In this document: piece by piece, positions 1 to 64,000 of the stretch | How positions within the stretch are numbered: position 1 is the first letter of the stretch | Layout of the letters: each line of letters begins with the position of its first letter | Virus record (IMG/VR): IMGVR_UViG_3300029915_000009 | Coordinates: 41,057 to 105,056 of that record | Reading direction: 5' to 3' (one strand) | Length of the DNA stretch: 64,000 nt | Origin: a virus | The notes under the pieces: generated by a model | What the model was told of the DNA's origin: nothing | Databases searched by the model: none | The model's input: the letters and a program-made list of their open reading frames with translations, nothing else | Translations under genes and position numbers: made by a program

Positions 1-242
1 TGTTGAACCTGGATATCGGTATTATAATTAATAAGTCCTAATAGATACGGTTTAAGAATTGCAGATTCTTCTTCTGTAATACTGCTTTCCCCACTGCTTT
101 CGGAAAGAATAATTTGCGCATCGGGAATTTTATCTTTCACACTTTTTAATGTATTAATAGTTTGCTCTAATCGTTGTTCGGCAGAATAGACACCATGCTT
201 GGTATGCAATGCGCTACCGATTAAAAATAAAGTTTTGATCAT
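1..242 (-). CDS. Partial hypothetical protein (5' part, runs off window)
   Basis: Open reading frame on the minus strand starting with ATG at 242 and running past the window edge, so only the first 80 codons are visible. It begins MIKTLFLIGSALHTKHGVYS, followed by an acidic, helical-looking stretch. It starts just after the stop of the upstream minus-strand gene (244-1083), so the two are probably co-transcribed. The alternating hydrophobic start (KTLFLIGSA) looks like the first strand of a Rossmann-like fold, but no family is recognised. Confidence 0.6.
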   Translation of the reverse strand, partial: MIKTLFLIGSALHTKHGVYSAEQRLEQTINTLKSVKDKIPDAQIILSESSGESSITEEESAILKPYLLGLINYNTDIQVQ

Positions 243-243
243 A

Positions 244-1083
244 TTACTCCAAATTGAAAAGATATGGATTAGCCTGCGCCAATCGATTTCTATAAAAAAT
301 ATAATGTTCTAATAATTCATGGCGCCCACCGGAGATTGCCGCGGTTTTTATGTCGGACAACGAGCGCAGTTCATCTAAGATATGAGGCGGCAATTTTGTT
401 TTATTTAGTAATTCATCCCGTGTATAACGGTAATGTTCTACCTTTATATTATGATTTGTATTAATAAAGACACTAAACAGCCGTTCTACGACAAAGGTAA
501 AATAAGGGAGTGCGGCGTTAGGTCCATAATGAGCGGCGGTTTTAAACATCATATCGTAATCGGCTGAATCCGTTTTTACCATATCGATAAAAAACTTTAA
601 AAAATCAATATACTGTTTCCAAAATATTTTATTTCCAACAAAATAATTACAAAGCGCGAATGTCTCTGAATCCATCCAAAGTTTATTTAAATCTACAGAT
701 ATGTGCATCTTATTAAGATTTCGTTGAATCAAATCTTTTAGTCCGGGATGACAATTCTCGCCTTGAGTAATTACACTAGGAGATAGACTTTCATTAATCG
801 GAGTTGGATTAATAAAATAGACATCGGCTCGATTCGGATCTATTTCGATAAAATCGATAAATTGCTGGCCAGTAATATTAGTCTTTGCTTCAAACTTTGG
901 ACTAACAAATCCCCATAGATCTAATCCGTGCTGTAATGCATATGTCTGTCCTGGTTCAAAAGATTGGTATTCACATAATTCGGGATGCAAATTTTCTAAA
1001 TTATTATAGGGAACAAACGGCAATTTAACTTTTTCCAGTTGTTCCTTTAGATAACATATTTGATATACTTGTATTTTGCTCAT
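244..1083 (-). CDS. Uncharacterised 279-aa protein, possibly glycan-related
   Basis: Complete 279-codon gene on the minus strand. Visible blocks are YGLDLWGFVSPKF-like text near residue 55, DVYFINP near 90, QGENCHPG near 110 and a long hydrophobic C-terminal helix region with LPYFTFVVERLFSVF near 195. From memory, proteins with a similar arrangement (GFxSPKF, DVYxFxP, QGE-HPG, FxxERLFS) occur next to polysaccharide genes in some bacteria. No catalytic motif is certain, so the function is left open. It is followed within 2 bp by the partial gene at 1-242 and faces away from the late gene at 1117. Confidence 0.7.
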   Translation of the reverse strand: MSKIQVYQICYLKEQLEKVKLPFVPYNNLENLHPELCEYQSFEPGQTYALQHGLDLWGFVSPKFEAKTNITGQQFIDFIEIDPNRADVYFINPTPINESLSPSVITQGENCHPGLKDLIQRNLNKMHISVDLNKLWMDSETFALCNYFVGNKIFWKQYIDFLKFFIDMVKTDSADYDMMFKTAAHYGPNAALPYFTFVVERLFSVFINTNHNIKVEHYRYTRDELLNKTKLPPHILDELRSLSDIKTAAISGGRHELLEHYIFYRNRLAQANPYLFNLE

Positions 1084-1104
1084 GTAATATTATAGCACAT
1101 TGAA

Positions 1105-1111
1105 ATAAATA
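1105..1111 (+). promoter_or_regulatory. T4-type late promoter core, start codon 5 nt downstream
   Basis: ATAAATA matches seven of the eight positions of the T4 late core TATAAATA. It is followed by CTTAT and then the ATG at 1117. With the T4 start-site spacing, transcription would begin on or beside the A of the ATG. No Shine-Dalgarno sequence precedes the gene. Confidence 0.5.
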
Positions 1112-1116
1112 CTTAT

Positions 1117-1827
1117 ATGAAAATTGCAGAATTATTATTTGAGGGTGGTAATGCCTTTGTTGGCGACTTAGCTGTAATTCGTATTGCTAGAGCCCAAGTA
1201 AAACCTACGGTCGCTTTTCTAGAGGGTATTACCGGTCTCTCGCTTTTGAATAACATGCTCGGATCAACGGGTATTAAAGAAACGAGTGGAGATATCGATC
1301 TAGCAGTTGATAGGTCGGAAATAACTAAAGATGAATTATTAGTTACTATCAGACAATGGACAGATGCTCATAATATGACGGCCGTTATGCCTGCAAAAAA
1401 ATTAGGCAGTAGTGTAACGATGCGTTGCCCGATCTCTGGCAACCCGAAAAATGGTTTCGTTCAGGTAGATTTAATGTTTGTATCCGACATTGAATTTGCG
1501 AGATGGGCAATTCGTGCGAATCCTGATAGTAAATATAAAAATCTAGTAAAGAATAAGCTATTATATAATCTTGCAAAGTCGATGAATTTACGATATCAAG
1601 AGCAGGAAGGATTAACTACTCTTGACACAAAGAAACTTCTTAAAAATGGCAATAATCCAGATTTCATTGCGAAAAAATTATTGAATGCTAAAGCAACGAG
1701 AAAAGATATTGAGTCAGTTGAAAGTATAATGGCTGCATTGAAAAATGATCCTAAAAAAGAGGAAAAACTTCGATTTGCTTATCCTGCGGTATTGGCAGAA
1801 GTCGGAGTTGATTTGAGATCGATATGA
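1117..1827 (+). CDS. Polymerase-beta-fold nucleotidyltransferase-like protein, putative packaged effector
   Basis: 236 residues. The block LGSTGIKETSGDIDLAV (about residues 49-65) fits the polymerase-beta nucleotidyltransferase pattern G-S, spacer, D-x-D. A second acidic site QVDLMF at about residue 118 would supply the third metal-binding carboxylate. Such enzymes transfer NMP groups to a protein, RNA or small molecule; the substrate cannot be told. The N terminus MKIAELLFE carries the MxxxE[ILF] signature shared by many genes here, with an LFE tripeptide like a T4 prohead-protease site. The stop overlaps the start of the ART-like gene at 1824. The late promoter lies directly in front of the ATG. 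Confidence 0.7.
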   Translation: MKIAELLFEGGNAFVGDLAVIRIARAQVKPTVAFLEGITGLSLLNNMLGSTGIKETSGDIDLAVDRSEITKDELLVTIRQWTDAHNMTAVMPAKKLGSSVTMRCPISGNPKNGFVQVDLMFVSDIEFARWAIRANPDSKYKNLVKNKLLYNLAKSMNLRYQEQEGLTTLDTKKLLKNGNNPDFIAKKLLNAKATRKDIESVESIMAALKNDPKKEEKLRFAYPAVLAEVGVDLRSI

Positions 1828-2411
1828 AAATATGCGAAATTGAGAACTCAACTCCTCTGGAACGATTGGAGATGGCAGAAATGGTAGCAAATAATATTCA
1901 AGACAATTGTTCTACGGCTATCAAGTCATTTAATGTATGTCAGAATCTTTTGTTTTCCGGAATTTATAACCACACCGAATTTTCATTTACCAGCCACTCG
2001 CCGGAACATAGAACGCCCAGAGGTATGTCAAAAGAGCAACAACTCTATCTTGATTCATGCCTAAGAATAATGGGGTTTACTGCATTACGAAGTAATAGTA
2101 TGTTTTGCATTGCCGATTATATGCAAGCTAAAAATTTTGGAGAATTGTATATAATTTTTCCTTGTGATGGATTCTCGTTTACATGGAGTAAGAAACGAAA
2201 ATATATGTCCTGGATTAATACCCCGCATGGTCCTTTACTTGCTAGCAGAGCTGATGCGTCGGCAACAATTTCTATTTTTGGATTAAAGAATAAAAATTTT
2301 GTCAATGCGGTTAACTCGGGGAATGAAATATTAATACATGGTGACTATTATGCGTTGAAAGTATATACAGATGGCGCCGCACGGGTTTTGAAAAAATTAG
2401 GTATATTCTAG
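1824..2411 (+). CDS. ADP-ribosyltransferase-like paralogue, catalytic Arg missing
   Basis: 195 residues, overlapping the previous gene by ATGA. It belongs to the eight-member family in this window defined by ALRSNSIFC, an IFPxNGFxxTW block and a GNE-x-L-I-H-G-x-Y end. The family fits the R-S-E ART layout: Arg in LYRG, Ser in the SNS block, Glu near the end. Here the first motif reads LLFSGI instead of LYRGI, so the NAD-binding Arg is replaced by Ser, while RSNSMF (about residue 92) and NEILIHG (about 169) remain. It may be inactive or regulatory. The N terminus MKICEI has the shared packaging-like signature. Confidence 0.7.
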   Translation: MKICEIENSTPLERLEMAEMVANNIQDNCSTAIKSFNVCQNLLFSGIYNHTEFSFTSHSPEHRTPRGMSKEQQLYLDSCLRIMGFTALRSNSMFCIADYMQAKNFGELYIIFPCDGFSFTWSKKRKYMSWINTPHGPLLASRADASATISIFGLKNKNFVNAVNSGNEILIHGDYYALKVYTDGAARVLKKLGIF

Positions 2412-2418
2412 GTAAATA
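2412..2418 (+). promoter_or_regulatory. T4-type late promoter-like core in front of 2424 gene
   Basis: GTAAATA followed by CTAAT and the ATG at 2424, the same 5-nt spacing as at 1105, 22318, 42001, 47482 and 51923. The core starts on the base directly after the preceding stop codon. One core position (G for A) departs from ATAAATA. Confidence 0.4.
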
Positions 2419-2423
2419 CTAAT

Positions 2424-3926
2424 ATGCGATACTTTGAATTGTTTGAATCGAGTCGAGGAATTTTTGTAAGAACCCAGGAAGCCGCAGCGGGCAAAACTAT
2501 TACGGTTTCAAATAAGGAAGGAGAAGTTTTAACGGCAATCGGAAATTATCTTCTTCCCGAGACTGGATTGTTTTATGCAAATGATGATGTTTCCAGCCTT
2601 CCGGCTAAAGCAAGATTGCTGCCTTTAGGCGAGCAGAAAAAATTATTAAAGACCGGGCAGCAAAAAGTAATGGATGCATTGGAACAATATAAAATCACCG
2701 CAAAAATTTTACCCGCCAATTGGCATATTACGAATACTGCGGGAAGAGCGGCAATGATTACTCTCTGGACAAATAGCCGTAATCAAAAAGTTGCGTTTGT
2801 AAAACTATTTGTATCCAAGAGTCCGAGTGCAATCCCATTTTATTGGAGCAATAGCAATTTCGCTCGAGATACCGGGTTTGCATTATCAAATGATGCTCAA
2901 CAAAAATCTGAATTAAATCTTAAACCATTAACCGTTGTTGGGGTCGATGCGAGATTTACAATTGACGATCTATTGGAACAAATTGACGAAAATATTATAA
3001 CCCATACCGAACTTCCTTTAGAAGTAATTGAGCAGGTGCCCAAACTTCTTAAGAATATTCAAGTCGGGTTTTCAAGTCCTATTGCAAATGCAGCCCAGTA
3101 TATTAGTTCATATGAAGTTGATTTAGGTGAAACCGGGGCTCCGATTGCATTAATGACCGGTCATTTTATATCCGGCGCATACCAACAAGTTGAGGAACAA
3201 TTATTGAAGCCAATGGGATCAAGCTGGGCAAAGATTAAAACCTGCTCTTTTCCGATGGCAGGCAACGAACAGTTGGTAGATAGTTATTTAAACATTGACG
3301 CTGATACAAAATTAGGTATTAGTTCAAAAAATTCTAAAGGCGGCGCCGCTGCTAGCATTACAAGTTTATCCTCGGTAATTGAAAAAAATCCTGAAAGATT
3401 TAAAGATCTTGTTAAAAAGAAAAAATACAAATATCTATTTAATGTAATTAATCTTTTAAAGAATAAATCCGCAATTGATGGTCCACTTGAATTAGGTGTT
3501 ATGTATGGAATTATTGACGCCGCTGATTTGATTAAAATTAAGGCGGCCATTGATGATCCCAATCTTGTTAAAACCGACGTAACTAAAAAGCTGCAAAAAT
3601 TGTTGGCCAATAAAATTTATAACCCAGTTACCACAAGTCCTAATTATACTGTCGGGTTGCATCTTCTTACGGTAGTTGCTCATTTAGTAACTGCTCACCT
3701 TAATGAGCAAGAAGATTTAGTTACCGAATTTTTCAAAGCTATCTTAGCTAGGTCAAATATGATTCAGGTAATGACCAAAATAAGTAAGACCGGAACCGGG
3801 GCAGCATTCACAGATTTCAATGTTATCTGGCCACCAGTATTTCAGGGAAAGGTCCAATTTCAGTCCCAAAAAGCGTATTCAGCGAGTGCAAGGCCAAACG
3901 GACGAATATGTTTTAAAATTCACTAA
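2424..3926 (+). CDS. Large probable internal virion protein (500 aa)
   Basis: 500 residues starting MRYFELFESSRG, whose LFE tripeptide resembles the T4 prohead-protease recognition site. The protein has mixed alpha/beta composition and a block FYWSNSNFARDTGF near residue 140. The lysine-rich middle (KKKKYKYLFNVINLLKNKSA) precedes a hydrophobic C-terminal part. No enzyme family is recognised. Late promoter, tag and position after the nucleotidyltransferase and ART-like genes suggest a packaged protein. A strong terminator begins inside its stop codon. Confidence 0.65.
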   Translation: MRYFELFESSRGIFVRTQEAAAGKTITVSNKEGEVLTAIGNYLLPETGLFYANDDVSSLPAKARLLPLGEQKKLLKTGQQKVMDALEQYKITAKILPANWHITNTAGRAAMITLWTNSRNQKVAFVKLFVSKSPSAIPFYWSNSNFARDTGFALSNDAQQKSELNLKPLTVVGVDARFTIDDLLEQIDENIITHTELPLEVIEQVPKLLKNIQVGFSSPIANAAQYISSYEVDLGETGAPIALMTGHFISGAYQQVEEQLLKPMGSSWAKIKTCSFPMAGNEQLVDSYLNIDADTKLGISSKNSKGGAAASITSLSSVIEKNPERFKDLVKKKKYKYLFNVINLLKNKSAIDGPLELGVMYGIIDAADLIKIKAAIDDPNLVKTDVTKKLQKLLANKIYNPVTTSPNYTVGLHLLTVVAHLVTAHLNEQEDLVTEFFKAILARSNMIQVMTKISKTGTGAAFTDFNVIWPPVFQGKVQFQSQKAYSASARPNGRICFKIH

Positions 3927-3960
3927 CGAAAAGCCCACCTATCTAGGTGGGCTTTTCGTT
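3925..3960. terminator. Strong bidirectional Rho-independent terminator
   Basis: Near-perfect stem: left arm 3925-3939 (AACGAAAAGCCCACC) pairs with right arm 3946-3960 (GGTGGGCTTTTCGTT) around a 6-nt loop. A-rich and T-rich ends on both strands let it act for the plus-strand gene ending at 3926 and the minus-strand genes ending at 4046. Confidence 0.9.
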
Positions 3961-4045
3961 AACTGGTTGTTCAATATTATCAATTTTCTATTTTAATTTT
4001 CAAATCGTCAGGTCATATTTTCCTCATTCCAAAATTAAAACTTTT

Positions 4046-4477
4046 TTATCCAATAGGAAATAAATGTGGGATAATCGGCTGCTTCGGACGATTACGTTGC
4101 AAAAATAAATTATGAGTAGCAAACGGTGTAACAATTGAGGCATCCGTAGCTAACCACACTCTAGCGAGCCTACGATGCCCATGCCGATTTAGATATCGTG
4201 CGGCAAAATAATCAACGCCGACCATTCCGCCTTCAAATCCTATCAGTGCCGCAGTATGATTTGTAATCTTGCTGGGCAAAAAATCTTCACGGTCGTGATC
4301 GTTTCCCGTTAGCATGTATCGAGTAGAAAATGTATCTAGCCCTCGAGCAGTAATGTCAGCCCCAAGTAAAATCTTTTCAGATCGATCAAGATTTGGTGTG
4401 GGGACCGATGGCAGTTCTTGCGCTGCAAGTGACATAGCCGCTAGCGAAAGTGCCAGAATACCAATGTGTGCTCTCAT
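4046..4477 (-). CDS. Secreted small protein with host-like signal peptide
   Basis: 143 residues, starting at the ATG at 4477 just after the stop of the upstream gene and preceded by GAAGGGG as Shine-Dalgarno; a longer in-frame start at 4546 lacks support. MRAHIGILALSLAAMSLAA is a clean Sec signal peptide with cleavage expected before QELPSVPTPN. That proline-rich mature start, followed by LDRSEKILLGAD, resembles exported proteins I know from Acidobacteriota. A C-terminal segment RHGHRRLARVWLATDA is basic. Role unknown; it could modify the envelope of the infected cell or be a host gene carried along. Confidence 0.7.
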   Translation of the reverse strand: MRAHIGILALSLAAMSLAAQELPSVPTPNLDRSEKILLGADITARGLDTFSTRYMLTGNDHDREDFLPSKITNHTAALIGFEGGMVGVDYFAARYLNRHGHRRLARVWLATDASIVTPFATHNLFLQRNRPKQPIIPHLFPIG

Positions 4478-4478
4478 A

Positions 4479-4700
4479 TTACCCCTTCTTTTTCGGCGTC
4501 GAATCAAACTGGATTTCTGCGATTCGAATTTGCGGTTCGTTTGCACTATTAACGAACGCAGTGATTTTCAGCCACTTATTGTCCGTGAATACAATAACAT
4601 TTTCACAATCTCCCGATCGAACAATTTCCAGGTGCCTAACGTTCGAGGTAATAAATGTGGTGATTGAATGTGGTCCTTCTGCAATAATCGGATCTGTCAT
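4479..4700 (-). CDS. Small hypothetical protein (73 aa)
   Basis: Begins MTDPIIAEGPHSITTFITS after AAAGGAAC. The pattern is beta-rich with alternating hydrophobics and a basic end (STPKKKG). Its stop lies 1 nt before the start of the secreted protein at 4477, so the two are translationally coupled. No family recognised. Confidence 0.65.
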   Translation of the reverse strand: MTDPIIAEGPHSITTFITSNVRHLEIVRSGDCENVIVFTDNKWLKITAFVNSANEPQIRIAEIQFDSTPKKKG

Positions 4701-4715
4701 ATGTTCCTTTCTGAG

Positions 4716-5039
4716 TTAGCAAAGGTAATTCGCACCGTACAAATTAACTGCGGTTCCCCAGCCGAAATTGGCATCAAAAATATTTCCGCGCACATGCTTT
4801 GCCGCAGCGGCCCAGCTAGCGGCCCTGTAGATGTCGCCGGCTTGCTTGTCAATGAAGCAATAAACGCTTCTGCTGCCTTGGTCACTTTTAATGACCTTAA
4901 AAAACTTCCCGCCATTAGAAATTTCGATAATGGACGGCGTGAGATTCTTGAAGTTTTCGGCATAATATTTGTTCGTTTCGTCTTGAATCTTGGCAACAAA
5001 ACCAACCACCTGAGCAGCAACCTTTTCGTTAGCTTTCAT
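4716..5039 (-). CDS. Small phage protein with YGANYL C-terminal motif (107 aa)
   Basis: Start chosen at 5039 because AGTGAGGG lies directly upstream; an open frame extends further but into the promoter. The C-terminal part (RAASWAAAAKHVRGNIFDANFGWGTAVNLYGANYL, residues about 72-106) matches a widespread small phage/host protein pattern with RGxIFD and YGxxYL blocks, of unknown role. It is first in a minus-strand operon with its own sigma70-type promoter at 5059-5087. Confidence 0.7.
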   Translation of the reverse strand: MKANEKVAAQVVGFVAKIQDETNKYYAENFKNLTPSIIEISNGGKFFKVIKSDQGSRSVYCFIDKQAGDIYRAASWAAAAKHVRGNIFDANFGWGTAVNLYGANYLC

Positions 5040-5058
5040 CCATTCCCTCACTGAAATA

Positions 5059-5087
5059 AGTGTATCAAAAATCAGATCACTTGTCAA
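5059..5087 (-). promoter_or_regulatory. Sigma70-type promoter for 5039 gene
   Basis: On the minus strand: -35 TTGACA (5082-5087), 17-bp spacer, -10 TACACT (5059-5064). The transcribed leader TATTTCAGTGAGG is nearly identical to those of the 5394 and 5680 genes. Confidence 0.85.
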
Positions 5088-5094
5088 CCGAAAA

Positions 5095-5394
5095 TTACAA
5101 TTGATTTTTATATTTCTGCTTTCCCATCCACCATTCGTCGGAAACGGAGTCATACAACGGATGACGATAATCATCCTCATCCCATTCGCCGCCGCACAAA
5201 TATTCGCTTTCGGTATTGCCCGCACGATCCGGCCCCTCGCCGTTTTCGCTATAGCCGTACGAATCAAATCCTTCGTCGTCATCGTAGCATTCAGGATTAA
5301 TACCGTTACCGCGTCCTCCGCCATTTTTTGCCCACCAATTTTGATCCTTGGCATACCAACGGCTTACGGTCGGACTGTATTTTCCTACGCTCAT
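5095..5394 (-). CDS. Acidic Gly/Tyr/Trp-rich small protein (99 aa)
   Basis: Begins MSVGKYSPTVSRWYAKDQNWWAKNGG after GTGAGGAAAT. The middle is very acidic (YDDDEGFDSYGYSENGEG, then GGEWDEDDY), which suggests a disordered or DNA-mimic-like protein; this is inference from composition only. It has its own promoter at 5417-5445, and its stop lies beside the promoter of the next minus-strand gene. Confidence 0.65.
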   Translation of the reverse strand: MSVGKYSPTVSRWYAKDQNWWAKNGGGRGNGINPECYDDDEGFDSYGYSENGEGPDRAGNTESEYLCGGEWDEDDYRHPLYDSVSDEWWMGKQKYKNQL

Positions 5395-5416
5395 ATCTTA
5401 TTTCCTCACTGAAATA

Positions 5417-5445
5417 AGTATAGCAAAGTTCGGTACCGAATGCAA
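5417..5445 (-). promoter_or_regulatory. Sigma70-type promoter for 5394 gene
   Basis: Minus strand: -35 TTGCAT (5440-5445), 17-bp spacer, -10 TATACT (5417-5422). The leader is TTATTTCAGTGAGG, shared with neighbouring early genes. Confidence 0.75.
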
Positions 5446-5479
5446 GCGAAAAATGATCGGAAAACACAAAAAATGATCT

Positions 5480-5606
5480 GTTGAAAATAAAGGACTTATA
5501 TTGCCCCAAAATGCCACCAATTTTTTCGACAATATAATGCTACTCCAGAGGCTAATTGGGGCCCTGCTGGGGTAAAATCAGGAAATCGGTCCTTTAAAAT
5601 CAACAC
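5480..5606. repeat. Intergenic repeat between divergent early promoters
   Basis: The reverse complement of 5480-5513 closely matches 9755-9788: both share CTGGGG/TTTGGGG, AAGTCCTTT and TTTTCAAC at the same spacing. A looser copy in direct orientation lies at 5564-5606 (CTGGGGT, then GTCCTTT, then ATCAACA). A GC-rich block with GGGGCCC at 5556-5562 has a counterpart (GGGCCCC) near 9696. No gene is seen in 5513-5628. The position next to early promoters suggests a regulatory binding region. Confidence 0.55.
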
Positions 5607-5628
5607 TTTACCGATGTAAAAATTGCAG

Positions 5629-5657
5629 TTGACATCGTGATCGTCATTTGCTATAAT
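5629..5657 (+). promoter_or_regulatory. Consensus sigma70-type promoter
   Basis: TTGACA (5629-5634), 17-bp spacer, TATAAT (5652-5657): a perfect consensus promoter for the gene at 5680. The leader TATTTCAGTGAGGAG carries the Shine-Dalgarno sequence. Confidence 0.95.
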
Positions 5658-5679
5658 TATTTCAGTGAGGAGAACAACT

Positions 5680-5928
5680 ATGCCGGATCAATCAGTTGCC
5701 CCGAAAAAGTTCATCATTCAGATTCCCATGTATCGTGGGAAAGGGCGAAATAAGTCCTTTGTTTGCAACTGGTATGTGACTGGCTTCTCATGGCGCAATA
5801 TGTCCGACGCAGAACCCAACAAAATTCAGTATGGCGCGGATCGTTCTAGAGCTATTTCGATGGGGAAAATCACTGCGCAAGACCGGCTCTCGCAGTTTAG
5901 GCTTATCGGGGAAGTGGTTCCCGAATAA
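5680..5928 (+). CDS. Small early protein (82 aa)
   Basis: Start at 5680 is fixed by GTGAGGAG 8-13 nt upstream; an earlier in-frame ATG lies inside the leader. MPDQSVAPKKFIIQIPMYRGKGRNKSFVCNW is basic; the rest is mixed. Driven by the consensus promoter at 5629-5657, so expected to be strongly expressed early. Function unknown. Confidence 0.7.
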   Translation: MPDQSVAPKKFIIQIPMYRGKGRNKSFVCNWYVTGFSWRNMSDAEPNKIQYGADRSRAISMGKITAQDRLSQFRLIGEVVPE

Positions 5929-5935
5929 ATTTTGG

Positions 5936-5964
5936 TTGACAATGTATTCGAATTTTGCTATAAT
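5936..5964 (+). promoter_or_regulatory. Consensus sigma70-type promoter
   Basis: TTGACA (5936-5941), 17-bp spacer, TATAAT (5959-5964), upstream of the small membrane protein at 5992. Confidence 0.95.
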
Positions 5965-5991
5965 TGGTTTAGTGAATGAGAAAGAGGTTTC

Positions 5992-6135
5992 ATGAGAAAT
6001 CGATTGCTCTGGTGTTCGCAGGTGTTGGTGCTTACCTCAGCGTGCGCACTATTAACACACTTTCCCATTACCGCGATGTGTTGCGTAATTACATCTGCCG
6101 TAATTGGATTTTTTTCTGTAATTTTTGGTAGGTAA
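5992..6135 (+). CDS. Small hydrophobic membrane protein (47 aa)
   Basis: 47 codons from ATG at 5992 after AAAGAGG. The sequence is MRNRLLWCSQVLVLTSACAL, then a second hydrophobic stretch ending FFSVIFGR. Two membrane segments or one long hairpin are likely, with a positively charged N terminus. It has its own consensus promoter. Small early membrane proteins are common in phages; function unknown. Confidence 0.6.
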   Translation: MRNRLLWCSQVLVLTSACALLTHFPITAMCCVITSAVIGFFSVIFGR

Positions 6136-6138
6136 CGG

Positions 6139-6167
6139 TTGACAAGTAAATCCAAGTTTGCTATACT
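6139..6167 (+). promoter_or_regulatory. Sigma70-type promoter for 6278 gene
   Basis: TTGACA (6139-6144), 17-bp spacer, TATACT (6162-6167). It drives the Lys/Ala-rich protein through a leader of about 105 nt. Confidence 0.9.
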
Positions 6168-6190
6168 GATTATGTTGATGAGATAAACGT

Positions 6191-6218
6191 AACGGAAATG
6201 ACGACTGATCATTCCGTT
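6191..6218 (+). promoter_or_regulatory. Stem-loop in the leader of the Lys/Ala-rich gene
   Basis: AACGGAAATGA (6191-6201) pairs with TCATTCCGTT (6209-6218), one A bulged, loop of 7 nt. It lies in an unusually long leader for this phage (most early leaders are under 30 nt), so it could stabilise the mRNA or regulate translation. Confidence 0.5.
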
Positions 6219-6277
6219 ATAAAAGTTAACCCGGTGACTGCAAAGCAGCGCCCCAACCGAAAAGGACAAATTCAATT

Positions 6278-6922
6278 ATGAGTAATGTAGACACAAAGCT
6301 GTTCACTGTTGCCGGTACTTCACTTTCTAACGGTTCCTACAAGGCGCGTTTCGCGCAGGACGTTGCTGGACGTGTTAAGATGCTGGAGCGTTATGGCGAC
6401 ACCGATGTTGTACTGGTCGAGCTGCCCAATCCTATGACCAAGACTGATGCCATTGCATTCCTGCAGGAAGCGAAGCCCGTGGGCGTTAATCTCGAAGCAC
6501 TTGCCTCCAAGGAAACTTCATTGGTTGTGCGTAGCACTCCTCGCGCTACCAAGGCAACGAAGACCGATGAAGAGAAGGCTGCTGCGAAGCTCGCCAAGGA
6601 AACGGCAAAGGCCGCGAAGGTATTTGAGCGTGCCGCGGCAAAGGCAGCGAAGGAGCTCGCCCGTGCTAATGCAAAGATTGTGAAGGATGCCGAGAAGGCA
6701 ACGAAGGCGGCCGCAAAGGCTGCTGCGAAGCCGGTTGCTCCCGTACTTCCGACGCCGGTCAAGCCGGTAGGTCCTGAGCCCATTGAGAAGCGTCCGGTTG
6801 CCGCCGACTCGCTGGTTACTACCATTGTCAATTCCGCTCGCAAGGGTCATTCGATCCGCGCCAAGGCGCAATCTGCACTAACCTCCACTCCCCAGGTTGC
6901 AACCGTCAACGACGTAGCCTAA
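6278..6922 (+). CDS. Histone H1-like Lys/Ala-rich protein (214 aa)
   Basis: A folded N-terminal part (about residues 1-80, including DVVLVELPNPMTKTDAIAFL) is followed by a long Lys/Ala-rich helix-forming region (about 90-160) with repeats such as AAKAAKELAR and a Pro-rich linker. Composition resembles bacterial histone H1-like DNA-binding proteins, so binding to DNA or RNA is inferred. Codons are GC-richer than in neighbouring genes, consistent with high expression or a different origin. Strong promoter upstream, strong terminator downstream. Confidence 0.7.
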   Translation: MSNVDTKLFTVAGTSLSNGSYKARFAQDVAGRVKMLERYGDTDVVLVELPNPMTKTDAIAFLQEAKPVGVNLEALASKETSLVVRSTPRATKATKTDEEKAAAKLAKETAKAAKVFERAAAKAAKELARANAKIVKDAEKATKAAAKAAAKPVAPVLPTPVKPVGPEPIEKRPVAADSLVTTIVNSARKGHSIRAKAQSALTSTPQVATVNDVA

Positions 6923-6937
6923 TTCGAAAATCAATTA

Positions 6938-6975
6938 AAATAACGGGCTGACAGATTCAGCCCGTTATTTTTATG
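6938..6975 (+). terminator. Rho-independent terminator
   Basis: Stem AAATAACGGGCTGA (6938-6951) with TCAGCCCGTTATTT (6957-6970), 5-nt loop, followed by further T residues. Confidence 0.9.
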
Positions 6976-6995
6976 GTAATTCAAGGAAAAATCAT

Positions 6996-7211
6996 ATGAA
7001 GCTATTTTGGGGATTGATTGAAACCGCATCGCCGCATCGTCATACGTTTGATAAAGATAAATGGAAACTTGTTTCGGAATTTAAATCTGTAAGAATATAT
7101 CGCGATTCACTGTATAACGAACGGTCAGATGGGCATGTATTGCTCTACACGAATACCTGTCTTACCTGTGGGGATTTTCTAGAAAAGCAATTAGTTCAAA
7201 TACCGGAATAG
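6996..7211 (+). CDS. Small hypothetical protein (71 aa)
   Basis: Begins MKLFWGLIETASPHRHTFDK after CAAGGAAA. A single CLTCGD pair of cysteines near residue 56 could hold half a zinc site. The gene lies 12 bp before another cysteine-rich small gene. Function unknown. Confidence 0.55.
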   Translation: MKLFWGLIETASPHRHTFDKDKWKLVSEFKSVRIYRDSLYNERSDGHVLLYTNTCLTCGDFLEKQLVQIPE

Positions 7212-7223
7212 AAGGCCATTTAA

Positions 7224-7448
7224 ATGGATAGACGATTTGTTATGCAATGCGGCGCCTGTGGCGCACATCTTTATCGGAACTGTTGCAGTGGGTATGATCC
7301 GTACGACCGTTGTCCGGCTTGCAGCAAATTTTTGAATACCGGAAGTCGTTCGTTATCTCTTGTGCGTACTGAGCAATACGTATCTACATCGGTATGGTAT
7401 AATCCAGGCACATGGTTTTCTGGTAAATGGGTACCAATTGTGAACTAA
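7224..7448 (+). CDS. Small zinc-ribbon protein (74 aa)
   Basis: Contains CGACG near residue 10 and RCPACSKF near 30, a classic two-knuckle zinc ribbon with about 20 residues between the pairs. The rest is basic and aromatic. It ends just before the ThyX gene. The role is unknown; such ribbons usually bind nucleic acid or protein. Confidence 0.6.
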   Translation: MDRRFVMQCGACGAHLYRNCCSGYDPYDRCPACSKFLNTGSRSLSLVRTEQYVSTSVWYNPGTWFSGKWVPIVN

Positions 7449-7459
7449 GGACATTATAT

Positions 7460-8239
7460 ATGAGAATCATTAAACCCGTTGTTATCGTCGAAGACGACCT
7501 CGAAATGCTGTTGCCTAATGGAATGACATTGGCGCAACACATGTTAAAGAAAATTGAAATGTTTTCCAGAAAGTGTTATAAATCAGAAGGTCGAATGACC
7601 GATGATTCCTATCTCACATTTCCCGGTAGACTTTTCAATACAAATCGGCATACCGGAATTGCCGAGCATCGAATGATTTCGTCGACATTCATTACAGATC
7701 GAGGAGTCTCCCACGAAGGCGTGCGTCACAGAATGGCGGCCTACCTGCAGGAAAGTACAAGGTACGTTGATTATGCAAAAGAAGGCGAGTTAAATAAAGG
7801 TGCATCATATATTTTGCCACCGTGGGTTAATGAATATTCCTCAGATAACAATGATGATTGGGCAGAATTTGTTAGTGATACACGAGCCGATGATTCCCGA
7901 TACGCAAAATGGCGGACTCGTGGGTGGACCCCAGAAAAGGCTCGGTATTGGCTTCCTCAAGGCGTGAAGACAGAATATGCTGCAAGTCTAAATTTAGGTA
8001 GCTGGTGGAATTTTTTCTATAAACGAACACCGGAAACTGCACATCCTTCAATGCGGCAGGTTGCAATTCCATTGCATCAATATTTTGTAAAACATCTTCC
8101 GCAATTTTTTGAAAAGTTAACGAATTATGTAGTAGTCGACGATAGATTTTTGCACAAGGGACAATGGTATCCGATGGCGAAATTAGTTGTTAATCCGTAT
8201 TACGACCAGGTTGAATTCGAAGAAGTATATTCAGAATAA
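7460..8239 (+). CDS. thyX: Flavin-dependent thymidylate synthase ThyX
   Basis: 259 residues from the ATG at 7460, chosen because AAGGA lies upstream; the frame is open earlier but overlaps the previous gene. The ThyX signature RHR-x7-S is present as RHRMAAYLQES followed by TRY (about residues 90-103). The enzyme converts dUMP to dTMP with methylene-tetrahydrofolate and FAD/NADPH, feeding phage DNA synthesis. Length fits the family (about 220-280). It sits in a run of small early genes with short spacers. Confidence 0.93.
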   Translation: MRIIKPVVIVEDDLEMLLPNGMTLAQHMLKKIEMFSRKCYKSEGRMTDDSYLTFPGRLFNTNRHTGIAEHRMISSTFITDRGVSHEGVRHRMAAYLQESTRYVDYAKEGELNKGASYILPPWVNEYSSDNNDDWAEFVSDTRADDSRYAKWRTRGWTPEKARYWLPQGVKTEYAASLNLGSWWNFFYKRTPETAHPSMRQVAIPLHQYFVKHLPQFFEKLTNYVVVDDRFLHKGQWYPMAKLVVNPYYDQVEFEEVYSE

Positions 8240-8251
8240 CAAAAGGAAAAA

Positions 8252-8542
8252 ATGTTAAACGAAAAAGAAAAAATCAAAACAATCCAATCACATTTAGAAA
8301 AGGTTGGTAGTAGATATCTGCTGGCAACAATGGTAATGGCCCGAACAAATCAGCTTATCAACGGAGCGTCGATTAAGCATGGACTTTCAAAAGAATTTAA
8401 TCCGGGCCGAGAAGAAATACCTTTTTGCCGGCTACCAAAGATTGCATTGGAAGAAATTCGAACCGGTAAATTAACGTGGAAGCATGTTTCAAATGAAAAC
8501 GGGGCTCCGCCCGAGATCGAATCACCGGTATTTCACGAGTAG
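8252..8542 (+). CDS. RNA polymerase omega-subunit-like protein (96 aa)
   Basis: The core GSRYLLATMVMARTNQLINGA (residues about 18-38) matches the conserved omega helix (SRFxLVxxAAxRARQLxxGA). LPKIALEEIRTGKLTW (about 60-75) matches the following omega element (xxIALEEIxxGKI). Omega helps RpoB-prime assemble and tunes sigma and ppGpp responses. A phage version could replace host omega and redirect transcription. Identification rests on pattern memory, and the rest of the protein is divergent. Confidence 0.55.
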   Translation: MLNEKEKIKTIQSHLEKVGSRYLLATMVMARTNQLINGASIKHGLSKEFNPGREEIPFCRLPKIALEEIRTGKLTWKHVSNENGAPPEIESPVFHE

Positions 8543-8590
8543 AAACTATCGGAAATATTTCCGTTAACATTTATACCGAGAGGAAAAAGT

Positions 8591-9202
8591 ATGCTGCTAA
8601 TTGGTGACGTACATGGAAAATTTAAGGAATGCAAAAAGATTGTAACGGAAAATCCCGGCAAGACAATTATTCAGGTGGGGGATTTTGGTGTCGGTTTTCC
8701 AGGGCAATCTACGCTTCCAACTTTCCCTGAAAATTTTTATTTTATTCGCGGAAATCATGATAACCCCGCAGTAGCAAGAGCACACCCCAATTATCTGGGT
8801 GATTATGGTGTTAAAATTATCGATGATCGAAAAGTATTTTACTTGTCTGGCGCTTGGAGTATCGATCAAAGATTTCGCCGATCGGGATTAACCTGGTGGT
8901 ACGATGAAGAGCTTTCGATTAAGGAACTCGAAGATGCATTTGAACTTTATATCAATGAACGACCAGAAATTGTGCTCTCACATGATTGCCCCACGAAAGT
9001 AGCAGCGCACATTTTACTTCGGCATTCATTGTATGGCAATCCGGAAGTTTATCCGACTCGAACAGGGCAAGCACTGTCCGCAATGTTTTCGGCATATCAG
9101 CCGAAATATTGGAATTTTGGGCATTACCATGCCGACTGGGAAAAGACAATTGAAGGCACAGAGTTTCAATGTCTAAATGAACTTTCGATTTCAGAACTGT
9201 AA
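8591..9202 (+). CDS. Calcineurin-like metallophosphoesterase (203 aa)
   Basis: All diagnostic motifs are present in order: GDVHGK (residues 5-10), VGDFGVGF (about 30), RGNHDN (about 53), SHDCP (about 127) and GHYHAD (about 177). These bind the two metals of the calcineurin-like family. The compact size is typical of phage phosphatases such as lambda-type Ser/Thr or nucleotide phosphatases; substrate unknown. Shine-Dalgarno GAGAGGAAAA precedes the start. Confidence 0.85.
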   Translation: MLLIGDVHGKFKECKKIVTENPGKTIIQVGDFGVGFPGQSTLPTFPENFYFIRGNHDNPAVARAHPNYLGDYGVKIIDDRKVFYLSGAWSIDQRFRRSGLTWWYDEELSIKELEDAFELYINERPEIVLSHDCPTKVAAHILLRHSLYGNPEVYPTRTGQALSAMFSAYQPKYWNFGHYHADWEKTIEGTEFQCLNELSISEL

Positions 9203-9231
9203 ACAGTTTATAGCAAAGACTTTATATTCGG

Positions 9232-9260
9232 TTGACATTTAGACTGATATTTGTTATACT
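9232..9260 (+). promoter_or_regulatory. Sigma70-type promoter for 9281 gene
   Basis: TTGACA (9232-9237), 17-bp spacer, TATACT (9255-9260). The leader TATTTAAGTAAGGAG resembles the TATTTCAGTGAGGAG leader at 5658. Confidence 0.9.
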
Positions 9261-9280
9261 TATTTAAGTAAGGAGATCAA

Positions 9281-9475
9281 ATGAATTTAATTTTAGGTGC
9301 AATTGTTTGGATTGTATTCGGAGGAATTGCGCTTGTGTCCTTTGGTTTTTTGATGTTTTTGATTAGCCAATTGGCCGGATGTTTTCATTGGACTCCCGAA
9401 CAACGAGCAGCTAATTTTGCTGGCATTGTTGCTGGATTTGTTCTTTATAAAACCTTAAGAAATCGGAGAAAATAA
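9281..9475 (+). CDS. Small two-helix membrane protein (64 aa)
   Basis: Residues 1-33 form a long hydrophobic segment (LILGAIVWIVFGGIALVSFG onward), and a second one lies near 46-56 (AGIVAGFVLY), ending in a basic KTLRNRRK tail. Likely an inner-membrane protein of the early region. Its stop overlaps the start of the next gene. Confidence 0.65.
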   Translation: MNLILGAIVWIVFGGIALVSFGFLMFLISQLAGCFHWTPEQRAANFAGIVAGFVLYKTLRNRRK

Positions 9476-9660
9476 TGTCGAAGCGTAAAAAGGATGTTTT
9501 CAGTGCTGTTGCTCAAGTGAAATCGAATGCCCGAGATCGTATTGGTACACCTAAGGCTTCGTTTGCAATCACACCAAAGCATGAAAAACCCGCTCGTTAT
9601 AAGACTTCTATGCGAGATCTTATTGCCAAGGCCAACGATGAGGACCACGATACCGATTAA
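9475..9660 (+). CDS. Small basic protein (61 aa)
   Basis: MSKRKKDVFSAVAQVKSNAR followed by a Lys/Arg-rich body and an acidic tail DEDHDTD. Overlaps the membrane-protein gene by 1 nt and probably shares its mRNA. Function unknown. Confidence 0.6.
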   Translation: MSKRKKDVFSAVAQVKSNARDRIGTPKASFAITPKHEKPARYKTSMRDLIAKANDEDHDTD

Positions 9661-9801
9661 GTCATTGATTTAAAAGGGTCGATATATTATAATTCCCCCA
9701 CCAGGGCCCCAATATGGGCCCGTTGTGGTCTGGTATGGCGGAATTGAATCAGGGCATACTGGGGTGATTTAAGTCCTTTGTTTTCAACCAGTAATTTTCT
9801 C
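9661..9801. other. Intergenic region with repeat of the 5.5 kb element
   Basis: No gene is seen. The segment has GC-rich blocks (CAGGGCCCC near 9693) and, at 9755-9788, a 34-nt stretch closely matching the reverse complement of 5480-5513. It precedes the promoter of the CCA-adding enzyme, as the other copy flanks early promoters. Confidence 0.5.
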
Positions 9802-9830
9802 TTGACAAACTAACCGAAAGTTGATATACT
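9802..9830 (+). promoter_or_regulatory. Sigma70-type promoter giving a leaderless start
   Basis: TTGACA (9802-9807), 17-bp spacer, TATACT (9825-9830). The ATG at 9837 begins 6 nt after the -10 box, on the expected +1 position. No Shine-Dalgarno sequence fits between. Confidence 0.9.
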
Positions 9831-9836
9831 TTAAGC

Positions 9837-11156
9837 ATGGTTGAGATGAATCACAATGCGATGGTAGCACTAGTCACCCTTAAGAATGCGGGATTTGAAT
9901 CCTACTTCGCGGGTGGTTGCGTGCGAGATTCACTGTTGAATCTTCCGGTTCATGATTGGGATCTGGCCACGAGTGCAACTCCTGATCAGGTCACCGAATT
10001 GTTTTCTACCTCGAAATTGGTTGGTAAGAATTTTGGCGTTTCGGTTGTTAATGTGAATGGTGAGCAGTTCGAAGTTGCAACCTTCCGCGAGGATGGTGCG
10101 TATTCTGACAATCGCCGCCCGGATTCTGTTAAGTTTACAACGGATCCTAGGGAAGATGTTAAGCGCCGTGATTTTACAGTCAATGCACTTCTGATGGACG
10201 AATCGGGCAAGGTATTTGACTTTGTTAATGGCCTTGCCGACCTCGAAAATAAGGTTTTGCGCACGGTCGGCAATCCTAGCGATCGGTTTCAAGAAGATGC
10301 TTTGCGCCTGCTGCGAGCCGTTCGATTTGCAGCTCGTTTGGGGTTCATGCTTGATCCGCTTACCGTGTCCGCAATGACATTGCGTTCGAAGGATGTTACG
10401 ACTTTGCCCGCTGATCGTGTTGCTGGTGAACTGGCAAAGATTCTTACTGGCGGTAATGTACAGGTAGCTTTTCAGACAATGGACACCACCGGTTTGCTAG
10501 TTCATTTTATGCCGGAACTGTGCAATATGCATGGGGTTACGCAGAATTCAATGTGGCATCCGGAAGGCGATGTGTGGCAGCATACAATGAAGATGCTTTC
10601 TATGCTCGAATCCGGCTGCTCTCTTACGTTGGCGCTTGCAACCTTGCTTCACGATGTAGGGAAGCCGGTCACAGCAAAGACAAATGAAAAGACCGGACAT
10701 AATCAGTTTCACGGGCATGAGCACGTTGGGGCTCGTATGGCTGAACGGCTGCTTCGTGATTTTCGGTTTTCAAATGAAGTTGTCGGCACGGTGTCGTCTT
10801 TGGTTGAAAATCATATGCGGTTTTTTAACACGGAAAAGATGTCGTTGTCAAAGATGAAGCGGTTTGTTCGTATGGAAAATTTTTCTGAACTGCTTGAACT
10901 TAACCGGGTTGACAGCCTTGGTAGTAATGGCGATCTCACCGCAAACAATTTTTGCCGTGGGTTTCGCGACAACATGAAGGATGAACTTCATCCCGTTCGT
11001 TTGCTCACCGGAAACGATTTGCTTGCTATGGGATTTAAGGCAGGCCCGGTATTCAAGACTTTGCTAGAAGCGGTCGAAACTGCTCAACTCGAAGGCGTAG
11101 TTACTACAAGGGAAGAAGCGGTAGCGTTGGTTACCGCTTCTTCCGGAAAGGTATAA
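9837..11156 (+). CDS. CCA-adding enzyme / poly(A) polymerase family with HD domain
   Basis: 439 residues. The N terminus carries the class II nucleotidyltransferase signature FAGGCVRDSLLNLPVHDWDLAT (about residues 23-44: GG-x-VRD and the DxD pair), then RDFTVNAL and RAVRFAARLGF, which fit tRNA nucleotidyltransferases. The C-terminal half has an HD phosphohydrolase domain with LLHDVGKP near residue 277. It would add or repair 3' CCA on tRNA-like molecules; the phage tmRNA lacks an encoded CCA. An alternative is a poly(A) polymerase of the same family. Codons are GC-richer than average here. The mRNA is predicted to be leaderless. Confidence 0.88.
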   Translation: MVEMNHNAMVALVTLKNAGFESYFAGGCVRDSLLNLPVHDWDLATSATPDQVTELFSTSKLVGKNFGVSVVNVNGEQFEVATFREDGAYSDNRRPDSVKFTTDPREDVKRRDFTVNALLMDESGKVFDFVNGLADLENKVLRTVGNPSDRFQEDALRLLRAVRFAARLGFMLDPLTVSAMTLRSKDVTTLPADRVAGELAKILTGGNVQVAFQTMDTTGLLVHFMPELCNMHGVTQNSMWHPEGDVWQHTMKMLSMLESGCSLTLALATLLHDVGKPVTAKTNEKTGHNQFHGHEHVGARMAERLLRDFRFSNEVVGTVSSLVENHMRFFNTEKMSLSKMKRFVRMENFSELLELNRVDSLGSNGDLTANNFCRGFRDNMKDELHPVRLLTGNDLLAMGFKAGPVFKTLLEAVETAQLEGVVTTREEAVALVTASSGKV

Positions 11157-11159
11157 TCT

Positions 11160-11360
11160 GTGGCTGAAACCTACAAAATCGTTCGGTATTATGCTGATTC
11201 CAATAAGCGGAAACGAACCATGTATCGAGGATATACTTTGGAGCAAGCACAAGAATGGTGCAAGCGTGAAGATACTAGTTCGGCGACCACGCAAACCCCG
11301 TCTGGTAAGGAGGCAACTCGCCGAATGGGTCCGTGGTTTGAAGGATATGAAAAGGAATAA
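11160..11360 (+). CDS. Small hypothetical protein (66 aa, GTG start)
   Basis: GTG start directly after the CCA-enzyme stop. The protein has a YRGYTLEQAQEWCKREDTSS block, typical of small phage proteins where a short beta segment is followed by a [TS]LEEA helix; similar helices recur in the small genes downstream. Function unknown. Confidence 0.55.
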   Translation: MAETYKIVRYYADSNKRKRTMYRGYTLEQAQEWCKREDTSSATTQTPSGKEATRRMGPWFEGYEKE

Positions 11361-11396
11361 ATGCCTCATTACTGAGGCAGAAATGGATGTGTTTGA

Positions 11397-11681
11397 ATGA
11401 GTCATTACGGTAAAAATATGAAGGTTAAAAAGACCGTTGTTGTTTCGTGTTTCGGAAAAAATTACGTAACATCGAAAGGCCTGGGATCAGTATTAGCGGA
11501 CCAGGCGGCCTCCCGAGTTCTTGAGCGGATTCGATTTAACGTGCAACTATATGGAACGCCGAATTACTCGAACCGCCACGAAAACTTTTTAGCTCTTTGG
11601 AGAAAGAATCATGCGCGTGTTCGCGCCAAGTTTTATCGTCGTGCATTACCTATTTTGAAGAAATTGTTTGAAGAGGAATAA
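11397..11681 (+). CDS. Small basic hypothetical protein (94 aa)
   Basis: A very basic protein with repeated Arg/Lys (RVLERIRFNVQLYG, RVRAKFYRRALPILKKLFEEE). There is no strong Shine-Dalgarno sequence at 11397; the internal ATG at 11418 is also possible. The composition suggests nucleic-acid binding. Followed immediately by the gene at 11682. Confidence 0.5.
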   Translation: MSHYGKNMKVKKTVVVSCFGKNYVTSKGLGSVLADQAASRVLERIRFNVQLYGTPNYSNRHENFLALWRKNHARVRAKFYRRALPILKKLFEEE

Positions 11682-11888
11682 ATGCCTGATTTTTACGAAC
11701 TAACAGGAACGAAGAATAAAAACCCACTATATCGAATTGTAGTTCAGTCTAGATATTCGGACGACGAATCTTCGGCCTTCGGTAGGAGGATAGTAGTTCA
11801 GTATTATCGATTTTATGGGAAGAATTCTCTTAAGGAAGCCGAAGAGTTTATTCGAGATCGTAATTTGATTGAACGATTTTCTCTATAA
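11682..11888 (+). CDS. Small hypothetical protein (68 aa)
   Basis: Starts after AGAGGAATAA. It ends NSLKEAEEFIRDRNLIERFSL, which resembles the C-terminal [ST]-x-x-EAE-x-A-LLI-x-x-LSE ending of the small paralogues between 12.2 and 15.5 kb. Probably a distant member of that family. Confidence 0.6.
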   Translation: MPDFYELTGTKNKNPLYRIVVQSRYSDDESSAFGRRIVVQYYRFYGKNSLKEAEEFIRDRNLIERFSL

Positions 11889-11902
11889 TTTTGGGATGTT
11901 GC

Positions 11903-11931
11903 TTGACTTTTCATGCTAAATAGTTTACACT
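11903..11931 (+). promoter_or_regulatory. Sigma70-type promoter for 11967 gene
   Basis: TTGACT (11903-11908), 17-bp spacer, TACACT (11926-11931), 35 nt before the ATG at 11967. Confidence 0.75.
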
Positions 11932-11966
11932 GGTAATGTGAGTAAAATCACAGGAAGCAGGACATT

Positions 11967-12257
11967 ATGAACTGGATGAACGAAATTGATTCTGAAATCG
12001 CTATTAAAATTCGTGAAGCAGGTAATCATGTAATTGTTGTACCTGCGCAAAACAGTTCTGCGCCCATTGATACCTTCGATGTTTATAATGGCGCAACAAA
12101 TGAATTTATCGCAATTGATGTACCCGAGCAAACAGCCCGCGAGCTTTCCGCAATCTGGAATGGTCTATTAGATAATGGCGAGCAAGTTTCCAATATTCGA
12201 AAAATTAATCTTGCGTGGTTAACTGGTGTTCCTGCGGGAAAGCGATATGCAAGGTAA
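11967..12257 (+). CDS. Small hypothetical protein (96 aa)
   Basis: Begins MNWMNEIDSEIAIKIREAGN; the middle has beta-like text (HVIVVPAQN, FIAIDVPEQTARELSAIW). GGAAGCAGG precedes the start. First gene of a small-gene operon; its end overlaps the next start. Function unknown. Confidence 0.6.
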   Translation: MNWMNEIDSEIAIKIREAGNHVIVVPAQNSSAPIDTFDVYNGATNEFIAIDVPEQTARELSAIWNGLLDNGEQVSNIRKINLAWLTGVPAGKRYAR

Positions 12258-12487
12258 GAAGAAAATTTCTTTAAACTTTGCATTTGGTAAGATTTGTAGG
12301 CCGCCTATCTGGGATGGGTATCGCGCCGCATTTAAATTGTTGCCGAAGGAAAATGAAAAATATCCTGTGGAAATTAAACATTATGATATAAAAACCGGTA
12401 TGCTTATTGCCCCCGGTGACATATGCAATATATGATTCATTGAAAGAAGCCGAATCAGCGATTTTAATCGAAAGCTTATCAGAATAA
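12247..12487 (+). pseudogene. Small LSE-family gene with apparent frameshift in a C5 run
   Basis: From ATG 12247 (MQGKKKISLNFAFGK) the frame stops at 12435, but a different frame then continues to 12487 as YDSLKEAESAILIESLSE, the exact ending of the neighbouring small paralogues. The two frames meet near the CCCCC run at 12410-12414 (LIAP joining PVTYAIYDSLKEAE). A one-base error in the run, a recent mutation or a programmed -1 shift would each explain it. The intact product would be about 80 residues. Confidence 0.6.
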
Positions 12488-12498
12488 GAAAGGATATT

Positions 12499-12666
12499 AT
12501 GAAGCAGAAGACATCTGAATTTGAAACGACCAAGGCCGCCCTTGATTTTATTGATTCTCTCAGAAAAGAAAAAGTTGCCGGATATCTAAATTTGTCAAAA
12601 AATAAAGATGGCAGTTATGCCTGGTTGGTGACGTACACTCCCAAGAAAGGTATGAAATTTGAATAG
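12499..12666 (+). CDS. Small hypothetical protein (55 aa)
   Basis: ATG 12499 follows AGAAAGGA. The protein starts MKQKTSEFETTKAALDFIDS and has a beta segment GSYAWLVTYTPKKG. It is short and charged, in line with the small-gene operon; its end overlaps the next start by 8 nt. Function unknown. Confidence 0.55.
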   Translation: MKQKTSEFETTKAALDFIDSLRKEKVAGYLNLSKNKDGSYAWLVTYTPKKGMKFE

Positions 12667-12886
12667 GTGTGATAAATCCGAGGTGAATTACCACTTCATT
12701 GTGAAAACTTCCTTGAAGATCGTTAAAGATGATCGGGTAGATAATAAATGGAACGTTATTAAAACCTACGATTTTTCAAATAGTCGAAATCCATGCGACG
12801 AGTGTATTCCTCCTACGGTTATTCATTCGTGCTCTACAAAAAAGGAAGCAGAAGATTGGTTATTGCTCGAAAGATTAAGTATGTAG
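12659..12886 (+). CDS. Small paralogue with EAE-LLLERLSM ending (75 aa)
   Basis: Likely TTG start at 12659 with AAAGG about 8 nt upstream; a later GTG at 12683 is an alternative. It contains CDECIPP, and ends STKKEAEDWLLLERLSM, matching the C-terminal pattern of the small-paralogue family between 12.2 and 15.5 kb. Confidence 0.55.
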   Translation: MNRCDKSEVNYHFIVKTSLKIVKDDRVDNKWNVIKTYDFSNSRNPCDECIPPTVIHSCSTKKEAEDWLLLERLSM

Positions 12887-12895
12887 TAATAAGTC

Positions 12896-12956
12896 CGAAT
12901 CCTTTCTGATTCGGTGGTGGAGGCGGCGCATGTTGATTATCGCTTCGTGCGCCCCC
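12896..12956 (+). terminator. Tandem hairpins after the small-gene operon
   Basis: The first stem is CCGAATC/GATTCGG around a 6-nt loop. The second is GGCGCA/TGCGCC enclosing about 17 nt, followed by CCCAATTTT. The pair could be a terminator or a small structured RNA; no tRNA cloverleaf can be drawn. The rest of the stretch up to 13011 looks empty. Confidence 0.4.
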
Positions 12957-13011
12957 AATTTTAAATATGAAAAATAATATGATTTTATGCAGTTGATTTA
13001 AAAGAATTAAG

Positions 13012-13173
13012 ATGGTATCGAGCTCGAGGATAGAAATCGATATCCTGAATGGAGTATCACCGATTGCAAATATTCTTAAATTAGACTTATTTAAGGTGTA
13101 TCATATTTGTAAGGCGCAAATACCAACGTTCGATATCTTCTTAATATTAGGAGTGATATGCGACAATTTTTAA
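13012..13173 (+). CDS. Possible small protein (53 aa)
   Basis: MVSSSRIEIDILNGVSPIANI followed by LKLDLFKVYHICKAQ, which could form a short helix-turn-helix. The Shine-Dalgarno sequence is weak (AAGAATTAAG) and the frame overlaps the 13158 gene by 16 nt. It may be chance. Confidence 0.3.
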   Translation: MVSSSRIEIDILNGVSPIANILKLDLFKVYHICKAQIPTFDIFLILGVICDNF

Positions 13174-13439
13174 TCGATTTTCTGAAAGCAGTAGAAGCCG
13201 ATATTCCGCCGCCGGCGCGTTGCCATCATGTATTGACCTACGCTAGATATGGTAGTAATGACACCGGTTGGGAAGATAAGCTCGCTCTTCAAATTAATGA
13301 TGCCGGAGATTTTAAGTGCTTTTTCCTAGAGGATTCCGACTTGTTAGATATACCTAAATTAATAATCGAAATTAAAGAGAGTTTGAATTCATCAGACACC
13401 GGCCAATTAGGTGTTAGTATTGGGCAATATGTAAAATAA
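13158..13439 (+). CDS. Small hypothetical protein (93 aa)
   Basis: Starts after TTAGGAGTG. It has an N-terminal helix (MRQFLIDFLKAVEADIPPPAR), a beta-rich middle (KLALQINDAGDFKCFFLEDSD) and a C-terminal helix. No family recognised. Confidence 0.6.
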   Translation: MRQFLIDFLKAVEADIPPPARCHHVLTYARYGSNDTGWEDKLALQINDAGDFKCFFLEDSDLLDIPKLIIEIKESLNSSDTGQLGVSIGQYVK

Positions 13440-13471
13440 GTTGTTGCTATATTTTTATTATTGTTGTATAC

Positions 13472-13479
13472 TATAAATA
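13472..13479 (+). promoter_or_regulatory. Perfect T4-type late promoter core (TATAAATA)
   Basis: Exact TATAAATA, 14 nt upstream of the GTG start at 13494, with the Shine-Dalgarno sequence GAGGAAA between. A leadered late promoter in front of the GIY-YIG gene and tmRNA. Confidence 0.65.
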
Positions 13480-13493
13480 TTGAGGAAATAAAA

Positions 13494-14153
13494 GTGAATA
13501 TTAAGGTTAATTGGAATTCGATTGATTCGCTGAAAGGTAAAGTTCGATATTTAAAATCTAGAATTCGAGCGTTAGAAAAGAATGGTCTAGGAGCGGAGAA
13601 TATCGTTAGGCAGGGTCCAAAATTCGAAGCATATAATTCTATATGGAATTCCGATATTAGCTCGATTTATGAAGATTTAGAATTATCAAACGAAAAGAAA
13701 TATTTTGTGTATGCTCACTTGAATCCATTGTTTGATCTTGATTTAGAAAAAGCAAAAGACGCGTTTGCCGCTAGCCTGGGTATGGAGTATGTTCCTTTTT
13801 ATATAGGAAAAGGAGTAAATGATCGTGATAAAAATTCGCGGCGAAATGAAACACATCGAAAAATTTTGCAATCTATAAATTCGTTAAATGAAAAGCATAT
13901 AGTATTTCGAGTTAAAGGAAGTTTAACTGAAGCAGAAGCATTTCAAGCTGAATCTAAATTAATCGATATTTTTGGACTTTTAACTAATGGTGGTTTATTA
14001 ACTAATTTGGATGAAGGGCATCATGCAATACTCAGAAAAAGATTATATCGGGATCATCTTAAGACATTGTGTACTAATTCAGTCGGTTATGCAAAAGTAA
14101 TGAAAGAATTGTATTCGAAACCAATTATGATCAACGAAAAAAAATTTGCATAA
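13494..14153 (+). CDS. GIY-YIG family nuclease (219 aa)
   Basis: GTG start at 13494 chosen because GAGGAAA lies 6-12 nt upstream and the late promoter sits before it. The GIY-YIG core appears as KYFVYAHLNP (strand one) and PFYIGKGVNDR (about residues 99-109), followed by the helix ending in HRKILQSI and later EAEAFQAESKLI with the catalytic Glu. Compact GIY-YIG proteins in phages are often homing endonucleases. It lies directly upstream of the permuted tmRNA gene, possibly as a mobile neighbour of that locus. Confidence 0.8.
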   Translation: MNIKVNWNSIDSLKGKVRYLKSRIRALEKNGLGAENIVRQGPKFEAYNSIWNSDISSIYEDLELSNEKKYFVYAHLNPLFDLDLEKAKDAFAASLGMEYVPFYIGKGVNDRDKNSRRNETHRKILQSINSLNEKHIVFRVKGSLTEAEAFQAESKLIDIFGLLTNGGLLTNLDEGHHAILRKRLYRDHLKTLCTNSVGYAKVMKELYSKPIMINEKKFA

Positions 14154-14155
14154 GT

Positions 14156-14216
14156 TAGAGTCGTACGAAGCATGAATTTCTTTATGCGGACCGGAGTTCA
14201 ACTCTCCGCGCGTCCA
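14156..14216 (+). ncRNA. ssrA: Permuted tmRNA, acceptor piece
   Basis: The T arm is CGGAG-TTCAACT-CTCCG (14192-14208), followed by the 3' acceptor strand CGCGTCC (14209-14215) and a discriminator A. The preceding text GGAC matches the conserved tmRNA sequence before the T arm. P2 3' strands CAUG (14171-14174), UUUC (14177-14180) and UUUAU (14181-14185) pair with 14308-14323 of the coding piece. There is no encoded CCA. The acceptor piece lies before the coding piece in the gene, the order of circularly permuted two-piece tmRNAs. The exact 5' end is uncertain. Confidence 0.85.
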
Positions 14217-14285
14217 AAAGAATACTGAACTAGTTAGATAGTTTCGTATTAGATGGATGTGGTGTTACACCCCAGTATTCTACTA
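14217..14285 (+). other. Intervening segment of the permuted tmRNA precursor
   Basis: Joins the mature 3' and 5' ends. A 9-bp helix AGAATACTG (14219-14227) with CAGTATTCT (14273-14281) closes the loop, bringing the two acceptor strands together for processing. An inner GGTG/CACC hairpin is also seen. It would be cut out, by RNase P on the coding-piece side. Confidence 0.75.
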
Positions 14286-14515
14286 GGGCGCGTCACGGTT
14301 TCGACGGATAAATGAAAGTCATGTGGACGGCTTGGGTCTTTGTTATTTTCGCCCATAATTGAAAAATGATATGTATAATTGCCGATTCAATCGTCAATGG
14401 CGCGACCAAGATTTTTACGTACCCTGTAAAAATTAGCAATCGCGAGCTCGCACTAGCCTAAAAACTGTGCGCCGTAGGGTGACCCCGCCTATGTAAAAGA
14501 AACGGGGTATACAAA
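14286..14515 (+). ncRNA. ssrA: Permuted tmRNA, coding piece with tag frame
   Basis: It begins GGGCGCG (14286-14292), which pairs over all 7 positions with CGCGTCC of the acceptor piece (one G-U), followed by the tmRNA hallmark GGTTTCGACGG (14297-14307). P2 is formed with the acceptor piece. PK1 is an H-type pseudoknot: UGGGU (14333-14337)/GCCCA (14351-14355) and UUAUUUUC (14343-14350)/GAAAAAUGA (14361-14369). The tag frame ends RELALA then UAA at 14459-14461. The likely resume codon is GCC at 14381, 11 nt after PK1 (Ala-Asp-Ser, 26 codons); GCG at 14402 is an alternative (19 codons). A second pseudoknot follows: UAGG (14475-14478)/CCUA (14488-14491) crossed by ACCCCG (14482-14487)/CGGGGU (14503-14508). 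Confidence 0.85.
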
Positions 14516-14519
14516 TTGT

Positions 14520-14681
14520 ATGAATACTGAATATACATATGAAATTTTGCCACCTATATTAATATGCGATAGATGGCTAGTTTATCGCTTAGATTATCGA
14601 GGGCTCGCCCAATTTTTACGAGTATTTGATACTGAAATCGAAGCTAAAAATTATATTTTGATAGAAAAATTATCCGAATGA
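14520..14681 (+). CDS. Small KLSE-family paralogue (53 aa)
   Basis: ATG 14520 directly after the tmRNA structure. MNTEYTYEILPPILICDRWL, then a body ending DTEIEAKNYILIEKLSE, the family C terminus. Its stop overlaps the next start as ATGA. The array is probably one transcript continuing from the tmRNA. Function unknown. Confidence 0.6.
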   Translation: MNTEYTYEILPPILICDRWLVYRLDYRGLAQFLRVFDTEIEAKNYILIEKLSE

Positions 14682-14914
14682 ATCTTGATACCAAATTAAT
14701 AATTGAGATGTGCAAAAATTTTACGTTTTCCGAGATACAGCCATTGCCGAAATTAATTAGAGAATATCGAATAGAAGAGCTGGGTAATTGGTATGGAATT
14801 CAAACTCGATTTCATTCAATATTGCGGGGCGGCTGGTATTATCTTAGCCCAGAGTTATATACAACGAAGGAAGAAGCGGAAGCTGCATTACTAATTTTAA
14901 AATTGTCCGAATAA
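14678..14914 (+). CDS. Small KLSE-family paralogue (78 aa)
   Basis: ATGA overlap with the preceding paralogue. It ends YTTKEEAEAALLILKLSE. An aromatic beta-like middle (NWYGIQTRFHSILRGGWYYLS) precedes the EA-x-ALLI-x-KLSE helix, as in its neighbours. Confidence 0.65.
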   Translation: MNLDTKLIIEMCKNFTFSEIQPLPKLIREYRIEELGNWYGIQTRFHSILRGGWYYLSPELYTTKEEAEAALLILKLSE

Positions 14915-14935
14915 TAAAACAGATTGGATTCACAA

Positions 14936-15187
14936 ATGAATGAAACAAAATATCAAATTGGAGATCGGGTTGTAGTATACGGCAATATTTTTGATAGGTT
15001 TTCCGCTCGCACGCGAGAAGAGTGCATAGTAATGGCGTGTACTAATACCAACCGTTGTTATAAAATACGAAGTTGCCGTATGCATAGAGTATTCTTTTTC
15101 CCGTTAGAACGATGGATAGACACGGTAGATATTTATGGCCGAATTGCCACGGTGAGCGATCAACTAGATGATCGACTATCAGAATGA
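14936..15187 (+). CDS. Small protein in KLSE array (83 aa)
   Basis: ATG 14936 chosen over an upstream TTG at 14924. MNETKYQIGDRVVVYGNIFD looks like a small beta barrel of SH3/KOW type (GDRVVVYG). It ends QLDDRLSE, recalling the LSE ending of the array. The stop overlaps the next start (ATGA). Confidence 0.6.
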   Translation: MNETKYQIGDRVVVYGNIFDRFSARTREECIVMACTNTNRCYKIRSCRMHRVFFFPLERWIDTVDIYGRIATVSDQLDDRLSE

Positions 15188-15339
15188 AATATAAGATAGA
15201 AAGTTATAAAACTATAACCGGGCTAATTAGATGGTGTATACGTCCTTATTTTAATGGACAATGGTATGTACGATCTGGCCCGTTTGCATCTGAAGCAGAA
15301 GCCAATTCTGCATTATTGATTATGAAATTATCCGAGTAA
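15184..15339 (+). CDS. Small KLSE-family paralogue (51 aa)
   Basis: MKYKIESYKTITGLIRWCIR, then NGQWYVRSGPFASEAEANS and ALLIMKLSE at the end. The last nine residues are identical to those of the next gene, so the two are recent duplicates. Confidence 0.65.
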   Translation: MKYKIESYKTITGLIRWCIRPYFNGQWYVRSGPFASEAEANSALLIMKLSE

Positions 15340-15341
15340 TT

Positions 15342-15536
15342 ATGCCAAAACTTCAATCAACCTGGTATCTATCAGATGCCGTTGTTAACGCATATCCTAC
15401 TAGAATATATCCAGCCGAAGGCAATACATTTGGTATTCAAGTTAACATGCTTGAAGATTGGTTTTGGTTGAAGGATCGATATATTACTGCTCACGAAGCC
15501 AAGTCTGCATTATTGATTATGAAATTATCTGAATAA
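15342..15536 (+). CDS. Small KLSE-family paralogue (64 aa)
   Basis: Begins 2 bp after the previous stop. It ends YITAHEAKSALLIMKLSE. Aromatic beta-like segments precede the terminal helix as in other members. Last gene of the array. Confidence 0.65.
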   Translation: MPKLQSTWYLSDAVVNAYPTRIYPAEGNTFGIQVNMLEDWFWLKDRYITAHEAKSALLIMKLSE

Positions 15537-15546
15537 GAAAGATGTA

Positions 15547-16119
15547 ATGACAAAGAATTTATCATCACAAAAAATTAGTTTTATGGATTTAGAAATGTTA
15601 TGCTGGCCGGATGGAAAATGCCCATTGGGCCAATCGAAGCATATCATTCAAGTCGGTATATGTGAAATTGACTCATACGATTTGAAAATTACTCGAACAG
15701 CTAATTATTATATTCGTCCGAATTATAAAGATTTTGAAGTATCTGAGTATTGTACTAACCTCACCGGAATAACAAAAGAATTATTATTAAAAGAAGGGAG
15801 ACGATTTTCGGATGTTATGAATACCATTCGAAATGAATTTTCTCCGCGAGGAAAAGTTTCTTACGCATGGGGATCGGACAATGATGCTATCATTGAGCAA
15901 TGTTTAAAAGATAATATTGAAAATCCTTGGGGTAATACCGGTATTTGGGATTTGGGTGTTATTTTTCGAAGTAACTATTCGATCAAGAAAAAATTGACGT
16001 TAGCAAATGCGTTAAAATATCTTCATTTAACATTCGAAGGAAAACCGCATAGCGCAGTAACGGATGCTATTAATTTAGGAAGGCTGCATATTGAAATGAT
16101 TCGAAAGATTCGAGGATAA
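15547..16119 (+). CDS. DEDD-type 3'-5' exonuclease (190 aa)
   Basis: Exo I motif FMDLEM at residues about 11-16 (D and E), Exo II around WGSDNDAI near 109, and Exo III HSAVTDAINLGRL near 172 (H...D), so the DEDDh set is complete. The spacer NLTGITKELLLKEG is typical of RNase T/DnaQ-like enzymes. It could process RNA or DNA ends, perhaps tRNA-like RNA or replication intermediates. AAAGATG precedes the start. Confidence 0.82.
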   Translation: MTKNLSSQKISFMDLEMLCWPDGKCPLGQSKHIIQVGICEIDSYDLKITRTANYYIRPNYKDFEVSEYCTNLTGITKELLLKEGRRFSDVMNTIRNEFSPRGKVSYAWGSDNDAIIEQCLKDNIENPWGNTGIWDLGVIFRSNYSIKKKLTLANALKYLHLTFEGKPHSAVTDAINLGRLHIEMIRKIRG

Positions 16120-16120
16120 T

Positions 16121-16555
16121 ATGAAAATAGAATTAGATAGGGAAGAAATTGAAACTCTTCTAAATTTATTATCGCCGTTCTCTAATCCGGATAGTTGGGA
16201 TGATGAAAAGTTAACTCATCTTGAAAATCGAATTAAACACCAATTGTCGAGGTTGTTTGCATTTTCAATGAGATATTCATCAAAGATATTCTTTCCTGGT
16301 GAATGGTCGATTGAATTACTACAGCAGTATATTTTAAGTAATTCGGATAAACCTATTTTTATATTTTGCGAGAACCGCGGTATTTTACCCAGTATAATTC
16401 AAGAGAATTTAAAGGTGTGGGCGGTCTTTATTTCGGCGAATTTTTTGGAAAGTAATAGGAATGACCGTATGACATTTTCAAATGGGAATACCGTTATTTT
16501 TGCTGATCCAGAAAAAGAATTGCGTGGGTACAATTTTGATGTGATATTTTTGTAA
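16121..16555 (+). CDS. Hypothetical protein (144 aa)
   Basis: Starts 1 bp after the exonuclease stop. A helical charged N terminus (REEIETLLNLLSPF, HLENRIKHQLSRLF) is followed by an alpha/beta part (KPIFIFCENRGILPSII, VWAVFISANFL, NTVIFADPEKELRGYNFDVIFL). It looks like a small nucleotide-binding or helicase-fragment fold, but no motif is decisive. Confidence 0.6.
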   Translation: MKIELDREEIETLLNLLSPFSNPDSWDDEKLTHLENRIKHQLSRLFAFSMRYSSKIFFPGEWSIELLQQYILSNSDKPIFIFCENRGILPSIIQENLKVWAVFISANFLESNRNDRMTFSNGNTVIFADPEKELRGYNFDVIFL

Positions 16556-16586
16556 CTGTATGCTATAATAAATTACTAGGAGATAT

Positions 16587-17135
16587 ATGAATATTATTTC
16601 AAAAGAAATTCGAATAGATTACGGCCACCGAGTGGCAAGACACCAAAATGCAGAAGGCGGACCAGGGAAATGTTCATCCTGTCACGGGCATTCGGGTGTG
16701 ATTATTGCAGAAATGGTGGGTGAGTTATTCGGTAGCGGCCCGCAAACTGAAATGGTTCTTGATTATGGAATTCTTAAAAATTTAATGATGACCCATATTG
16801 ATGCAATGTGCGATCATGCCATGATTATTTCCTTACAAGATGCGAAGTATGTTGGTCTGGCATATGAAGAGTCCTTGCCCTCAGCTAAGGGCATTATCTT
16901 TTCTGATTGGGTAAATAAAATTACGGAAACTGTTCGACAACATTCGTTTTGGTCAGGAAAAACTGCATTTGGTAAAACATATATTATTAATGAGTTTCCT
17001 ACGGCGGAATCTTTGGCAGAACATTTTTTCTATATACTAGCGCCGCAAATTTTAGAAGCCACAAATAAACAGGCATACCTTACCGGTGTTACTTTTAAGG
17101 AAACGCCAACTTCTGTTGCAATTTATCGTCCATAG
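16587..17135 (+). CDS. queD: QueD-like 6-carboxy-tetrahydropterin synthase (182 aa)
   Basis: Metal and catalytic motifs are in order: YGHRVARH near residue 11, CSSCHGHSG near 30 (zinc His pair and catalytic Cys), VLDYGILKNLM near 58, HAMIIS near 76 and FPTAESLAEHFF near 138. The enzyme acts early in the preQ0/queuosine pathway. In phages it usually supplies 7-deazaguanine for DNA or tRNA modification, consistent with the DpdA-like gene at 62932. A TATAAT box at 16564-16569 and AGGAGAT precede the start, though no clear -35 is seen. Confidence 0.9.
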   Translation: MNIISKEIRIDYGHRVARHQNAEGGPGKCSSCHGHSGVIIAEMVGELFGSGPQTEMVLDYGILKNLMMTHIDAMCDHAMIISLQDAKYVGLAYEESLPSAKGIIFSDWVNKITETVRQHSFWSGKTAFGKTYIINEFPTAESLAEHFFYILAPQILEATNKQAYLTGVTFKETPTSVAIYRP

Positions 17136-17162
17136 AAATTAATCTTTTAAACGCGGGTAGTT

Positions 17163-17195
17163 AGAAACGGCCAATCTTAGTGATTGGTCGTTTCT
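17163..17195 (+). terminator. Rho-independent terminator
   Basis: AGAAACGGCCAATC pairs with GATTGGTCGTTTCT with one bulge around a TTAGT loop, followed by CTTTG. It ends the early operon. The rest of the gap to 17303 holds a GCCGC/GCGGC hairpin near 17223 and no gene. Confidence 0.8.
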
Positions 17196-17303
17196 CTTTG
17201 TAAAAAATATTCATTAACGTGAGCCGCCACATTTATGCGGCAGGCCACACAACTCGCTTATATCTACTAACTCTAGTTATTGGTTTTACATTTGCGAGTT
17301 GGA

Positions 17304-17311
17304 TATAAATA
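17304..17311 (+). promoter_or_regulatory. Perfect T4-type late promoter core (TATAAATA)
   Basis: Exact TATAAATA, 16 nt before the ATG at 17328, with AGAGAGGAA as ribosome binding site between. It opens the virion gene block. Confidence 0.8.
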
Positions 17312-17327
17312 TAAGAGAGGAATCTTA

Positions 17328-17978
17328 ATGGCTATCAAGCAAAATTCTAGAATTCAAATTCGTTCGGGCCTTCAGCAGAATTTGCCGCAATTGGCGAAAG
17401 GTGAACTTTGCTGGGCTGTAGATACTCAACGATTATTTGTTGGAAATGGAACCATCGTCGACGGCGCCCCATATTCTGGCAACACCGAAATTGTTACTGT
17501 TCCTAATTCAACGGAAACTAGTTCCGGCTCAGGTCTTCCGATTGCCGGAGTTCCGTCCGGCTCAGTTGATGGAAGCAATAATGTTTTTCATCTTCCATCC
17601 ACGCCGATGGGAAATACATTAATTGTATGGAAAAATTTTCCATTAATACCTGGGGTAGGATATTCTATCGCCGGAAGCACAATTACTTTTACAGAAGCTC
17701 CGCAGCCGGACGATAATTTATATTTTTTTTATTGGCAGTATTTAATATCTACTGGAAGTTCAACCGTATATGGAAATACTACGGTATCCGGCATTATAAA
17801 TGGTGTCAACTTAATTTTTAATTTGGCATCTTTACCGTCAACGCCGGATTCACTTATTTTGACGTTAGGCGGGGTAGTCTTATCACAAAATGACGATTAC
17901 ACGTTATCGGGAACTACTATTACTATGTTTACAGCACCGCAAACAAATTCTATATTGAAGGCTTATTATGTTAGCTAA
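17328..17978 (+). CDS. Tail-fibre/baseplate-associated structural protein (216 aa)
   Basis: Start at 17328 fixed by GAGAGGAA; an open frame begins earlier at 17280. The N terminus AIKQNSRIQIRSGLQQNLPQ with ELCWAVDTQRLFVGNG matches a common phage fibre/head-fibre attachment domain (RxxIRRGxxxxLPxLAxGELGWATDTxxLFIGxG). Two Gly/Ser-rich beta modules follow. Its end overlaps the next gene by 11 nt. Confidence 0.8.
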   Translation: MAIKQNSRIQIRSGLQQNLPQLAKGELCWAVDTQRLFVGNGTIVDGAPYSGNTEIVTVPNSTETSSGSGLPIAGVPSGSVDGSNNVFHLPSTPMGNTLIVWKNFPLIPGVGYSIAGSTITFTEAPQPDDNLYFFYWQYLISTGSSTVYGNTTVSGIINGVNLIFNLASLPSTPDSLILTLGGVVLSQNDDYTLSGTTITMFTAPQTNSILKAYYVS

Positions 17979-20900
17979 AAAATTATTATTCTTATTTTTA
18001 TGTTTATTGCCCATTAATTTAATTGCCCAAAATATAACAACCGTTAACATCCATAATGGGGGAACCGGAGCAAATACCGCCGCAGGAGCTTGGGCAAATC
18101 TTTTTACTGGCGCCGGCATTGCGGCTAACTGTCCTGTATTAGCAACCGCATCTAATGGAGCAATTACTTGCTCTAGTTTTACAGGATTGCCGTCTGGATG
18201 GACCGCAACAGGCAGTGGTAGTTCGCAGGTTGTAACAGCTCCTGGTACCTTCGCGGTAGGCACTCCGATCGCACCGTCGATTACCCTGGACGGGTCCACT
18301 GGTAATGGCACATTCTCAGGCACCGTCACGGCTGGCGCTGTGAACAGTATTGTCTCTTCCTGCTCTTATGCTGGGGCGACCGCCGATGTGCAGATTACGG
18401 CGGCTCTCGCGGACATCTCTAGCGGCGGCACAGTGGATGCGCGATGCTACGGAGCATTAACAATCTATATTGCGGCGCAGGTGCATGTTGCTCCGGGTAG
18501 CATGTCAGGGCCTTCCCAAACGTTGCTCTTTGATCCTGCCACCAATGTACTTCCTTCGACAAACTCCACGAACATGTTCCTAAAGGGACCGAACGGAACG
18601 ATCAAGGGCCTTCATACTACTTTTCCTAGCACAGCAGCTTATACCGGGAAGGAAATCACAATCAACGAAAACTCTATTGATGGTGCCACGGGGGGAGTTG
18701 AGGACTTCAACTTCAATGTGAGTGCGGAGTCTGCCGAAGGGCAGCCGGGCGGTTATGGCATTTATGTATCTTCAACCGCCTCGTATTATGGCATTGCCTT
18801 CATTCCATTCAAGCACATCCGCTGCTACGGAGGTTATCGCTGCATTTATATATCGGCTTCTTCTAACGGGTGGGTGAACGATAATATATTCGAAGATGTG
18901 CAGGCTACCGGAAGCGGGGCTGGAATCGAACTAAATGCCACGGGCAATCCTACTCTAGGCAATGCGATTAATAATACGTTTTTTGGCTATACCTATGAAA
19001 ATCCGAGCGGAATTGGTGGTGTCGGAATTCTGTACTCAGGCACAAGTTTTATACAAAATAGCTTCATCGGCGGAGGCGCTTCTATAGACGGCACCGGCGC
19101 TGTATTTCAAAACACAAACACCTTTGCAGCTTCGATTGGAAGCTTAAGTTACTTCAGCCCGATATGGGGAAACGTCAGTAATAATAGTTTCGCTTCTGGT
19201 ACAGCCACGAATGGAACGGCGACGACTTCTTTTCAGACTAACTCTTCTCTGCTCAATAATGGGGTTACTTCCGCTGGAGAGAATCTAACTGGCTACGGTT
19301 TCGGGGTAAACGGTGCTGGTGGAAACTATTACCAGCAGGGCGCAGCATTCGGTGCTTATCTCAAAACCTTCAACACAGCAGGTTTCAAGTGGTACTGCAT
19401 GTACGGGTCCAATAATCCATCTCTCTGTGCGACGCTTGATCCAAGCGGAAATTTTCTAGTTCCAGGATCGATGTCTTCTCCGGCGATTATTCCTACTAAC
19501 ATCACTCCCAGCACGTCTCCGGTCTGCGCCAACGGCACAGGCGGGGCGCTTACAACGACGGGGTGCGCAGGCGGTAGCGGCAGCTATCTTCCCCTCACTG
19601 GCGGCACGCTGACCGGCGCACTCAGCGGCACCAGCGCATCGTTCTCAGGCAACGTCGCGGCTGGCGCTGTGAATGGAGTTTATTCTGTGGCACAGTTTCC
19701 CGGCGCAGATGTGGGTGCAAAGATCAATGCCTGCCTTGCCGCGCTGCCGTCTGGAAAAGGAACATGCGATACACGCGGACTTGGCACAGGCGTCTTCCCA
19801 ATGGCGCAGATTACTATAGGGAACGGCCAGAAGTTACAATGCGACTTTGGGCAGGAATTTCAGCCGACGACCGCCGCTGAAACGATGGTGATTCAGAACA
19901 ACAATTCTATCATCACCGGATGTTGGTTTGACGCCTCAAATCAAGCGGCATTCTCTGGCGAAGTCATAAGCTATACTGACAATTACCGCGATGGAAGTCA
20001 GACAACCTTAGAGCACTCGAAACTCACCGCCTATCCCGTCAGAACGGGCACTGCGATCTATATATCTGCAACGAACGCGGCTACGCAGTCGATTTACACG
20101 GTCGCGTTCAACGATGTGACGATTGAGGGCTTTCAATACGGTCGATACCTCACAGCCACAACGACAGGTTTCATCAACTCGGTAAGCTTTAATGGGGTGC
20201 AGGATTCATATTCGATCATCGGCACGGAAATCAATCCGACATCGACGGGACTGATAGCACGAAATAACTTTATCGCGGACAATTTTCAGGCCCTGATCCC
20301 CGGCGATATTGGAATCCAAATCGATGGAGCGGGCACCTGGCAGCAGAATTATTGGACCAACCTCTCTATCTGGGACACGAACAACGGGATCGTCATCAAC
20401 AACACGACGACTAATGCAGGAAACTTCTTTTTCGGATCATTTGATGGGTATGCTGTAACCGACCCAACAGGTACTAACACCTTTTGCAATCAATACAATG
20501 GAGTTTGCAAATATGGAAATACAATCACGCTGGAAGCAAGCTCTATCCGCTCGTTTGGTAGCGTCGGGGGCGCTAATCTCTATGCAGGTGGCGTGCTTCC
20601 GTTCGCGTCTCAATCTGAGGCAATGGCGGGCTTCAACGCCTCCACGGGAAACGGAGAGGCAGACTGGTACACGGGACTCTATACCGGGGCGTCTTCTTAT
20701 GCCCATCAGTGGTGGGCTCCGAATAGCAGCGGAACTGCATGGCAGTCGCTTATGACGCTGAACGATTCGGGGACCCTGACTCCAATCGGAGGTTTGAGCA
20801 CTCCGATCCTAACTGTAGGCTCGATTACATCTCCGGCAGCCACATCAGCCACAGATTCCGCCTCGCTTGGACCAGAACTGACCACCAGCGGAACATGCAG

Positions 20901-21918
20901 CGGCACCGGCTGGACAGGGACTTATCCCAACTACGTTGCACCTGGAACGACCGCACCGCTGACTTGCACAGGATTTACGAGTGGAAGTTTTTACCAGATT
21001 TCGGCAGGAATAACAGGCAACACGGGCAGTGGGACGGTAACAGTCGCAATCGGGACAGCACAGACGTATACCAGCAGCACGGCGGCAAGCAGCACACTCA
21101 CATTCAGTCCGAAGGCGAATGGAACTTCGCTTACCTACACGCCGACTGCGGCTTTTAACGGGACGATAGCGATCAGCGCAAAGAAGATCAACCCCATCAC
21201 AACCTTTTCGTACACGGGGAAAGACTCGACTGGCGCAGTATCGACTACCATGCTGTATCAAGGCTTGGCTTCTTTGCACAACATTTTCGAGGGCGGGGGC
21301 GGAACATATAACACGACCGGCAGCTACAACTCCGCGCAGGGGTACAATGCCCTCTACTCCAACACGACCGGCAACTACAACTCCGCGCAGGGGTACAATG
21401 TCCTCTACTCCAACACGACCGGCAACTACAACTCCGCGCAGGGTTACCAGGCTGGTCAATTTATCAGCGACGGTTCGACAGCCAACGCAACCTCTTCAAA
21501 CAGCGTCTACCTAGGCGCTAACACGGAGGCAAAGGCCAGCGGCGACACGAATGAAAATGTGATTGGCAACGGAGCAGTTGGGAACGGCAGCAACACCTCA
21601 ACGGTGGGCAACACTGCAACGGTGGGAACCTGGTTGAACGGCACTCAGCACATCACAGCAACAGCGCCCATAACCTCAGCGGGAACTATCGCGGCCTACT
21701 CCACCAATGCGGGTGGCGAGATCACCGGCCTGAGCGCGGCAACATCCGTGACTATCACCTTTGCCAATTCTGGATGGACAAATGCGGCGTTTTGCACGGC
21801 GAACGCGAGTACAACGCTGGCAACCAACGTCTACAACAGCGCACAAAGCAACACGGCGGTGACGTTCACCTTCCCATCACTGACCGGCAACCTCTTCTAT
21901 CACTGCGAAGGAAACTAA
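17968..21918 (+). CDS. Chimeric tail spike/fibre with signal peptide and GC-rich body (1316 aa)
   Basis: Residues 1-20 (MLAKKLLFLFLCLLPINLIA) form a Sec-like signal peptide, unusual for a phage tail protein. Up to about nt 18190 the DNA is AT-rich; from there it is GC-rich with a different codon use. The body contains two pectate-lyase-like beta-helix modules, each opening with DVQITAALADISSGGTVDAR or DVGAKINACLAALPSGKGTC. The C terminus (about residues 1110-1160) has three near-identical NSAQGY/TTGNY repeats like trimeric adhesin or YadA-type heads, then a beta-sandwich end. Likely the receptor-binding spike, acquired from an acidobacterial phage or prophage. Confidence 0.8.
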   Translation: MLAKKLLFLFLCLLPINLIAQNITTVNIHNGGTGANTAAGAWANLFTGAGIAANCPVLATASNGAITCSSFTGLPSGWTATGSGSSQVVTAPGTFAVGTPIAPSITLDGSTGNGTFSGTVTAGAVNSIVSSCSYAGATADVQITAALADISSGGTVDARCYGALTIYIAAQVHVAPGSMSGPSQTLLFDPATNVLPSTNSTNMFLKGPNGTIKGLHTTFPSTAAYTGKEITINENSIDGATGGVEDFNFNVSAESAEGQPGGYGIYVSSTASYYGIAFIPFKHIRCYGGYRCIYISASSNGWVNDNIFEDVQATGSGAGIELNATGNPTLGNAINNTFFGYTYENPSGIGGVGILYSGTSFIQNSFIGGGASIDGTGAVFQNTNTFAASIGSLSYFSPIWGNVSNNSFASGTATNGTATTSFQTNSSLLNNGVTSAGENLTGYGFGVNGAGGNYYQQGAAFGAYLKTFNTAGFKWYCMYGSNNPSLCATLDPSGNFLVPGSMSSPAIIPTNITPSTSPVCANGTGGALTTTGCAGGSGSYLPLTGGTLTGALSGTSASFSGNVAAGAVNGVYSVAQFPGADVGAKINACLAALPSGKGTCDTRGLGTGVFPMAQITIGNGQKLQCDFGQEFQPTTAAETMVIQNNNSIITGCWFDASNQAAFSGEVISYTDNYRDGSQTTLEHSKLTAYPVRTGTAIYISATNAATQSIYTVAFNDVTIEGFQYGRYLTATTTGFINSVSFNGVQDSYSIIGTEINPTSTGLIARNNFIADNFQALIPGDIGIQIDGAGTWQQNYWTNLSIWDTNNGIVINNTTTNAGNFFFGSFDGYAVTDPTGTNTFCNQYNGVCKYGNTITLEASSIRSFGSVGGANLYAGGVLPFASQSEAMAGFNASTGNGEADWYTGLYTGASSYAHQWWAPNSSGTAWQSLMTLNDSGTLTPIGGLSTPILTVGSITSPAATSATDSASLGPELTTSGTCSGTGWTGTYPNYVAPGTTAPLTCTGFTSGSFYQISAGITGNTGSGTVTVAIGTAQTYTSSTAASSTLTFSPKANGTSLTYTPTAAFNGTIAISAKKINPITTFSYTGKDSTGAVSTTMLYQGLASLHNIFEGGGGTYNTTGSYNSAQGYNALYSNTTGNYNSAQGYNVLYSNTTGNYNSAQGYQAGQFISDGSTANATSSNSVYLGANTEAKASGDTNENVIGNGAVGNGSNTSTVGNTATVGTWLNGTQHITATAPITSAGTIAAYSTNAGGEITGLSAATSVTITFANSGWTNAAFCTANASTTLATNVYNSAQSNTAVTFTFPSLTGNLFYHCEGN
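21308..21446 (+). repeat. Tandem repeat in tail spike C terminus
   Basis: Three consecutive, almost identical units of about 51 bp, each encoding TTG-[SN]-YNSAQGY and the first two continuing with N-x-LYSN. Such repeats expand and contract by slippage and may set spike length. Confidence 0.8.
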
Positions 21919-21926
21919 GGAGCATC

Positions 21927-22298
21927 ATGGCAGACAGAATCACAACTATGCAGAGCAACTCGGATGGGAGCTACGACTTCGGCTTCCTGTTTGATAACGG
22001 CGCGGGAATCACCGGGGAGACGGATGTTAATGTTCTCGCTCCAATCGGCACCCCAGCGGTCTACGCCAGCGACGGAATTACGATCCTGACGGCGGCTGTC
22101 CCTGCGGAGAGCGGTTCTCACCCATCCAATTACTGGGCAAGCATGGTGTCGGGGGCTGAGGTCCAGTCAAGCAGTCATCATATCTGGATCAAGAACGTGG
22201 AGATCAGCTACATCTGGAGCACAGGTAGGTCCATAATGAAACTTCCTCCCCCATCCTTGTTTTTAGACCAAATAGGTAACTACATTAACAGGCTCTAA
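21927..22298 (+). CDS. Small tail accessory protein with recombined C terminus (123 aa)
   Basis: Start at 21927 after AAGGAGCATC. The first about 100 codons are GC-rich (MADRITTMQSNSDGSYDFGF onward, ending IKNVEISYIWS). From about nt 22225 the DNA becomes AT-rich and codes TGRSIMKLPPPSLFLDQIGN, which looks unrelated. The junction marks the right edge of the imported GC-rich block. Position after the spike suggests a spike chaperone or cap. Confidence 0.6.
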   Translation: MADRITTMQSNSDGSYDFGFLFDNGAGITGETDVNVLAPIGTPAVYASDGITILTAAVPAESGSHPSNYWASMVSGAEVQSSSHHIWIKNVEISYIWSTGRSIMKLPPPSLFLDQIGNYINRL

Positions 22299-22317
22299 AT
22301 CTACTATTTTTCAAAGC

Positions 22318-22324
22318 ATAAATA
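22318..22324 (+). promoter_or_regulatory. T4-type late promoter core, start codon 5 nt downstream
   Basis: ATAAATA followed by TACTT and the ATG at 22330; no Shine-Dalgarno sequence between. Confidence 0.55.
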
Positions 22325-22329
22325 TACTT

Positions 22330-25300
22330 ATGCCAATATCAAAAACAATAGATTTTTTACCGCCATATTTACGAACGCGTCCGAATAAAAGATTTCTAGA
22401 TAGCACGTTAGATGTGCTAACTTCCCCACCACAACTATCTAGATTTAATGGTTATATCGGAAGACAATGGAAAAATGGCACATTGCTAGACGGCTCTTAC
22501 CTATTAGAGTCAACCGCGCCTAGGCAGAATTATCAATTAGAATCAGCGTTTGTTACGACAGACGACCAAAATAACATAACCAATATTTCTAATTTTATTG
22601 ATGTACTTAATGCTACCTCAAACAAAGATGGCATCGTATCTGACTGGGCTCGAATATTAACTTCCGGAATGTATAGTTGGAAGGGATTTGTCGACATCGA
22701 CAAATTAATAAATTATCAAAATTATTATTGGCTGTATCAACCGGTAGATAATATTCAATCCGTTAATGCATGGTACTGGAATAATAGCATAGAAATTAAT
22801 GATTCTATTAATAATGTGCAGGGCCATATTTCTTATATAACATCAGATAATATAACATTATTAGACGGCATGATTGTATCAATTGCTAACGTAAGTTATA
22901 TTGTTGAAGGTGTTGGAAAAGAAATTGTTTTAATTCCGTTAACAAACATTCTAACTCCTTCGTTTGCCGCCGATCAAAATAATCCTCCTGATTATTTGAC
23001 AATAAACCGTTCTGCTCCAGATCTTAATTTATGGAGTCGCTCAAACTTATGGGTACATAAAGATACAGTCAATGCTATAATATCAGCGCTGTCCTTGGAA
23101 AATACTCCCCAGAGTTTCATAGCAGCAAATCGGCCAATAATTGAATTTATACCTTTAGTTTTATTTGATCAGGGAAGAATTGGTCTATCACCAGTTACAT
23201 ACGTCGATTTTTACACACCTAATGCTTTTTCAATTGTACAAGGTGCAGCTAGTTTTTCATATAATGGTACATCACTAAAATCTGGTGATAGTGTAATTTT
23301 TGCCGGCGACAAAAACAGCAACGTACGAGCAACACTTTATACCGTTAATTTTATTGATCCAAATAATACAAATAACTTTGTAATTCATCTTTCCCCATCG
23401 CAAGTCGCGGTCGAGAATAATTGTACATTGGTTACAAGCAGCAATGAGACAATAATATTTGACGGATCAAATTGGGCTGTATCCTCGCAGAATAAAACCG
23501 GTATTAATCAGGCGCCGTTATTTGATGTGTTTGATCTGAATGGTAATAGTCTTGCTAATGTTTCATTTTATCCAGATTCAGATTTTGCCGGCAGCAGTCT
23601 TTTTTCATATGAAATTGGAGTAGGATTAAATGATTCTGTATTGGGATTTCCGCTGTCATATGGTCCAATTGGCAATCTAAACGATGTTATTTTTACAAAT
23701 AATTATGTATCTGATACTTTTTCCTATCTAACTACAGGAACCAATCCGCAAAGCATTATTATAGGAAGAGCGCACCAAATTGATTCGATTTCCCATGATG
23801 AATCAATATATGATGCGTGGCAATATGTTAACGGTGATAGGCAATTATATCAAAATACTGTCGCTTTTGGATCGAATATTATTCGAATGGTTGGAACATT
23901 ATTAAATGGATTGTCACCACAGATTTTTGTAGATGGCACCAAACTATCAGCCGATCAATTTACCGTTGTCCAACTCGGTGAAAAAATTGTTGTTACCATT
24001 AAATTTGATCTAATCTCTGTAAATAGTGTTGTTTTTCTTAAAATTCAAAGTGCAACACCAATAACAAATGCTTGGTACGACGTTCCTTCGGCATTTAGCA
24101 ATAATCCTCTAGGCCAAAGTTTGCCTGTATTAACAATGAGTAATATTAGAGATCATGCTACTACAAGCCAGGTTAACGCAAATGATTCTAGCCGCATAAT
24201 AGACTTACAGCTTAATTCTTATCAGGGCGTTGCTGGAAGTATGCTATATCAAGAATCATTACCAATTTTGCCAGCCCTATTATTAACAAACCCCCAGTTT
24301 GATATAGATCAGGCTATTAGATCAGCGGGTGAAGACTATATTTCCTTTAAACAAAAATTAATTAATACGTTTTCCCAGATTTCAAATGCGCAAAATTTAT
24401 CATCGAAACAGGTGGTTGATACCGCATTACAGACTATTGCCTCGATTTACACATCTGGCCAACCCTGGGCTTCAAGCGATATGTGTTACTGGGGCGGGAA
24501 GCAAACGTCGATAACAGTTTCTAATGTTAGAGCTGTTACATTTAATTTAACACAAGTTTATAATTGGAATGCTTCAAATTATCAATCGTTACAGGTTTAC
24601 ATAAATGGAACCCAACTTACGTATGGAATTGATTATAAAACTACAGATAATATACTAACTATATTACGAACATTAAACCTAAAAGATTTAATTAATATAT
24701 ATGAGATTTCCAACACTAGTGGATCTTTCATACCGGCAACTCCAACTAAGTTAGGTCTTGCTGCGGCATTCATTCCGCAAATGTATATCGATTATACATA
24801 TCAAACTCCTAGAAAAGTTATTCAAGGTCATGACGGAAGCATAACAGAATGCTTCAATGATTATCGTGATAATTTACTTTTGGATTATGAATTACGTGTA
24901 TATAATAATCTTAAGGTTAACAATCAACAGTGGGTTGATATTATAGAAACCCGGGTTCATCAAACAAGTAAATTTGCAACCGGCGTTTATTCTGAAGCCG
25001 AACAATTAAATATTTCGCAAAGAATGTTTTATGAATGGACGGCACAATATAATATCAGTTCAGATAATAATTTCTACGACGAGAATAATCTATTTACCTG
25101 GAACTGGAATTCAAGTCTTGATAAATTTGGGCAACCATTATTAGGATACTGGAGGGGAATTTATGATTGGTTCTATAATTCCGAGAATGTAAATACTCGT
25201 CCATGGGAAATGCTTAATCTGTCGATTAAGCCGTCATGGTGGGATGCAACATATGGTCCAGCACCATATACCGGCGAAAATAATGTAATGTGGAATGATA

Positions 25301-28300
25301 TTGCAAATGGTATTATTCGTAATCCAAATGGCATTTCCCTTAGTAGTTATGGAACCAGAGTGGGAATGCTGGATGTTATTCCCGTGAACGAAAATGGTAT
25401 TTTATTGAATCCTAATGAGGCAGTAGTAGGAACATTTAATAATAGCTCCTCACCCGATGGATTTATTTATGGAGACTGCGGCCCAGTAGAAACTGCTTGG
25501 AAACGAAGTAGCATATATCCGTTTTCAAGATTACGCGCATTAATTCTTCAAAATCCTTTATTCATGCTAGGTACCACGTGGGATATGAATAATTATACCC
25601 CAACGAACGGGGCATATCAATTTAAATTTCAAAATAATTTTTTCGCTTCAAATAATCAGATAATAATTAATAGCGTCGATGCAACCCCTGTTAATAGCAT
25701 CGTTAATTATTCAGTAGAATATATTCGACGCAATGGGCAGGATCCTTCTATATTAAGAACAACATTAAATTCTACATTTGTAGAATTAGCTTACAGTATG
25801 GCAGGATTTACCGATGTTCAAAATTTATCGGTATTTGCTTCGCCGAACAACCCAGCAGATGTCGGGGCCGAGGAAATGATCCCGGATGCCGATTACTCCT
25901 TGTTCCTTAATACTAGCACCCCGGTAGGTACAATCAATTATAGTGGGGTAATTATCTCAATTGCCGGCAATAATACGGGGTATAAAATAACTGGATACAA
26001 TCGTAATAATCCATACTTTACCATTTATGCCGCTGCCACCACCGCGGCGTCGATTCCGTTGGGAGTTGGAAATAATAACTTTACATATCCTGCTATTTTC
26101 AGTAGTAAAACAACAATTATACCTTATAATACAACATTGCCGGATCAGCAATCGGTTATTAATTTTCTTGCAGGATATGGTCAATTTTTATTAACAAATG
26201 GAATTTCATTTAATGTAAACATCGATCAAGATAAAATCGACTGGTCAAATGCGGCTCTGCAATTTGTTAAATGGAGTCTAGTTAATTGGGGAAGCAATGA
26301 TCTATCATTAGTTCTTAATCCTAGTTCTGCAATAATTGAATACACAGCAACGTCCGGAACTTTATATGATTTATCGGATCCACTGTCTAGTCTAGTTCTC
26401 GATGTAAATGGTAATTCTGTTGATCCTAAATATTTCGATGTATATAGAACTGGGAATACAGTATCTATAACAAATCAAGACGGCAGCGTATTTGCGTGCA
26501 TCGCTGCAAATATTGTTAACTATGAACACCGATTTGTTATTAATAATGTTTCAGAATTTAATGATATAATTTACGACCCCGTCACTGGATCGCGACAAAA
26601 TAGACTCTTAATATCTGGGCAGAAAACAGCCAACTGGACTGGCTCTCTAGATATTCCTGGCTTTATTTTAACAACAAATCAAGTTGATTCCTGGATTCCA
26701 AATAAAGATTATCTATTGGGTGCAGTGGTTAAATGGAAAAATTTTAATTACATCGCGAACTCTGACATTATAGGAGCTGCTTCTTTCCAATATAGTCAAT
26801 TTAAGCGTATTTCTACAACTTTTACAAATCAATTACTACCAAACCTATCACTTAAAGCTGTTGATTTAAGTAATGCATACAATATTAATTATCGACCATA
26901 TTTAACAGACTTAGTGACACTAAGAAATAACACTATTGGGTACGTCGAGCGAGACTGGCTATCTTCATTGGGCATCGATCCAGCCGGGCAAACAAATTTT
27001 TATCGAGGATGGATTAAAGAAAAAGGCACGGTAAATGCGCTGAACAGTTACGGACGCGGGTCTACCTCGAAGTTTAACACCCAGGTTTCATTAAATGAAG
27101 AATACGCAATGAAAGTCGGTGAATACGGTGCCACAGCTAGAACCGGATATGGTGACGTGAGTCTTCCACCCTCAACCAATACACAAAATCCATTGGTTAT
27201 ATCGTTTGTCTCTACTCCAGATATCAACGATACCTCAACAATTCAAGTTACTCCATTTAATCTATATGAAAAATCTACTAACTGGCAGAATGATTTTATT
27301 CAAAATTATGGTAATCTTAAATTAACCAATCCTAAATTCATTGACGGCGGGCCAATATTACCAGAAAATATTATTTCTCAGGCCTATCAAAAAATTCCAG
27401 AATTTATCGAATCAGATGAAGCATCATTATTCTTTGCAAATATTTCGACAATGATGCAAAGCACCTCACAAGATAATATATTAAAAATCGCTGAAAATCA
27501 GGGTTCATTTTGGATCGAGTCTAATACACTTGCCGATGGACCAAATCAATGGGATGTTATAACTTTTACCGGAGCAAACACAAAAATAAACTCTATAACC
27601 CAACTAACATCTAATTCTATTAGTTTTGGAATTTCGACGGATATCGGAGTAGTTAAAAATGATGTTATTATTATTGATCATTCTGATACTAATTCAAATA
27701 TTTCCATCAGAGGAACTTTTAAAATTTTAGATTACTATATTGCACCTACTGCAAATAGCTATGCAAATCTAACGATTGTAGGTAATTTTGCAAATTCAAA
27801 TATCTCAAATATTAGTTACGTTCCGGCGTGGGATGAATTGTCAATATGGACTAACCGAAGTCTAAGAGGAAAATCTATAGCCGAAAGTAATATATCAGCG
27901 GTTGACGATCATATATATGTTACAACCGATTCTTTTGGTGAAGCAGCATATACACTAATTACCCCATATGCCACCGAAATAGCATATGAGGATGTAATTA
28001 ATCAAGATTTAGTTGCCTCTTTATTCTATGATTCTGCTTCACAAATGATATGGTCCGGAAAACCATCATCGGCTGATGGTTTTGGAGAAGTAGAAATACG
28101 AGTGTTATCACAAACAATTACTTCAAATAATATTGCTCTACCTGCGTTAGATTCTAAAATATATGCAATTGAGCCGTTAAATCCGACAACCTTTAATTTG
28201 GGCCGAAAAGTTATATGCCATCAAGGAATAGGAGCAATCTCAGCAACAACAAGATACAATAATATTCTTACTAATATTGGACAGGTATATATTACTCAAT

Positions 28301-29652
28301 TAAACGACTTAAATGTACCAATTGTCACTCAAATTTTAAGCGGCGATGGTGTTACCATGCCAACTTTAAATAATTCAAATTTTGGTTATAATTTTGCAAT
28401 GAGTGATAATAATTGGTTATATGTCTCAATTCAATCTATGACCGCTGCGGGATTTGCCGGTATAGCAGTATATTCACTGCAAACGGTTCCGTTACTTTCA
28501 TATTCAGTTCTTTCAACGACAAGTAATTCAATTACAGTTAATAACAGCATTCTAGATGAATATAGCATAAAAATTGTTTTAAATTATCCTAATGCTATTC
28601 CAAATATTCTAGTACCCGGAATTGATTATAGTATATCTTCGGGTAATGTGATTAATATAATTAATCCAAATATAATAATTTCTGATTCGGATATTGTTTC
28701 AGTATCTGGCTTAACCAAATATTATAAATTTCAAGGCAGTTTAATTGATCCGACGGGACAAAATTCTGGGTTTGGGACATCGATGGCGTGCGACGCAGCA
28801 GGAGAAATAATAGCTGTCGGCGTACCACAATTTAATAGTAATTTTGGTGGAATTATAATTTTTAATAGAGTTATTGAAAAAACTTATAAAGCCGCAGCTA
28901 CGGCCAACATAACAACAATAAATCCATTTTCATCTATTTCTTCAATAACTGTTAATGGACAATTATTATCACCTTCGAAATACTCATATCCGAGTGATAA
29001 TCCTACTAATATTAGTTTTTCTCCTAATTTATTAGCGGGGAGTGTCATTCAAATCGAAGGATTTTGCTTCGCACTTTCACAATTTATACAGCCGCCAAAT
29101 GGTACAGATTACTATTTTGGGATGTCATTAGACGTACAGAATAATCAGTTAATAGTAGGCAGCCCTGGTAGTAACAATAATACAGGAGCAATTTATTTGT
29201 ACTCACTTGATACTCAACTAGCATCTACAAAAAGTATTCCTCTGTCAGATTTAGTATTGAATACACCGTCATTTAATGTAAATGATTGGGTTATCACTCG
29301 ATCTGGAACTGATGCATTAACTTTGGTTAATGATATTAATTCTTTATCTAATTATTCGGGGATTACAGCATCTATAGCTAATAATAATTTGATTTTATTT
29401 ATAGATCAAACATTACAATCCACCGGTATAACTAATTTTCCATATACCTGGACAAATACCGAAATTACTTTTACTCCGCCTGCAATTACCGGAAATATTT
29501 TTCGAGATCGCCCGCCAACATCAATTTTTCAAGCATTGTGGAGTCTTAAGAACTCCGGCGGCGACCTTGGGAATATTTCGCCAATTATCCCCCCTGGTAT
29601 TCATCACTTCTCTCCGATGACAACGACTGCACCGTTAAGAGGCATTATTTAA
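22330..29652 (+). CDS. Giant structural protein (2440 aa)
   Basis: The N-terminal block DFLPPYLRTRPNKRFLDSTL, with FNGYIGRQW and RQNYQLESAF, matches a family of very large virion proteins in marine and soil T4-like phages (FLPxxxRTxxNKKFLxxTLD, RFNGYIGRK, RxNYQLEP). The rest is beta-rich, Asn/Ser-rich and repetitive, with repeated VNG/VDG-x(2-3)-L/D hairpins typical of fibres. Homologues are probable tail or baseplate fibres. A leaderless late promoter precedes it. At this length it is among the largest phage proteins. Confidence 0.8.
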   Translation: MPISKTIDFLPPYLRTRPNKRFLDSTLDVLTSPPQLSRFNGYIGRQWKNGTLLDGSYLLESTAPRQNYQLESAFVTTDDQNNITNISNFIDVLNATSNKDGIVSDWARILTSGMYSWKGFVDIDKLINYQNYYWLYQPVDNIQSVNAWYWNNSIEINDSINNVQGHISYITSDNITLLDGMIVSIANVSYIVEGVGKEIVLIPLTNILTPSFAADQNNPPDYLTINRSAPDLNLWSRSNLWVHKDTVNAIISALSLENTPQSFIAANRPIIEFIPLVLFDQGRIGLSPVTYVDFYTPNAFSIVQGAASFSYNGTSLKSGDSVIFAGDKNSNVRATLYTVNFIDPNNTNNFVIHLSPSQVAVENNCTLVTSSNETIIFDGSNWAVSSQNKTGINQAPLFDVFDLNGNSLANVSFYPDSDFAGSSLFSYEIGVGLNDSVLGFPLSYGPIGNLNDVIFTNNYVSDTFSYLTTGTNPQSIIIGRAHQIDSISHDESIYDAWQYVNGDRQLYQNTVAFGSNIIRMVGTLLNGLSPQIFVDGTKLSADQFTVVQLGEKIVVTIKFDLISVNSVVFLKIQSATPITNAWYDVPSAFSNNPLGQSLPVLTMSNIRDHATTSQVNANDSSRIIDLQLNSYQGVAGSMLYQESLPILPALLLTNPQFDIDQAIRSAGEDYISFKQKLINTFSQISNAQNLSSKQVVDTALQTIASIYTSGQPWASSDMCYWGGKQTSITVSNVRAVTFNLTQVYNWNASNYQSLQVYINGTQLTYGIDYKTTDNILTILRTLNLKDLINIYEISNTSGSFIPATPTKLGLAAAFIPQMYIDYTYQTPRKVIQGHDGSITECFNDYRDNLLLDYELRVYNNLKVNNQQWVDIIETRVHQTSKFATGVYSEAEQLNISQRMFYEWTAQYNISSDNNFYDENNLFTWNWNSSLDKFGQPLLGYWRGIYDWFYNSENVNTRPWEMLNLSIKPSWWDATYGPAPYTGENNVMWNDIANGIIRNPNGISLSSYGTRVGMLDVIPVNENGILLNPNEAVVGTFNNSSSPDGFIYGDCGPVETAWKRSSIYPFSRLRALILQNPLFMLGTTWDMNNYTPTNGAYQFKFQNNFFASNNQIIINSVDATPVNSIVNYSVEYIRRNGQDPSILRTTLNSTFVELAYSMAGFTDVQNLSVFASPNNPADVGAEEMIPDADYSLFLNTSTPVGTINYSGVIISIAGNNTGYKITGYNRNNPYFTIYAAATTAASIPLGVGNNNFTYPAIFSSKTTIIPYNTTLPDQQSVINFLAGYGQFLLTNGISFNVNIDQDKIDWSNAALQFVKWSLVNWGSNDLSLVLNPSSAIIEYTATSGTLYDLSDPLSSLVLDVNGNSVDPKYFDVYRTGNTVSITNQDGSVFACIAANIVNYEHRFVINNVSEFNDIIYDPVTGSRQNRLLISGQKTANWTGSLDIPGFILTTNQVDSWIPNKDYLLGAVVKWKNFNYIANSDIIGAASFQYSQFKRISTTFTNQLLPNLSLKAVDLSNAYNINYRPYLTDLVTLRNNTIGYVERDWLSSLGIDPAGQTNFYRGWIKEKGTVNALNSYGRGSTSKFNTQVSLNEEYAMKVGEYGATARTGYGDVSLPPSTNTQNPLVISFVSTPDINDTSTIQVTPFNLYEKSTNWQNDFIQNYGNLKLTNPKFIDGGPILPENIISQAYQKIPEFIESDEASLFFANISTMMQSTSQDNILKIAENQGSFWIESNTLADGPNQWDVITFTGANTKINSITQLTSNSISFGISTDIGVVKNDVIIIDHSDTNSNISIRGTFKILDYYIAPTANSYANLTIVGNFANSNISNISYVPAWDELSIWTNRSLRGKSIAESNISAVDDHIYVTTDSFGEAAYTLITPYATEIAYEDVINQDLVASLFYDSASQMIWSGKPSSADGFGEVEIRVLSQTITSNNIALPALDSKIYAIEPLNPTTFNLGRKVICHQGIGAISATTRYNNILTNIGQVYITQLNDLNVPIVTQILSGDGVTMPTLNNSNFGYNFAMSDNNWLYVSIQSMTAAGFAGIAVYSLQTVPLLSYSVLSTTSNSITVNNSILDEYSIKIVLNYPNAIPNILVPGIDYSISSGNVINIINPNIIISDSDIVSVSGLTKYYKFQGSLIDPTGQNSGFGTSMACDAAGEIIAVGVPQFNSNFGGIIIFNRVIEKTYKAAATANITTINPFSSISSITVNGQLLSPSKYSYPSDNPTNISFSPNLLAGSVIQIEGFCFALSQFIQPPNGTDYYFGMSLDVQNNQLIVGSPGSNNNTGAIYLYSLDTQLASTKSIPLSDLVLNTPSFNVNDWVITRSGTDALTLVNDINSLSNYSGITASIANNNLILFIDQTLQSTGITNFPYTWTNTEITFTPPAITGNIFRDRPPTSIFQALWSLKNSGGDLGNISPIIPPGIHHFSPMTTTAPLRGII

Positions 29653-29731
29653 ATCGTGAACTGCCATGTCCGTTAGAGATATGGCAATTCAAGCTCAATA
29701 ATTGGGGATAAATAAGAAGAGGGAGTAATCT

Positions 29732-32700
29732 GTGATAAGTCAAAGCGTATTCAGTAAATTCGTATTGGTTGATTCTATTGTTCCGTCGGACTCTGTATTT
29801 CAGCAAGTGGGACAAAACACCAAATGGTTAGGACCCGATCTTATTGGCACCGTTAAAACTATAAACAATCAATCCGTGCCAAACCCCGAAGATTCTTTTT
29901 TGGACGGTACATACTTTGATGGGTTACAAAATAAGTTTATAGAATTAACAACTGAATCCGCTCAAAATATTACAATTTATCAGGTATTAACAACGAAAAG
30001 AACCTGGGTAGATTCTACACAGGATATAATTCAGCTTACCCCTGTTAACAATATTATTCTAGAAAAAAGTGTTCAGCCGAATCTAATATATGCTGGAAAT
30101 ATCGAAAACATTTTTATTACCGATTCGGCAAATCCCGAAGAAACAATAAAAATTTTTAATAATACAAATTTATCGCATGGTTGGACTGTCGAAACTTCAC
30201 AAGAGCTGCCTATTGACCCGGCTAGCATAAGCAGAGCTTGGATTTATGACTCTGTTACCAAAATTAAATTAGTTGATCTAGAAGTAGTCGACCTATCATC
30301 TGGCATATTACCAGGTACACTTGATGAAAATTTAGATTATATATGTGACAATGATCCAGCAATTTATAATATTCCAAATTGGATGCCTGGAGCATTGTAT
30401 AACATTAGCGATCGTGTGCTTTACGGTGGATTACTTTATCAAGCCCTGCACGCTGGAAAAAGTGGAAGCGTTTTTAACAGTAAGTTATGGACATTAATTG
30501 AATCTAAAAACACCTTTACTAGCCCGGGTAATGAAAAATGGGGAAACGCTCAACTAGGAAAAACCTGGTTCAAGACACAAAATCTTAAGACAGTAAATGC
30601 ACAATTAGGCACGATTTCACAACGGGCATCTGATTGGAATCAATGGTTCCCAAACTCCCAAATCGAAGTATATGAGTGGGTATCTAGCGCTGTTCCACCC
30701 GCAGCATATTCAAGTTCGGATGCAAACGGATATATAACCGACCCCAATTGTCCATATACATTTGACGCAGCATCTAATGCTCCCTATGGATTCTGGGTAT
30801 ATGATAAAACTCTGCCCGGTACAAGACATGATATGTCTACTGATCAATTAATATCTGCCTTGGCAAATATTCCAAATTCTGGAATTCCTATGTTAACGGC
30901 TATCGATACTAATGCCGTCGCTGTGTGGAATATTAACCAATTTATATCTGCAAACACCGTTATTTTACATATAGATTATGTTCTAGAATCTGCCGATAAT
31001 CAACCCCACAATGAATTTGCGTTAATTAGTAACGATGGTACAAAGTCATGGTATCACACTCCAATCTATCAAAAATTTATCGATAGTTTAACTGGAGTTA
31101 CCTCATTCGACCTTCTAGTACCCGACATTACATTACCTAGTAGTCAGCAAACCGGAATCTTAGAAAACCCGGTTCAATCAATTTTTGTTAATCGAGTAAC
31201 AGCACTAGACATTTATTATTCTGTTATTAATTCACAATTAGCAAATTTAGCAGTGACATCTAGCGCAATTATATCTGCATTAAGCGCGAGCGATCCATTA
31301 CCTATTTCGGGTTTTTCTCAACAACTGTCGAATAGAACTATTCTTAATCAACTAGACATTACTCTTTTTCCTGAAAATTACCGAATTTTATTAACCGAAG
31401 ATTCTACTCTTAATAATTATTGGTCAATAGTAGCCGTATCAAATGGTGAGTGGCAAATCGTACAAACGCAATTATATGATCTTAGTAAGAACTGGAAATA
31501 TATTGATTGGTATTCCCCAGATTATATTTCGACTCAGCCAACTTACAGCCTAAATTCAATCGGTGATCTTCCTCAAATTACCTATAAACTTAATGACGTT
31601 GTTCAAATTAATGGGGAAAACGGTAATAGTAGCATATATCTAGCAACCGCAAATTCTTTAGATTCAAATATACTTGAACTAGAACCTATTTTAATTCACA
31701 ATGGCTCTATTCAATTTTTACCAAATCTTTATGATTTTATTTCTTCTGGCATTGGGTTTGATGTGTCTTCCTTTGACGCGGAACCATTTGATAATGATCC
31801 ATATCTCGAAATTAGAATGATAACCAGCATTCTTAACGACATGATTTTAGTTGGAAACGATGATCTTACTAAGGCTGCCGATCGGGCATTTTATGCGGTT
31901 ATCCAATATATTATGTCTGAAAATAAAAATCTTGATTGGTTATTTAAAACTAGTTTCGTATCTGTGAATTATACAAATCGTAGTCTTAATATTCAAGGAA
32001 ATTATGAGCCAGACAATCAATCAACAATAGAAAATTTTATTCAAGAGACTACTCCATTCCATACTCGAATACGTCAATTCAATGATACATACACATCTGA
32101 CGATTATGCAAATATAGGAATATCAGATTTTGATTTACCTGCACAATACGATAATAATTATGCAAATATTGTTCTAGAATATACTAATAACGTACGACCA
32201 AATGGTCTGTTACAACTAAGCCAGTTTTCAAATATAACCGGCGTCTTCGCAGACGCAACCTCTTTTTATGTTACAAGTAATGGGTTACCAAATTATGCAA
32301 CTAACTTTCCTCAGGTAGATGATGAAACCGCGGTAGAACCGCAAAATTGGTCCTTTGGCTTTCCACAAAGTATTCAAACCGCCAATACTACATTTACCAC
32401 TATTATTAATGTTAACGGGCCAGAGGCATTAGCTACAAATGGAATTCCATTTTATAGCTCCAACAGTGGTGAAAACGAAACACTCTATCAACTAGGAAAT
32501 ATAGCAAATCAACAAACATTAACAATAAATTCGGTATGGGAAGCAATACAAGATGGTCTAGACCCCGGTGCCGGTTATCCAAATGAAAATGGTGTTTTTC
32601 AATATTTTTCGGATCCGTATTTGTTATACACTAAAAATTCTTCTTCTCATAGCCCAATAATAGGATATGCATGGGACGGTAGTCCAATTTATGGCCCATA

Positions 32701-34711
32701 CGGATTTGCAAATGCCAATGGCACCGGGGGAATAATTAAAAATACTAGTAGTTATGAGTTGTCATTAATCCCTAGATTAGATGCGAGTGGGCAACCTATT
32801 GTTAACGGCTTGCAGTTAGCAATTTATTCGGCGCCTTCCGGCAAATATATTCAAGATTTTAATTATGTTGCTAATTTAGGTACATTAGACGAAAATAATG
32901 GTCGTCAATGTGTTACCCCGGAATATCCAAACGGAATTTATGCATATTTTATTACAGTTGATAACAATAATGTACCAACTTATCCATACGTACTGGGACC
33001 AAATTATAACGGAATACCGTTTAATACCGCGTATACCTATATAAATGGTAATAATATTCCTGTATATTCCAACGGAAATATAACTATTCCCTTCCTTCCT
33101 GTAATAGATACCGTTAACGGGTTTATTAGAACCCCAGACGGATCTGTTAGTTCGGATCCAGTAACCTTACAATTACCAGTTTATTCAGCATGGAACAATA
33201 ATTACATTAACAATAGTAGTCTTATTAGGTCAATAGATACGACATTGCGCTTTGATCGTGTAAGTTCTTCCATCGAATATCTAGATGCGAATGTTTCTTA
33301 TCCTGTTAGCTCGGTCTTATATGATACCGCCAATAGCGCTTTCGTTGAAGGTGCAATTTTTTCAGTTGCTAATGTTGAGCTAGTTAACTCCGGACAGCAT
33401 TATAAAGTATTTGACCTATTAAACTTGGAAGGAGGAACATATTCAAATAGTGCAACTATATTAGTTACATCGATTGATAGTTCACATAATAATTCTATAT
33501 CAACTTTTTCATTAGTACCCGCAGAAGACGAATATTATACTTCTTTTCCGTCCAACATCGCAAATGTGTTAACGACTGATATTACCGTGAATTCTATTGG
33601 TTACGGCGCGACATTTAGTGTTAATTTCCAAAGAAATATAGCAAATAATAATTCTATTGCTGAATCAACGGCAATGAATAGAATTACAGCATTATATGAA
33701 CCAACAAATAATATGTTTGCAAATCAGGCGCGACTATTAATGAATAACGTGGAGTATCCAGGTGTTTTTGTTAATGGCGGAGACATGGTTCAAACGTACT
33801 CAATTCCAACCGGATCTCTATATGATATAGATGACGATTCTGAGTTTACATCTCTTAATGTTGCATGGCATCCAAATCTTATAACTAATACAGGATTATC
33901 TATGGTCAATGCTAGGTTTGGAAATTCGTCCGGGTATTTTGGGGGCGCATCATCCCAGTATATAACGGCAAATCAAGCAAGTCCTGATATAAATGATTTA
34001 GGAAATACTTCCAATATTTTTACTATTGAATTTTTCTGTAACTTTTCAAATATCAATTCAAATATTATGACGTTGATTGATACCCGGTTAAATAATTCTA
34101 GTAATAATGGGATGGTTATTTATAAAAATAGTGCAAATTATATTTGCTTTGGTGAAAACACAAGTAATGCATTCATATCTAGTCTTCTCCCAGTAACTAT
34201 CAATGACTGGACTTATATTACTGTACAGGGCAACGGCAATAATCTTTATATATATTTTAATGGAATGTTAAACGAATCTGTCGCAAATATTGGGTTACCA
34301 ATTTTTTCGGATTCAAGTCTAACTATAGGAGCTGAAATTTCAGGTGCAAATATTTTTTCTGGATACCTCGATGAATTACGATGGACGACAGGCATTACTA
34401 GATATACGCCGGGAACAATAATAATTCCTATTCCAAATCAGCCATTCCCTAGAAATTTAGCAGGAGATCCATATTTTAATTTACCATACACTCCAATAAT
34501 TTATGGATTTGAATCGTTAAATAACGAGGCTAGTCCAACTATTACTTTCGAAGCGGTTAATTCAGTAACATATATTAACGATTTATCCTGGAATCAAAAA
34601 CAATTAGAGTTAGTCAATTATGGGTCGAATCTTAAAATAGATTCTTCTCTATTAAATACTAATATACAACCACAAAACAGCTTAATAATGGCATTAACTT
34701 TGAATCAATAA
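29732..34711 (+). CDS. Giant structural protein with YHYH-like and LamG-like domains (1659 aa)
   Basis: GTG start after GAGGGAG; an ATAAATA core (29708-29714) lies 18 nt upstream. Near residue 977, GYAWDGSPIYGPYGF resembles the YHYH domain. Residues about 1425-1560 (FTIEFFCNF, WTYITVQGNGNNLYIYFNG, GYLDELRWTTGITRY) form a LamG/concanavalin-type jelly roll. It continues the style of the 22330 protein and may be part of the same fibre or baseplate complex. A hairpin TGCCAT/ATGGCA lies in the 79-bp gap before it. Confidence 0.8.
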   Translation: MISQSVFSKFVLVDSIVPSDSVFQQVGQNTKWLGPDLIGTVKTINNQSVPNPEDSFLDGTYFDGLQNKFIELTTESAQNITIYQVLTTKRTWVDSTQDIIQLTPVNNIILEKSVQPNLIYAGNIENIFITDSANPEETIKIFNNTNLSHGWTVETSQELPIDPASISRAWIYDSVTKIKLVDLEVVDLSSGILPGTLDENLDYICDNDPAIYNIPNWMPGALYNISDRVLYGGLLYQALHAGKSGSVFNSKLWTLIESKNTFTSPGNEKWGNAQLGKTWFKTQNLKTVNAQLGTISQRASDWNQWFPNSQIEVYEWVSSAVPPAAYSSSDANGYITDPNCPYTFDAASNAPYGFWVYDKTLPGTRHDMSTDQLISALANIPNSGIPMLTAIDTNAVAVWNINQFISANTVILHIDYVLESADNQPHNEFALISNDGTKSWYHTPIYQKFIDSLTGVTSFDLLVPDITLPSSQQTGILENPVQSIFVNRVTALDIYYSVINSQLANLAVTSSAIISALSASDPLPISGFSQQLSNRTILNQLDITLFPENYRILLTEDSTLNNYWSIVAVSNGEWQIVQTQLYDLSKNWKYIDWYSPDYISTQPTYSLNSIGDLPQITYKLNDVVQINGENGNSSIYLATANSLDSNILELEPILIHNGSIQFLPNLYDFISSGIGFDVSSFDAEPFDNDPYLEIRMITSILNDMILVGNDDLTKAADRAFYAVIQYIMSENKNLDWLFKTSFVSVNYTNRSLNIQGNYEPDNQSTIENFIQETTPFHTRIRQFNDTYTSDDYANIGISDFDLPAQYDNNYANIVLEYTNNVRPNGLLQLSQFSNITGVFADATSFYVTSNGLPNYATNFPQVDDETAVEPQNWSFGFPQSIQTANTTFTTIINVNGPEALATNGIPFYSSNSGENETLYQLGNIANQQTLTINSVWEAIQDGLDPGAGYPNENGVFQYFSDPYLLYTKNSSSHSPIIGYAWDGSPIYGPYGFANANGTGGIIKNTSSYELSLIPRLDASGQPIVNGLQLAIYSAPSGKYIQDFNYVANLGTLDENNGRQCVTPEYPNGIYAYFITVDNNNVPTYPYVLGPNYNGIPFNTAYTYINGNNIPVYSNGNITIPFLPVIDTVNGFIRTPDGSVSSDPVTLQLPVYSAWNNNYINNSSLIRSIDTTLRFDRVSSSIEYLDANVSYPVSSVLYDTANSAFVEGAIFSVANVELVNSGQHYKVFDLLNLEGGTYSNSATILVTSIDSSHNNSISTFSLVPAEDEYYTSFPSNIANVLTTDITVNSIGYGATFSVNFQRNIANNNSIAESTAMNRITALYEPTNNMFANQARLLMNNVEYPGVFVNGGDMVQTYSIPTGSLYDIDDDSEFTSLNVAWHPNLITNTGLSMVNARFGNSSGYFGGASSQYITANQASPDINDLGNTSNIFTIEFFCNFSNINSNIMTLIDTRLNNSSNNGMVIYKNSANYICFGENTSNAFISSLLPVTINDWTYITVQGNGNNLYIYFNGMLNESVANIGLPIFSDSSLTIGAEISGANIFSGYLDELRWTTGITRYTPGTIIIPIPNQPFPRNLAGDPYFNLPYTPIIYGFESLNNEASPTITFEAVNSVTYINDLSWNQKQLELVNYGSNLKIDSSLLNTNIQPQNSLIMALTLNQ

Positions 34712-34719
34712 GAGGAACA

Positions 34720-36336
34720 GTGGGCAACGGATACGCAAGAGCGATAGGCGATAGCGATTATAATTTTGGTTATCAAGATTTCACGATAGAATTTTTCGTC
34801 GAGACCTTTAGCCACATTGGGGCGCAAACATTATTCGAAATTACTAATAATGAATCCTCGGCTACCGATTTATACAAAAAAACTAGATTCGTTACATTAT
34901 TGGAAAATGGAAATATTAATACATATGCCCTTCAAAGTAGCTGGCCAATAATTCTTTCGAGCGGCAACAATTTTTTCCAATTACCAGGAGCCGAAGCCAG
35001 TAATATTAAAATATTTTATAACGGCACATTATTAGCTACCGATCAATATACTTTTATTAATGGAAATGTAACATTGTCTAGCGATGTAATCGTATCTGGA
35101 ACTGTTCTAGTAGAGGCCTGCGAGATATTATTTTCAATACTAGGGAATCAAGTTTCTGAAACTACTACCCATTTTGTTAGTGTTGAACGTAAAGACAGCA
35201 AATGTTATTTATTCTTAGACGGAGTATTACAAGGTAACGCTGCTACCGCATTAATTAGTATTCCCGATCAATTAATAACAAATTCGATACCCCCGTATCA
35301 GGTACTTAATCGGACCAATGGTCCGGCGCTATTAACTATTGGCGCCAACAAAAATGGGGAAAATCCATTATTAGGAAAATTCGGTGATATTCGAGTAACA
35401 AAAGGGGTTGCGCGGCATGTAGTAACTTTAAACGAGCAAAATTCTATTTATAGTCTATCAACGGATACTACTTTAGGTACCCGAGCGCAAGATATTAATA
35501 TTTACGGTGGAGGATTTGTAGATAGCATGACTAGTCATGCTCCCGAAGAACGAATAGAGGGACAAATTTTTGATACTCTAGAGATCGATGTTTTTCAAAA
35601 TGCAAACTGTTCATATTTAAGTTCAAATATATCAAATATCTCTGCTCCAATTTCTAATATAGCTAATCCTTATTTTAACGCAAATGCCTTATTATTAGGC
35701 TATAGAATTTTCAAAGATAGCATTTCGATTGGCCCATTCGATTCTTATCAATTTACTACAGCAAATTCCTTTATCTATAAAGTGCCATGGAGTACATTAG
35801 ATAATGACTCAGCTACTATACAAATCGATGGAATAAGTCTTCCATCGGCTAGCTGGTCCATTAAAAATAATAATTTAGTTTTGCCGTCTGATATACCGGC
35901 AAATAGTAATGTAGTTATTACTTTAACTGGCGACGTTACGTATTATAGCCTAGGAGCAAATGCGGTATCCACATTAACTGCCAATCTTAATTCAACTGAT
36001 TCAACTATATCTGTTCAAAATACCAATCAATTTATAACTCCCGTATTAGCGGCTAATCTTCGAGGGCAAGTTTTTATAAATGGCGAATGTATAACTTATC
36101 TATATATTAATCGAACAAGTAATATTTTATCGGGATTAATGCGCGGCACTTCCGGCACAGGTATACCAAATGTTCATTTAGCTAATTCACAAATCGTGGT
36201 GGCATCGTTCACCCAACAAGTTACCGCGAATCCGGGTTCAACCTCGTGGTATGATTCGGCTAATGTTCCATTAGCTAATTCAAATTCTGCAATTTCGACA
36301 TTTTTGCTTTCACAAGGTGCATTTATCCCGGCATAA
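34720..36336 (+). CDS. LamG-domain structural protein (538 aa)
   Basis: GTG start after AAGAGGAAC, 8 bp after the previous stop. A LamG-like jelly roll begins at once (YQDFTIEFFVETFSHIGAQT to GKFGDIRVTKGVARH, about residues 18-225), followed by beta-rich modules with STDSTISVQNTNQF and RGTSGTGIPNVH. It may have split from the preceding giant gene, which ends in a similar domain. Confidence 0.75.
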   Translation: MGNGYARAIGDSDYNFGYQDFTIEFFVETFSHIGAQTLFEITNNESSATDLYKKTRFVTLLENGNINTYALQSSWPIILSSGNNFFQLPGAEASNIKIFYNGTLLATDQYTFINGNVTLSSDVIVSGTVLVEACEILFSILGNQVSETTTHFVSVERKDSKCYLFLDGVLQGNAATALISIPDQLITNSIPPYQVLNRTNGPALLTIGANKNGENPLLGKFGDIRVTKGVARHVVTLNEQNSIYSLSTDTTLGTRAQDINIYGGGFVDSMTSHAPEERIEGQIFDTLEIDVFQNANCSYLSSNISNISAPISNIANPYFNANALLLGYRIFKDSISIGPFDSYQFTTANSFIYKVPWSTLDNDSATIQIDGISLPSASWSIKNNNLVLPSDIPANSNVVITLTGDVTYYSLGANAVSTLTANLNSTDSTISVQNTNQFITPVLAANLRGQVFINGECITYLYINRTSNILSGLMRGTSGTGIPNVHLANSQIVVASFTQQVTANPGSTSWYDSANVPLANSNSAISTFLLSQGAFIPA

Positions 36337-36340
36337 ATAT

Positions 36341-36469
36341 ATGATGAAGCCAAATGAAATTCCGATTATTACTGCGGTTGAACACCTTAAGATAATTATA
36401 ATCGAAAAAAAAGACAACGGCAATATAATACTAACAAATAGTAAAATATGCATTAACCAGAGAGTATAA
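36341..36469 (+). CDS. Small hypothetical protein (42 aa)
   Basis: MMKPNEIPIITAVEHLKIII, then EKKDNGNIIL and a basic end, stopping exactly before the next gene's ATG. An ATAAATA core at 36333-36339 overlaps the preceding stop and lies 1 nt before this ATG (4 nt before the second ATG). Function unknown. Confidence 0.55.
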   Translation: MMKPNEIPIITAVEHLKIIIIEKKDNGNIILTNSKICINQRV

Positions 36470-37078
36470 ATGGAAAACGAAAATATTATTTTAAGCGGTC
36501 ATCTTAAAATTATCGACCCAATAACCAAAGAAATTTTAGTTGACAAGTCAAATTCTATTAACTTTGAAACAATGTCTGTCGCTATTGTACAAAGTCTCAT
36601 AAGTGGGCCGCTTAATGCTTCTACCTATAGTCAAACTGGATTTGTGTATTCATTAGCGTTCGGCAATGGCGGAACAACGGTTAGCAGTTCGGGTATTATA
36701 ACCTATAATCCTCCAAACACTATTGGCACAGCCGCAGCATTATATAATCAAACGTATAGCAAAATAATAAACAATAATTTTTCAGCCGATACCGATTCAA
36801 CAGATAATAATATTACGTACGACCATGTTCCCGGGAAAGCATATACAGATATGGTAATATCATGTATGTTAAATTACGGTGAGCCGGCTAATCAAATAGC
36901 ATTTGATAATTCAAATAATATTAATAGCCAATATGCATTTGACGAAATGGGAATCGTTAGTAGTTCCGGGCAATTGTTAACACATGTAATCTTTACCCCC
37001 GTTTTAAAAAGCGCTAATCGTCTGCTTAACATAACTTATACGATTCGTATATCAACACTATCTTCACTCGCGGCATAA
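36470..37078 (+). CDS. Virion structural protein (202 aa)
   Basis: Begins MENENIILSGHLKIIDPITK. A beta-rich body with LAFGNGGTT and YAFDEMGIVSSSGQLLTHVIF recalls phage tail or baseplate proteins that sit next to fibres (the F-x-E-[ML]-G[IL]-x(4-6)-LLTHVIF pattern). It lies between the LamG protein and the fibre gene at 37088. Confidence 0.65.
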   Translation: MENENIILSGHLKIIDPITKEILVDKSNSINFETMSVAIVQSLISGPLNASTYSQTGFVYSLAFGNGGTTVSSSGIITYNPPNTIGTAAALYNQTYSKIINNNFSADTDSTDNNITYDHVPGKAYTDMVISCMLNYGEPANQIAFDNSNNINSQYAFDEMGIVSSSGQLLTHVIFTPVLKSANRLLNITYTIRISTLSSLAA

Positions 37079-37087
37079 GGAATACTA

Positions 37088-38818
37088 ATGGGATATAAAG
37101 TAAATTTAACTAATGGAAATATTTTAACAAACGTCCCCGATTCTCAAATGGTATCTGCTTATGGCGGCCTTACTCTTATCGGAAAAAAATATCCAGGTTT
37201 CGGTACGGTCTTAAATGAAGATTTAGTTAGAATAACTGAAAATTTTGCAAACTCTACCCCTCCCCCAAATCCATTCATAGGACAATTTTGGTTCGATAGC
37301 GTTTCTAATATCATTAAGTTCTGGAATGGAACAATTTTCAAACCAATAAGTGTTATTACTACCGGCGCGGTAGCCCCATTAAATCCATTAGAAGGTGACG
37401 AATGGTTTGACACCGTACATAAACAACTTTTTGTATGGGATATAACTCTTAATCAATGGATTTTAATTGGGCCTCCGGGAAGTGAAGGCACCGGGCTAGA
37501 AGGATTTGTGGTAACTGCATTAGCGTCTAATAGTAATATTATCTATCTAGAATTATATGCTAATGATAATCTTATTGCTATTGTCTCTTCAGATAATCTC
37601 ATTAGTCCAGGTATAGCAGGGTTTGGAAATATTAGACCCGGCATAAATTTTGTCACTTCACCGACGCACGGTATTACCGGCAGCGGAATTTATAACGTCA
37701 ACGATATATCAATTGGCGACAATGACCAACTTCGCATGTCTATTGATGTTAATGACAATACAGTACTATCGGTTAACAATGGCAATGTTCTTTATGCTAC
37801 TAATGGAAACACGTTGGTTGCAGGAGAATTAGCAAATATAACTGGTACCGTGTATATAAATAATTTAGTTGTAGCTAATTCGCTTTATAGTACTGTACCT
37901 GGCAGTAATAATCAAGTATTGTTTAATCAAAATGGTATTTTATCCGCTACTGCTAATCTAACATTAGATAGCACGGGTGAGAATGTAATAATTCCAAATA
38001 CTTTAAATGTTGAAAATATTGAAGTTTACGATACTGTTGATATAGCAGGCAATGTAAATTCAACCGGTGCAAATATAATTGGTCCGTTAACGGTAGCAAA
38101 TTCGGCTGCTATTAGTGAATCATTATTAATTTCAGAAAATCTTTCTGTATTGGGTACTGCTATACTAGGCGGGCTGATTACAGGAGCGGAAACGGCAAGT
38201 TATGTAACAATACAGCCCGGCGCGACCGCACCAAAAGCTCTTGTAGTTCAAACTTTTGGCGGCAGCACTAATCTATTAACAATTGATTCGGTTGGTGACA
38301 CCACTGTTAATGGCACTCTTACGGTACAAAATCAACTTTCAGTAGATGGTGTTTCAACTCTAGACGCACTAGTTACTGCGCAAAGTGATTTACACATTCA
38401 AGGAACTACGGTAATTAATCAAGGAGGTGCGGGCCAAATATCATTACCTACGGCAGCGCCACCTTCTGTAGGATCTCCGCTTATAAATGCAGGCTCGGCA
38501 TTAGCAGCATGGGGTAACTACAATCTTAATTCATTTTTAACTCATGCTCTTAGCGGCAATGGATATCAATATTTTCCGGGTGGCCTAATCTTGCAATGGG
38601 GTACGACTCCGTCACTTGTGGATAATACTACACAAAATTTTCCCTTTACTACCCCATTTACCCATGCTTGTTTTGGAATGGTTGCTACCGATAACGGGCC
38701 GCGTGTAACACTAGGAGTACCCCAACCAATGGCGGCAGCGCCAACAGATTCCGATCATTTTAATATAATTTGCGGTGGTAGTGGGGAAACTGCGTTCTGG
38801 ATAGCAATAGGATATTAA
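37088..38818 (+). CDS. Tail fibre protein (576 aa)
   Basis: The N-terminal block ITENFANSTPPPNPFIGQFW with WFDS and a repeated GDEWFDTVHKQLFVWD is a widespread phage tail-fibre start. A repetitive beta region (about residues 200-440) follows, and a C terminus of phage-fibre type with SGNGYQYFPGGLILQWG and FTTPFTHACFGMVAT. Its stop overlaps the start of the ART-like gene. Confidence 0.85.
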   Translation: MGYKVNLTNGNILTNVPDSQMVSAYGGLTLIGKKYPGFGTVLNEDLVRITENFANSTPPPNPFIGQFWFDSVSNIIKFWNGTIFKPISVITTGAVAPLNPLEGDEWFDTVHKQLFVWDITLNQWILIGPPGSEGTGLEGFVVTALASNSNIIYLELYANDNLIAIVSSDNLISPGIAGFGNIRPGINFVTSPTHGITGSGIYNVNDISIGDNDQLRMSIDVNDNTVLSVNNGNVLYATNGNTLVAGELANITGTVYINNLVVANSLYSTVPGSNNQVLFNQNGILSATANLTLDSTGENVIIPNTLNVENIEVYDTVDIAGNVNSTGANIIGPLTVANSAAISESLLISENLSVLGTAILGGLITGAETASYVTIQPGATAPKALVVQTFGGSTNLLTIDSVGDTTVNGTLTVQNQLSVDGVSTLDALVTAQSDLHIQGTTVINQGGAGQISLPTAAPPSVGSPLINAGSALAAWGNYNLNSFLTHALSGNGYQYFPGGLILQWGTTPSLVDNTTQNFPFTTPFTHACFGMVATDNGPRVTLGVPQPMAAAPTDSDHFNIICGGSGETAFWIAIGY

Positions 38819-39381
38819 TGAGAGAATTTGAAATTACTCCAGACCTCAATAATATTAAAAAATTTATCAGCAAATCTTGCTCTCAAATTGTTGATTTCTA
38901 CAAATCTTCGGGTGAATTTCTTTATCACGGATCACACCGATTAGAAAATATGTTTATTATTTCTAAGGTTGCCGATAGGCACCCAATGTCATTTTCTATT
39001 AAACAACAAAAAATATTTGATGAAAAATTATCAGCAGCAGGATTTAAGGCTCTACGATCGAATAGTATTTTCTGCACAAATAAAAGATCTGTGGCAAATA
39101 GATATGGAAAAATTTTCATAACCTTCCCATTCAATAACTTCGAGTTCACATGGTCAGAAACGATGCAAGATTTATATACGAATTATGATCAGGGCAAATA
39201 TTCAAAATACGCACCTAAAATTATAGACATGGATCCCAACGAGTTTACTTCGTTATATTCATTTAGGCAGGATAATTTGTTAAAGGCAACTACATCAGGT
39301 AATGAAATACTAATTACTGGAAAATGTATGTTCTTGGCGGAAGAAAAATTCAATGCACTTATCAAGGAATTAATAGCTTGA
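38818..39381 (+). CDS. ADP-ribosyltransferase-like paralogue, Arg replaced by His
   Basis: 187 residues, overlapping the fibre stop. Family blocks are present: GFKALRSNSIFC near residue 74-85, ITFPFNNFEFTW near 105 and GNEILITGK near 160. The first motif reads FLYHGS instead of LYRG, so the NAD-binding Arg is lost, and the usual HG near the Glu is TG. It is probably catalytically inactive. The N terminus MREFEI fits the shared packaging-like signature. Its placement after a tail fibre supports late expression. Confidence 0.7.
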   Translation: MREFEITPDLNNIKKFISKSCSQIVDFYKSSGEFLYHGSHRLENMFIISKVADRHPMSFSIKQQKIFDEKLSAAGFKALRSNSIFCTNKRSVANRYGKIFITFPFNNFEFTWSETMQDLYTNYDQGKYSKYAPKIIDMDPNEFTSLYSFRQDNLLKATTSGNEILITGKCMFLAEEKFNALIKELIA

Positions 39382-39406
39382 CATTCGGCATAAAATCAAT
39401 TATAAT
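39378..39406 (+). promoter_or_regulatory. Consensus sigma70-type promoter giving a leaderless start
   Basis: TTGACA (39378-39383), 17-bp spacer, TATAAT (39401-39406), then 6 nt and the ATG at 39413. The -35 overlaps the end of the ART-like gene. Confidence 0.92.
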
Positions 39407-39412
39407 CAAACG

Positions 39413-40714
39413 ATGATAAGATATATTAATTCGTTGTGCGGGGCCGGCAAAACATATTTTGCTGTTAACTTATCTAAAGAACTCGTTAATAACAAAAAAC
39501 GAGTGCTTTTCGTAACCCCCTCAACCGATTTGCAATACGAAATTGCTAAACGATTGGGAAATACCCCATATAAAATTATCAATTATATGGAAAATGACAG
39601 TATGGGTGTTACTAAGGCAATCAATGCATATCTAACAATACCATTACGATGCGAAGTCCTTATTATTACACATGCGGCATTTAAGAATATTTTGAATTTT
39701 CCGAATAAAAAAAATTGGACTGTTTTTGTTGATGAAGAAATAGAACCAACTGACTTCATTACTTTTGATTCGGACGATGCATCAAGTTATGAATTCGGTA
39801 ATGACCTAATGGCAGATATTGAAAAAATTAGTACCTGCAAAATAAATGCCGGTGGGTACACGTCTATTAAGCGAAAACGTCTCTCAAAAGAAGATCAGCG
39901 ATTTTTAAAAACTCTTTGCTTTCGCGACGATTTTATTTACCCGCCATTCCAAAAATTTATTCAATTGATATTGAATCCCAATATGAAAATATATGCGGAT
40001 ACTGCATCATTGACAGCTTTTAAATTTGGTAATTACGAAGCCGAAATGTGGGCTGAATTAAATACCAACATATTTGAAGGTTTTGAAAACATTTATTTAA
40101 TGGGCGCAGAAATTCAACGTAGTAAAATCATAGCCTATTTTAAGTTAAAAGGCATTGCAATTGAAGAGTTTGTAATTCCTAAAAGATTTGATAAGCACGA
40201 TCAACCTATTACTATCAAATGGATGACCGAAAAAATTAGTCTATGGAGTAAAAATTACTACAACTCAAAAAATCTTATAGAACCAACTCTTACCAATTTC
40301 GAATTATTCGATCTATTAGTTGGAAATTCAATTGGTGATAACGAAATTTTGTTACAGAATAATAAAGGTAATAAATTTACCCATATTAAAAATCCTATTT
40401 TTATGCCGTTTGAAGTTAAGGGATTAAACACCTATGTTGGTACACATAATTACGGAGAATCTGGTGCTTATAGGTGGCCACCCGCGTACCAGAAAAAAAT
40501 GGTAGATCTCGGATTCGATGCTGACGAAATTTTAATGCATCATACGCTATCTCACTCATATCAAGGTCTTTTACGTAGTTCCTTAAGAACCGGAGCATAT
40601 AATAACAATATTGTATATCTACCAACTAAGGCTATGGCTCAAAATATGAGAAATTTATTTTTTCCCAATGCTACAGTTGAACAGATAGAAGAAGCAAATT
40701 ATTTTTTCAAATAA
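39413..40714 (+). CDS. SF2 helicase-like ATPase (433 aa)
   Basis: Walker A SLCGAGKTYF at residues about 6-15, motif Ia VLFVTPSTDLQYEIAKRL near 30, motif Ib-like VLIITHAAF near 83, and Walker B-like WTVFVDEEIEP near 102 (DEE rather than DEAD/DEAH). The C-terminal half ends with LSHSYQGLLRSSLRTG near 385, which fits helicase motif VI with its arginine finger. Similar helicase-like proteins are known from large phages. Role in replication or recombination is inferred. Predicted leaderless mRNA. Confidence 0.72.
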   Translation: MIRYINSLCGAGKTYFAVNLSKELVNNKKRVLFVTPSTDLQYEIAKRLGNTPYKIINYMENDSMGVTKAINAYLTIPLRCEVLIITHAAFKNILNFPNKKNWTVFVDEEIEPTDFITFDSDDASSYEFGNDLMADIEKISTCKINAGGYTSIKRKRLSKEDQRFLKTLCFRDDFIYPPFQKFIQLILNPNMKIYADTASLTAFKFGNYEAEMWAELNTNIFEGFENIYLMGAEIQRSKIIAYFKLKGIAIEEFVIPKRFDKHDQPITIKWMTEKISLWSKNYYNSKNLIEPTLTNFELFDLLVGNSIGDNEILLQNNKGNKFTHIKNPIFMPFEVKGLNTYVGTHNYGESGAYRWPPAYQKKMVDLGFDADEILMHHTLSHSYQGLLRSSLRTGAYNNNIVYLPTKAMAQNMRNLFFPNATVEQIEEANYFFK

Positions 40715-40727
40715 AATAAAAAATGTC

Positions 40728-40756
40728 TTGACAAGTTAACGTATCAATGTTATATT
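40728..40756 (+). promoter_or_regulatory. Sigma70-type promoter for a structured RNA
   Basis: TTGACA (40728-40733), 17-bp spacer, TATATT (40751-40756). The expected transcription start is about 40763. No convincing gene follows; instead about 450 nt rich in stems. Confidence 0.8.
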
Positions 40757-40762
40757 GTATAT

Positions 40763-41216
40763 TAATCATGGAAAATACTTATGGAGTAGCAAATATGGAG
40801 CAATACCTACAATTTAGATCAAAGGTTATTGGCCTTAAACACCCAGCAACTCCTAGTGTCCAATGTCGTTGGTAGAGTACTACCTGGAGGGTCCCCCCAT
40901 CAATATAGCTATCATGGCTTGAGAAAAGTGACAAAGACAGACAGGTAAAGGCGAGAGCGTAATGCTCCTAATCCTGATATAGTTATTTCAAATTGCTAAA
41001 CTCATTTGAAATAATTGCGTTGTGTTTTTCAGATCAATCATAGACCGCACGGTCTTATTTCAGTACAGCATAACCGCTGAAATTCCTATGAAGCCCCGGA
41101 AGCCCAAAATGAAGAGCCGGATCTTAATGATATAGCGGGATAGGAAGGATTGGAGTTTAGTTTGGAAGTTGTTCCAAAGAGACGGGAGGCGCCCCAAGCG
41201 TCTTTGTCTTTAAAAT
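40763..41216 (+). ncRNA. Large structured non-coding RNA candidate (about 450 nt)
   Basis: No ORF over 35 codons on the sense strand. Many stems can be read: GGTAG-AGTA-CTACC (about 40869-40882); GAGC/GCTC at about 40958-40970; the perfect 11-bp TTATTTCAAAT/ATTTGAAATAA near 40982-41014; AGACC/GGTCT near 41042-41055; ATTTCAG/CTGAAAT near 41058-41085; a long-range TTCCTAT/ATAGGAA (about 41084-41090 with 41141-41147) enclosing a CCGG/CCGG stem; TTTGGAA/TTCCAAA (41161-41178); and a terminal GACG/CGTC stem (41181-41202) followed by TTTGTCTTT. It has its own promoter and terminator. Size and setting recall the large phage RNA classes GOLLD and ROOL, but membership is not shown. Confidence 0.65.
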
Positions 41217-41236
41217 AACCATAATTTTATTTTTAA

Positions 41237-41423
41237 TTCATCAAAAATATTTAAAATTTTCGCTTTTCGGACTTGTGGAGAGCACATAGCGAAAGCGCCA
41301 GTAAGCGAAGCCAGTGAACGACAGTGAAAAATTTTAATAATATTTGATGAGATGTTTCACTGTCGTTCACTGGCTTCGCATATCGCTTTCGCTTGGTGTT
41401 GTCATCCACCACTCGGAAAAGCA
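41237..41423. repeat. Large imperfect inverted repeat (arms about 60-70 nt)
   Basis: The core is perfect: 41305-41329 is the reverse complement of 41355-41379 (25 bp). The outer arms continue with 41289-41297 against 41384-41392 (9 bp) and GCTTTTC near 41262 against GAAAAGC near 41416. In addition, 41237-41260 is nearly complementary to 41327-41349, which includes the loop, so two folds compete. No gene lies inside. It could be an origin, a mobile palindromic element or a very strong mRNA-end structure. Confidence 0.85.
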
Positions 41424-41441
41424 AAACAAGGAAATATATTT

Positions 41442-41957
41442 ATGAAATATGTATCATATTATCAAGATGAAATTATTAAATTAAATGAATTGCAAAAACA
41501 ATTATTTTTAATATTTTTTGATATATCAATGAATTTTTGGAATATGATAATTGACTTCGACAATTCAATTAATGAAATAGATAAAAATTTTTGGATTGAT
41601 ACAATTAATGAAATTAAACTGTATTGCGATTGGCAAGATATTCCCAATTATATTTTTATGTCAATTATAGAACAATATTATAGTTTAAAAGAAAAGGGAA
41701 TAATTTCTTATAGCAAAACCGAAAATTTTCGTATAGGAATTTTACGAGATGACATAATTGATTTTTTTAATGACACTGATCTATTATTTCAGTTAAATCC
41801 AAATACGATTTCAATTGCTATTCTTTTAAAAGACAACGAATGGATTTTTCGACAACGAATTTTAAAAGACGCCGCTTATTACAAATCACGTAATAGACAA
41901 AAGAAAATATTTTCCAATAAAAAATTAGCTGCGAAAAATTTAATAATCGGTAAATAA
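41442..41957 (+). CDS. Hypothetical protein (171 aa)
   Basis: Start at 41442 chosen for the upstream AAGGAAAT; the frame is open earlier but runs through the inverted repeat. A helical, Ile/Asn-rich protein (MKYVSYYQDEIIKLNELQKQ, FWNMIIDFDNSINEIDKNFW) with a basic end (YYKSRNRQKKIFSNKKLAAK). No family recognised. Confidence 0.65.
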   Translation: MKYVSYYQDEIIKLNELQKQLFLIFFDISMNFWNMIIDFDNSINEIDKNFWIDTINEIKLYCDWQDIPNYIFMSIIEQYYSLKEKGIISYSKTENFRIGILRDDIIDFFNDTDLLFQLNPNTISIAILLKDNEWIFRQRILKDAAYYKSRNRQKKIFSNKKLAAKNLIIGK

Positions 41958-42000
41958 TTCGATAAAATAGTTAACTATTTTCTTATTTCGGTATGTTCAG

Positions 42001-42007
42001 CTAAATA
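42001..42007 (+). promoter_or_regulatory. T4-type late promoter-like core, start codon 5 nt downstream
   Basis: CTAAATA, then TTGAT and the ATG at 42013. No Shine-Dalgarno sequence. Confidence 0.4.
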
Positions 42008-42012
42008 TTGAT

Positions 42013-42465
42013 ATGGAAAAAATAGACATAGGACATTGGGAATTTCCATTTAATTTTGATCCAACTGAATGGATTGGCTTTGTGTATAAAATTACATGTA
42101 TAGATACCAATCGCAAATATATCGGCAAGAAATTCTTTTTTATGACAACCCGAAAAAAAATTAAAAACAGAACAAATAGAAAAAAAGTAATAAATGAATC
42201 GAATTGGAAAAAATATACCGGTAGTTGTAAGACATTAAATGAAGAAATTACCTTAAGAGGAAAAGACAAATTTCGATTTGAAATTTTATCCCTGCATGAA
42301 TCGAGATCGAGCTTGGCTTGGAGAGAAGTAGAATTAATTGTAACAAATGATGCACTAAGAAAAAAAATGCCAGATGGCACACCAGAATTTTGGAATGGAT
42401 TATGCCCACCTATTAAATTTATAGTTAAGCAAGAAACTGAGAAGGAATTACAATATCGAATTTAA
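42013..42465 (+). CDS. GIY-YIG-like domain protein (150 aa)
   Basis: GFVYKITCIDTNRKYIGKKFF at residues about 18-38 matches the GIY-YIG strand pair, followed by a Lys/Arg-rich insertion and WKKYTGSCKTLNEEI. EILSLHESRSSLAWREVELI near 95 may supply the helix with the catalytic Glu. Similar small proteins occur in many T4-like phages, sometimes labelled Seg-like. It may be a nuclease or a DNA-binding relative. Confidence 0.7.
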   Translation: MEKIDIGHWEFPFNFDPTEWIGFVYKITCIDTNRKYIGKKFFFMTTRKKIKNRTNRKKVINESNWKKYTGSCKTLNEEITLRGKDKFRFEILSLHESRSSLAWREVELIVTNDALRKKMPDGTPEFWNGLCPPIKFIVKQETEKELQYRI

Positions 42466-42488
42466 ATCTAATTAGCACGGGGTGAATA

Positions 42489-43079
42489 ATGCCTAACTCT
42501 TCTATCTTTTTCAATCAAATTCACTCTAATTATCGAAAATTGGCAAAAGAATGCCATCCAGATTTACATCCAACTGATCCGCTAGCCGCAGAAAAATTTA
42601 ATTTGCTGAATCTTGAATATAACAAATGTCTTAATACAATTTTTCAGATTAAAATTGCGATATCTTTACAAGATTCTATATTAGGATGTGAACGATATTT
42701 TATGTCCAATGATGGTAATCGAACCTTTCGATTATCAATACCTGCCGGTATTAAAACTGGAGAATCGTTATGTTTTCGAAATATTCAGCTAGAGGAAGAT
42801 CGATTTTCTATTTTGCAAGCAAAAATTAAGGTAGAAATGCCCAATGATTTTATTGTAATAGCCGATAAATTAATTCAAAAAATTCGAGTATCTTTTTGGA
42901 AGAGTATAGTAGGCGGGGAAATAACAATAATTGGACCCGATGGCGTACGATTCCGAATTTCGATACCGAAAAGATGTAAATCAAAAACAATTTATCGAAT
43001 ACCCGATGCTGGTTTATTCAATCGAAAAACAAAACTGCGAGGAGATCTTTTTATTCAGTTAGTTTCGTTTTTCTCTTGA
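42489..43079 (+). CDS. DnaJ-like co-chaperone without zinc domain (196 aa)
   Basis: The J-domain part appears as NYRKLAKECHPDLHPTDPLA with the invariant HPD near residue 19. FNLLNLEYN matches helix III. After residue 60 two DnaJ C-terminal-like repeats follow: FRLSIPAGIKTGESLCFRNI near 80 and a fuller one, WKSIVGGEITIIGPDGVRFR with IPDAGLFNRKTKLRGDLFIQ near 139-192. The J domain is truncated at the N terminus and the zinc-finger region is absent. It likely recruits host DnaK or works with the ClpA-like unfoldase directly downstream. Confidence 0.78.
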   Translation: MPNSSIFFNQIHSNYRKLAKECHPDLHPTDPLAAEKFNLLNLEYNKCLNTIFQIKIAISLQDSILGCERYFMSNDGNRTFRLSIPAGIKTGESLCFRNIQLEEDRFSILQAKIKVEMPNDFIVIADKLIQKIRVSFWKSIVGGEITIIGPDGVRFRISIPKRCKSKTIYRIPDAGLFNRKTKLRGDLFIQLVSFFS

Positions 43080-43105
43080 CTTACGTATGAATAATGTTTT
43101 ATACT
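43076..43105 (+). promoter_or_regulatory. Sigma70-type promoter for the Clp gene
   Basis: TTGACT (43076-43081), 18-bp spacer, TATACT (43100-43105), overlapping the end of the DnaJ-like gene. A GAAAGGGA ribosome site follows before ATG 43125. Confidence 0.75.
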
Positions 43106-43124
43106 TATAAATGAAAGGGACATT

Positions 43125-45386
43125 ATGCCAACTGCTACTTCGAACGGATCGCCGTTAATTAAGAATCTTATTGATATTAGTTTTCAGCTTGCTATTAATT
43201 TAGATCAAACAACTATTACTCTCGAACATATTCTTTATGCAAGTTTGTCGTATTCATCTGTCCGGAAGTATCTCGAAAATCAGGGAGTTTCGGTTAGTTT
43301 GATGGCTGAGGCCATCAAAAAGTTTATCGAAGCACAAACTCCTAGACTTCAAAATAAAATTGCCAGTAACGAGCCGAATATTATGACTGGGCAAATTACA
43401 GCCTCGGTGCAAAAAGTTTTAGTTTCGGCTTACTCCGAAGCCACAAAATATGGCAGAGAAGTAACTTTTGGTGATATTTTTCGTAAGTTATATAACGAAA
43501 AGGAGTCGTATGCTAGTTATTTTCTAGAGAAATACGGCATTACTTCCAAAATTATTGACGGACTAGATCAATTAACAACGTCTGATACACAGTCAACTAC
43601 CGCATTAGCTGAATTTTGTGTGAATTTAAATGAAAAAGTTAAAGGTACTACCGATGTGCTAATTGGCCGGGAAATTGAATTGTTTGACATTGCACATGCA
43701 CTGTCGAAGAAGAAAAAGAATAATGTACTTGTGGTTGGGGAACCTGGAGTAGGTAAATCGGAATTAATTGAAGGATTAGCTCGTAATATTAATGCGGGTA
43801 TTGTACCCAGTACTTTAAAAGATAAGATTATTTATAGTCTAGATGTTGGATCGGTTTTAGCCGGTTGCCATTTCCGAGGAGATTTTGAGGAAAAGATTAA
43901 GAATGTCTTAGCCGCATTAGTTAATGAAAAAAATGCCATTCTTTTTATAGATGAGGCTCAACAGATTAATTCCGGAGGCGGCTCAAATGATTCCGGTGTT
44001 GCCTTTTCAGCAATGTTGAAACCTGAACTTAGTCGCGGTAATATTAAAGTTATTGCAGCAACTACATGGGATGGATATACCCAGACATTTAAGAAAGATA
44101 CCGCTCTTATGCGTAGGTTTCGATTGCTTGCTCTAAAGGAACCGAGTAAAGCAGAAACTATTTTAATTCTTCAAGGAGTTAAGAACAGTTTTAATAAATT
44201 CCATAAATGCCGTATTCAGGACGATGCAATCGAAGCCGCAGTCGAATTATCCGTTCGTTATCAGCCAGATCGGCAGCTTCCAGATAAAGCAATTGATCTG
44301 ATCGATTCTGCTTGCGCCCGTAAAACGGTTGCTAAAGATAAGAATAAGCGTATTACAAAATTGGATATTATTCGAGAGATCGAAACTAGTACCGGCATTT
44401 TGGTTAAGACGACTGATCAGAATAACGCGGCCGATATTCTTAATATTCGAGAGACCCTAAATTCAAAAATTTTCCATCAGACACATGCAATTGATAAAAT
44501 TGCCGAGTCCCTAATTATTTCACAAGCCGGGTTGCGAGATCCATCTAAACCCATTGGTAGTTTTTTACTAACCGGCCCTAGCGGCGTAGGTAAATCTTAC
44601 ACCGCAAAGCAACTTGCATCGTATATGAATATGCATTTACTTCGTTACGATATGAGTGAATATCAGGCAGATCACGCAATGGCGACATTAATCGGTGCGC
44701 CCCCTGGATATAAAGGATATGGGGATGGGGATGCAGGAGAAGGCAAACTTATCAACGATTTAATGAAGCATCCAAATTCGGTTATTCTTTTCGACGAAAT
44801 CGAAAAAGCAAATCCAAATTTATACACCTTGCTTCTTCAGATGATGGATGAAGGTACTATTTCAAGTGCCAGTGGAAAAACAGCCGATTGCAAAAATACA
44901 ATTATTATTATGAGTAGTAATGTAGGCAGTCGAGAAAAGAGTAAGATTAATTTAGGTTTTATTCCGGACTCAAATGGCATGAGTGCAGTTACAAAGGCTA
45001 TTAATAATGTTTTCCTCACTGAAATCCGAGGACGCATTACAGCTATGATTGAATATAATAGTTTGGACGATCTTAGTTATCGTAAAATCGCACAAACAAA
45101 AATTGCAGAAATCGCTGCGCTTACCGATAAAAATTTAACTATTATTGCGACTGAAAATCTTATCAGCCATGTGCTCGAGCTAAATAAGAGTAATGAATAT
45201 GGGGCAAGAAAGATTTCTGGTATTATTGATTCTTTAATTAGATATCCACTTAGCGTTAAACTATTAAACGGAATCATTCCAAACGGAGCGACTGTTAATT
45301 TAGATTGGGTGGGTAATAATCTTGTAATTGGAACAGCAATTAATACTTTTCCTATTTCCATTAAGAAACCGGTACAGGAGAAATAA
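43125..45386 (+). CDS. ClpA-like double-AAA+ unfoldase with ClpP loop (753 aa)
   Basis: Length matches ClpA. It has an N domain (LIDISFQLAINLDQTTITLEH and a second repeat), then AAA-1 with GEPGVGKS near residue 206, LFIDEAQQI near 272 and RRF arginine finger text. AAA-2 has GPSGVGKS near 484, the MSEYQADHAMATLIGAPPGY pore region, LFDEIEKA near 553 and the sensor NTIIIMSSNVGS. After this, L610-G611-F612 sits in REKSKINLGFIPDSNG exactly where ClpA has its IGL ClpP-docking loop. No middle domain as in ClpB. It probably feeds phage-selected or ELALA-tagged substrates to host ClpP. Confidence 0.92.
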   Translation: MPTATSNGSPLIKNLIDISFQLAINLDQTTITLEHILYASLSYSSVRKYLENQGVSVSLMAEAIKKFIEAQTPRLQNKIASNEPNIMTGQITASVQKVLVSAYSEATKYGREVTFGDIFRKLYNEKESYASYFLEKYGITSKIIDGLDQLTTSDTQSTTALAEFCVNLNEKVKGTTDVLIGREIELFDIAHALSKKKKNNVLVVGEPGVGKSELIEGLARNINAGIVPSTLKDKIIYSLDVGSVLAGCHFRGDFEEKIKNVLAALVNEKNAILFIDEAQQINSGGGSNDSGVAFSAMLKPELSRGNIKVIAATTWDGYTQTFKKDTALMRRFRLLALKEPSKAETILILQGVKNSFNKFHKCRIQDDAIEAAVELSVRYQPDRQLPDKAIDLIDSACARKTVAKDKNKRITKLDIIREIETSTGILVKTTDQNNAADILNIRETLNSKIFHQTHAIDKIAESLIISQAGLRDPSKPIGSFLLTGPSGVGKSYTAKQLASYMNMHLLRYDMSEYQADHAMATLIGAPPGYKGYGDGDAGEGKLINDLMKHPNSVILFDEIEKANPNLYTLLLQMMDEGTISSASGKTADCKNTIIIMSSNVGSREKSKINLGFIPDSNGMSAVTKAINNVFLTEIRGRITAMIEYNSLDDLSYRKIAQTKIAEIAALTDKNLTIIATENLISHVLELNKSNEYGARKISGIIDSLIRYPLSVKLLNGIIPNGATVNLDWVGNNLVIGTAINTFPISIKKPVQEK

Positions 45387-45387
45387 C

Positions 45388-45555
45388 ATGGCAAAAATTT
45401 TAGATGAAAACATTACAATTACTTTATCGACCATACTTCGTGATAATGATAACGATCCTCACGAAATGATTTCGGATGATCAGATCGAAACATTGCAGGC
45501 CGCGGTAGAGGGACTATTAGAAGATGCAACTATATTGGTAGAAGTTAGTCGATGA
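45388..45555 (+). CDS. Small acidic protein (55 aa)
   Basis: Start at 45388, 1 bp after the Clp stop. MAKILDENITITLSTILRDN, then an acidic helix EMISDDQIETLQAAVEGLL. The stop overlaps the next start. It could be a ClpA adaptor given its place, but nothing in the sequence proves this. Confidence 0.6.
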   Translation: MAKILDENITITLSTILRDNDNDPHEMISDDQIETLQAAVEGLLEDATILVEVSR

Positions 45556-45977
45556 CAGATTTTGGAATTGTAATGGTTTCGGGATTAGATTTTCGCGGCG
45601 GCGTTGGTAATGAAAGTAAAAAACCAACTCATATATCTGAACCCGTTAAAGCTGCTGGCCTTTCTCTAAAAGCCGGTGGTTTTCAAACTATGCAAATTCA
45701 GACTACTAATTTTACCGGGAACATTGTAATTGAAGCAAGTTTATCCAGGGATTCTTCTTCCGGTCCCTGGGTAAGTATTCCTTTGACAAATACAATTACC
45801 GGTGATTCAGACGAGCAACTAGTATTTTATAACAATTTATCAGTTGTTGGCACACCGAATTTTATTTCAAATAATACAAATACCTTTTACACAATTACTG
45901 GCCAATATGCCTGGCTACGCGCAAATGTTTCAAATATTTCCGACGGCATTCTATCGTCAATAAAATTATCTTATTAG
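45552..45977 (+). CDS. Virion structural protein (141 aa)
   Basis: ATGA overlap with the previous gene. Beta-rich: FQTMQIQTTNFTGNIVIEAS, SSGPWVSIPLTN and YAWLRANVSNISDGILSSIK, which matches small phage structural proteins with a jelly-roll or Ig-like fold. Exact role unknown. Confidence 0.65.
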   Translation: MTDFGIVMVSGLDFRGGVGNESKKPTHISEPVKAAGLSLKAGGFQTMQIQTTNFTGNIVIEASLSRDSSSGPWVSIPLTNTITGDSDEQLVFYNNLSVVGTPNFISNNTNTFYTITGQYAWLRANVSNISDGILSSIKLSY

Positions 45978-45986
45978 GAAAATTAT

Positions 45987-46250
45987 ATGTGTGATTGTAA
46001 TAAAGATACCTGCGCAAGTGGGTTCTGCGAAAAATCGAATGAAACCTCGTTAATTCGATCTCTAACCGATCTTCTTAATACATTTTCAATTGATAACTCA
46101 ACTAACACTCCTGATTTTATTCTGGCTAATTATCTATTGGATTGTTTATCGGCGTATGATACAGCAACTAGATGGAACGCTAGCTGGCATTCTATTTCGG
46201 GAGTTCCTGATGCTGAGAGAGAAAATGGGCCGAAGCTAAGAAAATTTTAA
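45987..46250 (+). CDS. Small Cys-containing protein (87 aa)
   Basis: MCDCNKDTCASGFCEKSNET has four Cys in the first 15 residues, a possible metal-binding knot. It continues with a helical part ending DAERENGPKLRKF. Helical region FILANYLLDCLSAYDTATRW recalls a small phage protein family of unknown role. Confidence 0.6.
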   Translation: MCDCNKDTCASGFCEKSNETSLIRSLTDLLNTFSIDNSTNTPDFILANYLLDCLSAYDTATRWNASWHSISGVPDAERENGPKLRKF

Positions 46251-46315
46251 ATGAAAGATATGACTGGGGTTTAAATCGCGATTAAGAACAAATTCTAGAT
46301 TTACAAAGGATTAGA

Positions 46316-47203
46316 ATGAATATTACGCAAGAACAAGCTGAAGCTCTTAGAAAAATGCATTTGCAAATTGCACTGCCATGCTATGCCGGCATGATGTTCA
46401 CAGAAACCGCGACATCATTAATTAAATTTTTCATGTATGCGCAAAAAATTGGATTACCGTTGTCACTAGACACTATGATTAACGAAAGCCTAATTCCGCG
46501 CGGTCGTAATCATCTCGTTGCGAAGTTTTTAGAGAATTCTGTAGCAACCCATCTGCTTTTTATTGATTCAGATATTGGATTTGAGCCAGAATATATTTTT
46601 AAGCTTCTGCTGTACGATAAAGATATTGTTGGCGGATTATATAGCAAGAAAAATCTCCCTACCGATTTTGTTGTTAATGTATCTCCTGAAAATGTAGCCG
46701 CGGATGGTAAATTACAATCAGTTGATGGATTAATTCCTGTCAGTCGTTTGGGTACGGGGTTCATGCTTATTAAACGGGAAGTTTTTAATAAGATGATGGT
46801 ATCTTATCCACACACAAAGTTTACTAATAATATCGGACTAGATCCAAAGTTCAATCCATTCTGCTATGCGTTATTTGATTGCTCTATTAGCCCTGATACA
46901 AAAGAATATCTTTCCGAGGATTGGCTTTTCTGTTGTCGTTACAGAGCAATTGGCGGCGAAATTTTTGCTGACCCATCTATACGACTAAATCATTGCGGCA
47001 CTTTTGTTTTCCCGGGAGATCCAACTAATTTATATAAATCTATGGGTCTTTCTCTAGAGGCAAACCCACAATTGACGCCGAGAATCGCGTCTCGCCAAGA
47101 TGAAACAAAGGACGAAGAGTCCATGCTTGCTCTTAAGCCAGATTTGGTGGCCTTGGCCAAATACATTGAAACTAAAGCTACACCAATTAAAATAGGAGAA
47201 TAA
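46316..47203 (+). CDS. GT-A type glycosyltransferase (295 aa)
   Basis: IALPCYAGMMFTETATSLIK near residue 12 starts the fold, NESLIPRGRNHLVAKF near 58 follows, and the DxD metal site is in HLLFIDSDIGFEPEYIFKLL near 83. VGGLYSKK near 105 and TGFMLIKREVF near 145 fit the family. It transfers a sugar from a nucleotide donor; candidates are phage DNA bases or host surface glycans. CAAAGGATTAG precedes the start. Confidence 0.8.
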   Translation: MNITQEQAEALRKMHLQIALPCYAGMMFTETATSLIKFFMYAQKIGLPLSLDTMINESLIPRGRNHLVAKFLENSVATHLLFIDSDIGFEPEYIFKLLLYDKDIVGGLYSKKNLPTDFVVNVSPENVAADGKLQSVDGLIPVSRLGTGFMLIKREVFNKMMVSYPHTKFTNNIGLDPKFNPFCYALFDCSISPDTKEYLSEDWLFCCRYRAIGGEIFADPSIRLNHCGTFVFPGDPTNLYKSMGLSLEANPQLTPRIASRQDETKDEESMLALKPDLVALAKYIETKATPIKIGE

Positions 47204-47204
47204 T

Positions 47205-47405
47205 ATGGAACAAAGCGTGTTACAAGATGCGTTAATTAAGGTATTGCCGACTAGTGGGACATTAAATGACAGTGAACTAACTCGAGCTGAAAAGATGGCA
47301 TTAAGTTTAATTAATGTAGTAACTTCGACTGACACTAATGATATTAATCGAATTTCCGCGTTTCAAGCTATTGATTGTACATTAGCTCGAATTTTTGATC
47401 GATAA
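47205..47405 (+). CDS. Small helical protein (66 aa)
   Basis: Starts 1 bp after the glycosyltransferase. MEQSVLQDALIKVLPTSGTL with helices ELTRAEKMALSLINVV and AFQAIDCTLARIF. Followed by a terminator, so last in the operon. Function unknown. Confidence 0.6.
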   Translation: MEQSVLQDALIKVLPTSGTLNDSELTRAEKMALSLINVVTSTDTNDINRISAFQAIDCTLARIFDR

Positions 47406-47424
47406 AAAGTAAAAATAACAGTAT

Positions 47425-47457
47425 AAAAAGCCTATCATGAATCATGATAGGCTTTTT
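47425..47457. terminator. Strong Rho-independent terminator
   Basis: Left arm AAAAAGCCTATCATG (47425-47439), loop AAT, right arm CATGATAGGCTTTTT (47443-47457), perfectly paired and T-rich at both ends. It separates the Clp operon from the effector cluster. Confidence 0.92.
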
Positions 47458-47481
47458 ATTTGTTGCTAATCGAGTTATTGG

Positions 47482-47488
47482 ATAAATA
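47482..47488 (+). promoter_or_regulatory. T4-type late promoter core, start codon 5 nt downstream
   Basis: ATAAATA, TTAAT, then ATG at 47494. It opens the cluster of putative injected proteins. No Shine-Dalgarno sequence. Confidence 0.6.
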
Positions 47489-47493
47489 TTAAT

Positions 47494-48462
47494 ATGAGAA
47501 TTTCTGAAATCGAACGCAAAGTATTTATAGATCTAGATGGGTGTCTGGCAGATTGTGCTAAGGGCGCGGCTGATTTTAATCATCTTACGCTAGAGGAATT
47601 TGAATCCTATGGATGGAACAATAAGTATTGGAGCAATGTTATTAATAACGGCGACATTAAGAAATTCTTTGCAAATTTAGAATGGATGCCAAATGGAAAA
47701 AAATTATTAGCTTGGTTCGACAATAGAAAAATTCCATATATTTTTTTAAGCCGTCCCGTGGGCCCTCCTAATACAGAAGAATGTATAGCAGGGAAAAAGT
47801 TATGGTTAAAAAAGAATGGTTTAGGGGGTATTCCCGCTATTTTTGCTTTTAATAAAGATGAATACGTTGGGAATAGTAATATATTAATCGACGATTTGGA
47901 TGATAATATTAAATCCTGGAATGTTGCGGGTGGAATCGGAATATTATACGAAGATTCGGGCGTTAAAAATACATTTAAAAAGTTATCAAAAATATTTTCA
48001 AAGAATATATCTGAGGAAGTTAAAATAGATAATAAGAGAGGTGCCGGTGCAACTCCCAATAATGAAGATATAGATTATTTTGGGTTGCGGGTAGCAATGA
48101 AGCCGAGCTCATTTTTGTCATTGACACCGTCTTTCTCACATTTTTCTGATTCGGTAGATAATATGCGAGAATATATTAAAAATGGTAATTCTATTGGAAG
48201 CCCATTTTTAAGTATCCAAATTCCGAGTAACTGGGAAGACTTAAATTTTAGAAGTGCAGCTAAAGTTATAGATCATGAAGGTAGACATCGAATGCTAGGT
48301 GTATTGCAGGTTTACGGTGATATTCCGATAGAAACACATTTATTTTTAAAAAATTATAGAAGAAAGAACATTGCGCCTGAATGGATTTTACAAATTAATA
48401 AAGAATTGTATTCACAGGAAGGGGATCTTATTCTTGGGCCATTCTTTCATAAATATAACTGA
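47494..48462 (+). CDS. HAD-family nucleotidase fused to a ParB-like domain (322 aa)
   Basis: After the MRISEI signature, VFIDLDGCLADCAKGA (residues about 10-25) is HAD motif I, YIFLSRP near 88 carries motif II and NILIDDLDDNI near 129 carries motif IV, as in 5'(3')-deoxyribonucleotidases. From about residue 180 a second domain starts at NKRGAGATPNNEDIDYFGLR and includes VIDHEGRHRMLGVLQVYGDI near 255, which resembles the ParB/sulfiredoxin GxHR pattern. A possible two-activity injected effector acting on nucleotides. Confidence 0.7.
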   Translation: MRISEIERKVFIDLDGCLADCAKGAADFNHLTLEEFESYGWNNKYWSNVINNGDIKKFFANLEWMPNGKKLLAWFDNRKIPYIFLSRPVGPPNTEECIAGKKLWLKKNGLGGIPAIFAFNKDEYVGNSNILIDDLDDNIKSWNVAGGIGILYEDSGVKNTFKKLSKIFSKNISEEVKIDNKRGAGATPNNEDIDYFGLRVAMKPSSFLSLTPSFSHFSDSVDNMREYIKNGNSIGSPFLSIQIPSNWEDLNFRSAAKVIDHEGRHRMLGVLQVYGDIPIETHLFLKNYRRKNIAPEWILQINKELYSQEGDLILGPFFHKYN

Positions 48463-48472
48463 GGATTTATAA

Positions 48473-50077
48473 ATGCTTCTTTCTGAATTTGAAACTAGAT
48501 ATCACGAGCTCTGCATATTTCCCGGTGGATTTCACCCATGGTCGGCTGGGCATACCGCAGTATATAATTATCTTAAAAATAAATTTCCAAAGGCAGATTT
48601 ATATGTGGCTAGTTCAAATAAAATGTCTGAGCGACCATTTTCATTTGCAGAGAAGAGATTTTTAGCTGCGCAAGCAGGAGTTCCTGAAGATAAATTTGTT
48701 GAAGTAGTAAGTCCGTATAAATCTACCGAAATAACTGGAAAATATGATTCAGCAAATACCGTTTTAATTTTTGGTTTATCATCGAAAGATCGAGATCGCC
48801 TTGGTTCTCCTATTAAGAAAAATGGGGAACTTTCGTATATGCAGCCATATCCAGTTTCATCTACTACTCCATTGCAGACATTTGATAAGCATGCCTATTA
48901 TGTAGTTGTTCCAGCAATACAATATAAAATACTTGGCCAGAATATTAGCTCTGCTAGTAAGATTCGTGAAATGTATGCAAACGGCTCTGAAACAGACAGA
49001 TATCAAATCATTCAAGAGTTATACCCTAAATCTACGAAAGTTAATAAAATAAAAGTAATACTCGATCGAGTATTATTATCCCCGCCAAAATTAGACGAAC
49101 ATATTGTTAAATTAAAGAATGGAAAATATCGATTGCTTTCCCATAAAGGTAAGAATCTCGGAACTTTTGATAGTCATAGAGCTGACGCAAAACATGAAGG
49201 CGAGGTCGAATATTTTAAAAGTTTAAAAGAAAGTATGACGCCTAATCAAGAAGATAGAATAGTTAGATTTATTAAAACTAATTGCACAGATATTTTGCAA
49301 ATTTATAAAGATCATGATTTTTTATATCGTGGTATTCATTCGGTCGAACCTATTTTATTTGGGAAAGAAGTTAAAAATCGTATGCCGGTAGATTCAAATG
49401 AGAAAGCATCGGAATTATTGGATTCGGCATTATCCAAAGTTGGATTTACTGCATTACGATCAAATAGTATTTTTTGTACGTCGGATAAGTTGATTGCCAG
49501 TAATTATAGTAATGATCATGATAAGACTAATCACGGAAAAGTATATGTTATTTTTCCTTTAAATGGATTTTCATATACCTGGTGTAGAAGAGCACTTGAC
49601 TTAACAGGAAAATTTGGATTACACTACGTTTTGTTTAATGAAGACAATACTTATAGTGATAATTCATTTGTTAATGATTCGATTAATATGCCGGCCAGGG
49701 AATTCACACAAACATATGGTTTTACTAATCTTTTTTTAACCGATGCATTGAATAAAATGTTTGAGGTTTATATTCATGGAAAATATATAGCTGTGGCATT
49801 AAATAATAAAACCTTACTCGATAAAATAATTAAAATTGGGATGAATGAAGTAATAAACTCCAATGATACTCCGGGTTTAGAGATAAGTGAAGCGCAGCTA
49901 ACTTGCCTTCGATGCGATGGAAAAGGATTTACATTAATAAATGGCAAGAAGAAAAAATGCGTATATTGTCATGGTAAGAAGACAATTAATGTGCCAACTG
50001 ATTATCGGCAGAGAGCAGCAAATGATTTTAATGAATCTGTTAATAAAAATGAGAGAATTGCTAAAAATGATTATTAA
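48473..50077 (+). CDS. NMN-adenylyltransferase-like + ART-like + zinc-ribbon fusion (534 aa)
   Basis: Three parts. Residues about 12-200 form a nucleotidyltransferase with CIFPGGFHPWSAGH (HxGH-type motif) and the late ISSASKIREMY signature, as in NMN adenylyltransferases. Residues about 255-440 are the ART-like domain: LYRG with R286, ALRSNSIFC with S330/S332, IFPLNGFSYTW, and E431 in FEVYIHGKY. Residues about 477-505 hold CLRCDGKGF and CVYCHGKK, a DnaJ-type zinc ribbon. One domain could make NAD and the next consume it. The N terminus MLLSEF fits the shared signature. Confidence 0.75.
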   Translation: MLLSEFETRYHELCIFPGGFHPWSAGHTAVYNYLKNKFPKADLYVASSNKMSERPFSFAEKRFLAAQAGVPEDKFVEVVSPYKSTEITGKYDSANTVLIFGLSSKDRDRLGSPIKKNGELSYMQPYPVSSTTPLQTFDKHAYYVVVPAIQYKILGQNISSASKIREMYANGSETDRYQIIQELYPKSTKVNKIKVILDRVLLSPPKLDEHIVKLKNGKYRLLSHKGKNLGTFDSHRADAKHEGEVEYFKSLKESMTPNQEDRIVRFIKTNCTDILQIYKDHDFLYRGIHSVEPILFGKEVKNRMPVDSNEKASELLDSALSKVGFTALRSNSIFCTSDKLIASNYSNDHDKTNHGKVYVIFPLNGFSYTWCRRALDLTGKFGLHYVLFNEDNTYSDNSFVNDSINMPAREFTQTYGFTNLFLTDALNKMFEVYIHGKYIAVALNNKTLLDKIIKIGMNEVINSNDTPGLEISEAQLTCLRCDGKGFTLINGKKKKCVYCHGKKTINVPTDYRQRAANDFNESVNKNERIAKNDY

Positions 50078-51119
50078 TTCATACAATAAGATAACTGAGA
50101 TTAAAATCACGAAAAAGATTAAGAGAGTGGGTAAATTACCTATGAAAAATTATAAGAAATTAAAACCGGGATCAACGGTAGAAGGCGACTTATTTAGTGC
50201 AAATTTAACGCCTAGCAAGAAAATATTGCTAAATCTTTATCCCGCATCAATGCGGGATAAAGATAAACTTCGATTTTTAAAAGTTTGCCGATTTATAGAG
50301 GAGAATTGTAGTGAATATTTAAGATACATGAAAAAATCAAGTTCATTATTATATCGCGGATCACGAGATATAGATCCCAAAACGGTTTATTTTATAGGTG
50401 CTTCACGATTGAATAGACGTCCATTGGATACTCCGAAAAAAATTCAAAAAAATGTGGATGAATTATTATCGCTTGGTGGTTGTAAGGCAATACGATCAAA
50501 TAGTATTTTTTGTATAAGTAACAGTCTGGGTGCAGATGGTTATGGGCATATATTTTGTATTTTTCCTTGTGATGGATTTTCATATACCTGGAGTAAGCAT
50601 GAAGATTGGGAAATATCTGTGGATGATATAATTGATAGCAATATAGAATTTAAAAAATTATTAACTTTATTGAGGAGTTTTTCCGTAGCCTTTCCAGATT
50701 TTTCCGAACTATCAAGAACGGACGGTAGAATAATAGAAAGTATTGAAGAATATTGGTCAGATGCTAGATTTTTTGATGCCTACGACACAGCCGATGTCTT
50801 AGCTAGCATGAATAAAGAATTATTAAAAATTAAAACAACGTTAGATACCTATTGCAAGATTGCTAAAAAATATAAGTTGAATTCAATTTCATCCGCCAAC
50901 ATAAAAACCGCGTACAAACTTATTATGCAGGCAAGTGATCGTAAGCAACAATCAAATAATTTTTTAAAATATCATAACATACGTACTAATAATCTTGATC
51001 AAGCAATGAAAACGAGGAATGAGGTATGTATTTGTGGGCATTATGTAGCAATTAGACAGGATATTCTAGAAATTAATTATGACAAATTATTATGTAAATA
51101 TTTTGGTCTAAAGAAATAA
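50067..51119 (+). CDS. ADP-ribosyltransferase-like protein (350 aa)
   Basis: Start placed at 50067 (MIINSYNKITEIK), overlapping the previous gene by 11 nt; 50049 is an alternative. ART-like blocks: LLYRGS, GCKAIRSNSIFC, FCIFPCDGFSYTW and EVCICGHYVAI near the end, with R, S and E all kept. A helical insertion of about 110 residues separates the NGF block from the Glu block. Located second in the effector cluster. Confidence 0.7.
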   Translation: MIINSYNKITEIKITKKIKRVGKLPMKNYKKLKPGSTVEGDLFSANLTPSKKILLNLYPASMRDKDKLRFLKVCRFIEENCSEYLRYMKKSSSLLYRGSRDIDPKTVYFIGASRLNRRPLDTPKKIQKNVDELLSLGGCKAIRSNSIFCISNSLGADGYGHIFCIFPCDGFSYTWSKHEDWEISVDDIIDSNIEFKKLLTLLRSFSVAFPDFSELSRTDGRIIESIEEYWSDARFFDAYDTADVLASMNKELLKIKTTLDTYCKIAKKYKLNSISSANIKTAYKLIMQASDRKQQSNNFLKYHNIRTNNLDQAMKTRNEVCICGHYVAIRQDILEINYDKLLCKYFGLKK

Positions 51120-51145
51120 TCAGAAATTTTAAAAGCAGTATAACT

Positions 51146-51409
51146 ATGCGAGTAAATGAAATTAACAATTCGAACAAAATTAAATGGACTGGAAAATTAA
51201 CTAACGGTTCAAAAATTTCGGTGTATGTATTATCTGGGTATTGTAAAGGTTTTGGGGAAATTGGTACGGTAATCATGCAAATAATTGGTAATAAGTGGAA
51301 ACCATTTTATCTGTTTGTTGATAAAGATTGGAATAACTCTGACATAAAAACTGAAATATTATCCAGAGTTATTAAAATTATGGATGCCAAGGATGGGCAA
51401 CTGGCATGA
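51146..51409 (+). CDS. Small tagged protein (87 aa)
   Basis: Begins MRVNEINNSNK, close to MRLTEINNSGS of the ART-like gene at 54716, then a beta-rich domain (KWTGKLTNGSKISVYVLSGY, KPFYLFVDKDW). It carries the packaging-like signature with a small unknown domain. No strong ribosome site upstream. Confidence 0.6.
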   Translation: MRVNEINNSNKIKWTGKLTNGSKISVYVLSGYCKGFGEIGTVIMQIIGNKWKPFYLFVDKDWNNSDIKTEILSRVIKIMDAKDGQLA

Positions 51410-51486
51410 TGCCGAATATACAATTAAAACATTGGAAGATTAGTTCTAAATTAAATGAAAAGCAGAAGATTCAATTTTCAAAATAG
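51406..51486 (+). CDS. Possible 26-aa peptide
   Basis: ATGA overlap with the previous stop. MMPNIQLKHWKISSKLNEKQ plus six residues. It could be translated by coupling, but is too short to judge. Confidence 0.25.
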   Translation: MMPNIQLKHWKISSKLNEKQKIQFSK

Positions 51487-51494
51487 GAGATTAA

Positions 51495-51926
51495 ATGAAA
51501 AATTTAGAGGAAGTGCTGGCGGTAGCGACTGCTACGGTGTTACATTATACAATTAAGGTTCATATTGCACACTTTAATATTACTGGCCCGAGATTTTATG
51601 AATTGCATAAATTATTACAACTCATATATGAATCGGTTGATACTGCCTATGATGGGATTGGAGAAGAGATGCGAGCACTTGATATTTTTACTCCCCTCGG
51701 TCTTCAACAAATAATGGGATTATCGGTGTTATCTGATTTTGCTGGTATTTTACCTGCGCAAGAAATGATTCAAGAATTGTTGATTGATAATGAAAAATTA
51801 ATAGAAGTTCTTAATGAAGTTAACGCATCGGCACCCGATCAATTAGGGTTACAAAATTTCGTGCAAGGATTAATCGATTCCCAAGAAAAATTTGCTTGGT
51901 TCCTTCGTTCAACAATAAAACGATAA
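51495..51926 (+). CDS. Dps/ferritin-like protein (143 aa)
   Basis: ATG after ATAGGAGATT. AHFNITGPRFYELHKLLQLIYESVDTAYDGIGEEMRAL (about residues 26-63) follows the Dps ferroxidase pattern: H...G-x-x-F...LH, then D...D-x-x-x-E. The length is near Dps (about 150-165), although the N-terminal DNA-binding tail is short. A phage Dps could protect DNA or remove iron/peroxide after injection. It lacks the N-terminal signature of its neighbours. Confidence 0.65.
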   Translation: MKNLEEVLAVATATVLHYTIKVHIAHFNITGPRFYELHKLLQLIYESVDTAYDGIGEEMRALDIFTPLGLQQIMGLSVLSDFAGILPAQEMIQELLIDNEKLIEVLNEVNASAPDQLGLQNFVQGLIDSQEKFAWFLRSTIKR

Positions 51927-51929
51927 ATA
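51923..51929 (+). promoter_or_regulatory. T4-type late promoter core, start codon 5 nt downstream
   Basis: ATAAATA containing the TAA stop of the Dps-like gene, then TTAAT and ATG at 51935. Confidence 0.55.
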
Positions 51930-51934
51930 TTAAT

Positions 51935-52120
51935 ATGAAGATAAAAGACATAATTCGAGAAAATGGATCAAGCGGGGGAACAAGCTCTGGATCTATATCA
52001 ACTGTTAATAGCCCAATGGGTACACCTCCGGCTGGACAGTTTTTTGGCGGTGACCCTAATTCATCAATTTATTCTCCGATTAAACGACATAGGAAGAAGA
52101 GAAAAAATGCGGTTAAATGA
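51935..52120 (+). CDS. Small Gly/Ser/Pro-rich tagged protein (61 aa)
   Basis: MKIKDIIRENGSSGGTSSGS, then a low-complexity body and a basic end (SPIKRHRKKRKNAVK). IRE would be an I-x-E prohead-protease-like site. Size, basic end and disorder resemble T4 internal proteins packaged with DNA. It ends inside the start of the next gene. Confidence 0.6.
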   Translation: MKIKDIIRENGSSGGTSSGSISTVNSPMGTPPAGQFFGGDPNSSIYSPIKRHRKKRKNAVK

Positions 52121-52745
52121 AATTTTAAATCGAGTTGATTTGCTAAAACCCGGACAGCAATTATCTCTTGCTAGATATAAATCGGATAAATTGCAATCCT
52201 GGATTGTTGAGCATTGCTCCGAATTTTTATCTGTTGCGGGTGATTATAAATTATATCGCGGTATTAAGAACGAAACCCGAGAATCTTTTATTGGCTATTC
52301 TAGGGAAAATCGACCTACGGTTGAATATTATTCAACAGAGGCCGCGGAGAAGGTTGATTTTCTTCTCAAGTTAGCGGGATGGCCGGCTCGACGAAGTAAT
52401 AGTATTTTTTGTAATTCTTTTACCGGGGCGGCGAGATCTTGGGGAGAGGTATATGAAATATATCCTATTAATGGATTTACATTTGGATATAGTAAGGCTT
52501 TTACTAATTGTAATGCGTGCGCATATAATATTCGTCCTAGAATGATGAATGCAGAACATGTAGAAGAATTTTTAGATTACAATGAATTATACAATACTAA
52601 TTTGCAATGGCCATTAATTAATCATTATGATGTTTGGATTCACGGCGCTTATGTTGCTATTAAGCATGAAGAAACCAAAATTAATGCCGATGATTTTAAG
52701 GGTCTACCGGTTAAGTATAACCCAGAAAATGAAGAATTCGACTAA
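52107..52745 (+). CDS. ADP-ribosyltransferase-like protein, Glu replaced by Asp (212 aa)
   Basis: Start at 52107 after GAAGAAGAG; MRLNEI carries the signature. KLYRGIKN near residue 49, ARRSNSIFC near 93, YPINGFTFGY near 120, and DVWIHGAYVAI near 186, where the usual Glu is Asp. The C terminus is acidic. It shares DVW[IV]HGAY[VI]AI with the next gene, so these two are closest relatives. Confidence 0.7.
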   Translation: MRLNEILNRVDLLKPGQQLSLARYKSDKLQSWIVEHCSEFLSVAGDYKLYRGIKNETRESFIGYSRENRPTVEYYSTEAAEKVDFLLKLAGWPARRSNSIFCNSFTGAARSWGEVYEIYPINGFTFGYSKAFTNCNACAYNIRPRMMNAEHVEEFLDYNELYNTNLQWPLINHYDVWIHGAYVAIKHEETKINADDFKGLPVKYNPENEEFD

Positions 52746-52773
52746 ATCAAGATATAGGGAATAGGAGTAAAAC

Positions 52774-53712
52774 ATGTTGATAAATGAGTTAATGCCGGAT
52801 CCCGCTATGCTGAAGCCGAATACATTTTCTTCGATTAACTATACCTCGGCCGCGACTGAGCTAGCCAAAATTGAAAAATGGATTTTTAAAAATTGCTCTG
52901 AATTTTTAAAAGATGCAAAAGAATCTGATAATTATCTATATCGAGGGATAAAAGGCGTTTCGGGTGGATCAACCATTTTTATGGGATATCCTCCAGCAAA
53001 ACGAAAAAGTATCGAACAGCGTTTGGCTAACGATGAAATCGCGAAGGCCGTTAAGTATGCAGATTATTGTATGTCATCTTCTGGATTTACTGCATTGCGT
53101 AGTAATAGTATTTTTTGCACTTCAAGCATTTCTGATGCCGGATCCTGGGGCCGAGTTTTTCTAATATTACCTATTAACGGATTTACTTTTGGGTATAGTA
53201 AAAGATGGACCTGGACTACTGCCAGAGAGTATATATGTCCTTTAGTTGAATTAAAAACGCATGTGCATAGGTTAATAATAGACCAGATACTAGAGTCTGC
53301 ATTTTATAAAAAACAATTCAATACGATAGCTAGTTCAGATATAAAAGTAAAAAAATTTTTAAAAGATGCCTACACTATAGGTACTATTATACAGAATTAC
53401 CATACGATTTATCAGATCCGCGGCAAAATAAATAAAATATTAAAAGAGTTTTATATTTTGGTGCAAAAATATCCTATATTTGAAGAATTTAGAGAAGAGG
53501 CTGATAAAATATCCGAAAAGATTAATTTAGAACCAACTAACCCAGATATAGTAGAAGAATATATGCGGGTGAATGAATTTTATGATACTGATTTAGCATG
53601 GGCGTTGAGTAAAGGGCAAGATGTTTGGGTGCATGGGGCTTACATTGCAATAGATAACGATTGCTACGAAGCCGCAAGACGACGATTTGACTTTTTAAGT
53701 TTGGTGAAATAG
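52774..53712 (+). CDS. ADP-ribosyltransferase-like protein, Glu replaced by Asp (312 aa)
   Basis: AATAGGAGTAA precedes the start; MLINEL fits the signature. Blocks: YLYRGIKG near residue 52, GFTALRSNSIFC near 107, LPINGFTFGYS near 134 and QDVWVHGAYIAI near 290. A helical insertion of about 120 residues separates the last two. Its stop shares TAGTG with the GTG start of the Nudix gene, so the two are coupled. Confidence 0.7.
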   Translation: MLINELMPDPAMLKPNTFSSINYTSAATELAKIEKWIFKNCSEFLKDAKESDNYLYRGIKGVSGGSTIFMGYPPAKRKSIEQRLANDEIAKAVKYADYCMSSSGFTALRSNSIFCTSSISDAGSWGRVFLILPINGFTFGYSKRWTWTTAREYICPLVELKTHVHRLIIDQILESAFYKKQFNTIASSDIKVKKFLKDAYTIGTIIQNYHTIYQIRGKINKILKEFYILVQKYPIFEEFREEADKISEKINLEPTNPDIVEEYMRVNEFYDTDLAWALSKGQDVWVHGAYIAIDNDCYEAARRRFDFLSLVK

Positions 53713-54719
53713 TGAAAAAGAAAAAAACAATTTTAGGATCTGATAAATCGTATAGAAATTCTCAGTGGCTCGGGCCACAAGATAAAGTTGACGAGCTCGG
53801 CCCTATTTTAGGTGCTGAGCCCAAGAAATCAAAAATTTTAAGTACAAAATTTATGGGATGTTCGAGAATTAATATGACTAATAAAAAAGTATTAGCTGAG
53901 ATATATGATGATCCTTCGGATTTTATGTATCTAATGTGGGAAGAATTGCGAGGAAAAAAACCTCGTAAATTAACAATGAATGATATAGTTAATGCGGCTA
54001 CAGAAATCGCCAATACATTTGCTGAGGGTGGCAATATTGGAAGTAAGAAGGAAGATCTCATTTCGTCTTTCCTTCATCGCCCAGATGGTTTTATGCGTAA
54101 AATGAAAAAGAGGGATCTTGTACAAGAAAGTTTAACGTATAATGAATTTGCAAATGCGGATAAAACAGTTGATAAAAAATGTCCAGTTTGTGGAATAACA
54201 TTTAAAAATATTCATTCGACTGACCAGAAATTTTGTTGTGCTGAATGTGAATTAAAAGGTACGATGTCCAATAACTTAGAAGAAGCTTGGGATCGTAGCC
54301 AAATTAAAAAAGCCGGATTTATTCCGTATTACCGAGATAATAACGGCGTAGCTCGAATGTTATTTGTTATTAGCAGCGATCCGTCGTATGGTGGGGACAA
54401 GCCCATGATTGCAAAGGGGCATGTTGATGCTGGTGAAAACGAAATGCAAGCAGGGCTTAGAGAAGCAAACGAAGAATGCGGGTTGAGACCTTCAAATTTG
54501 ATTTCTAACACCGTTAAGATTGGTTGGAAAGGTGAAATAACAGGATATACAGAAACCAGTGAGATGACTATTTTTATTGGGGAAGTAACCGATCCCGTAG
54601 ATTTTGATAAACCTGGTTTTGAAGTTAGTGAAACAAAATGGTTAACCGCCGATGAATTTTATCGGATCGGACGTAAGAGTCAAAGTAACATTGTTAAGGC
54701 CTGCGATGGTAAGATATGA
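53712..54719 (+). CDS. Nudix hydrolase with zinc-finger segment (335 aa)
   Basis: GTG start overlapping the previous stop. A helical N-terminal domain is followed by CPVCGITF and FCCAEC (about residues 156-182), a treble-clef-like zinc site. The Nudix box GHVDAGENEMQAGLREANEE (near residue 236) continues CGL and matches G-x5-E-x7-REUxEE-x-G-U. Nudix enzymes cut NAD, ADP-ribose, capped RNA or Ap4A. In this cluster, turnover of NAD/ADP-ribose or decapping of NAD-RNA is plausible. It overlaps the next ART-like gene. Confidence 0.85.
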   Translation: MKKKKTILGSDKSYRNSQWLGPQDKVDELGPILGAEPKKSKILSTKFMGCSRINMTNKKVLAEIYDDPSDFMYLMWEELRGKKPRKLTMNDIVNAATEIANTFAEGGNIGSKKEDLISSFLHRPDGFMRKMKKRDLVQESLTYNEFANADKTVDKKCPVCGITFKNIHSTDQKFCCAECELKGTMSNNLEEAWDRSQIKKAGFIPYYRDNNGVARMLFVISSDPSYGGDKPMIAKGHVDAGENEMQAGLREANEECGLRPSNLISNTVKIGWKGEITGYTETSEMTIFIGEVTDPVDFDKPGFEVSETKWLTADEFYRIGRKSQSNIVKACDGKI

Positions 54720-55291
54720 GATTAACAGAAATCAATAACTCGGGAAGCGGTAATGATGCAATAATTTCTTTCATTAAAGAAAAGTGTTCTGATATTTTGG
54801 TGCTGTATCGCGAGAATAGAAAAGTTTTATACCGAGGAATAGCGAGTTCCGAGAAGTATTTAATTGACGAGTCACCAGTAAATCGTTTGCCAAGAGATAC
54901 TCCTAGATTTTTATCATTTGCCATCGACGACAAGTTACAAGCGGCCGGGTTTAAGGCATTACGATCAAATAGTATTTTTTGCACGGGTCGGGAGAATGAT
55001 GCTATAGCATACGCCGATGGCGGAAGTTTATATGTAATTTTTCCAGTTAACGGATTCGATTATACATATTGCAAATATCGAGATTTAACAGAAGAAATGG
55101 AATATAATGTTCCTCAAATTCAAAATATGTCAACAGATAAATTTATTAAAGATTTGGAGTTTAAAGATACTGATTTAGGATTTGCTATGCATACCGGAGT
55201 AGAAGTTTACCTTCATGGAAAATATGCAGCAGTTCGTTATAATTCTTTTTCAACATATTGGTTTCAAGACTGGCTTGGAGTAATTATATGA
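54716..55291 (+). CDS. ADP-ribosyltransferase-like protein (191 aa)
   Basis: ATGA overlap with the Nudix gene; MRLTEI signature. VLYRGIAS near residue 41, GFKALRSNSIFC near 79, VIFPVNGFDYTYC near 108 and VEVYLHGKYAAV near 162 with R, S and E all kept. Compact form without insertion; the best candidate for a minimal active member. Confidence 0.72.
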   Translation: MRLTEINNSGSGNDAIISFIKEKCSDILVLYRENRKVLYRGIASSEKYLIDESPVNRLPRDTPRFLSFAIDDKLQAAGFKALRSNSIFCTGRENDAIAYADGGSLYVIFPVNGFDYTYCKYRDLTEEMEYNVPQIQNMSTDKFIKDLEFKDTDLGFAMHTGVEVYLHGKYAAVRYNSFSTYWFQDWLGVII

Positions 55292-55754
55292 GACTTTTGA
55301 AATTAAACAAATTCATTATGATAATTGGCGTTTGCCTAATGATACCGAGTTGCGGAAAGAATTTGATCTCAAACATTTAAATGACAGAGATTATCCTGAT
55401 GTAATTGGATTACCAGATATTAATTGCTGGTCTACCTGGAAAAATGCTAAACTAGCGGTTTTACGGGGCAAAATTGAACGTCTGTCATACGATAATTTTA
55501 ATTCAATTTCTAGATTGACAAATGGTAGTTCTTTGCAGATGATGCAAGATATAAGTTTGTATTATTCTGATTATGTTAGAGATCCATTTAGAATTGCAAG
55601 AGGATTTGAAAATAACGATGCAATTCCTATGGCGATGGTAATAGAACATTATGGTCAACGAGTATTAACGGCAGGGAACACTCGGTTAAATGCAGCTAAA
55701 ATATGTGGGGTTGAGCCATATCCGAAAATTTTAGTTATTCCAGGCGAGGTATGA
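55288..55754 (+). pseudogene. ParB-like tagged gene with apparent 1-nt frameshift
   Basis: ATG 55288 overlaps the previous stop. As written, the frame stops after 30 codons, but one extra T in the run 55295-55298 would give MRLFEIKQIHYDNWRLPNDT and continue to 55754. That restores the shared MRxxEI signature and explains why the long frame (from about 55332) lacks ATG and ribosome site. The C-terminal part VLTAGNTRLNAAKICGVEPY resembles the ParB-like GNTRL/GxHR motif. It could be a real mutation or a sequencing error. Confidence 0.6.
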
Positions 55755-55755
55755 A

Positions 55756-55921
55756 ATGAGATTTGATGAGTTTAACGTGAACAATATTATTGTTAAATAA
55801 TGGAACAGAAAAGATTATTTAATTGATGGTAATCATCGAGTTGTAGCCGCTTAATGGAGTAATAGATTATTAGAATGTCGCTGCCTTACCTGCGATATAT
55901 CATTGATATGGAGCTATTTTA
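55756..55921 (+). pseudogene. Degenerate tagged ParB-like gene with two in-frame TAA codons
   Basis: In frame from ATG 55756: MRFDEFNVNNIIVK, TAA, WNRKDYLIDGNHRVVAA, TAA, WSNRLLECRCLTCD. The signature start and the DGNHRV motif of ParB-like domains are still readable, but both stops interrupt the frame. Each TAA is followed by TGG. TAA is the normal stop elsewhere in this genome, so decay is more likely than recoding. Confidence 0.6.
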
Positions 55922-56779
55922 ATGAGAATAGATGAATTTGCAAAAAAGAAAAAAATTGAAGCAATATATGATCCAATAGAAGCTGCTAGAGAATCCCTAG
56001 AATATTACAAAAAACATGGCACTACGGTTGCTCCTAACGGAACACTTCAGCTTTTTATACCCAGAAAATCAGTATCATATACTACGAAAAAAGAAAGATC
56101 AGATTATTTACTTAAAGATAGGGCAAAATATTCATACGACGATGAGGGGAATCTTACCGATTGGGCGAAAAATTATATTGATACTGCGATGGAGTCTAGA
56201 AATTTAAACGAGGGCGCTCCTGTTATAGCCGGCGGCTCCCCGGTATTACCCGGAAATAATAAACCAGTTGGGGCAATTTTATGGACAAGTACCGCTAAGA
56301 AATTACCAAATGGTAAGTGGACAAGCGGATGGAATAAATTTATACAAGCCTATGGAATGGGAGATTTGGGAATATCTAGGCAAAGTAAAATAGGTTATGT
56401 ATACAAGGTTAAGCCGAACACTGTAGTTTATGAATTAGATTCAACCGATGATGCAAAAATAATTTATGAAATTTTTGAAAAATTGGGCCGTGGTAATTCA
56501 GCATATTTAGATCCTGCAGAATGGGAACGAATAAAATCATACGGGTCTCCGGATGATTTGATTAAAAAAGATTTTCCTTGGCAAGAATTACAGAAGCATT
56601 TTGATTGCATTCATCATTATAATTTCGGGTCATATAGTTATGCTGGTTATGATGGAGCAACACAATTTACGTACGGATATGACTGTGAATCGAGTTGCTG
56701 GTTAAAATCAGATCAATTAGAATTATTAGGGCAAGTTCCTATTTTTCAAGGTGATGAAGATCAAGACGATGACGAGTAA
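55922..56779 (+). CDS. Tagged uncharacterised protein (285 aa)
   Basis: MRIDEF signature, a charged helical N terminus, then a globular part with APVIAGGSPVLPGNN, VGAILWTSTAKKLPNGKWTS and IGYVYKVKPNTVVYELDS. The WTST block followed by a strand and VYELDS recalls a divergent ART fold, but this is only suggestive. The acidic tail DEDQDDDE is notable. No confident family. Confidence 0.6.
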   Translation: MRIDEFAKKKKIEAIYDPIEAARESLEYYKKHGTTVAPNGTLQLFIPRKSVSYTTKKERSDYLLKDRAKYSYDDEGNLTDWAKNYIDTAMESRNLNEGAPVIAGGSPVLPGNNKPVGAILWTSTAKKLPNGKWTSGWNKFIQAYGMGDLGISRQSKIGYVYKVKPNTVVYELDSTDDAKIIYEIFEKLGRGNSAYLDPAEWERIKSYGSPDDLIKKDFPWQELQKHFDCIHHYNFGSYSYAGYDGATQFTYGYDCESSCWLKSDQLELLGQVPIFQGDEDQDDDE

Positions 56780-56789
56780 GGAAGGTAAA

Positions 56790-57380
56790 ATGAAGTTACT
56801 AGAATTTGATGGGTCTCTTAGTAAATTTTCTTATATAATCGAATCAGACTGCTCGAATATTTTAAAAATATTTCGTTCATGTAATAAGGTTTTGTTCCGA
56901 GGAATTAAATCGGAGAAATCTATAATTAACGGTCAATCACCTATTAATAGAAAGCCGATGGATACTACTCTTGATTTGCAAGAGTTAATTGATAGTAAGT
57001 TGCGTGCCGCCGGGTTTAAGGCATTACGATCAAATAGTATTTTTTGCGCAAGTGACTATTTTTCAACTGAGTATTATGGAAACCCTTATATTATTTTTCC
57101 CATTAATGGTTTTGATTTTTCCTTTTGCCGGTATGCTGATTTACATGAAGAACTTAAATTATCGAAGCAGGAGTTAGAAAATTTGTCGCCCGAAGAGTTT
57201 GTATCGACGTTGAAATACAATAACACAAATATTAAAATTGCTCTTAAAAAATCAATGGAAATATGTATACATGGAAATTATATAGCCGTATCATACGACG
57301 AATATAAAAATCAATTAGATAATTTTTTAGATTTTGATATTAAGAAAAATATGCCGAATAAATTCCACTATACAATATAA
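56790..57380 (+). CDS. ADP-ribosyltransferase-like protein (196 aa)
   Basis: Start at 56790 after AAGGAAGG; MKLLEF signature. VLFRGIKS near residue 37, GFKALRSNSIFC near 76, IFPINGFDFSFC near 103 and MEICIHGNYIAV near 159: R, S and E are kept. Closest in layout to the 54716 protein, so probably a tandem duplicate separated by the ParB-like and 285-aa genes. Last gene of the effector cluster. Confidence 0.72.
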   Translation: MKLLEFDGSLSKFSYIIESDCSNILKIFRSCNKVLFRGIKSEKSIINGQSPINRKPMDTTLDLQELIDSKLRAAGFKALRSNSIFCASDYFSTEYYGNPYIIFPINGFDFSFCRYADLHEELKLSKQELENLSPEEFVSTLKYNNTNIKIALKKSMEICIHGNYIAVSYDEYKNQLDNFLDFDIKKNMPNKFHYTI

Positions 57381-57391
57381 TAATTAATATC

Positions 57392-57420
57392 TTCACAATA
57401 ATACGTATATGCTGTATAAT
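57392..57420 (+). promoter_or_regulatory. Sigma70-type promoter for 57442 gene
   Basis: TTCACA (57392-57397), 17-bp spacer, TATAAT (57415-57420); then TTATAAGGAGAAA ribosome site before ATG 57442. Confidence 0.85.
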
Positions 57421-57441
57421 TACTTATAAGGAGAAACGCTA

Positions 57442-57702
57442 ATGGCATTACCCGCAAGTTTTGGCCCAGCAGAAATTCAAAGATTAAAGGATTTGATCAC
57501 AGACGGTGTTAGGACACAGGATGAGATTCAATCACTAAAAGAAGGTTTATCTGACACTGTAAAAGCAATTGCAGAGGAGTTGGAAATACCTGCCAAGTTA
57601 CTTAAAAGTGCAATTACTCGTGCACAAAAAGGTGATTTTGCTTCCCAGAAAGATGATTTAGATGATCTTGAAAAGATTCTAGACAGTGTTGGTAGAAAGT
57701 AA
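57442..57702 (+). CDS. DsbA-like dsDNA-binding / late-transcription regulator (86 aa)
   Basis: Helical protein with EIQRLKDLITDGVRTQDEIQ, then SLKEGLSDTVKAIAEELEIP and KLLKSAITRAQKGDF. This matches small T4-like proteins annotated as DsbA, a double-stranded-DNA-binding protein linked to late transcription in T4 (pattern: SL-x-EGL-x-DTVKAIAEEL-x-I-x-x-K-x-L). Strong promoter and position before the polymerase gene fit an early regulator. Confidence 0.6.
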   Translation: MALPASFGPAEIQRLKDLITDGVRTQDEIQSLKEGLSDTVKAIAEELEIPAKLLKSAITRAQKGDFASQKDDLDDLEKILDSVGRK

Positions 57703-57706
57703 TTTC

Positions 57707-57735
57707 TTGACAACTATAGATAGCGGTTATATAAT
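57707..57735 (+). promoter_or_regulatory. Consensus sigma70-type promoter giving a leaderless start
   Basis: TTGACA (57707-57712), 17-bp spacer, TATAAT (57730-57735), 6 nt, then ATG 57742. No room for a ribosome site. Confidence 0.93.
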
Positions 57736-57741
57736 AGTTAT

Positions 57742-59397
57742 ATGTCATATATTACAGCTAGAATAGATCGTAAGAATGATCGTATTGAAGTTATCGAACG
57801 AGTCAATGGCAAGAGAGTGTTCAATAATTATCCTGTCGATTATAGTTTCTATATCGATGATCCGAATGGGTCTTATAAATCAATTTATAATACGCCTCTA
57901 ACAAAAATTACCCCTAAAACTTCTAGTGAATTTTACAAAGAACTAGCGATCCTTAAAGGTACAGATAAAAAGATTTGGGAGTCAGATTTAAATCTTACTT
58001 TTAAATGTTTATCGGAAAATTATAAAGGTAAGCCCGCTCCTGATCTTCATGTTGCTCTTATCGATATCGAAGTTGATTTCGATAAGGATAAGGGATACTC
58101 GCCCATCGAGGACCCCTTTAATAAAATAACCGCAATTACAATTGATCTAGTTTGGTGTAATAAACTAATTACTGTAGCAATTCCACCTAAAACTATTACT
58201 TTCGACGAGGGGCAGAGTATAGCAAATAAATTCGAGAACACATATGTGTTCGATAATGAAGTTGATATGCTTAATGCCGCTCTCGATATATTAGAAGACA
58301 GCGATGTTATATCAGGATGGAATAGCGAAGGATTCGATATTCCATATCTTGTTAATCGAATCCAACGAGTGATGAGTAAAGATGATACTCGTAGATTATG
58401 TGAATTATCCTGGAATGAAAAACCAAAGGCTAAAGTAGTTGAAAAATATGGTAAAGAATTTAAGACGTATGAATTAGTTGGCAAGATTCATATCGATATG
58501 ATGGATTTATACCGAAAATTCACATATGAAGAACGTCATTCATATTCATTAAATTCTATTGCTGAATATGAATTAGGAAGTAGTAAGACTGAATATAAAG
58601 GTTCATTAGATGATTTATATAATAATGATTTTGAATTATTTATTAGATATAATAGGCAAGATGTTAATCTATTGGAGCAGTTAGACAATAAATTAAAGTT
58701 TATTGAACTTATTAATGTTGTCGCCCATGATACAACCACTCTTTTACCTACTTGTATGGGAACCGTAGCCAAAACAGACCAGGCTATTATTAATAGAGCC
58801 CATGATTTGGGTATGATTGTTCCAAATAAACCAAAATATAGTTCTCAGAAAGACGATGACGAGCCAGCCGCAGTAGGCGCATATGTAGCCGATCCAAAAG
58901 TAGGAATTCACGAATGGCTAGGTGTAATTGATATTAATTCACTATATCCTAGTACAATTCGTGCATTAAACATGGGAATAGAAACTATTATTGGACAGTT
59001 GCGCCCCACACTTACAGAGGCATTTGTTGCTGAAAAAATGTCACAAAAAGGCATGACTTATTCTCATGCGTGGGAGGGTGTTTTTTCAACTCTAGAATAT
59101 CAGGCGGTTATTGATCGAAAACCTGGCGTAGATATTATTATTGATTGGGAATCAACAGGTACAAGTGATACTCTTTCAGCTTCTCAGATTTATGATATCA
59201 TTTTTTATAGCGATCAGAAATGGATGCTAAGTGGTAACGGAACAATTTTTAGTTATGATCAAGAAGCGATTATTCCTGGATTATTAGCTAAATGGTATGC
59301 AGAAAGAAAAGAACTACAAGCAAAAAAAGAAGAATTTGTAGATTTATCATTTGGTATAACGATACCAGATAATTTAATTGATGCTCTTTCCTCTTAG
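57742..59397 (+). CDS. DNA polymerase family B, N-terminal part (551 aa)
   Basis: Homologous to T4 gp43. 3'-5' exonuclease motifs: ALIDIEVDFD (Exo I, about residue 105), VISGWNSEGFDIPYLVNR (Exo II, near 190), and RYNRQDVNLLEQ (Exo III, near 303). Polymerase motif A is VIDINSLYPSTIRALNMG near 400. It ends after KWYAERKELQAKKEEF and PDNLIDALSS, between motif A and motif B, where the gene is interrupted. The rest is encoded at 60677. Predicted leaderless mRNA. Confidence 0.95.
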   Translation: MSYITARIDRKNDRIEVIERVNGKRVFNNYPVDYSFYIDDPNGSYKSIYNTPLTKITPKTSSEFYKELAILKGTDKKIWESDLNLTFKCLSENYKGKPAPDLHVALIDIEVDFDKDKGYSPIEDPFNKITAITIDLVWCNKLITVAIPPKTITFDEGQSIANKFENTYVFDNEVDMLNAALDILEDSDVISGWNSEGFDIPYLVNRIQRVMSKDDTRRLCELSWNEKPKAKVVEKYGKEFKTYELVGKIHIDMMDLYRKFTYEERHSYSLNSIAEYELGSSKTEYKGSLDDLYNNDFELFIRYNRQDVNLLEQLDNKLKFIELINVVAHDTTTLLPTCMGTVAKTDQAIINRAHDLGMIVPNKPKYSSQKDDDEPAAVGAYVADPKVGIHEWLGVIDINSLYPSTIRALNMGIETIIGQLRPTLTEAFVAEKMSQKGMTYSHAWEGVFSTLEYQAVIDRKPGVDIIIDWESTGTSDTLSASQIYDIIFYSDQKWMLSGNGTIFSYDQEAIIPGLLAKWYAERKELQAKKEEFVDLSFGITIPDNLIDALSS

Positions 59398-59495
59398 TGG
59401 CTTTACGAGTCAAGCCCGTGTGTACTTCACGTGCGTTAGAACGCATTGAATCGCGGTAGTTCACTATGATAAAAACATTATATAGGGATTATTAA
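59398..59495 (+). other. Spacer between polymerase part 1 and homing endonuclease
   Basis: 98 nt with a small stem-loop TGCG/CGCA near 59432. No recognisable group I or group II intron core (no P3-P7 set) can be read here, and the endonuclease ORF overlaps the second polymerase part, leaving no room for a 3' core. Confidence 0.5.
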
Positions 59496-60689
59496 ATGTT
59501 CGATTTATTTTACATGGAAAATATGTTTCGCAATACCGGAAAAGTTAAAAACGAAAGACAATTTATTCGATATTTTAAATTGCTAAAATTTTTACCGCAG
59601 GATTTAGTCAAATCGGGTTTGGGTTCAGTAGAGAAACATCATATTTTGCCGGTGGCGATATTTCCTGAATATAAGCATGAATCCTGGAATATTATCGTTG
59701 TTGAACCTAAAGCTCATTATCTTCTACATTATCTATTATTTAAATCAATTCGTGATCGCAGTTGTATTTACTCATTTAATCAGATGCGCCGTGTCTCAAA
59801 ATCTAGAGGAATTACTAACTGCCGGTTATATCAGGCCGTTCGTATAGAATTTGCAAAACTAATATCTGAAAATAATACCGGGAAAGTGCGAACACAAGAA
59901 CAGCGTGATTATATGTCGAAATTATTTGCGGATACGAATATTTATCGTCATAAAATAACCAAAGAGTTATTACGTATGTCGATTGGATCTCAATCAGATG
60001 AGTGGGAGCCTTTTCAAACAGGTAGAGTGCGTACCCAAGAGTCAAAGGATTTATGCAGCCGGAATTTTACTGGTAAAATATGGCAGTATAATCCTAAAAC
60101 GAGAGAAGTAGCACAAATGCATGAAATTTTACCTGGGTTTGTTAAGGGATACCCCGATTGGTTAAAACACACCGATTATTCATATATAACAGAATCAAGA
60201 TGGGTGTCAAATAATACTACCGGGGAAACTTTAAGAATTAATGAAAATGCGCCACGTCCTGAAGGATTTATCGAAGGAAGAATTTTTAAAAATAAAGGGT
60301 TTGCAACTGCGAATAATCCAAATAATAAAAGAGTATTAGATATTCGTGATAAAAAATTTAAATTAATCGGGAAGAAAGATTTTTCAAATACATATTATCG
60401 AGTAGCGGGCACATCATTGGAAAAAGTAATTGTTGCTAATTTTGAAAATTATTATTTTTTACTTGGTGATTTTTTAAAGTATATGAAATCACGGTGTGCC
60501 TTGCAAAATCATAGTCCCAGGGATTTATCAATACTAAATTTTGTTATTCCCGGCACCACTAAAAGGAAATTTGCTGAACGAATTAGGTTTTCGGAAATAT
60601 ATGGTGGTAAAACATTAAAGGAAATAGGTGTTGTAATGATGCCATTATCTGAGTATAATTATAATAAGGATCATATATGGTGGAAGTAA
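59496..60689 (+). CDS. HNH homing endonuclease inserted in the polymerase gene (397 aa)
   Basis: The HNH core is EKHHILPVAIFPEYKHESWN, followed by AHYLLHYLLF (about residues 46-80). Two NUMOD3-like repeats follow: NTGKVRTQEQRDYMSKL near 129 and TGRVRTQESKDLCSRNF near 176, then a DNA-binding C-terminal half. AGGGATT serves as ribosome site. Its end overlaps the second polymerase part by 13 nt. Mobile endonucleases splitting gene 43 are known in T4-related Aeromonas phages. Confidence 0.85.
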   Translation: MFDLFYMENMFRNTGKVKNERQFIRYFKLLKFLPQDLVKSGLGSVEKHHILPVAIFPEYKHESWNIIVVEPKAHYLLHYLLFKSIRDRSCIYSFNQMRRVSKSRGITNCRLYQAVRIEFAKLISENNTGKVRTQEQRDYMSKLFADTNIYRHKITKELLRMSIGSQSDEWEPFQTGRVRTQESKDLCSRNFTGKIWQYNPKTREVAQMHEILPGFVKGYPDWLKHTDYSYITESRWVSNNTTGETLRINENAPRPEGFIEGRIFKNKGFATANNPNNKRVLDIRDKKFKLIGKKDFSNTYYRVAGTSLEKVIVANFENYYFLLGDFLKYMKSRCALQNHSPRDLSILNFVIPGTTKRKFAERIRFSEIYGGKTLKEIGVVMMPLSEYNYNKDHIWWK

Positions 60690-61885
60690 AAAAACTTCGG
60701 GAGTTATTTGTTAATGGAAATATCTCGGATATTAAACAATTTATAACAAATAATAATCTTGAAATCCGAAATGGAAAAATTTTTTCTAAAAACATATCGG
60801 AAATTAAAAAACAGGTAGAATATTATGATGGATTGCAGCACGCAAAAAAACTCCTACTCAATGCGACATATGGAACGCTGCTCCAACCAAGTTCTCGTTT
60901 TTTTGACAAACGTGTAGGGCAATCGGTTACTTTAACCGGTAGGGGAATTGTAAGGCATCAGAGTTCGTTTGTTAATGAATGTATAACTGGAGAATATAAC
61001 TATCTAGGAAGAGCAATTCATTATGGGGATACAGATTCAACTCAATTTTCGGCTTGGCCAGTGATGAAAGATATGATAGATGAAGGTCAAGTTGAATGGA
61101 ATCGAGATATTGCAGTTCAGCTATATTTGAAGATTGGAGAGCAAGTTAACGATTCTTACGCCGATTATATGAAGAGATCGTATAATTGTCCGGATAAATT
61201 TGGTCAATTAATTAAATCATCTTGCGAATCAGTAGGTTATCGTGGTTTATATATTACTAAAAAACGATATGCAATTCTTAATTATTTTAAAGATGGTAAG
61301 TTTTATGGTGACGATCATTTAAAATTAAAAGCAATGGGATTAGATTTGCGTCGCAGTGATACCCCGGAAGTTTGCCAGAAATTTTTAAGTGAAATATTAA
61401 TGGATTTACTACAAGGTAAAACAGTTGATGATTTAACAGCAAAAATTAATATATTCAAGGATAAGTTTAAAGCATTGCCATTACATGAGCAAGGTACACC
61501 GAAGCGTGTCAACAAGCTAACATTTTATGCGGACCAAATTGCACAAGGAAAAGGTAATCGAGTTCCTGGACACGTCAGAGCGGCAATTAATTGGAATTCA
61601 TTAAGAAAAATGAATAACGATAATGTTCATACTCGTATCGTTGATGGGCAGAAGTGTGTGGTTTGCCCTTTAAAAGAGAATCAACTGAATATGACTTCGG
61701 TTGCTTATCCAACAGATGAATCCCATCTACCGGATTGGTTTACTAAACTACCATTTGACAATGATGCAATGATTGCCGCGGTGGTAGATAAAAAGTTAGA
61801 AAATCTCTTGGGAAAGTTACCAATATGGAAAGCAATAGAAGAAGGGACTCGTAAAATTAATACCTTTTTTGATTTTTTTGAATAA
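60677..61885 (+). CDS. DNA polymerase family B, C-terminal part (402 aa)
   Basis: ATG inside the end of the endonuclease gene. Motif B is AKKLLLNATYGT near residue 55-66, with SRFFDKRVGQSVTLTGRGIV next, and motif C is RAIHYGDTDSTQFS near 114-127. It starts VEVKKLRELFVNGNISDIKQ, a plausible direct continuation of the first part's end, so the split seems precise. The two proteins must associate to form one enzyme, unless RNA splicing joins them. Confidence 0.92.
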   Translation: MVEVKKLRELFVNGNISDIKQFITNNNLEIRNGKIFSKNISEIKKQVEYYDGLQHAKKLLLNATYGTLLQPSSRFFDKRVGQSVTLTGRGIVRHQSSFVNECITGEYNYLGRAIHYGDTDSTQFSAWPVMKDMIDEGQVEWNRDIAVQLYLKIGEQVNDSYADYMKRSYNCPDKFGQLIKSSCESVGYRGLYITKKRYAILNYFKDGKFYGDDHLKLKAMGLDLRRSDTPEVCQKFLSEILMDLLQGKTVDDLTAKINIFKDKFKALPLHEQGTPKRVNKLTFYADQIAQGKGNRVPGHVRAAINWNSLRKMNNDNVHTRIVDGQKCVVCPLKENQLNMTSVAYPTDESHLPDWFTKLPFDNDAMIAAVVDKKLENLLGKLPIWKAIEEGTRKINTFFDFFE

Positions 61886-61896
61886 GTTGAAATTGC

Positions 61897-61925
61897 TTGA
61901 CATTACTCTAACTTTACGTTATAAT
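61897..61925 (+). promoter_or_regulatory. Consensus sigma70-type promoter for the clamp gene
   Basis: TTGACA (61897-61902), 17-bp spacer, TATAAT (61920-61925); the AAGGAAAA ribosome site lies before ATG 61960. Confidence 0.93.
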
Positions 61926-61959
61926 AAATTATAAACTTTTGTATTTTCATAAGGAAAAA

Positions 61960-62691
61960 ATGATTGACACACTACGCGAAATAATCGCATACTCCCATGC
62001 TCTAGGTTTTCTTGATCTAGTTAAGGTTACTGGCACCGATACTGCTACCGAGCTTAATGCAATGGCCGCAGACAAAACGGTTGTTCTTAATTCACAATTT
62101 GTGCAGCCAATTCCTGAATTAGAAGGGGTTTTTGGTTTGCACGATTTAGGTCGTCTTAATACTATTTTAAATATTCCAGAATATAAGGAAAACGCATTCA
62201 TTACGGTAACGAAGCAGACGGTTAATGGAACAGATGTTCCCGTTGGTATTTCATTTGCGAATGCATCTCGAGATTTCCGAAACGATTATCGATTCATGAG
62301 CCGAGATGTAGTTGAAGAGCAGTTACCTTCTAAGACTCGTAAGGCAATTGCTTGGAATATTTCAATCGTACCAACCGATAATGCAATTCAACGGTTGAAA
62401 TTTCAGACTCAGGCCGCAGGCAGCGCAAATACATTTACCGCATCTGTATCAAATGGAAATCTTTGCCTTGTCTTAGGCGATCATAGTTCGCATACTGGTG
62501 AATTTGTGTTCGCCGCCGGAGTTACTGGCTCCATTAAGACACCCCGTGAATGGCCGCTGTCAAACGTGTTAGCAATTTTGAGTCTAACCGGAGATAAGGT
62601 GCTTTCAATTGCGGATGCCGGCGCAATGGAGATTAAGGTAACAACTGGGCTCGCGGTTCATCAATATACAGTACTTTCGCTAGCGAAATAA
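61960..62691 (+). CDS. Sliding clamp, gp45/PCNA-like (243 aa)
   Basis: Start at 61960 chosen for AAGGAAAA; an earlier in-frame ATG at 61939 lies in the leader. Length close to T4 gp45 (228). Signature text: FGLHDLGRLNTILNIPEY near residue 54, and the C-terminal PREWPLSNVLAILSLTGDKV followed by TTGLAVHQYTVLSLAK. It forms a ring holding the polymerase on DNA and, in T4, also activates late promoters of the TATAAATA type seen in this window. Confidence 0.85.
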   Translation: MIDTLREIIAYSHALGFLDLVKVTGTDTATELNAMAADKTVVLNSQFVQPIPELEGVFGLHDLGRLNTILNIPEYKENAFITVTKQTVNGTDVPVGISFANASRDFRNDYRFMSRDVVEEQLPSKTRKAIAWNISIVPTDNAIQRLKFQTQAAGSANTFTASVSNGNLCLVLGDHSSHTGEFVFAAGVTGSIKTPREWPLSNVLAILSLTGDKVLSIADAGAMEIKVTTGLAVHQYTVLSLAK

Positions 62692-62696
62692 AGATT

Positions 62697-62721
62697 AAGG
62701 GGGATTTATCCCCCTTCTTTT
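62697..62721 (+). terminator. Rho-independent terminator
   Basis: AAGGGGGA (62697-62704), loop TTTA, TCCCCCTT (62709-62716), then CTTTT. It follows the clamp gene. Confidence 0.9.
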
Positions 62722-62737
62722 AAAAGAAAGGAAAAAT

Positions 62738-62932
62738 ATGCATTGGAAAGAAGTTGAATACGGAGCCGTACGGTCAAAAGTTAAATTTGCATTTTTAAAA
62801 ATTACCGATCCCAAAACACGATATGTTTATTGGCTAGAACCGGTTGAAATTCAGCAAGAATATATAGCATATTATAACGGCGGTGGTTTTTGGCAAACAG
62901 TTCGAGTATTACCGATACAGGTGGCAACATAG
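62738..62932 (+). CDS. Small hypothetical protein (64 aa)
   Basis: After AAAGGAAAAAT. MHWKEVEYGAVRSKVKFAFL with an aromatic beta-rich body (YVYWLEPVEIQQEYIAYYNG). The stop shares TAGTG with the next GTG start. Function unknown. Confidence 0.6.
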   Translation: MHWKEVEYGAVRSKVKFAFLKITDPKTRYVYWLEPVEIQQEYIAYYNGGGFWQTVRVLPIQVAT

Positions 62933-63999
62933 TGGAATTTTCACAGCATAATATTGATAAAGAGTTATTTGATCCAAAAACCGGATTAGCGAAGTATTCA
63001 TTATATTTGCCTGCACTTAGCACATTTTTTATACGATATATCGGACGACAAAAATATCATCTTCGTGGTGAGGTTGATCCGTCTAGAATTCCTGTCGGAT
63101 TCAACGGATCAATTGATGGTTTAAATTGGTTAGATAAAAAGAATGGTTATTTTAATTATAGTCATAATCTTTATTCAGCCGGGCACACGGATTTAACAAA
63201 AATTGCACAATCTGAATCGATGGTATATGAGCGGGATCAAACTGATTTTATTCTAGCCGATAGTGGCGGGTTTCAGATTCTATCCGGAAATGAAAAATGG
63301 TCCGGCGATTGGAAAGATCCTAATTGTCCTAGGGCTGGGGCAAAACGTAAACAAGTTTTGAATTGGATGGATTGCAATCTAAAAGCACAATACGGGATGA
63401 CACTTGATGTTAGTCCAGTTATTGTGAAGAAAGATCGAGTTCGAAAGTTAACAGGCATTAATACATATGCAGACGCAGTTAAGGCAACGCAAATTAATAA
63501 CGAATATTTTATGCGAAATCGAAACGGGTCGTGTAAATTTCTTAATATTTTGCAGGGAAATACACACGCCGAAGCAGAAGATTGGTATAAGCAAGTAAAG
63601 AAATATTGCGATCCGAAACAATATGAATCTCCGTTTAATGGCTGGGCCTATGGTAGTCAGACATCTGCGGATCCTCACCTAGCTCTAAAGATGTTGGTTC
63701 AGCAGAGATTTGATGGCCTTTTGGAACCCGGCATTCACGATTGGATTCACTTTTTAGGCAATAGCAATTTAGAATGGAGTTTGTTATTAACAGATGTGCA
63801 GAAAGCATTGCGCAAATATCATAATCCAAAAATAACGCTTAGTTATGATTGCGCAACACCGTTCCTTTCTTCGACGTTTGCCACAATTTATTATAAATTA
63901 TTCGATGCATCTAAAGATGATTGGACTTTTTTTGTTGCGCCGTTTATCGATGATAAAAAATATTCAACCGACATGCGATCCTTAAAAGATATTCTCTAA
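62932..63999 (+). CDS. DpdA/TGT-like transglycosylase (355 aa)
   Basis: GTG start at 62932, coupled to the previous stop; the frame is open earlier. DFILADSGGFQILSGNEKW near residue 104 matches the TGT active-site DSGGFQ, and MTLDVSPVI near 157 fits the next conserved block. KFLNILQGNTHAEAEDWYKQ near 200 and SPFNGWAYGSQTS near 234 (TGT-type GxAxG) follow. In phages such DpdA enzymes exchange guanine for 7-deazaguanine in DNA; QueD at 16587 would help make the precursor. Confidence 0.85.
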   Translation: MEFSQHNIDKELFDPKTGLAKYSLYLPALSTFFIRYIGRQKYHLRGEVDPSRIPVGFNGSIDGLNWLDKKNGYFNYSHNLYSAGHTDLTKIAQSESMVYERDQTDFILADSGGFQILSGNEKWSGDWKDPNCPRAGAKRKQVLNWMDCNLKAQYGMTLDVSPVIVKKDRVRKLTGINTYADAVKATQINNEYFMRNRNGSCKFLNILQGNTHAEAEDWYKQVKKYCDPKQYESPFNGWAYGSQTSADPHLALKMLVQQRFDGLLEPGIHDWIHFLGNSNLEWSLLLTDVQKALRKYHNPKITLSYDCATPFLSSTFATIYYKLFDASKDDWTFFVAPFIDDKKYSTDMRSLKDIL

Positions 64000-64000
64000 C

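Follow-up and report, generated by a model that had tools for sequence, protein, structure and literature searches.

The window, the whole 64-kb stretch of DNA analysed here, comes from a 105-kb IMG/VR contig of a jumbo-type myophage and carries a circularly permuted tmRNA gene. ARAGORN called a permuted tmRNA with the tag ADSIVNGATKIFTYPVKISNRELALA* as the sole RNA gene in the window. The Rfam model tmRNA_permuted (RF04321) gave the single Rfam match in the 64 kb, at 14159-14461, with 60.3 bits (E 3.5e-9) against a cut-off (gathering score) of 47 bits, and this match ran over model positions 1-213 of 213. Taken together, the two programs place the gene at about 14158-14513. These results confirm that the permuted tmRNA gene on the phage contig is real, in agreement with the original prediction, which had located a circularly permuted two-piece tmRNA of a phage at this site. 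We consider it very likely that this permuted gene of the phage yields a functional tmRNA that rescues ribosomes in infection.

Anatomy of the permuted tmRNA gene

All parts of the gene lie on the + strand. As observed in the RF04321 alignment and in the sequence, the T arm (CGGAG-TTCAACT-CTCCG, 14192-14208) and the 3' acceptor strand (CGCGTCC with the discriminator A, 14209-14216) stand upstream of the 5' acceptor strand (GGGCGCG, 14286-14292), where the coding piece is predicted to begin and RNase P to cut. The strands at 14286-14292 and 14209-14215 form 7/7 acceptor pairs, including G3-U70, the alanine identity pair. AAA follows the discriminator, and CCA is not encoded. The upstream arms of P2, which belong to the acceptor piece, were located at 14158-14164, 14170-14175, and 14177-14185 (with 14187-14188; span 14158-14188) by duplex energy and the RF04321 pairs, and the downstream arms that pair with them lie at 14305-14333. 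The resulting duplex of about 22 bp had an energy of -24.8 kcal/mol, compared with -12.1 +/- 2.7 kcal/mol for shuffled sequences (0 of 2000 shuffles as good), and it beat all 1727 other 35-mers of the window. The intervening sequence (IVS; 69 nt, 14217-14285) is closed by a 9-bp helix (14219-14227/14273-14281), and the D-loop-equivalent hallmark GGTTTCGACGG was found at 14297-14307, both in the sequence and by RF04321. Folding the region 14156-14336 with no constraints (z = -3.6) recovered the acceptor stem, the T arm, and P2 in the centroid, along with the 9-bp helix of the IVS. The T arm and 3' acceptor strand ahead of the 5' strand, the 7-bp acceptor stem, the P2 split in three blocks, the hallmark, and the closed IVS had all been proposed from the sequence, and each was recovered here.

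The tag frame ADSIVNGATKIFTYPVKISNRELALA-stop occupies 26 codons at 14381-14461; it is open, starting with an Ala codon and ending with a stop codon. The original prediction had left the resume codon between GCC 14381 and GCG 14402. We assign it to GCC 14381 because both ARAGORN and RF04321 place it there, in the context of UAANU followed directly by GCN that is shared with other phage tmRNAs, and GCG 14402 was discarded. The in-frame tag ending in RELALA before the stop, as first proposed, agrees with the ARAGORN frame, with RF04321, and with this conserved context. PK1 (14334-14365; 14334-14337/14351-14354 crossed by 14346-14350/14361-14365) and a post-tag H-type pseudoknot (14473-14507; 14473-14478/14488-14493 crossing 14483-14487/14503-14507) were likewise part of the prediction. 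Both can be drawn, being read from the sequence; stem 1 of PK1 appears in the free fold too, and the post-tag pseudoknot lies outside the coverage of the Rfam permuted model.

The tmRNA region is base-identical in the IMG/VR contigs 3300028859_000030 and 3300028854_000022. Scanning with a pattern built on its acceptor, T arm, and IVS recovered identical copies alone. A DNA search with the tmRNA region in named phages gave no match, and promoters and terminators near the gene were not better than in shuffles. The covariance-model search that had been suggested as a check on the prediction placed both pieces under RF04321 above its cut-off, and none of the alpha, beta, and cyano lineage models (RF01849-RF01851) reached cut-off. 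Because the best of them, beta_tmRNA (RF01850), scored 34.6 bits against a cut-off of 84, the window tmRNA was given no lineage. Its RF04321 score was the lowest among the phage cases scored.

The missing CCA, the tag end, and the ClpA-like unfoldase

Four features had gone unnoticed in the original prediction: CCA is absent from the gene, the contig encodes both a CCA-adding enzyme and a ClpA homologue, and the tag has an odd LALA end. For comparison, we used 69 deduplicated permuted phage tmRNAs, taken from the matches listed in one IMG/VR pattern scan and from related records. All 69 of these matches have 7/7 acceptor pairs and keep the discriminator A and G3-U70, with the other acceptor bases varying. 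In the 51 long-IVS members among the matches listed, the 3' end is encoded as CCA in 48, CCG in 2, and AAA in the window tmRNA, the only one of the 51 in which CC is not encoded. The absence of CCA is not unique to the window phage as such, because short-IVS, cyanophage-type phage tmRNAs also lack an encoded CCA.

A gene for a CCA-adding tRNA nucleotidyltransferase of 439 aa (9837-11156, + strand; PolyA_pol E 2e-36; PHROG 2244 E 2e-75) sits 3 kb upstream of the tmRNA; the enzyme scores just under the cut-off of the NCBIfam CCA families. Since no tRNA gene was found on the entire 105-kb contig, the tmRNA is the only encoded substrate seen for this enzyme, and it is possible that the phage enzyme matures the CCA-less tmRNA. 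The contig is a fragment, and so SmpB or tRNA genes may lie elsewhere in the genome. CCA-adding enzymes are also encoded by the cultured phages Tunturi_5 and Phosso, and the link between enzyme and tmRNA is not specific because Tunturi_5 has the enzyme together with a CCA-encoding tmRNA. Co-occurrence of the enzyme with CCA-less tmRNAs across phages was for the same reason uninformative.

As judged from its sequence, the window tmRNA probably works as a rescue RNA. Following established two-piece tmRNA biology, we infer that one transcript would fold with both acceptor strands paired and that host tRNA enzymes would excise the 69-nt loop, with RNase P cutting at G14286 and the 3' tRNA nuclease near 14216, after which the two pieces would stay joined through the acceptor stem and P2. 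Unlike in its relatives, CCA would then be needed, and the phage CCA-adding enzyme would probably add it, the host enzyme being a possible source as well. Host AlaRS would charge the tmRNA via G3-U70, and with host SmpB and EF-Tu, stalled ribosomes would be rescued during infection with addition of (A)ADSIVNGATKIFTYPVKISNRELALA. The tagged chains would pass to a Clp-type protease, and they may be read by a phage ClpA-like unfoldase that docks on host ClpP.

This unfoldase, an AAA+ protein of 753 aa, is encoded at 43125-45386 (+ strand), 29 kb downstream of the tmRNA, and matches E. coli ClpA (1ksf, E 5e-132) and PHROG 4871. We call it ClpA-like, not ClpA, because it reached 630 bits against the cut-off of 993 for the NCBIfam equivalog TIGR02639. 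Alignment to 1ksf and the sequence revealed two AAA+ modules and no M domain, and both Walker sets and a GYxG pore loop are present. The ClpP-docking [LIV]-G-[FL] loop is LGF, in KINLGFIPD. SmpB and ClpP were not found on the 105-kb contig; the LGF motif is kept although no ClpP was found there. PHROG 4871 proteins are common to many jumbo phages, and an obligate pairing of ClpA with tmRNA was rejected, as a permuted tmRNA occurred in 7 of 45 ClpA-bearing records (many of them fragments) and in 1 of 6 isolates. Because the CCA-adding enzyme and ClpA genes are both common in jumbo phages where a permuted tmRNA was not found, the roles given to them here are proposed ones.

The RELALA end, with its penultimate Leu and final Ala, is unique among the 53 distinct phage tags in the matches listed, 35 of which end in AA. 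Without a LAA end of the ClpX type, the tag could avoid host ClpXP, the chains being spared or sent to the phage ClpA-like protein. Such an avoidance is compatible with a functional tmRNA, the difference lying in what becomes of the tagged chains; the unique ALA end and the ClpA homologue of the phage speak for it. Nevertheless, LVA-ended tags are degraded well in E. coli, so that a penultimate Leu need not stabilise, and phage ClpA is present in many jumbo phages, including PA5oct, GAP32, and Atu_ph07, where a permuted tmRNA was not found. We regard ClpXP avoidance as unlikely. Even more doubtful is a re-coded branch run by the phage, in which the tmRNA would be inactive until the phage CCA enzyme finishes it and RELALA would be read by the phage ClpA-like protein and not by host ClpX, the host tmRNA possibly being one-piece.

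Cyanophage-type tags (L060, L071, and L073) end in TRELATA, near the NRELALA of the window, with the remainder unrelated; from the letters of the tags, this likeness could possibly be convergence on the tag end. Two other permuted calls by ARAGORN (L022 and L104) have odd tags with no Ala start, VPAAGPDQNPALPRFRWEPK and GPSEPAQAGFVVSDGSRRPVAAAQ, which are perhaps wrong frame calls.

Phage context and host

The carrier of the tmRNA is a large soil-type phage. The contig encodes baseplate, tail-fibre, and virion genes, ThyX, a QueD-like PTPS, and PhoH. Judged by DNA polymerase, its nearest isolates are all jumbo phages, namely Sinorhizobium phage Phosso (43%), the PA5oct group, and Atu_ph07. The family B DNA polymerase (57742-61885) is apparently interrupted by an HNH homing-endonuclease ORF (59496-60689), which leaves it as two ORFs. 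Several paralogues of PHROG 11975 (function unknown) form an expanded gene family at 48473-57380 and at the right end of L007, and a NUDIX ORF (53712-54719) lies among them.

Directly upstream of the tmRNA, a GIY-YIG homing-endonuclease-like ORF (13461-14153, + strand) ends a few bases before P2; this assignment is probable and weak (PHROG 314 E 3.6e-5; Pfam GIY-YIG 19.7 bits, below cut-off). In a related 195-kb contig (G552), homologues of two flanking genes are ~1.1 kb apart, with ORFs and no tmRNA between them, which places the window tmRNA in a variable segment. The adjoining ORF and this empty equivalent in G552, as well as the AAA in place of CCA, the atypical tag end, and the low RF04321 score, would also fit a decaying hitch-hiker. 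On this view a permuted tmRNA was captured, perhaps along with the homing-endonuclease-like gene, and has since been drifting, with its CCA and canonical LAA end lost. However, 7/7 acceptor pairs, a P2 of about 22 pairs, an intact hallmark GGTTTCGACGG, and an open tag of 26 codons are unexpected in a drifting copy, and decay appears very improbable.

Which bacteria the nearest isolates infect varies with the gene compared: Alphaproteobacteria, Pseudomonas, or Acidobacteriota. The suggestion in the original prediction of a host phylum without permuted tmRNA is not supported by these differing hosts, and a foreign host phylum is no more than conjectural for the window phage. Assigning an acidobacterial host on the strength of the CCA enzyme was rejected, as the Tunturi_5 stretches compared matched no more than 4 of 106 ORFs.

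Permuted tmRNAs in other phages and in bacteria

Two cultured phages were found to carry unannotated permuted tmRNAs, both of which ARAGORN missed. In Tunturi_5, a phage of Tunturiibacter (Acidobacteriota), the gene lies at PP885688.1:157899-158195 on the minus strand (RF04321 86 bits) and encodes a tag of 34 residues, AKNSPVVRGTAKVLSFARKFVPAVSSTRAFAMAA, ending in FAMAA; tmRNA goes unmentioned in the main text of the Tunturi_5 paper. In Sinorhizobium phage Phosso, it lies at PV764938.1:349596-350198 (RF04321 113 bits). A low-resolution tree, built from a short alignment of P2 with the tRNA-like part, loosely grouped the window tmRNA with Tunturi_5 and long-tag phages (support 0.90). Tunturi_5 also shares with the window a long tag with a K[VI][LF][ST][FY] core and a CCA-adding enzyme with 47% identity, but it differs in its encoded CCA, its 34-residue FAMAA tag, its 43 tRNA genes, and the few matching ORFs. 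Phosso has the closest isolate homologues of the window DNA polymerase and of the ClpA-like protein (36%), whereas its tmRNA match spans 603 bases at the higher score and its host is alphaproteobacterial.

RF04321 exceeded its cut-off in 13 of 396 Acidobacteriota genomes. By ARAGORN, 12 of the 13 loci are standard one-piece tmRNAs, mostly beside a tRNA-Asp just upstream and two with odd tag calls; at the thirteenth (L233), ARAGORN finds just the neighbouring tRNAs, and we judged it to be the same case. Thus, a standard tmRNA next to a tRNA-Asp gene is a systematic false "permuted" call of RF04321 (L225-L237), Acidobacteriota were rejected as a source of permuted tmRNAs, and none was confirmed in the 396 genomes. 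The same error, the T arm of a tRNA beside a standard tmRNA, is refuted for the window and retains practically no probability, since no tRNA lies upstream, the window has no RF00023 match over cut-off, and its two acceptor strands pair 7/7 with each other. In the Acidobacteriaceae, the host family of Tunturi_5, a standard tmRNA was over cut-off in 117 of 150 genomes. Given this and the absence of confirmed permuted forms in the phylum genomes, Tunturi_5 and its host very probably differ in tmRNA form, so that phage rescue RNA and tag could be distinguished from those of the host in one infected culture, making the question of why phages carry such RNAs directly testable.

The window locus offers further handles on why phages carry ribosome-rescue RNAs, in a CCA that must be added post-transcriptionally (with a CCA enzyme and no tRNA on the contig), a tag end novel among the compared phages, and a ClpA-like unfoldase. 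The available text of a study on huge phages (PMC7162821) lists tmRNA, SmpB, CCA-adding enzyme, and QueD, the same classes of translation genes as in the window phage, but with SmpB, of which there is none on the window contig; the permuted form is not described for tmRNAs in that text. Two-piece forms account for 53 of 133 phage tmRNA structures, mostly marine (PMC9004378; Melnitz 2022), and our IMG/VR pattern scan found at least 119 stretches with a phage permuted tmRNA. The original claim that a permuted tmRNA on a phage is unusual in itself is weakened by this published and abundant occurrence. The genes of Methylophilales phage Melnitz and of other marine phages resemble the window gene in being a permuted ssrA whose tag frame is intact (PMC9004378). 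They are of an alphaproteobacterial/SAR11-like, marine type, and Melnitz also has a glutamine riboswitch (PMC9004378), whereas the window gene sits on a jumbo-type myophage and does not encode CCA, and its tag of 26 residues ends in LALA. Among bacterial forms, the betaproteobacterial two-piece tmRNA (RF01850) gave the best lineage alignment, end to end, but its model encodes CC(A), unlike the window tmRNA. The window tmRNA is a somewhat aberrant member of the already known phage two-piece tmRNAs.
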